Positions 1-14,364 of a stretch of 14,364 nucleotides of DNA are shown here, in pieces; position 1 is the first letter of the stretch, and each line of letters begins with the position of its first letter. The translations under genes were made by a program, and so were the position numbers. Origin of the DNA: an uncultured Microbacteriaceae bacterium (GTDB taxonomy: Bacteria; Actinomycetota; Actinomycetes; Actinomycetales; Microbacteriaceae); NCBI GenBank assembly GCA_946481135.1, contig CAMLMQ010000057.1, forward strand, positions 1 to 14,364, written 5' to 3'. The notes beneath the pieces were generated by a model. It worked only from the letters and a program-made list of their open reading frames with translations, was not told the origin of the DNA and did no database searches.

Positions 1-724
1 CGTCGCGCATCACCGCGATCCGGTCGCCGAGGAACATCGCCTCGTTGAGGTCGTGGGTAATGAAGATGATGGTCTTCTGCAGGCGCGCCTGCAGGTCGAG
101 CAGCTGCTCCTGCATCTCGCGGCGGATGAGCGGATCGAGGGCGCTGAACGCCTCGTCCATGAGCAGGATGTCGGTTTCGGCCGCGAGCGCCCGAGCGATT
201 CCGACGCGCTGCTGCATGCCGCCGGAGAGCGCCGAGGGAGGTGAGTCGCCCCATCCGTCGAGCCCGACGAGGCGGAGGAACTCCTCCGCCTTCGCGGTGC
301 GTTCGGACTTCGCGACACCGCGGAGTTCGAGCGGGTAGGCGATGTTGTCGAGCACCGTGCGGTGGGGGAGCAGGGCGAAGTGCTGGAACACCATCGACAC
401 GCGCTCGCGGCGCACCTCGCGTAGCCGTGCCGGGGCGACGCCGGTGATCGGCTCGCCACCGATCGTGATGTCGCCGGCCGTCGCGGGCTGCAGGCCGTTG
501 AGGGTGCGGATGAGTGTCGACTTGCCCGATCCGGAGAGCCCCATGACGACGAAGATCTCGCCGCGGCGCACGTCGAAGGACGCGTCGATGACGGCGGCCG
601 TCGTCGCGGGGTCGAGTTCGTCGCGGCCCGCGCCGGCGCGCAGACGGTCGACGGCATCCTGGGGGCGGCGTCCGAAGACCTTGTAGAGCCCGTCGGCGCG
701 CAGGGCGATGTCGCTGTCGGTCAC
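1..724 (-). CDS. proV: Glycine betaine/proline-type ABC transporter ATP-binding protein (partial)
   Basis: This is the ATPase of an osmoprotectant (quaternary amine) importer acting on the inner face of the membrane. The first 241 codons are present and the 3' end lies beyond the window. Visible motifs are Walker A GLSGSGKST (62-70), the Q-loop Gln in VFQHF (about 114), signature LSGGMQQR (166-173), Walker B LLMDEAFSALD (187-197) and switch His in THD (224). The family-specific stretch between the first strand and Walker A (residues 17-50, FGRRPQDAVDRLRAG) matches ProV/OpuAA rather than amino-acid or nitrate ATPases. The GTG start at 724 was chosen because GGGAG lies about 9 nt upstream and the protein then begins like ProV. 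The C-terminal CBS region, if any, is not visible. The 5' leader is rich in hairpins (see 725-1097). The family call is firm; the exact substrate is inferred. Confidence 0.93.
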   Translation of the reverse strand, partial: MTDSDIALRADGLYKVFGRRPQDAVDRLRAGAGRDELDPATTAAVIDASFDVRRGEIFVVMGLSGSGKSTLIRTLNGLQPATAGDITIGGEPITGVAPARLREVRRERVSMVFQHFALLPHRTVLDNIAYPLELRGVAKSERTAKAEEFLRLVGLDGWGDSPPSALSGGMQQRVGIARALAAETDILLMDEAFSALDPLIRREMQEQLLDLQARLQKTIIFITHDLNEAMFLGDRIAVMRD

Positions 725-735
725 GTTTCTCTGCT

Positions 736-758
736 CCCGCAGCAGAACACGCTGCGGG
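736..758 (-). repeat. Inverted repeat/hairpin abutting the proV ribosome binding site
   Basis: CCCGCAGC and GCTGCGGG form a perfect 8-bp inverted repeat around a 7-nt loop. On the proV mRNA the 3' arm ends in the GGG that also begins the GGGAG Shine-Dalgarno-like sequence (738-734), so folding could hide the ribosome site. As DNA it could equally be an operator. The sequence is seen directly; either function is inferred. Confidence 0.6.
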
Positions 759-803
759 CCTCGGTCACGGTCCGGGCGGACGACGGGCCGCTCTCGCGGG
801 AGT

Positions 804-825
804 CGGGATGCCGGGTTGCATCCCG
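804..825 (-). repeat. Inverted repeat/hairpin in the proV leader
   Basis: CGGGATGC and GCATCCCG are perfect 8-bp arms around a 6-nt loop. It lies about 80 bp upstream of the proV start, in a region that needs no terminator because the flanking genes diverge. Confidence 0.55.
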
Positions 826-848
826 CGTCGTGCCGGCCATACGCCCGT

Positions 849-871
849 CCCCGTCCCGGTGCGGGAGGGGG
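849..871 (-). repeat. Strong GC hairpin in the proV leader
   Basis: CCCCGTCCCG and CGGGAGGGGG pair over 10 bp with one G-G mismatch and a 3-nt loop. It is the third stem in a row upstream of proV. No U-run follows on the minus strand, so it does not look like a classical terminator. Confidence 0.5.
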
Positions 872-1085
872 CTCGGTCGCGGCCCTGGGTGGTGCGCGCT
901 CCGCGTCGCGTGGGGTGCGACACCCGGAGCAGTGCCCCAACCTAGCAAAGACCGGGATTCGGCTGGGAGCACGTCGTCGCGGCGCCGACCCCCCTCGCAT
1001 CCCCGTGCTTCCGGGCCTCCGAGGCGATCGATCGGTGGGTTTCGGTGACCTCAGTCGTTGCCGGATCGTTACCGGATCGCCGCGA

Positions 1086-1097
1086 TAGCGTGGGTTC
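1086..1097 (+). promoter_or_regulatory. Candidate -10 box giving a leaderless thioesterase mRNA
   Basis: TAGCGT (1086-1091) fits the TANNNT -10 pattern and is separated from the GTG at 1098 by exactly 6 nt. That spacing would put the transcription start on the start codon, as in leaderless actinobacterial mRNAs. No Shine-Dalgarno sequence precedes the GTG, which agrees with this. There is no good -35 box at 16-18 bp; the nearest, TTGCCG at 1058-1063, is 22 bp away. Confidence 0.4.
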
Positions 1098-1580
1098 GTG
1101 CCCCGCATCCACGTCCCTGTCGCGCTCCGCTGGAGCGACCTCGACGCCTACGGCCACGTCAACAACGCCGCGATGCTGACCCTGCTCGAGGAGTCGCGCA
1201 TCTCGGTCTTCTGGGGTGGTGGCGACCTCGGGGTCGACGGGGTGAACGACGCCGCGGCGCCCCCGGTCGAGGGCGAGTCGGCGACGACGGTGACGCTCGT
1301 CGCGCGGCAGGAGGTCGAGTACCTCGCCCCCATCCCGTACCTGCGGGAGCCGCTGGACGTGCAGCTCTGGATCGGTCGGCTGGGCGGCGCGAGCCTCGAC
1401 GTCTGCTACGAGGTGTGCTCTCCCCTCGGCGCCGAGCCCGGGACCGTCTACGCGAAGGCGTCGACGACGATCGTCCTGGTGGATGCCGCCACCGGACGTC
1501 CCCGGCGCCTCACCGATCGCGAGCGCGAGGCGTGGGCCCCGCACGTCGAGGAGTCTGTCGCCTTCACGAAGCGCTCGTAG
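1098..1580 (+). CDS. 4HBT/YbgC-like hotdog acyl-CoA thioesterase
   Basis: A 160-residue single-domain hotdog protein, the usual size for the 4-hydroxybenzoyl-CoA thioesterase/FadM/YbgC group, which hydrolyses acyl-CoA thioesters in the cytoplasm. The active-site helix signature RWSDLDAYGHVNNAAM (11-26) contains the Asp14/Asp16 pair and the GHVNN turn of the family. The GTG start leaves only 10 residues before this motif, as is normal. No ribosome site is visible (see the leaderless proposal). The gene is monocistronic on its strand; its last 17 bases overlap the 3' end of the opposite acyl-CoA ligase gene. Proximity to the beta-oxidation genes suggests it releases CoA from dead-end acyl-CoAs, but its upstream region lacks the operator found at those genes, so it may be unrelated. 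Substrate chain length is not readable. Confidence 0.88.
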   Translation: MPRIHVPVALRWSDLDAYGHVNNAAMLTLLEESRISVFWGGGDLGVDGVNDAAAPPVEGESATTVTLVARQEVEYLAPIPYLREPLDVQLWIGRLGGASLDVCYEVCSPLGAEPGTVYAKASTTIVLVDAATGRPRRLTDREREAWAPHVEESVAFTKRS

Positions 1581-3099
1581 CCGAGCCGTAGCGCGCGGTC
1601 AGTTCGCGCTTGAGCACCTTGCCGCTCGGTCCGAGCGGGAGGTCCTCGACGAGGTGGACGCGTCGCGGGTACTTGTGCGCCGCGATGCGCGCTCGGGCGT
1701 ACTCGGCCACGGCATCCGCTGTCAGGCTCGATCCCTCCTCGGGCACGACGGCCACCGCGACCTCCTGCCCGAGACGGTCGTCGGGAACCCCGAACACCGC
1801 GACGACGCGCACGCCGGGCAGGCGCGCGAGCACCTCTTCGAGCTCGCGCGGGTAGACGTTGTAGCCGCCGCGCAGGATGACGTCCTTCGTCCGGTCGACG
1901 ATCGTGAGCCTGCCGTCGGCGTCGAGGCGTCCGAGGTCGCCTGTGCGCAGCCACCCGTCGACGACGGCGCGCGCGGTCGCATCGGGATCGTCGTGGTAGT
2001 GGAGGAAGAGCGAGTGCCCGCGGATCGCCACCTCGCCGATCTCGCCCGGGGCGAGGCGGCGCGTCGCGGGGTCGTCGGGATCGACGACGGCGACGTCGAC
2101 GCCCCAGACGGGCGTGCCGACGTCGCCGGCGCGGCTGGGCTGACCGACGTGGTTCACGGTCGCCGTCGGGGAGGTCTCGCTGAGCCCGTACCCCTCGTGG
2201 ATCGGGGCGCCGAAGCGCGCCGAGAAGGCCTCGAGCACCGCTTCCGGCAGGGAGGAACCGCCCGAGATGACGTAGCGCAGCGGTGGCCGCTCCGGCGTGC
2301 GCCCGGCGGCCTCGAGGAGGCCGATGAACATCGTCGGCACCCCGGCGAACACCGTGACCCGGTGCCGGACGAGCGCGGCGAGGGTCTCGTCGGGGTCGAA
2401 TCGGGGGACGAGCAGGACGGTCGCCCCCCGCCGGAACGCCGTGTTGAGCACGTTCGACTGGCCGAAGACGTGCGACAGCGGAAGCACCGCGGCGAGGACA
2501 TCGTCGACGCGCACGTCGAACGAGTCGATGAGCGCGATGTGGGTCTGCTCCACGAGGTTGAGGTGTGAGAGGACCGCGCCTTTCGCCCTCCCGGACGTGC
2601 CGCTCGTGAAGAGCATCGCGGCGGGGTCGAGGGGGGATGTCGCGGCGACGCCGTCGAGCGGGATGCGCGTCGCGGCGAGCGTTGCGAGGTCGGCTGCGTC
2701 GTCCCCCGCGATGAGCAGGTCGGCGCCGGTCGACCGGGAGGCCGCGCGCACATCGTCGCCGTCGCGGGCGACGACGACGCGCGCGCCTGAGGTCTCGAGC
2801 ACGTGCGCGATCTCGTCGGCGCGCAGGAGCGGGTGCACGGGGACGACGATCGCGCCGAGCGCCAGCACCGCGTAGTACACGCGCGGGAAGTCGGGCACGT
2901 TGGGGAGCATGACGGCGACCCGGTCGCCCTGCCGCACGCCTCGGTCGGCGAGGACGGACGCGACGCGTCGGGTCTGCTCCCAGAGGACGCGGTAGGTGAT
3001 CGCCTCCGCGTCCGTGACGACGGCCACGCGGCCCCCGTGGCGCCGGGCGGACTCGGCGAGGATCGTCGCGACCGAGAGCGTCGCGTGCGGCCGGTTCAC
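1564..3099 (-). CDS. AMP-forming acyl-CoA ligase (ANL superfamily), ligase 1
   Basis: A 511-residue cytoplasmic acid-CoA ligase that activates a carboxylic acid through an acyl-adenylate. Seen in order: the phosphate loop LFTSGTSGRAKG (163-174), LPLSHVFGQ (207-214), A5 motif YGLSETSP (304-311), GWLRTGDLG (382-390), hinge region DRTKDVILRGGYNVYPRELE (402-421) and catalytic Lys494 in PSGKVLKREL. It resembles the FadD/long-chain and 4-coumarate-CoA ligase group, without clues to the acid. The GTG at 3099 is preferred over longer frames: AGGAGGA precedes it, it overlaps the MaoC stop as GTGA, and the protein begins at the usual place. It is the last gene of the SDR-MaoC-ligase operon, so it is translationally coupled. 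Its 3' end overlaps the thioesterase gene by 17 bp. Confidence 0.92.
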   Translation of the reverse strand: MNRPHATLSVATILAESARRHGGRVAVVTDAEAITYRVLWEQTRRVASVLADRGVRQGDRVAVMLPNVPDFPRVYYAVLALGAIVVPVHPLLRADEIAHVLETSGARVVVARDGDDVRAASRSTGADLLIAGDDAADLATLAATRIPLDGVAATSPLDPAAMLFTSGTSGRAKGAVLSHLNLVEQTHIALIDSFDVRVDDVLAAVLPLSHVFGQSNVLNTAFRRGATVLLVPRFDPDETLAALVRHRVTVFAGVPTMFIGLLEAAGRTPERPPLRYVISGGSSLPEAVLEAFSARFGAPIHEGYGLSETSPTATVNHVGQPSRAGDVGTPVWGVDVAVVDPDDPATRRLAPGEIGEVAIRGHSLFLHYHDDPDATARAVVDGWLRTGDLGRLDADGRLTIVDRTKDVILRGGYNVYPRELEEVLARLPGVRVVAVFGVPDDRLGQEVAVAVVPEEGSSLTADAVAEYARARIAAHKYPRRVHLVEDLPLGPSGKVLKRELTARYGSATSAS

Positions 3100-3566
3100 T
3101 CCTCCTCCGCGAGCAGCACGAGTTGCTCGGCGACGAGGGCGGGTCGTCCGCGCTCCTCGATCTCGACGGCGATCGAAAGCGTCGCGATCGCGCCGGTGCG
3201 CGCGGGCGAGACGGCCGTGAGGCGGGTGACAGCGCGGATGCGCTCGCCGACGCGCACCGGATGCGTGAACCGCACGCGATCGAGACCGTAGTTGACGCGC
3301 GTCCCGCAGCCGCCCACCTCGAGCGCGCCCTCGATGAGGTGCGGCAGCAGCGAGAGCGTCAGGAAGCCGTGGGCGACGATCGCGCCGAACGGCCCCGTCG
3401 TCGCACGCTCGGCGTCGAGGTGGATCCACTGGTGGTCCTCGGTCGCGTCGGCGAACATCCGGATGCGCTCCGCCGTCACGGGGAGCCACGCCCCGACGTG
3501 CGGTTCGACGGGCAGGGAGTCGCGCGCGTCCAGCAAGGCGGCGATCGACGGGTACGACGCGCTCAT
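3096..3566 (-). CDS. MaoC-like (R)-specific enoyl-CoA hydratase
   Basis: A 156-residue hotdog protein of the MaoC/PhaJ/NodN type, which hydrates trans-2-enoyl-CoA to 3-hydroxyacyl-CoA. The hydratase-2 signature is present: Asp44 and His49 in DATEDHQWIHLD match the catalytic Asp-x4-His pair of PhaJ, followed by GPFGAIVAHGFLTLSLLP (58-75). The ATG start overlaps the SDR stop as ATGA, and its own stop overlaps the ligase start as GTGA, so all three proteins are coupled. It fills the hydration step between the divergent acyl-CoA dehydrogenase and the SDR. MaoC enzymes of this size also act on aromatic or short branched enoyl-CoAs; the substrate is unknown. Confidence 0.9.
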   Translation of the reverse strand: MSASYPSIAALLDARDSLPVEPHVGAWLPVTAERIRMFADATEDHQWIHLDAERATTGPFGAIVAHGFLTLSLLPHLIEGALEVGGCGTRVNYGLDRVRFTHPVRVGERIRAVTRLTAVSPARTGAIATLSIAVEIEERGRPALVAEQLVLLAEEE

Positions 3567-4315
3567 GCCTGGGGGCCTCCCGCCACGTAGAGCACCTGGC
3601 CGGAGACGAACGACGCCTCGTCGGATGTGAGGAATGCGGCGGACGCGGCGATGTCGTCGGGCGTGCCGGTGCGGCGCACGGGGATCTGGGCCGCTGCGCC
3701 CGCGAGGTACTCGTCGAACGACATCCCCACCCGTTCGGCGGTCGCGCGCAGCATGTCGGTCGCGATGAAACCGGGGGCGATCGCGTTCGCGGTGATCCCG
3801 AACTGCCCGAGCTCGATCGCGAGCGTCTTCGTGAAGCCCTGCAGCCCCGCCTTCGCGGCGGCGTAGTTCGCCTGACCGCGGTTGCCGAGCGCGGACGTGC
3901 TCGACAGGTTGACGATGCGGCCCCAGCGCGCCTCGACCTGGTGCGCCTGAACGGCCCGCGTCACGAGGAAGGCGCCTCGCAGATGTACGGCCATGACGGT
4001 GTCCCAGTCGGAGTCGGTCATGCGGAAGAGGAGGTTGTCGCGCAGAACGCCGGCGTTGTTGACGAGGATCGTGGGGGCACCGAGCTCGCCGGCTATGCGG
4101 TCGACGGCCTCGGCGACGGCATCCGCGTCGGCGACGTCCGCCCCGACTCCGAGCGCCTCGCCCCCGTCGGCGCGGATCGCCTCGACGGTCTCGGTGGTCG
4201 CGGCTTCGTCGAGGTCGAGGACGGCGACGGACCGACCTTCGCGCGCGAGGCGGCGGGCGATGGCGGCGCCGATTCCTCGGGCGGCTCCGGTGACGACGGC
4301 GGTGCGTTCAGCCAT
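3563..4315 (-). CDS. FabG-like short-chain dehydrogenase (3-hydroxyacyl-CoA dehydrogenase candidate)
   Basis: A 250-residue classical SDR. Visible are the nucleotide-binding TGAARGIG (9-16), Asp60 in GADV, NNAG (86-89), catalytic Ser138, Tyr151 and Lys155 (YAAAK), and the PGFIATDM loop (181-188). The Ser138/Tyr151/Lys155 numbering is the same as in E. coli FabG. Inferred role: NAD(P)-dependent oxidation of the 3-hydroxyacyl-CoA made by the downstream MaoC hydratase. It is the first gene of the minus-strand operon; AGGAG sits 7-11 nt before the ATG. A candidate -10 (TATGTT, 4345-4340) overlaps a copy of the proposed GntR operator (4343-4353), so repression by the encoded GntR is expected. The family is certain, the reaction direction and substrate are not. 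Confidence 0.9.
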   Translation of the reverse strand: MAERTAVVTGAARGIGAAIARRLAREGRSVAVLDLDEAATTETVEAIRADGGEALGVGADVADADAVAEAVDRIAGELGAPTILVNNAGVLRDNLLFRMTDSDWDTVMAVHLRGAFLVTRAVQAHQVEARWGRIVNLSSTSALGNRGQANYAAAKAGLQGFTKTLAIELGQFGITANAIAPGFIATDMLRATAERVGMSFDEYLAGAAAQIPVRRTGTPDDIAASAAFLTSDEASFVSGQVLYVAGGPQA

Positions 4316-4339
4316 GGACTTCTCCTCGTTGAGATGACT

Positions 4340-4345
4340 AACATA
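4340..4345 (-). promoter_or_regulatory. Candidate -10 box of the SDR-MaoC-ligase operon
   Basis: Read on the minus strand, TATGTT fits TANNNT and would start transcription about 20-25 nt before the SDR ATG, leaving room for the AGGAG ribosome site. It overlaps operator copy A. No clear -35 box was found. Confidence 0.4.
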
Positions 4346-4353
4346 TCTGACTA
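4343..4353 (-). promoter_or_regulatory. Proposed GntR operator, copy A (SDR operon)
   Basis: On the minus strand the 11-mer is TAGTCAGATAT, matching the five-site consensus TAGTCAGATAA except in the last base. Downstream bases continue the likeness to copy B: TCAGATATGTTAGTCAT here versus TCAGATAAGGTTGTCAT there, 14 of 17 identical on opposite strands. It overlaps the candidate -10. TGACTA also occurs twice on the plus strand, 13 bp apart (4335 and 4348). Confidence 0.5.
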
Positions 4354-4406
4354 GTTGGCCTCACGTGTACGATTCAGGCGCACAATGTCCCCATAGGCCC
4401 CCGTAC

Positions 4407-4417
4407 TCATCAGATAA
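4407..4417 (+). promoter_or_regulatory. Proposed GntR operator, copy B (acyl-CoA dehydrogenase)
   Basis: TCATCAGATAA on the plus strand ends 7 bp before the ATG of the acyl-CoA dehydrogenase, so a bound protein would cover the ribosome site region. It is the partner of copy A in the same divergent 109-bp region, which is visibly less GC-rich than the genes around it. Confidence 0.5.
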
Positions 4418-4424
4418 GGTTGTC

Positions 4425-5633
4425 ATGGAGTCGCCGAGCCCGCCCGCACCGGGAGATCGCGAGAGCGTCTTCCCCGCCGACTTCTACGGGTTCGCCGACG
4501 ACCTCGACGAGCGCGAGGCCGCGTCGATCGACGCGCTGCGGACATTCCTCGAGGCCGAGGTGCGGCCCATCGCCGACGACCAGTGGGACCGGGCCGAGTT
4601 CCCCCACCACCTCATCCCGAAGATCGCCGAGCTCGGCTTGTTCGCCGACCCGTGGCCGCAGACGAGACGGTTCCCCAACAGTTCCGTCTACCGCGGGTGG
4701 TGCTGGATGGAGATCGCGCGCGTCGACCCGTCGATGACGACCTTCGTCGGCGTGCAGTCGGGGCTCGCGATGGGCGCCGTCGCGGTGGGCGGATCGGAGA
4801 CCCAGCAGGCCGAGCTCCTCCCGCTCATGGCGCGCGGCGAGCTGCTCGGATCGTTCGGGCTCACCGAGCCGCTCTCCGGCTCGGATGCGGCCCGGGGTCT
4901 CCGCACGACCGCTCGCCGCGACGGTGACGCATGGGTGCTCGACGGAGCCAAGCGCTGGATCGGCAACGCGACGTTCAGCGACTTCACCATCATCTTCGCG
5001 CGCGACGTCGCCGACGACGAGGTCAAGGGGTTCCTGGTGCGTGCCGGCACCCCCGGATTCCGCGCGACGAAGATCCCCGACAAGATCAGCCTCCGCACCG
5101 TGCAGAACGCCGACATCGCGCTCGAGGGCGTCCGGGTCGCCGAGTCGGATCGGCTCCCCGGCATCGTCGCGTTCCGCGACGTGGCGACGGTGCTCCGGCT
5201 CACGCGCGCCGAGGTCGCCTGGCAGGCGCTCGGCACCGCGGTCGGCGCCTACGAGACGGCGCTGCGCTACGCGCTCCAGCGCGAGCAGTTCGGGGTGCCG
5301 ATCGCCTCGCACCAGCTCGTGCAAGATCTGCTCGCCCGCAGCCTGGGCAACATCACGGCGTGCTTCGCGATGTGCGTGCGCGTCTCCCGCCTGCAGGATC
5401 AGGGGCGCCAGCGCGACGCGCACGCGGCGCTCGCGAAGGGCTTCGTGACGTCGCGATCGCGCGAGGTCGTCGCGTGGGCCCGCGAGATCCTCGGCGGAAA
5501 CGGGATCACCCTCTCGCACGGCGTCGCCCGGCAATTCGCCGACATGGAGGCGATCTACTCGTTCGAGGGCACACGGGAGATGAACAGCCTCATCGTCGGC
5601 CGCGCCATCACCGGCATCGCGGCCTTCGCCTGA
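4425..5633 (+). CDS. Acyl-CoA dehydrogenase, glutaryl-CoA dehydrogenase clade
   Basis: A 402-residue flavoprotein that makes the 2,3-double bond in an acyl-CoA and passes electrons to ETF. Seen: FGLTEPLSGSD (144-154), GAKRWIGNATFSDF (174-187), REQFGVPIASHQLVQ (286-300), LGGNGI (356-361) and catalytic Glu381 in SFEGTREMNSL, followed by IVGRAITGIAAF. This layout is that of glutaryl-CoA dehydrogenase. However, the Arg that GCDH uses to hold the distal carboxylate (in its YRSAMSVQSS segment) aligns with Thr105 (SMTTFVGVQS), and the Tyr before the catalytic Glu is Phe380. A different, probably non-dicarboxylic substrate is therefore likely. The ATG at 4425 has AAGG 5 nt upstream; further upstream the frame would cover operator B. 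It is divergent from the SDR operon and followed by a thiolase remnant. Confidence 0.9.
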   Translation: MESPSPPAPGDRESVFPADFYGFADDLDEREAASIDALRTFLEAEVRPIADDQWDRAEFPHHLIPKIAELGLFADPWPQTRRFPNSSVYRGWCWMEIARVDPSMTTFVGVQSGLAMGAVAVGGSETQQAELLPLMARGELLGSFGLTEPLSGSDAARGLRTTARRDGDAWVLDGAKRWIGNATFSDFTIIFARDVADDEVKGFLVRAGTPGFRATKIPDKISLRTVQNADIALEGVRVAESDRLPGIVAFRDVATVLRLTRAEVAWQALGTAVGAYETALRYALQREQFGVPIASHQLVQDLLARSLGNITACFAMCVRVSRLQDQGRQRDAHAALAKGFVTSRSREVVAWAREILGGNGITLSHGVARQFADMEAIYSFEGTREMNSLIVGRAITGIAAFA

Positions 5634-5912
5634 ACGCGGGGACGCCCCCCACGCCCGTCGTCGTCGCCACCGCCCGCTCGCCCATCGGCCGCGCCTTCAC
5701 GGGCCCCCTCGTGGAGGTGCGCCCCGACGATCTCGCGCCCAGATGGTCGCGGCGACGCTCGATCGCGTGCCCGAGCTCGGCGGCACCTCGATCGACGACC
5801 TCATTCTGGGCTGTGCGCTGCCGGGCGGAATGCAGGGAACAACCTCGCGCGCATCGTCGCGGTGCTCGCGGGCGGCCTGGTGCTCGTGCCGCAGCGCCTC
5901 GATCGAGGCAGG
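5634..5912 (+). pseudogene. Thiolase (acetyl-CoA acyltransferase) remnant, frameshifted and truncated
   Basis: Directly after the acyl-CoA dehydrogenase stop, plus-strand reading gives a thiolase N terminus in pieces. First comes TPVVVATARSPIGRAFTGPL...VRPDDLA, to about 5738. After loss of one base this continues as QMVAATLDRVPELGGTSIDDLILGCALPGGMQG, to about 5836. After a second one-base loss it reads NNLARIVAVLAGG, to about 5876. A last piece, CSCRSASIEAGQ, may be a decayed CASSLQ...AIKAGEG active-site region. No usable start codon precedes the first piece. The remaining roughly 300 residues, including the catalytic His and second Cys, are absent: the opposite acyl-CoA synthetase begins at 5913. 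An intact copy would supply the last step of the neighbouring beta-oxidation set. The truncation cannot be explained by base-calling error, although either single-base shift could be. Confidence 0.8.
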
Positions 5913-7484
5913 TCAGGCACCGAGCGACGCGCGGACCTCGCGCTTGAGCACCTTGCCCGTCGACGTGCGGGGGAGTGCGTCCCGGAACTCGACGCGGTCG
6001 GGCACCTTGAACGCGGCGAGCCGCCCGCGCACGTGTGCGAGGAGCTCCGCCTCGTCCACCGTCGAGCCGCCGCGACGCACGACGACCGCGAACGGCCGCT
6101 CGCCCCACTTCTCGTGCGGCACCGCGACGACGGCGGCGTCGGCGACGTCGGGATGCGCGAGAAGGGCGTTCTCGACCTCGATCGACGAGATGTTCTCGCC
6201 GCCGGAGATGATGACGTCCTTCGCGCGGTCCTTCACCTCGATGTAGCCGTCGGGATGCATCACCCCGAGGTCGCCCGAGTGGAACCAGCCGTCGCGGAAG
6301 ACCCGGGCGGTCTCCTCCTCGTCGCGGAAGTACCCGAGCATGACGTTGTTCCCCTGCATGAGGATCTCGCCGAGAGTCCGCCCGTCGCGGGGCACGTCCC
6401 TGCCCTCGGCGTCGACGATGCGCAAGCCGCCCGACTGCAGCATCGGCACGCCCTGACGCGCCATCCGCGTCGCGCGCTCGACGTCGTCGAGCTCCGCCCA
6501 CGAGACCTGCGGCTCGCAGATCGTGTAGGGGCCGTAGACCTCGGTGAGGCCGTAGGCGTGCATGACGTCGACCCCGATCGTCTTGAGGCGCGCGATGAGG
6601 GCCGGCGCGGGTGGGGCGCCGCCGGCGATCATCCGGATGGGGGAGGGGAGCGGATGCGCCTGCGGGGCGTCGGCGAGGATCGCGAGCACGGTCGGAGCGC
6701 CGCACAGGTGCGTCACGCCGTCCTCGTCGACCGCGCGCCAGACGTCGTCCGGACGCACGGCGCGCAGCAGCAGGTGGAGTCCGGCGGCCGCCGTGACGGC
6801 CCACGGTGCGCACCAGCCGTTGCAGTGGAACATCGGGAGCGTCCACAGGTAGCGCGTCGCGCCGTCGAAGCCGCTGTGGTGGGCGAATCCGAGGGAGTTG
6901 AGATAGGCGCCGCGGTGCGTGTACATGACGCCCTTCGGGCGGCCGGTCGTGCCCGAGGTGTAGTTGATCGCGATGACGCGGTTCTCGTCGTCGACGGTCC
7001 ACGGGCGGCGGGGGAGCGACGTGCTCTCCGCGAGAAGCGCCGCGTAGGGCAGCACGCCGGGACCGCCGCCTTCGCCGAGCCCCACGAGGAGCGGCGGCTG
7101 GTCGAGCCCCGCGAGCGCGCCCTGCGCGGTGTCGAGGAACTCGTCGTCGACGAGCAGGATGCGCGCGCCGGAGTGCTCGAGGATGTAGGCGACCTCGGGC
7201 GCGCTCAGCCGCGTGTTGATCGTCACGAGGGCGCCGTGCGCGAGCGGCACGGCGAAGTGCGCCAGGAGGAGCGCCGGCACGTTCGGGGCGAGGGTCGCGA
7301 CGCGGTCGCCGGGCTCGATCCGGGCGGCGAGGGCGGCCGCGACGGACTGCGCCTCGTCGGCGAACTCCGCCCACGTCCAGGATCGGCCGTCGGTGCGCAC
7401 GGCCTCGCGGTCGGGGAACACCGCGGCGGCCCGCTCGAGGAAGGCGAGCGGCGTGAGCGGTCGGTCGTGGGGGATCGGGGACAT
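5913..7484 (-). CDS. AMP-forming acyl-CoA synthetase, ligase 2
   Basis: A 523-residue ANL-superfamily acid-CoA ligase, clearly different in sequence from ligase 1. Visible motifs are YTSGTTGRPKG (175-185), LPMFHCNGWCAPW (216-228), AYGLTEVYGPY (310-320), GWFHSGDLG (399-407), DRAKDVIISGGENISSIEVE (419-438) and catalytic Lys511 in PRTSTGKVLKRE. The MFHCNGW segment is typical of the medium-chain/acetyl-butyryl AAE and methylmercaptopropionate-CoA ligase branch. The ATG at 7484 is preferred over the in-frame GTG at 7493, because GAGG lies 8 nt before the ATG and nothing useful precedes the GTG. It starts 18 nt after the FAH-hydrolase stop, as last gene of the gntR-led operon, so it may activate an acid released by that hydrolase. 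This link is an inference from order only. Confidence 0.92.
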   Translation of the reverse strand: MSPIPHDRPLTPLAFLERAAAVFPDREAVRTDGRSWTWAEFADEAQSVAAALAARIEPGDRVATLAPNVPALLLAHFAVPLAHGALVTINTRLSAPEVAYILEHSGARILLVDDEFLDTAQGALAGLDQPPLLVGLGEGGGPGVLPYAALLAESTSLPRRPWTVDDENRVIAINYTSGTTGRPKGVMYTHRGAYLNSLGFAHHSGFDGATRYLWTLPMFHCNGWCAPWAVTAAAGLHLLLRAVRPDDVWRAVDEDGVTHLCGAPTVLAILADAPQAHPLPSPIRMIAGGAPPAPALIARLKTIGVDVMHAYGLTEVYGPYTICEPQVSWAELDDVERATRMARQGVPMLQSGGLRIVDAEGRDVPRDGRTLGEILMQGNNVMLGYFRDEEETARVFRDGWFHSGDLGVMHPDGYIEVKDRAKDVIISGGENISSIEVENALLAHPDVADAAVVAVPHEKWGERPFAVVVRRGGSTVDEAELLAHVRGRLAAFKVPDRVEFRDALPRTSTGKVLKREVRASLGA

Positions 7485-7502
7485 CGTCGTCACCTCGTCC
7501 GG

Positions 7503-8351
7503 TCAGGCCGAGACGAACCTCTGGCGTTGGCGGCCGAGACCCGCGATCTCGACCTCGACGACGTCGCCGGCGGCGAGGTAGGGGAACCGTCCGGACAGCG
7601 CGACGCCCTCCGGGGTGCCCGTGAGGATGAGGTCGCCGGGTTCGAGCGCCATGTACTGGCTCAGGTGGTGCACGATCACGTCGACGTCGAAGATCATGTC
7701 GGCGGTCGACGAGTCCTGGCGCGGCTCGCCGTTGACCCAGCTCCGCAGTCGCAGGTCGCGCGGGTCGACCTCGTCGGGGGTCACGAGCCACGGCCCCGTC
7801 GGGTTGAATCCGGGGGCGCACTTGCCCTTGCTCCACTGGCCGCCCGACACGGCCATCTGGAAGTCGCGCTCGGACACATCGTTCGCCACGACGTAGCCCG
7901 CGATGTACCGGGCGCTGTCGGCGGGGCGGTCGAGATAGGAGGCGCGCTCGCCGATGACGACGCCCAGCTCGACCTCCCAGTCGGTCTTCACGCTCCCACG
8001 GGGGATCGCGACCGTGTCGTTCGGCCCCACCACGGTGTTGGGGGTCTTGAGGAACACGACGGGCAGCTCGGGTGGCGCCGAGCCCGACTCGGCCGCGTGC
8101 GCGGCGTAGTTCATCCCGACGCAGATCACGGCGCTCGGTCGCGCGACGGGCGCGCCGATGCGCAGCTCGTCGGCGTCGGGGAGCGCCGGGAGCGCCCCCT
8201 CCGCGAGGGCTCTGCGCACGCGGTCGGGCCCGCCGGAGGCGAGGAACGCCCCGTCGATGTCCGCGGTGAGCGGGCGCAGGTCGAGCGCCGCGTCGCCGTC
8301 CCAGACGACGGGGATCTCGGCGCCGACGGGGCCCAGTCGGGAGAGTCTCAC
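7503..8351 (-). CDS. Fumarylacetoacetate hydrolase (FAH) family C-C hydrolase/isomerase
   Basis: A 282-residue FAH-fold protein. The metal site is intact: Glu126 and Glu128 in DWEVELGVV and Asp158 in NDVSERDFQ. Other family landmarks are GMNYAAHAAESG (79-90), PVVFLKTPNTVVGPND (97-112), GPWLVTPDEV (186-195), LEPGDLILTGTPEGV (236-250) and GLGRQRQRF (271-279). The full-length pattern is like 2,4-diketo-3-deoxy-sugar-acid (fuconate/rhamnonate) hydrolases and homoprotocatechuate-pathway isomerases, which cleave or tautomerise 2,4-dioxo acids with Mg/Mn. The GTG at 8351 overlaps the ADH stop (GTGA), with GGAGG 9 nt upstream. With ADH, D-2-hydroxyacid dehydrogenase and a sugar-type importer nearby, a sugar-acid-like 2,4-diketo substrate is plausible; no residue shows it directly. 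Confidence 0.9.
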   Translation of the reverse strand: MRLSRLGPVGAEIPVVWDGDAALDLRPLTADIDGAFLASGGPDRVRRALAEGALPALPDADELRIGAPVARPSAVICVGMNYAAHAAESGSAPPELPVVFLKTPNTVVGPNDTVAIPRGSVKTDWEVELGVVIGERASYLDRPADSARYIAGYVVANDVSERDFQMAVSGGQWSKGKCAPGFNPTGPWLVTPDEVDPRDLRLRSWVNGEPRQDSSTADMIFDVDVIVHHLSQYMALEPGDLILTGTPEGVALSGRFPYLAAGDVVEVEIAGLGRQRQRFVSA

Positions 8352-9382
8352 GAGTCGCTTCCTCCACGCGTCACGGGTCCTCCGGAGAGGATGAGGGTCT
8401 TGTTGCTGTCGGGGCGCCGGGCGAGCGCCTCGAAGGCGCTGCCGCCCTCGTCGAGGCTCACCGTCTTGTCGATGAGGAGATCGAGCTCCGGATGCCCGTC
8501 GCTCACCCAGTCGGCGGTGCTGCGGAAGTGCTCGTCCGAGTAGCAGTAGCTGCCGAGCACGACCCGCTCGGTGACCGCGATGCCGTAGGGGGCGATCGTG
8601 AACTCCGGCGCGCCGAGGCCGACGAGCACGATGCGGGAGCGGGCGGTCGAGTGGGCGATCGCGTCGGCGAACGTCGGGCCCACGCCGACCGCGTCGACGA
8701 CGATCGTCGCGGGGCCGCCGAGCACGGCATCCCGGTCGCCGGCGAGCGTCGCGGGGGTTGTCGTCGCGAAGCCCAGCCGGGCGAGCAGGTCGCGCCGGGC
8801 CTCGACGGGCTCGCTCACGAGCACGTGGTCGAGGCCGAGGCGCCGGGCGGCGAGGGCGGCCGCCTGTCCGATGGGTCCGCCGCCGATCACGAGGAGGCGG
8901 TCGGATGCCTCGGGCCGCGCGCGCATGAGCGCGTGGTAACCCACCGCGAGTGGTTCGACGAGCGCGCCGTGCAGCGGCTCGAGGTCGTCGGCGAGGCGCA
9001 CGACGTTGGCGCGCGGCATGAGCAGCCGCTCGGCGAAGCTGCCGTCGAGCGTGGGCTCGACGCCGATGACCGTGAGCTCCGGGCACACCTGAGACTGCCC
9101 GTCGAGGCACGCCGGGCACGAGCCGCACGCGATCATCGGGTTGACCGTCACGAGGGAGCCGTCGGGGAGCCCGGGGTGGTCGCCTCGCACGCGCCCGACG
9201 GTTTCGTGTCCCATGACCTGGCCGCCGACGCGCCGGTCGGTCTCGCCGCTGTAGCCGTGCACGTCCGATCCGCAGATCCCGGTCGCGATGATGTCGATGA
9301 CGACGTCGTCGGGGCCGGCCACCGGCTCGGGCCGGTCGACGACGGCCATCTCCCAGGGGCTGAGGAAGCCGAGGGCACGCAT
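8348..9382 (-). CDS. Zn-dependent medium-chain alcohol dehydrogenase
   Basis: A 344-residue MDR-family NAD(P)-dependent dehydrogenase of the threonine/polyol dehydrogenase type. Catalytic zinc ligands are Cys37 (GICGSD) and His59-Glu60 (GHE). The structural zinc lobe has Cys86, Cys89, Cys92 and Cys100 (CGSCPACLDGQSQVC). Glu143 lies in LVEPLAVGYH, and the dinucleotide loop is VIGGGPIG (165-172). Inferred role: oxidation of a secondary alcohol to a ketone on a polyol or sugar acid. The ATG at 9382 is preferred to the in-frame TTG at 9394; GAGAA precedes it weakly. It follows the MBL gene by 41 bp and overlaps the FAH gene by GTGA. Confidence 0.92.
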   Translation of the reverse strand: MRALGFLSPWEMAVVDRPEPVAGPDDVVIDIIATGICGSDVHGYSGETDRRVGGQVMGHETVGRVRGDHPGLPDGSLVTVNPMIACGSCPACLDGQSQVCPELTVIGVEPTLDGSFAERLLMPRANVVRLADDLEPLHGALVEPLAVGYHALMRARPEASDRLLVIGGGPIGQAAALAARRLGLDHVLVSEPVEARRDLLARLGFATTTPATLAGDRDAVLGGPATIVVDAVGVGPTFADAIAHSTARSRIVLVGLGAPEFTIAPYGIAVTERVVLGSYCYSDEHFRSTADWVSDGHPELDLLIDKTVSLDEGGSAFEALARRPDSNKTLILSGGPVTRGGSDS

Positions 9383-9423
9383 CAGTTCTCGCAATCGGGT
9401 CGGGCCGGGAGTCCGGCGCGGGC

Positions 9424-10206
9424 CTAGGCCTGGGGCAGGACGCGCCCGTCGGGGTAGGTCTCGAAGTTGGCCGGGTCGTAGATCGGCAGGATGACGTCGG
9501 CAGTGCGCCGCACCCGCTCGTAGGCGTCGAGGATCTCGTACATGTTCTCGTTGATGCCCAACGGCACGTTCTCGACGACGTTGCGGCGATGGAAGTAGCT
9601 GTCGGAGATCGCGACGACGCCGGCGTCGGTGTCAACCTCGAGGACGATCGAGGCGCGGTGGTGCCCGCCCGACCACCACGTGCGCAGGCCGTCGGCGATC
9701 TGGTCCTCGTCGTCGAGGAGGCGCACACGCGACCAGGCCGTCGTCACGAGCTCGGTGAGGATCTCGTCGGGGATGCTCGTCGCGCGGTTGTCGTGCGGGT
9801 GCGAGTGGGTCGTGTGGAAGTGCACCCATCCGCGCCGCGCGATGCAGATCTGGGCGTTGGGGAAGGCGAGCACGTTGCTCACCGTGTAGAGCTGGAGCGG
9901 CGTGAGGATGACGTGTGTGACGTCCTCGGGCGCGACGCCGCGCGCCGCGAGCTGGTCGAGGATGAACTCGCCCTCGCCGCGTTCCATGCGCGCCTTCTCG
10001 CCGAGGAAGCTCGCCCATCCCGCGTTCATCGGCTCGAGGTCTTCGGCCGGGCCGGTGTTGACGAGAGCCGTGACGCACTCGCCCTGGATGAGGACGGACT
10101 GGAAGGTGAGCGGGAACCACTCCTCGAAGTTGTTCATCCAGAAGAGTTCGGGGCCCGGAATGATGCTGCGTCCCACGGGCATGGTCGTCACCGAGTAGCG
10201 GGTCAC
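9424..10206 (-). CDS. Metallo-beta-lactamase-fold protein lacking the HxHxDH motif
   Basis: A 260-residue protein with the overall course of AHL-lactonase/MBL hydrolases: N-terminal strands (LIQGECVTALVNTG, 39-52), a central VTHVILT strand (97-102), GGHH (180-183), and a late AISDSYF strand (199-205). Where the family has THxHxDH, this protein has TPLQLYT (102-108), replacing all four ligands. The last ligand segment (usually PGHDP) is PIYDP (241-245). Only His182/183 and Asp202 look retained. Either it is not a classical two-metal hydrolase, or it uses a new site; HFHTTHSHPHD (129-139) is a His-rich stretch that could supply ligands. The GTG at 10206 overlaps the gntR stop (GTGA), with GGAG 6 nt upstream. 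The gene is coupled to the regulator and precedes ADH, so a lactonase-like or ligand-handling role in the pathway is possible. Confidence 0.75.
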   Translation of the reverse strand: MTRYSVTTMPVGRSIIPGPELFWMNNFEEWFPLTFQSVLIQGECVTALVNTGPAEDLEPMNAGWASFLGEKARMERGEGEFILDQLAARGVAPEDVTHVILTPLQLYTVSNVLAFPNAQICIARRGWVHFHTTHSHPHDNRATSIPDEILTELVTTAWSRVRLLDDEDQIADGLRTWWSGGHHRASIVLEVDTDAGVVAISDSYFHRRNVVENVPLGINENMYEILDAYERVRRTADVILPIYDPANFETYPDGRVLPQA

Positions 10207-10916
10207 GGGTGCTCCTTCTCGTGCGGGTCGGCGGAACCGGGTTCGAGTCGCGCGAGTTCGCCGCGCACCTGACGCAGGTGCAGGTGCATTGCGGCGGAGG
10301 CGCCGACGGCGTCCCGGGCGCGGAGGGCGTCGACGATCTGCTCGTGCCAGGCGACGGCGCGCTCGATCGCGCCCGGCACGGCCGCCGAGGCGGAGCGGGT
10401 GCGCTGACCGAGGCCCGTGATCGAGTTGTGCATCGACACGAGGATGGCGTTGTCGGTGGCGCGCGCGAGGGCGTCGTGGAAGGCGATGTCGAGGTCGGCG
10501 TGTTCCGCGGGGGAATCGGTGACCGCGGCGAGTCGGTGGTTGATCTCCCTCATCTCGGCGATCGACTCGTCGCTCGCCCGGGTCGCCGCCATCGCGGCGA
10601 GGCGCGGCTCGAGGAGCTCGCGCGCCTCCTGCAGCATCCAGAAGTACTCGGTCGGGTTGGTCGCGTCGAGGAAGTCCTTGTCGAGCACGTGCCAGCTGTA
10701 CCGAGGCGCCACGGTCGCGACGCTTCCCTGCCGTACGACGATGAACCCCTTGGCGTCGAGCGCCTGGAGGGCCTCGCGTACGACGCTGCGGCCGACGCCG
10801 TAGCTCTCGCAGAGGACGGATTCGGGGGGCAGAGGGGAACCCGGTTCGATCGTGCCGTCGCCGATCATGCGGAGGTAGTCGGTCACGATCGCATTGCTCA
10901 AGCGGATGCGGGCCAC
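10203..10916 (-). CDS. GntR-family transcriptional regulator, FadR/FCD subfamily
   Basis: A 237-residue one-component regulator. The N-terminal winged helix (8-70) has LPPESVLCESYGVGRSVVREALQALDAKGFIVVRQG, the standard GntR signature. The C-terminal FCD ligand domain shows DLDIAFHDALARATDN (141-156), His191 (WHEQI) and His211/His213 (MHLHL), the usual metal/carboxylate-binding residues, so the effector is probably an organic or sugar acid. The GTG at 10916 is chosen because GAGGAGG lies just upstream and the helix-turn-helix then starts normally; the in-frame ATG at 10955 has no ribosome site. It is first gene of the MBL-ADH-FAH-ligase operon. Its promoter (TTGACA-16-TAGATT, 11104-11077) encloses a palindrome found at four other places in the window, suggesting autoregulation and regulation of the whole island. 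Confidence 0.93.
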   Translation of the reverse strand: MARIRLSNAIVTDYLRMIGDGTIEPGSPLPPESVLCESYGVGRSVVREALQALDAKGFIVVRQGSVATVAPRYSWHVLDKDFLDATNPTEYFWMLQEARELLEPRLAAMAATRASDESIAEMREINHRLAAVTDSPAEHADLDIAFHDALARATDNAILVSMHNSITGLGQRTRSASAAVPGAIERAVAWHEQIVDALRARDAVGASAAMHLHLRQVRGELARLEPGSADPHEKEHP

Positions 10917-10954
10917 GCTGCCTCCTCGTCCTGATGTGCTCTTCCGGTTTGCCA

Positions 10955-11021
10955 TGCACCGATTGTGGTGCACCGCATCCCTGGCGCCGTGCTTCGGCGG
11001 CGCCGCGGGACGGTGCACCGC
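10955..11021 (-). repeat. Repeated GGTGCACCGC palindromes in the gntR leader
   Basis: GGTGCACCGC occurs at 10967-10976 and 11012-11021, each containing the perfect palindrome GGTGCACC. The first copy also forms a TGCACC-6-GGTGCA inverted repeat (10955-10972). Both lie between the proposed gntR transcription start (about 11070) and its GTG. This could be a second operator type or leader structure, or a chance outcome of GC-rich sequence. Confidence 0.35.
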
Positions 11022-11076
11022 CCCGGGGTGCTCCGCCGCGTCGCCCCTCTTTCGTGAGCGGCGGCGCCGTGCTACA

Positions 11077-11104
11077 AATCTACTGCAGTTCAGACAAGTG
11101 TCAA
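11077..11104 (-). promoter_or_regulatory. Promoter of the gntR-led operon
   Basis: On the minus strand TTGACA (11104-11099) and TAGATT (11082-11077) are separated by 16 bp, a near-consensus sigma-70-type promoter in an AT-richer patch. It would yield a leader of about 150 nt before the gntR GTG. Operator copy E lies entirely within the spacer. Confidence 0.65.
11087..11097 (+). promoter_or_regulatory. Proposed GntR operator, copy E (gntR / hydroxyacid dehydrogenase)
   Basis: AGTTCAGACAA (reverse TTGTCTGAACT) is the copy closest to the generic FCD-GntR palindrome TTGTCTGACAA. It sits between the -35 and -10 of the gntR promoter, and just upstream of the candidate -10 of the divergent dehydrogenase gene, so one bound dimer could block both. 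Confidence 0.6.
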
Positions 11105-11116
11105 CAATTGACCGCG

Positions 11117-11122
11117 TAATCT
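11117..11122 (+). promoter_or_regulatory. Candidate -10 box for the D-2-hydroxyacid dehydrogenase operon
   Basis: TAATCT fits TANNNT and would start transcription near 11129, just before a hairpin. No good -35 box exists at 16-18 bp upstream, where operator copy E ends, so the promoter may be weak or need an activator. Confidence 0.35.
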
Positions 11123-11130
11123 GCCCAAGA

Positions 11131-11147
11131 TCCGCGATTTTCGCGGA
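11131..11147 (+). repeat. Hairpin at the 5' end of the hydroxyacid dehydrogenase leader
   Basis: TCCGCGA-TTT-TCGCGGA is a perfect 7-bp inverted repeat with a 3-nt loop, about 22 bp upstream of the start codon. If transcription starts at about 11129, the mRNA would begin with this stem. It could protect the transcript or act as a DNA operator; it has no terminator T-run. Confidence 0.5.
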
Positions 11148-11168
11148 ACCTATATGAAGAGGTCACCA

Positions 11169-12116
11169 ATGACGGCTCTCACCGTACTGCTCACCGACAG
11201 CGACCTGGGCGATCGATCCTTCGAGCGCGACCTGCTGCACGCGGCCGGCGACGTCGAGGTGGTGATCGCCGACTGCCGCACGGAGGACGACGTCGTCGCC
11301 GAGGTGCGTCGCCACGATCCCGACGCGATCGTCACGCAGTGGGCGCCCATCGGAGCGCGGGCGTTCGACGCCGCGACGCGACTCAAGCTCGTCAGCAGAG
11401 TCGGGATCGGGATCGACATGATCGATCTGCCCACCGCGCATGCCGCCGGAGTCGAGGTGCGCAACGTGCCCCACTACTGCACGGAGGAGGTGGCGACGCA
11501 CGCCGTCGCCCTCGCCCTCGCGCTCTGGCGGCGGCTACCGCAGCTCGACGCCGAGGTGCGATCCGGCGAGTGGAACGCGGCCGCCCACGCGCCCGAGATC
11601 GGCCGGCTCTCGGGCGCCACGGTCGGCCTCGTCGGCGCGGGACGCATCGGGGCGCTCGTCGGACGTGCTTTCGCCGTCTGGGGGGCGCGCGTGATCGTCG
11701 TCGACCCCGTGCCCGGCGACGACGGCTTCGAGCGGGTCGAGTTCGACGAGCTTGCGCGCCGCAGCGACATCGTGAGCCTGCACGCGCCCCTCCTCGACAG
11801 CACGCGCCACCTCGTCGGGCGCGACTTCCTCGCGGCCGCCGAGCGCCGCCCGATCATCGTGAACACGTCGCGCGGTGGCCTCGTCGACCTCGACGCGCTC
11901 ACGGAGGCCGCGCACGACGGCCGGGTGCGTGGCCTCGGTCTCGACGTGTTCGAGGAGGAGCCGCTCGCGGCCGACCACCCGATCCGGACCGCGCCCAACA
12001 CGCTCCTCGCCCCGCACGCCGCATGGTGCTCGAGGGAAGCCCTGCCGGACTTGCGCCGAGGTGCGGTCGAGAATGTGATCGACTTCTTCTCGCTGGCTTC
12101 GGGAGGGAGCGCATGA
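11169..12116 (+). CDS. D-2-hydroxyacid dehydrogenase (CtBP/phosphoglycerate dehydrogenase-like)
   Basis: A 315-residue NAD-dependent 2-hydroxyacid dehydrogenase. The nucleotide fold has GLVGAGRIG (153-161) and Asp179 in VVDP. Catalytic residues are Arg235 (NTSRGG), Glu264 (DVFEEEP) and His283 (APHAAW), and the substrate loop is SRVGIGIDMID (76-86). It has the two-domain length without the ACT domain of serine-pathway enzymes. Inferred role: interconversion of a 2-keto and a D-2-hydroxy acid made in the pathway. The ATG at 11169 is chosen because GAAGAGG ends 6 nt before it; the upstream in-frame ATG at 11154 has no ribosome site. It is divergent from gntR, shares operator E, and overlaps the next SDR by ATGA. 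Confidence 0.92.
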   Translation: MTALTVLLTDSDLGDRSFERDLLHAAGDVEVVIADCRTEDDVVAEVRRHDPDAIVTQWAPIGARAFDAATRLKLVSRVGIGIDMIDLPTAHAAGVEVRNVPHYCTEEVATHAVALALALWRRLPQLDAEVRSGEWNAAAHAPEIGRLSGATVGLVGAGRIGALVGRAFAVWGARVIVVDPVPGDDGFERVEFDELARRSDIVSLHAPLLDSTRHLVGRDFLAAAERRPIIVNTSRGGLVDLDALTEAAHDGRVRGLGLDVFEEEPLAADHPIRTAPNTLLAPHAAWCSREALPDLRRGAVENVIDFFSLASGGSA

Positions 12117-12919
12117 CGATGGGACAGGATTTCGCCGGACGGGTCGCGGTCATCACGGGCGCGGCATCCGGAATCGGAGGTGCGGTCGCTGCGGCGTTCG
12201 CGGCCGAGGGGGCGCGCGTCGCCCTCCTGGATCTCAATGTCGACGGACTCGCTGCCGTGCGCGACGAGCTCGGGGCGGACCGTACCCTCGACCTCGCGCT
12301 GGACATCACGTCCGGGACCGATGTCGAGCGTGCGCTCACGGCGGTCGTCGAGCGCTGGGGCCGCATCGACCACGTCGTGAACTGCGCCGCGAGCTTCATC
12401 GCGGCGGGATTGCGCGCGACGCGGGAGGAGTGGCTGCGCTCGCTCGATGTCAACGTCGTCGCGTCGGCGATGCTCACGGCGGCGGCGAGTCGCCACTTCA
12501 CCCCCGGGTCGACGGTCGTGAACATCTCGAGCATCTCGGCCCACGCCGCCCAGCCCGACCGCTGGACCTACAACGCGACGAAGGCGGCGATCCTCGCGCT
12601 GACGCGAGGGCAGGCGATGGACCTCGCACCGCAGGGCGTGCGGGTCAACGCGGTGAGCCCGGGATGGATCTGGACGGCCGAGGTCGAGAAGGCCGCCGAG
12701 GGCGATCGCGCGGCGTGGGAGCCGGTCTGGGGCCGCTACCACCTGCTGCGCCGACTGGGCGAGCCCTCCGAGGTCGCCGACGCCGTGCTCTACCTCAGTG
12801 GGCCGCGCTCGACGTTCGTGACCGGCAGCGAGCTCATGGTCGATGGCGGGTATTCCGCGATGGGCCCCGAGGGACTCGGCGACACGGCCAAGTTCGCAGG
12901 CAGCGACGCGCAGCTCTGA
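12113..12919 (+). CDS. Short-chain dehydrogenase/reductase (second SDR)
   Basis: A 268-residue classical SDR, translationally coupled to the hydroxyacid dehydrogenase (ATGA overlap, GGGAGG about 6 nt upstream). Seen: TGAASGIG (15-22), Asp40 in LLDLN (favours NAD), NCAA (90-93) in place of NNAG, catalytic Ser140, Tyr153 and Lys157 (YNATK), and PGWIWT (183-188). A C-terminal tail after VDGGYSAMGPEGLG (243-256) extends about 18 residues past the usual end. It differs strongly from the FabG-like SDR at 3563. Sugar or polyol dehydrogenases and 2-keto-3-deoxy-sugar-acid dehydrogenases have this form, which would fit the FAH hydrolase acting next, but this is inference. Confidence 0.9.
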   Translation: MTMGQDFAGRVAVITGAASGIGGAVAAAFAAEGARVALLDLNVDGLAAVRDELGADRTLDLALDITSGTDVERALTAVVERWGRIDHVVNCAASFIAAGLRATREEWLRSLDVNVVASAMLTAAASRHFTPGSTVVNISSISAHAAQPDRWTYNATKAAILALTRGQAMDLAPQGVRVNAVSPGWIWTAEVEKAAEGDRAAWEPVWGRYHLLRRLGEPSEVADAVLYLSGPRSTFVTGSELMVDGGYSAMGPEGLGDTAKFAGSDAQL

Positions 12920-12930
12920 TGACTCCGCGC

Positions 12931-12941
12931 TAGTCAGATAA
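12931..12941 (+). promoter_or_regulatory. Proposed GntR operator, copy C (upstream site of the ABC genes)
   Basis: TAGTCAGATAA equals the five-site consensus exactly. It lies 64 bp upstream of copy D, close to six helical turns, so two dimers could stand on the same face of the DNA and form a loop. It follows the second SDR stop by 11 bp, separating that operon from the transporter. Confidence 0.55.
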
Positions 12942-12987
12942 GTAACGCTGCTTCCGGCCCTGATTCGGATGTTGTGCGCCGTTCTGG

Positions 12988-13017
12988 TTGACACATGTCC
13001 GATAAGTTGACGATAAT
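12988..13017 (+). promoter_or_regulatory. Promoter of the ABC permease operon
   Basis: TTGACA (12988-12993) and GATAAT (13012-13017) are separated by 18 bp, the best promoter in the window. Operator copy D fills the start of the spacer, so a bound repressor would exclude RNA polymerase. The leader to the permease ATG is about 35-40 nt. Confidence 0.7.
12995..13005 (+). promoter_or_regulatory. Proposed GntR operator, copy D (ABC promoter spacer)
   Basis: ATGTCCGATAA matches eight of eleven consensus positions and lies between the -35 and -10 boxes, the same arrangement as copy E in the gntR promoter. Both D and E are followed within about 20 bp by AATTGACC. Confidence 0.55.
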
Positions 13018-13060
13018 TGACCTCGCGCCCCAGCGCGTCAGACTCGAAGAGGAGTGCACG

Positions 13061-13978
13061 ATGGCGGTCACCAGCGACGCCCCGACGCCGCAGCGACGGC
13101 GTCGACGCGGCACGCAGATGTCGCGCCGGATCCTGCTGTTCGCGCTTCCCGCGCTCGCGGTCTACGCGCTCATCGTGCTCATCCCCACGACGCAGGGCAG
13201 CATCTTCGCGTTCACCGACTGGAACGGTCTCAACCGCACCTACTCGTTCGTGGGGTTCGACAACCTCGCGAAAGTGCTCGCCGATCCCAAGTCGATGCGC
13301 GCGCTCATCAACACGCTCGTCGTCGCGTTCGTCTTCACGATCGTGCAGAACGTGCTCGGACTCCTCCTCGCGGTCGCGCTCAACTCGCGCCTCAAGTCGC
13401 GCAACTTCCTCAAGGTGCTCATCTTCGCGCCCGCGGTCATGACGCCCGTCGTCGTCGGCTACCTGTGGCGCTACATGCTCTCGACCGAGGGACCCGTCAA
13501 CACCCTCCTGCGCGCCGTGGGACTCGACTCGCTCGCGCTGACCTGGCTCGGCGACCCCATCACGGCGCTCGGCTCGATCATCTTCGTGCTCGTCTGGCAG
13601 CTCGCGGGCTACTCGATGGTCATCTTCCTCGCGGGCCTCCAGAGCGTCCCCGAGGAGATCATCGAGGCGGCCGCGGTCGACGGTGCGGGTCCCGCCCGGC
13701 GCTTCTTCAGCGTCATCCTGCCGTCGCTCGGGCCCGCCATCACGATCAACCTGATGCTGAGCATGATCGGCTCGCTCAAGCTCTTCGACCACGTATGGGC
13801 GCTCACCGGAGGCGGCCCCGGCGGACTCACCAACACCCTCACGACGCTCATGTTCCGCGAGGCGTTCGAGTTCGGCTCGTTCGGCCGCTCGGTCGCGCTC
13901 GGCCTCCTGCTGCTCGTGATCGTGCTCGTCATCTCGGTCGTCCAGTACCGGGTCCTGCTGAAGCGAGACACGCGATGA
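13061..13978 (+). CDS. Sugar ABC transporter permease, MalF/UgpA type
   Basis: A 305-residue integral membrane subunit of a carbohydrate-type (CUT1) importer. A basic N terminus (QRRRRRG, 11-17) precedes about six hydrophobic segments (near 24-42, 82-107, 118-137, 165-192, 222-242 and 276-297). The cytoplasmic EAA loop that docks the ATPase is clear: EEIIEAAAVDGAGPARRFFSVILPSL (198-223). The ATG at 13061 follows GAGGAG by 7 nt; the in-frame ATG at 12995 would start inside the promoter and is rejected. The stop overlaps the next permease by ATGA. No substrate-binding protein gene lies upstream, so it is expected downstream of the window. The promoter carries two operator copies. Confidence 0.93.
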   Translation: MAVTSDAPTPQRRRRRGTQMSRRILLFALPALAVYALIVLIPTTQGSIFAFTDWNGLNRTYSFVGFDNLAKVLADPKSMRALINTLVVAFVFTIVQNVLGLLLAVALNSRLKSRNFLKVLIFAPAVMTPVVVGYLWRYMLSTEGPVNTLLRAVGLDSLALTWLGDPITALGSIIFVLVWQLAGYSMVIFLAGLQSVPEEIIEAAAVDGAGPARRFFSVILPSLGPAITINLMLSMIGSLKLFDHVWALTGGGPGGLTNTLTTLMFREAFEFGSFGRSVALGLLLLVIVLVISVVQYRVLLKRDTR

Positions 13979-14364
13979 ACCGGTACACCTGGCGCAGCGG
14001 CATCCTCGAGGCCGCGATGGTGCTCGTGGGCGTCGCCGTCGCCTTCCCGCTCTACGTGATGATCAACATCTCGTTGCGTCGCACCAACGACCCCACCTCT
14101 CCGCTCGTGCCGTCGCCGAACTCGACGTTCGACAACTACGCCCAGGCCTGGGAGACGGCGGGCCTCGGTCAGGCGCTGCTCAACAGCCTTTTCGTGACGG
14201 CGGCGAGCGGCGTGCTCCTCGTCGTGCTCTCGGCGATGGCCGCCTACGCCGTTGTGCGGGTGACGTCGCGATGGTCGACGGCACTGTTCTACACATTCCT
14301 GGTGGGTCTACTGCTGCCCTTCCAGATCGCGATGATCCCGCTGTACTTCACGATGCGCGACCTG
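13975..14364 (+). CDS. Sugar ABC transporter permease, MalG/UgpE type (partial)
   Basis: The first 130 codons of the partner permease; the 3' end, including its EAA loop, lies beyond the window. Seen are a first membrane segment (AAMVLVGVAVAFPLYVMINISL, about 13-34), the FDNYAQAW segment that follows in MalG-type permeases (52-59), and NSLFVTAASGVLLVVLSAMAAYAVVRV (69-95), the typical start of the transport domain. A further segment at about 101-125 ends with LPFQIAMIPLYF. The start codon overlaps the stop of the first permease (ATGA), so the two subunits are coupled and should form a heterodimer. Confidence 0.92.
   Translation, partial: MNRYTWRSGILEAAMVLVGVAVAFPLYVMINISLRRTNDPTSPLVPSPNSTFDNYAQAWETAGLGQALLNSLFVTAASGVLLVVLSAMAAYAVVRVTSRWSTALFYTFLVGLLLPFQIAMIPLYFTMRDL

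Follow-up and report, generated by a model that had tools for sequence, protein, structure and literature searches.

Paired palindromic operators at a near-constant six-turn spacing point to an FCD-type GntR regulon joining sugar and acyl-CoA genes in Microbacteriaceae

Introduction

Paired operators are already known from AraR of Bacillus subtilis and Atu1419 of Agrobacterium fabrum; the comparisons drawn here rest on portions of the articles cited. AraR is not an FCD protein, and its effector domain comes from another family. It binds cooperatively to two in-phase and suitably spaced operators and forms a small loop at several promoters of a sugar regulon, an arrangement similar to the one proposed below, but it recognizes another motif (PMC4218819). 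Atu1419, a VanR-type FCD tetramer, is proposed to loop DNA between two palindromes, one of them degenerate, which overlap the -10 box or lie between -10 and -35, as here; in contrast, the distance within its site pairs is 190 bp in one case and 109 bp in the other, hence not constant, and the protein is not of the FadR type (PMC7797058). The GntR protein BusR is a molecular ruler too and reads a bipartite motif, but with a 22-bp separation, an RCK_C effector domain and c-di-AMP as signal (PMC8517857).

Among FCD regulators, the FadR-subfamily survey of Suvorova et al. (2015) reports a near-constant distance between double sites in 29 divergons that include the transcription factor gene; the parts of the survey covered give no distance figure and describe no constant-distance group among divergons without that gene (PMC4494728). 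The domain make-up, the palindrome with a 3-nt centre and the double sites are alike in that survey and here, whereas the present operators have flanks that extend the site to 15 bp and more often carry A in place of the G of GT...AC. The L-rhamnose regulons of actinomycetes resemble the present system in co-regulating alpha-L-rhamnosidase, ABC importer and catabolic genes; the regulators named in the portions covered belong to the LacI, DeoR and AraC families, and 'GntR' is absent from the main text (PMC3870299). The open-access literature covered on paired FCD GntR operators and on this gene cluster held no report of the regulon, which is not proof of absence. New here is a constant spacing of six turns at four promoter types that are unrelated to one another.

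Genes of the window and the regulator

The window, i.e. the whole stretch of 14,364 nt analysed from an uncultured Microbacteriaceae bacterium, contains in its right half a cassette conserved across relatives. The regulator gene gntR (10203..10955, minus strand) is the first gene of a five-gene operon on that strand, followed by a lactonase-like metallo-beta-lactamase-fold hydrolase (MBL, 9424..10206, with weak family matches only and no Pfam match), a zinc-type alcohol/polyol dehydrogenase (ADH, 8348..9394, from family matches), a FAH-family hydrolase (FAH, 7503..8360, the open frame as searched, with its true start a few codons inside) and the acyl-CoA synthetase ligA (5913..7493, syntenic in loci L001 and L003). 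The best NCBIfam model for FAH is 2,4-didehydro-3-deoxy-L-rhamnonate hydrolase, with a score below the cut-off of that model. On the plus strand lie a D-isomer 2-hydroxyacid dehydrogenase (HADH, 11169..12116, start placed after the ribosome-binding site), the oxidoreductase SDR2 (12113..12919, family matches), a CUT1-type sugar ABC permease (permease 1, 13061..13978, family matches and synteny) and permease 2, which starts near 13975 and is cut off by the window end. The left part carries a minus-strand acyl-CoA operon of FabG-like SDR1 (3563..4315), a MaoC-like hydratase (3096..3566) and the acyl-CoA ligase ligB (1564..3099), next to an acyl-CoA dehydrogenase on the plus strand (ACAD, 4425..5633). 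A thiolase-like remnant had neither a Pfam nor a tblastn match.

The GntR protein consists of an N-terminal GntR winged helix (Pfam, 3.7e-15) and a C-terminal FCD domain (1.1e-27), both above gathering scores. A Salinibacterium GntR is 80% identical to this protein. Across 35 chosen sequences R56, R60, H160, H204 and H226 are invariant and D156 is near-invariant; D156, H160, H204 and H226 form the D-H-H-H signature of the predicted FCD metal site. The AlphaFold2 model (pLDDT 90.9) superposes on E. coli FadR with a query TM of 0.72-0.75 and on Atu1419 with 0.50-0.53 (21-23% identity in the structural alignment), figures that are affected by domain orientation; the top matches by E-value were other GntR proteins with TM around 0.5. 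The modelled fold is thus FadR-like rather than VanR-like. E. coli FadR is a dimer. Since the model fits FadR better than the tetrameric Atu1419, a tetrameric GntR is only putative.

Six operators of a 15-bp palindrome

The initial annotation had proposed that an 11-mer of the FCD-GntR operator type occurs five times, and these five 11-mers are all present at the positions (4343, 4407, 11087, 12931 and 12995) and on the strands assigned to them. Judged by that consensus the sites are unconvincing, because the counts stay near chance expectation: TAGTCAGATAA with up to three mismatches has 6 matches in the window (4.1 expected; reached by 49 of 200 shuffles), including four of the five sites but not that at 11087, and TNGTNNNACNA with one mismatch has 23 matches (29.4 expected) and recovers one of the five. 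Both patterns, being no better than chance, were given up as search tools in favour of a 15-bp matrix. This matrix was built from 12 sites of six other genomes, with the window and the left-operon sequence both left out, and it ranks the five sites as the top five of all window positions, with symmetrised scores of 22.1, 21.4, 18.8, 17.7 and 17.5, against 10.5 for the next position. The five sites are therefore real, and the 11-mer undersells them.

The operator unit is a 15-bp palindrome, approximately ACTTRTCnGAYAAGT, that occurs in pairs. Its core T and mirror A around a 3-nt centre are invariant (52/52 half-sites), and the preceding G is found in 16/52; where the classical GT...AC core (operator palindrome GT-N3-AC) has G, these operators more often have A. 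The 3-nt centre is FCD-like, but the match to TNGTNNNACNA is loose, and this pattern is not enriched. The number of operators also changes, from five single sites to six in three pairs (coordinates are given without strand).

In the SDR1/ACAD pair, O1 (ACATATCTGACTAGT, 4341..4355, score 22.1) lies some 25 bp upstream of the SDR1 start and O2 (ACTCATCAGATAAGG, 4405..4419, score 17.7) 5 bp before the ACAD start; the AAGG end of O2 may serve as Shine-Dalgarno. Between gntR and HADH, O1 (GCAGTTCAGACAAGT, 11085..11099, score 17.5) occupies the same place in L001, L002, L003 and L004. Its partner, the sixth operator and absent from the initial annotation, is O2 (ACCTATATGAAGAGG, 11148..11162, scores 10.5 and, in the pair scan, 12.3), which overlaps the Shine-Dalgarno of HADH and is kept at 63-64 bp in L001, L002, L003 and L004 (HADH) and in L014 (SDR2). 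The third pair lies upstream of the permease operon, with O1 (GCTAGTCAGATAAGT, 12929..12943, score 18.8) and O2 (ACATGTCCGATAAGT, 12993..13007, score 21.4) between the putative -35 and -10 boxes.

Constant spacing and possible bridging

The centres of the three window pairs are 64, 63 and 64 bp apart, a regularity that the initial annotation did not mention. The comparison covered 17 promoters of the window and six relatives, with main sites chosen once the pairs were known and partners sought within 150 bp. Each promoter has a second site (scores from 9.5 to 21.5), and the best partner is 63 or 64 bp away from the main site in 16 of them and 74 bp away in one, which corresponds to 6.0-6.1 and 7.0 turns if a turn takes 10.5 bp. 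The 74-bp exception, a Salinibacterium permease pair, indicates that the spacing is not absolute, though it still amounts to about seven turns. In 300 random windows the best pair at 63-64 bp scores 3.9, compared with 19.4, 15.3 and 12.3 in the window, where the stretches between operators are dissimilar (16-22 of about 49 bases identical).

We consider it likely that an FCD GntR repressor bridges two in-phase operators and holds the three window pairs under common control. In this mechanism, GntR (10203-10955) would bind the 15-bp palindromes, whose centres, 63-64 bp or about six helical turns apart, would place both sites on the same face of the DNA; dimers on the two sites, or a tetramer, would form a bridge between them and keep a small loop closed across the promoter or start region for as long as no pathway intermediate releases GntR. 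Through the window pairs GntR would regulate SDR1-MaoC-ligB and ACAD, HADH-SDR2 and the ABC permeases for sugar; through a further pair in relatives it would regulate the genes of an alpha-L-rhamnosidase and of an aldo-keto reductase. Its action on its own operon (gntR-MBL-ADH-FAH-ligase) is less certain than that on the other promoters; the putative -10 of gntR sits directly at the start codon and well away from the operators.

The same distances could also arise if an independent GntR dimer sat on each operator and the two had separate jobs, the constant distance being due to promoter geometry or common descent and not to bridging; the jobs would be blocking of the -35 box, of the ribosome-binding site or of a divergent promoter. 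Inheritance of the spacing by orthologous promoters agrees with this, as does the modelled fold, which superposes best on FadR, and according to the portion covered of PMC7797058 the GntR regulators studied before Atu1419 were all dimeric. However, the 63-64 bp recur at four unrelated promoter types whose sites are placed differently relative to promoter and start codon, and the sole exception is shifted by a whole turn, so that we regard independent dimers as rather unlikely.

Bridging by a repressor also has to be weighed against activation by GntR. In the window, the upstream permease site is centred about 52 bp ahead of the -35 box, a position open to activators. However, the putative permease promoter (TTGACA-N18-GATAAT, 12988..13017, plus strand, read from the sequence) overlaps O2, and in 5/5 permease promoters examined TTGACA directly abuts the operator; an operator right behind the -35 box is in a repressor's place. 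Moreover, in the window O2 of HADH overlaps the ribosome-binding site, as O2 of ACAD appears to do. An activator is thus very improbable.

Genome-wide occurrence and co-occurrence with GntR

In the six whole genomes carrying GntR, the paired-site model at E<=1 gave 26 rows for 15 distinct places; each of these is at a cassette promoter or belongs to the SDR1/ACAD locus, and none is off-target. Twelve of the 15 were already in the pair model, as was the window's own orthologous pair; the three outside it are G567:445899, a 74-bp permease site of G001 (partial match) and G002:C572:33725. The last is an assembly overlap of a site already in the model. In wider searches the paired model matched 3/366 genomes in the genus of G003 and 1/398 in the family of G001, among the candidates scored (the first 6-12 or so per genome, so that misses are possible); all these matches except G567:445899 were in the model. 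Single sites sought by pattern are unspecific: ACTNRTCNGAYAAGT with mismatches gave 21 to 47 matches per strand and genome in the six genomes, fewer than its reversed control, and was rejected. Pairs, in contrast, are specific.

These searches bear on whether the palindromes are sites of some different regulator whose gene lies elsewhere, in which case the neighbouring gntR would be coincidental. The motif departs from TNGTNNNACNA, and the link between GntR and the sites comes from sequence comparison. However, among the candidates scored, the pair-positive genomes (3/366 and 1/398) are the very ones in which GntR was found, with no others, and the palindrome has an FCD-like 3-nt centre; a different regulator is highly improbable, and GntR is the probable binder.

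The left acyl-CoA locus

The SDR1/ACAD pair is the best in the window (min-score 19.4, exactly 64 bp). In genome G567, where the SDR1 orthologue is 77% identical, 2.36 Mb of contig separate the gntR cassette from the SDR1-MaoC-ligB/ACAD locus, which retains its operator pair (L027; two sites of 22.8, spaced 63 bp). The 10-kb 'island' of the initial annotation accordingly consists of a conserved cassette and, next to it, an acyl-CoA locus that is separate; common control of the two is the probable reading. No operator pair was found at 29 SDR1 loci of GntR-less genomes; with another gene order (L099 spans about 60 bases upstream), these are no like-for-like control.

That the left sites (4343 and 4407) resemble operators by chance and the right cassette alone is regulated is scarcely credible given the scores and spacing of the window pair and of its G567 orthologue, even though the 11-mer alone is not above chance, a close SDR1 (E<=1e-50) was not found in the genomes of five of the six GntR relatives, and within the stretches covered the left unit adjoins the cassette in none of the six.

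The proposal that one FCD-GntR joins the importer, a sugar-acid-like set and an acyl-CoA set is thus strongly supported by comparative sequence evidence, because the same operators recur at orthologous promoters in relatives with the same gntR, the distant G567 locus carries a pair and the pairs coincide with GntR.

A possible link to rhamnosides

In L014 an operator pair adjoins an alpha-L-rhamnosidase with Pfam rhamnosidase domains, and in L001 and L003 pairs adjoin rhamnosidase-like genes that are incomplete in the stretch covered. The window ends before any rhamnosidase gene. Its genes include FAH, SDR, ADH and a lactonase-like protein; no dehydratase and no isomerase/kinase/aldolase set was recognized among them. 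The genes did not add up to a complete rhamnose pathway, and the classical rha enzymes were not recognized in the cassette. The putative substrate is rhamnoside-like.

In a wider and tentative reading, which we hold possible but somewhat doubtful, this GntR clade would be a DNA ruler that needs two operators six (rarely seven) turns apart, bridged by a tetramer or paired dimers. It would link rhamnoside uptake and sugar oxidation to acyl-CoA oxidation of a possible aglycone (e.g. of a hydroxy-fatty-acid rhamnoside), acyl-CoA loci having been recruited more than once. The loci counted as recruited are SDR1/ACAD (window and G567) and AKR-APH-ACAD (Salinibacterium).

Biological meaning

With a spacing so uniform among promoters that are unrelated, the way in which an FCD GntR regulator works can be put to a direct test. 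As the pair search gave no off-target place in six genomes at E<=1, target genes are predictable genome-wide from the pair signature. The regulon connects a sugar-oxidation cassette with acyl-CoA genes, a connection invisible from gene order alone. One programme appears to tie together genes for sugar uptake, sugar breakdown and fatty-acid-type metabolism, even where they lie far apart on the chromosome.

The operator and its paired arrangement

The initial annotation reported an 11-mer that recurs five times in control regions spread over 10 kb and took these copies for operators of the FCD-GntR encoded there; all five are present at their positions. Taken alone, the 11-mer makes poor operator evidence: when up to three mismatches are allowed, the window yields 6 matches versus 4.1 expected, 49 of 200 shuffles attain that number, and the 6 do not include the 11087 site. 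TNGTNNNACNA is likewise not enriched in the window. The operator is a 15-bp palindrome, about ACTTRTCnGAYAAGT; in relatives, comparison of intergenic regions shows it as a single conserved word at the promoters of HADH and the permeases. A symmetrised matrix built from 12 sites of six relatives, with the window sequence excluded, places exactly the five sites at the top of all window positions, namely 4341 (score 22.1), 12993 (21.4), 12929 (18.8), 4405 (17.7) and 11085 (17.5). Next comes a sixth site at 11148 (10.5), located at the HADH ribosome-binding site and kept there in relatives. The classical GT...AC core is poorly matched (G in 16 of 52 half-sites), a point against reading the sites as operators of a bridging FCD-GntR repressor. 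Operators 4405-4419 and 11148-11162 terminate in AAGG or AAGAGG, and each probably serves as a Shine-Dalgarno sequence as well; their imperfect right arms would follow from such double use.

The operators occur in pairs. With each locus omitted from its own matrix, centre-to-centre distances in the window are 64, 63 and 64 bp. In relatives, they are 63, 74 and 64 bp in Salinibacterium metalliresistens (L001), 63 and 63 bp in the Corynebacterium-like B27 (L002), 64, 63 and 64 bp in Microbacterium sp. NIBRBAC000506063 (L003), 64 bp in Ca. Lumbricidophila eiseniae (L004), 64, 63 and 63 bp at L014 (genome G567) and 64 bp at L015 (genome G476). Extra weaker sites lie at other distances: in G567 one stands 41 bp upstream of the permease pair (L014 12462), and in G476 one stands 84 bp away from the second site of HADH (L015 14693). 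Elsewhere, the same scan shows isolated weak operator-like sites. At 10.5 bp per turn, 63-64 bp correspond to six turns and 74 bp to seven; the one pair at 74 bp counts against uniform spacing. The window pairs score 19.4, 15.3 and 12.3, versus a best of 3.9 at this spacing in 300 random windows generated from the window's own trinucleotide make-up.

Of the 17 promoters in a formal partner test, the window supplies 3, the six relatives 13 and L027, a second locus of G567, 1; each has one main site, selected once the pairs were already visible. Only main sites from other loci enter the matrix, and the best partner is sought 11-150 bp on either side. For 16/17 promoters this partner is 63 or 64 bp away and for the remaining one 74 bp, with partner scores of 9.5-21.5. 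The binomial value of 5e-29 assumes independent promoters; because orthologous promoters are not independent, the argument rests on four unrelated promoter types: HADH or SDR2 (gap to gntR or MBL), permease, AKR/rhamnosidase and SDR1/ACAD. The inter-operator stretches of the three window pairs are dissimilar (16-22 of about 49 bases identical), so recent duplication does not account for the equal spacing.

Distribution of the regulator and of the pairs

A single search of genome contigs for the GntR protein (10203-10955, minus strand) finds seven loci; four are close (L001-L004, 70-81% identity) and the other three (30-32%) were excluded. L014 (GntR 75%) and L015 (60%) come from 366 genomes in the genus of G003. 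GntR is rare, with at least 1 of 398 genomes in the family of G001 (G001 itself) at E<=1e-60, and at least 3 of the 366, including G003, at E<=1e-45. The protein database holds 224 GntR relatives; among the best 120 of 224, the first 111 (the window's own included) show at least 43% identity and the next at most 39%. L001-L004 are syntenic with the right-hand part of the window, with SDR2, HADH, GntR, MBL and ADH in 4/4, the permeases in L001, L003 and L004, and FAH plus ligA in L001 and L003. Within the stretch compared, no match exists for the permeases in L002 or for FAH and ligA in L002 and L004. L014 and L015 have a changed cassette order; the latter lacks any FAH or ligA match, and its permease match is only 33%.

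A sequence model of the paired operator region (R1) was built from 15 pairs, to which the window contributes 3 and relatives 12. On the six genomes with GntR it yields, at E<=1, 26 rows representing 15 distinct places and none beyond these; 12 are the relatives' pairs on which the model was built. Of the remaining three, one is G567:445899 and one the 74-bp permease site of G001, matched over a single operator (E 0.45); the third, G002:C572:33725, sits at the end of a contig overlapping the known C501 permease region (99% over 246 bp) and is hence a repeat of that site. Under stricter filters (E<=0.01), R1 matches at least 3/366 genomes of the genus set and at least 1/398 of the family set, the same genomes where GntR was found; the two draws may overlap, and R1 scored part of each genome's candidates there. 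All R1 matches except G567:445899 were model members, and the informative part is the absence in other genomes.

Membership of the acyl-CoA unit

The SDR1-MaoC-ligB/ACAD part of the window does not adjoin the cassette in any of the six relatives (12-21 kb compared). Judged from sequence, G567:445899 is the decisive case for its membership. It holds an orthologue of the unit (SDR1 77%, MaoC 54%, ligB 61%, part of ligB compared) in which ACAD has an internal deletion. As in the window, the divergent gap carries two operators 63 bp apart, scoring 22.8 each with a matrix that excludes both the window and the G567 left locus; the R1 match alone is not independent, since the window's orthologous SDR1/ACAD pair was in R1. 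On one 3.51-Mb contig, the unit lies at 0.445 Mb and the gntR cassette at 2.805 Mb, about 1.15 Mb apart by the shorter way if the contig is a closed circle. As this pair is distant from the cassette, the acyl-CoA unit belongs to the regulon through its operators rather than by neighbourhood, which supports the link proposed by the initial annotation. At L027 1530-2047, the ACAD beside the operator pair lacks its middle part, so SDR1-MaoC-ligB may now be what the divergent promoter chiefly serves.

SDR1 relatives occur in 48/366 genus genomes (50 places, E<=1e-80), and a close SDR1 is absent from five of the six genomes with GntR. Among the best 30 of the 50 places, the 29 from GntR-less genomes show no pair, with a divergent ACAD at none of them, so the comparison is not like-for-like; four single weak matches (10.5-13.2) are distant from the SDR1 start. 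At locus L099, only about 60 bases upstream of SDR1 were scanned. In the window, 5634-5905, between ACAD and ligA, resembles by eye a broken thiolase start with frame changes, a likeness not confirmed by Pfam or tblastn; this is the probable junction of acyl-CoA locus and cassette.

Mode of action

An operator lies directly behind TTGACA in 5/5 permease promoters. At HADH and ACAD of the window, it is the ribosome-binding site that the second operator overlaps. Both placements would be those of a repressor. Relative to promoter or start, sites lie differently across promoter types while their distance stays constant. The protein is thus the most likely source of the constraint on spacing; two dimers or a tetramer would span two in-phase sites. 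On the predicted GntR structure (pLDDT 90.9), the tetramer is without support from the fold, since the query superposes on E. coli FadR with TM 0.72-0.75 versus 0.50-0.53 on Atu1419; top structural matches by E-value are other GntR proteins (TM about 0.5). Control of the gntR-MBL-ADH-FAH-ligA operon by GntR is uncertain; its putative -10 is at the start codon of gntR, and the nearest operator is >100 bp away. At 10953-10967 (minus strand), CACAAT and 6 nt precede this start codon; [CG]ACAAT-6 nt-ATG recurs in L001, L002 and L014 (three of five relatives compared), L003 differs and none is seen in L004. The pattern suggests a leaderless gntR mRNA.

Precedents exist for FCD GntR proteins, for sugar regulons and for paired operators. 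AraR acts by bridging two in-phase sites (PMC4218819), as proposed here for GntR. For Atu1419, proposed to be a tetrameric FCD protein, looping would join sites 190 and 109 bp apart (PMC7797058), in contrast to 63-64 bp in this regulon. The literature searched, partly accessible, yielded no report of an FCD-GntR regulon with uniform six-turn pairs at four unrelated promoter types, or of the rhamnosidase/acyl-CoA regulon itself.

Likely substrate

Cassette products are a CUT1-type sugar importer, an FAH protein, SDR2, a 2-hydroxyacid dehydrogenase, a zinc alcohol dehydrogenase, an acyl-CoA synthetase and a metallo-hydrolase, lactonase-like on weak matches only; no dehydratase was recognised among the genes. 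For the FAH protein, the best NCBIfam model is 2,4-didehydro-3-deoxy-L-rhamnonate hydrolase (251 bits versus a cut-off of 500); against solved structures, 4-hydroxyphenylacetate isomerase/decarboxylase ranks first and L-2,4-diketo-3-deoxyrhamnonate hydrolase second. A full alpha-L-rhamnosidase is present in L014, with counterparts in L001 and L003 by translation likeness, incomplete in the stretch compared. In L001 and L014, the rhamnosidase gene and an aldo-keto reductase gene diverge from a gap that holds an operator pair; in L003, the rhamnosidase-like gene is divergent, again across a pair, to a short frame resembling an aldo-keto reductase start. This frame (L003 1468-1614) begins like that of L001 and stops after 48 codons, reflecting a broken gene or a sequencing error. 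In L001, the pair 1529/1592 precedes the aldo-keto reductase, after which come a phosphotransferase-like gene and an acyl-CoA dehydrogenase (1596-4734); here acyl-CoA genes stand behind a regulon promoter by another route. Based on cassette functions, the rhamnosidase genes of relatives and the acyl-CoA genes, the substrate is likely a rhamnoside, of which the sugar would be oxidised and the acyl part processed via CoA thioesters.
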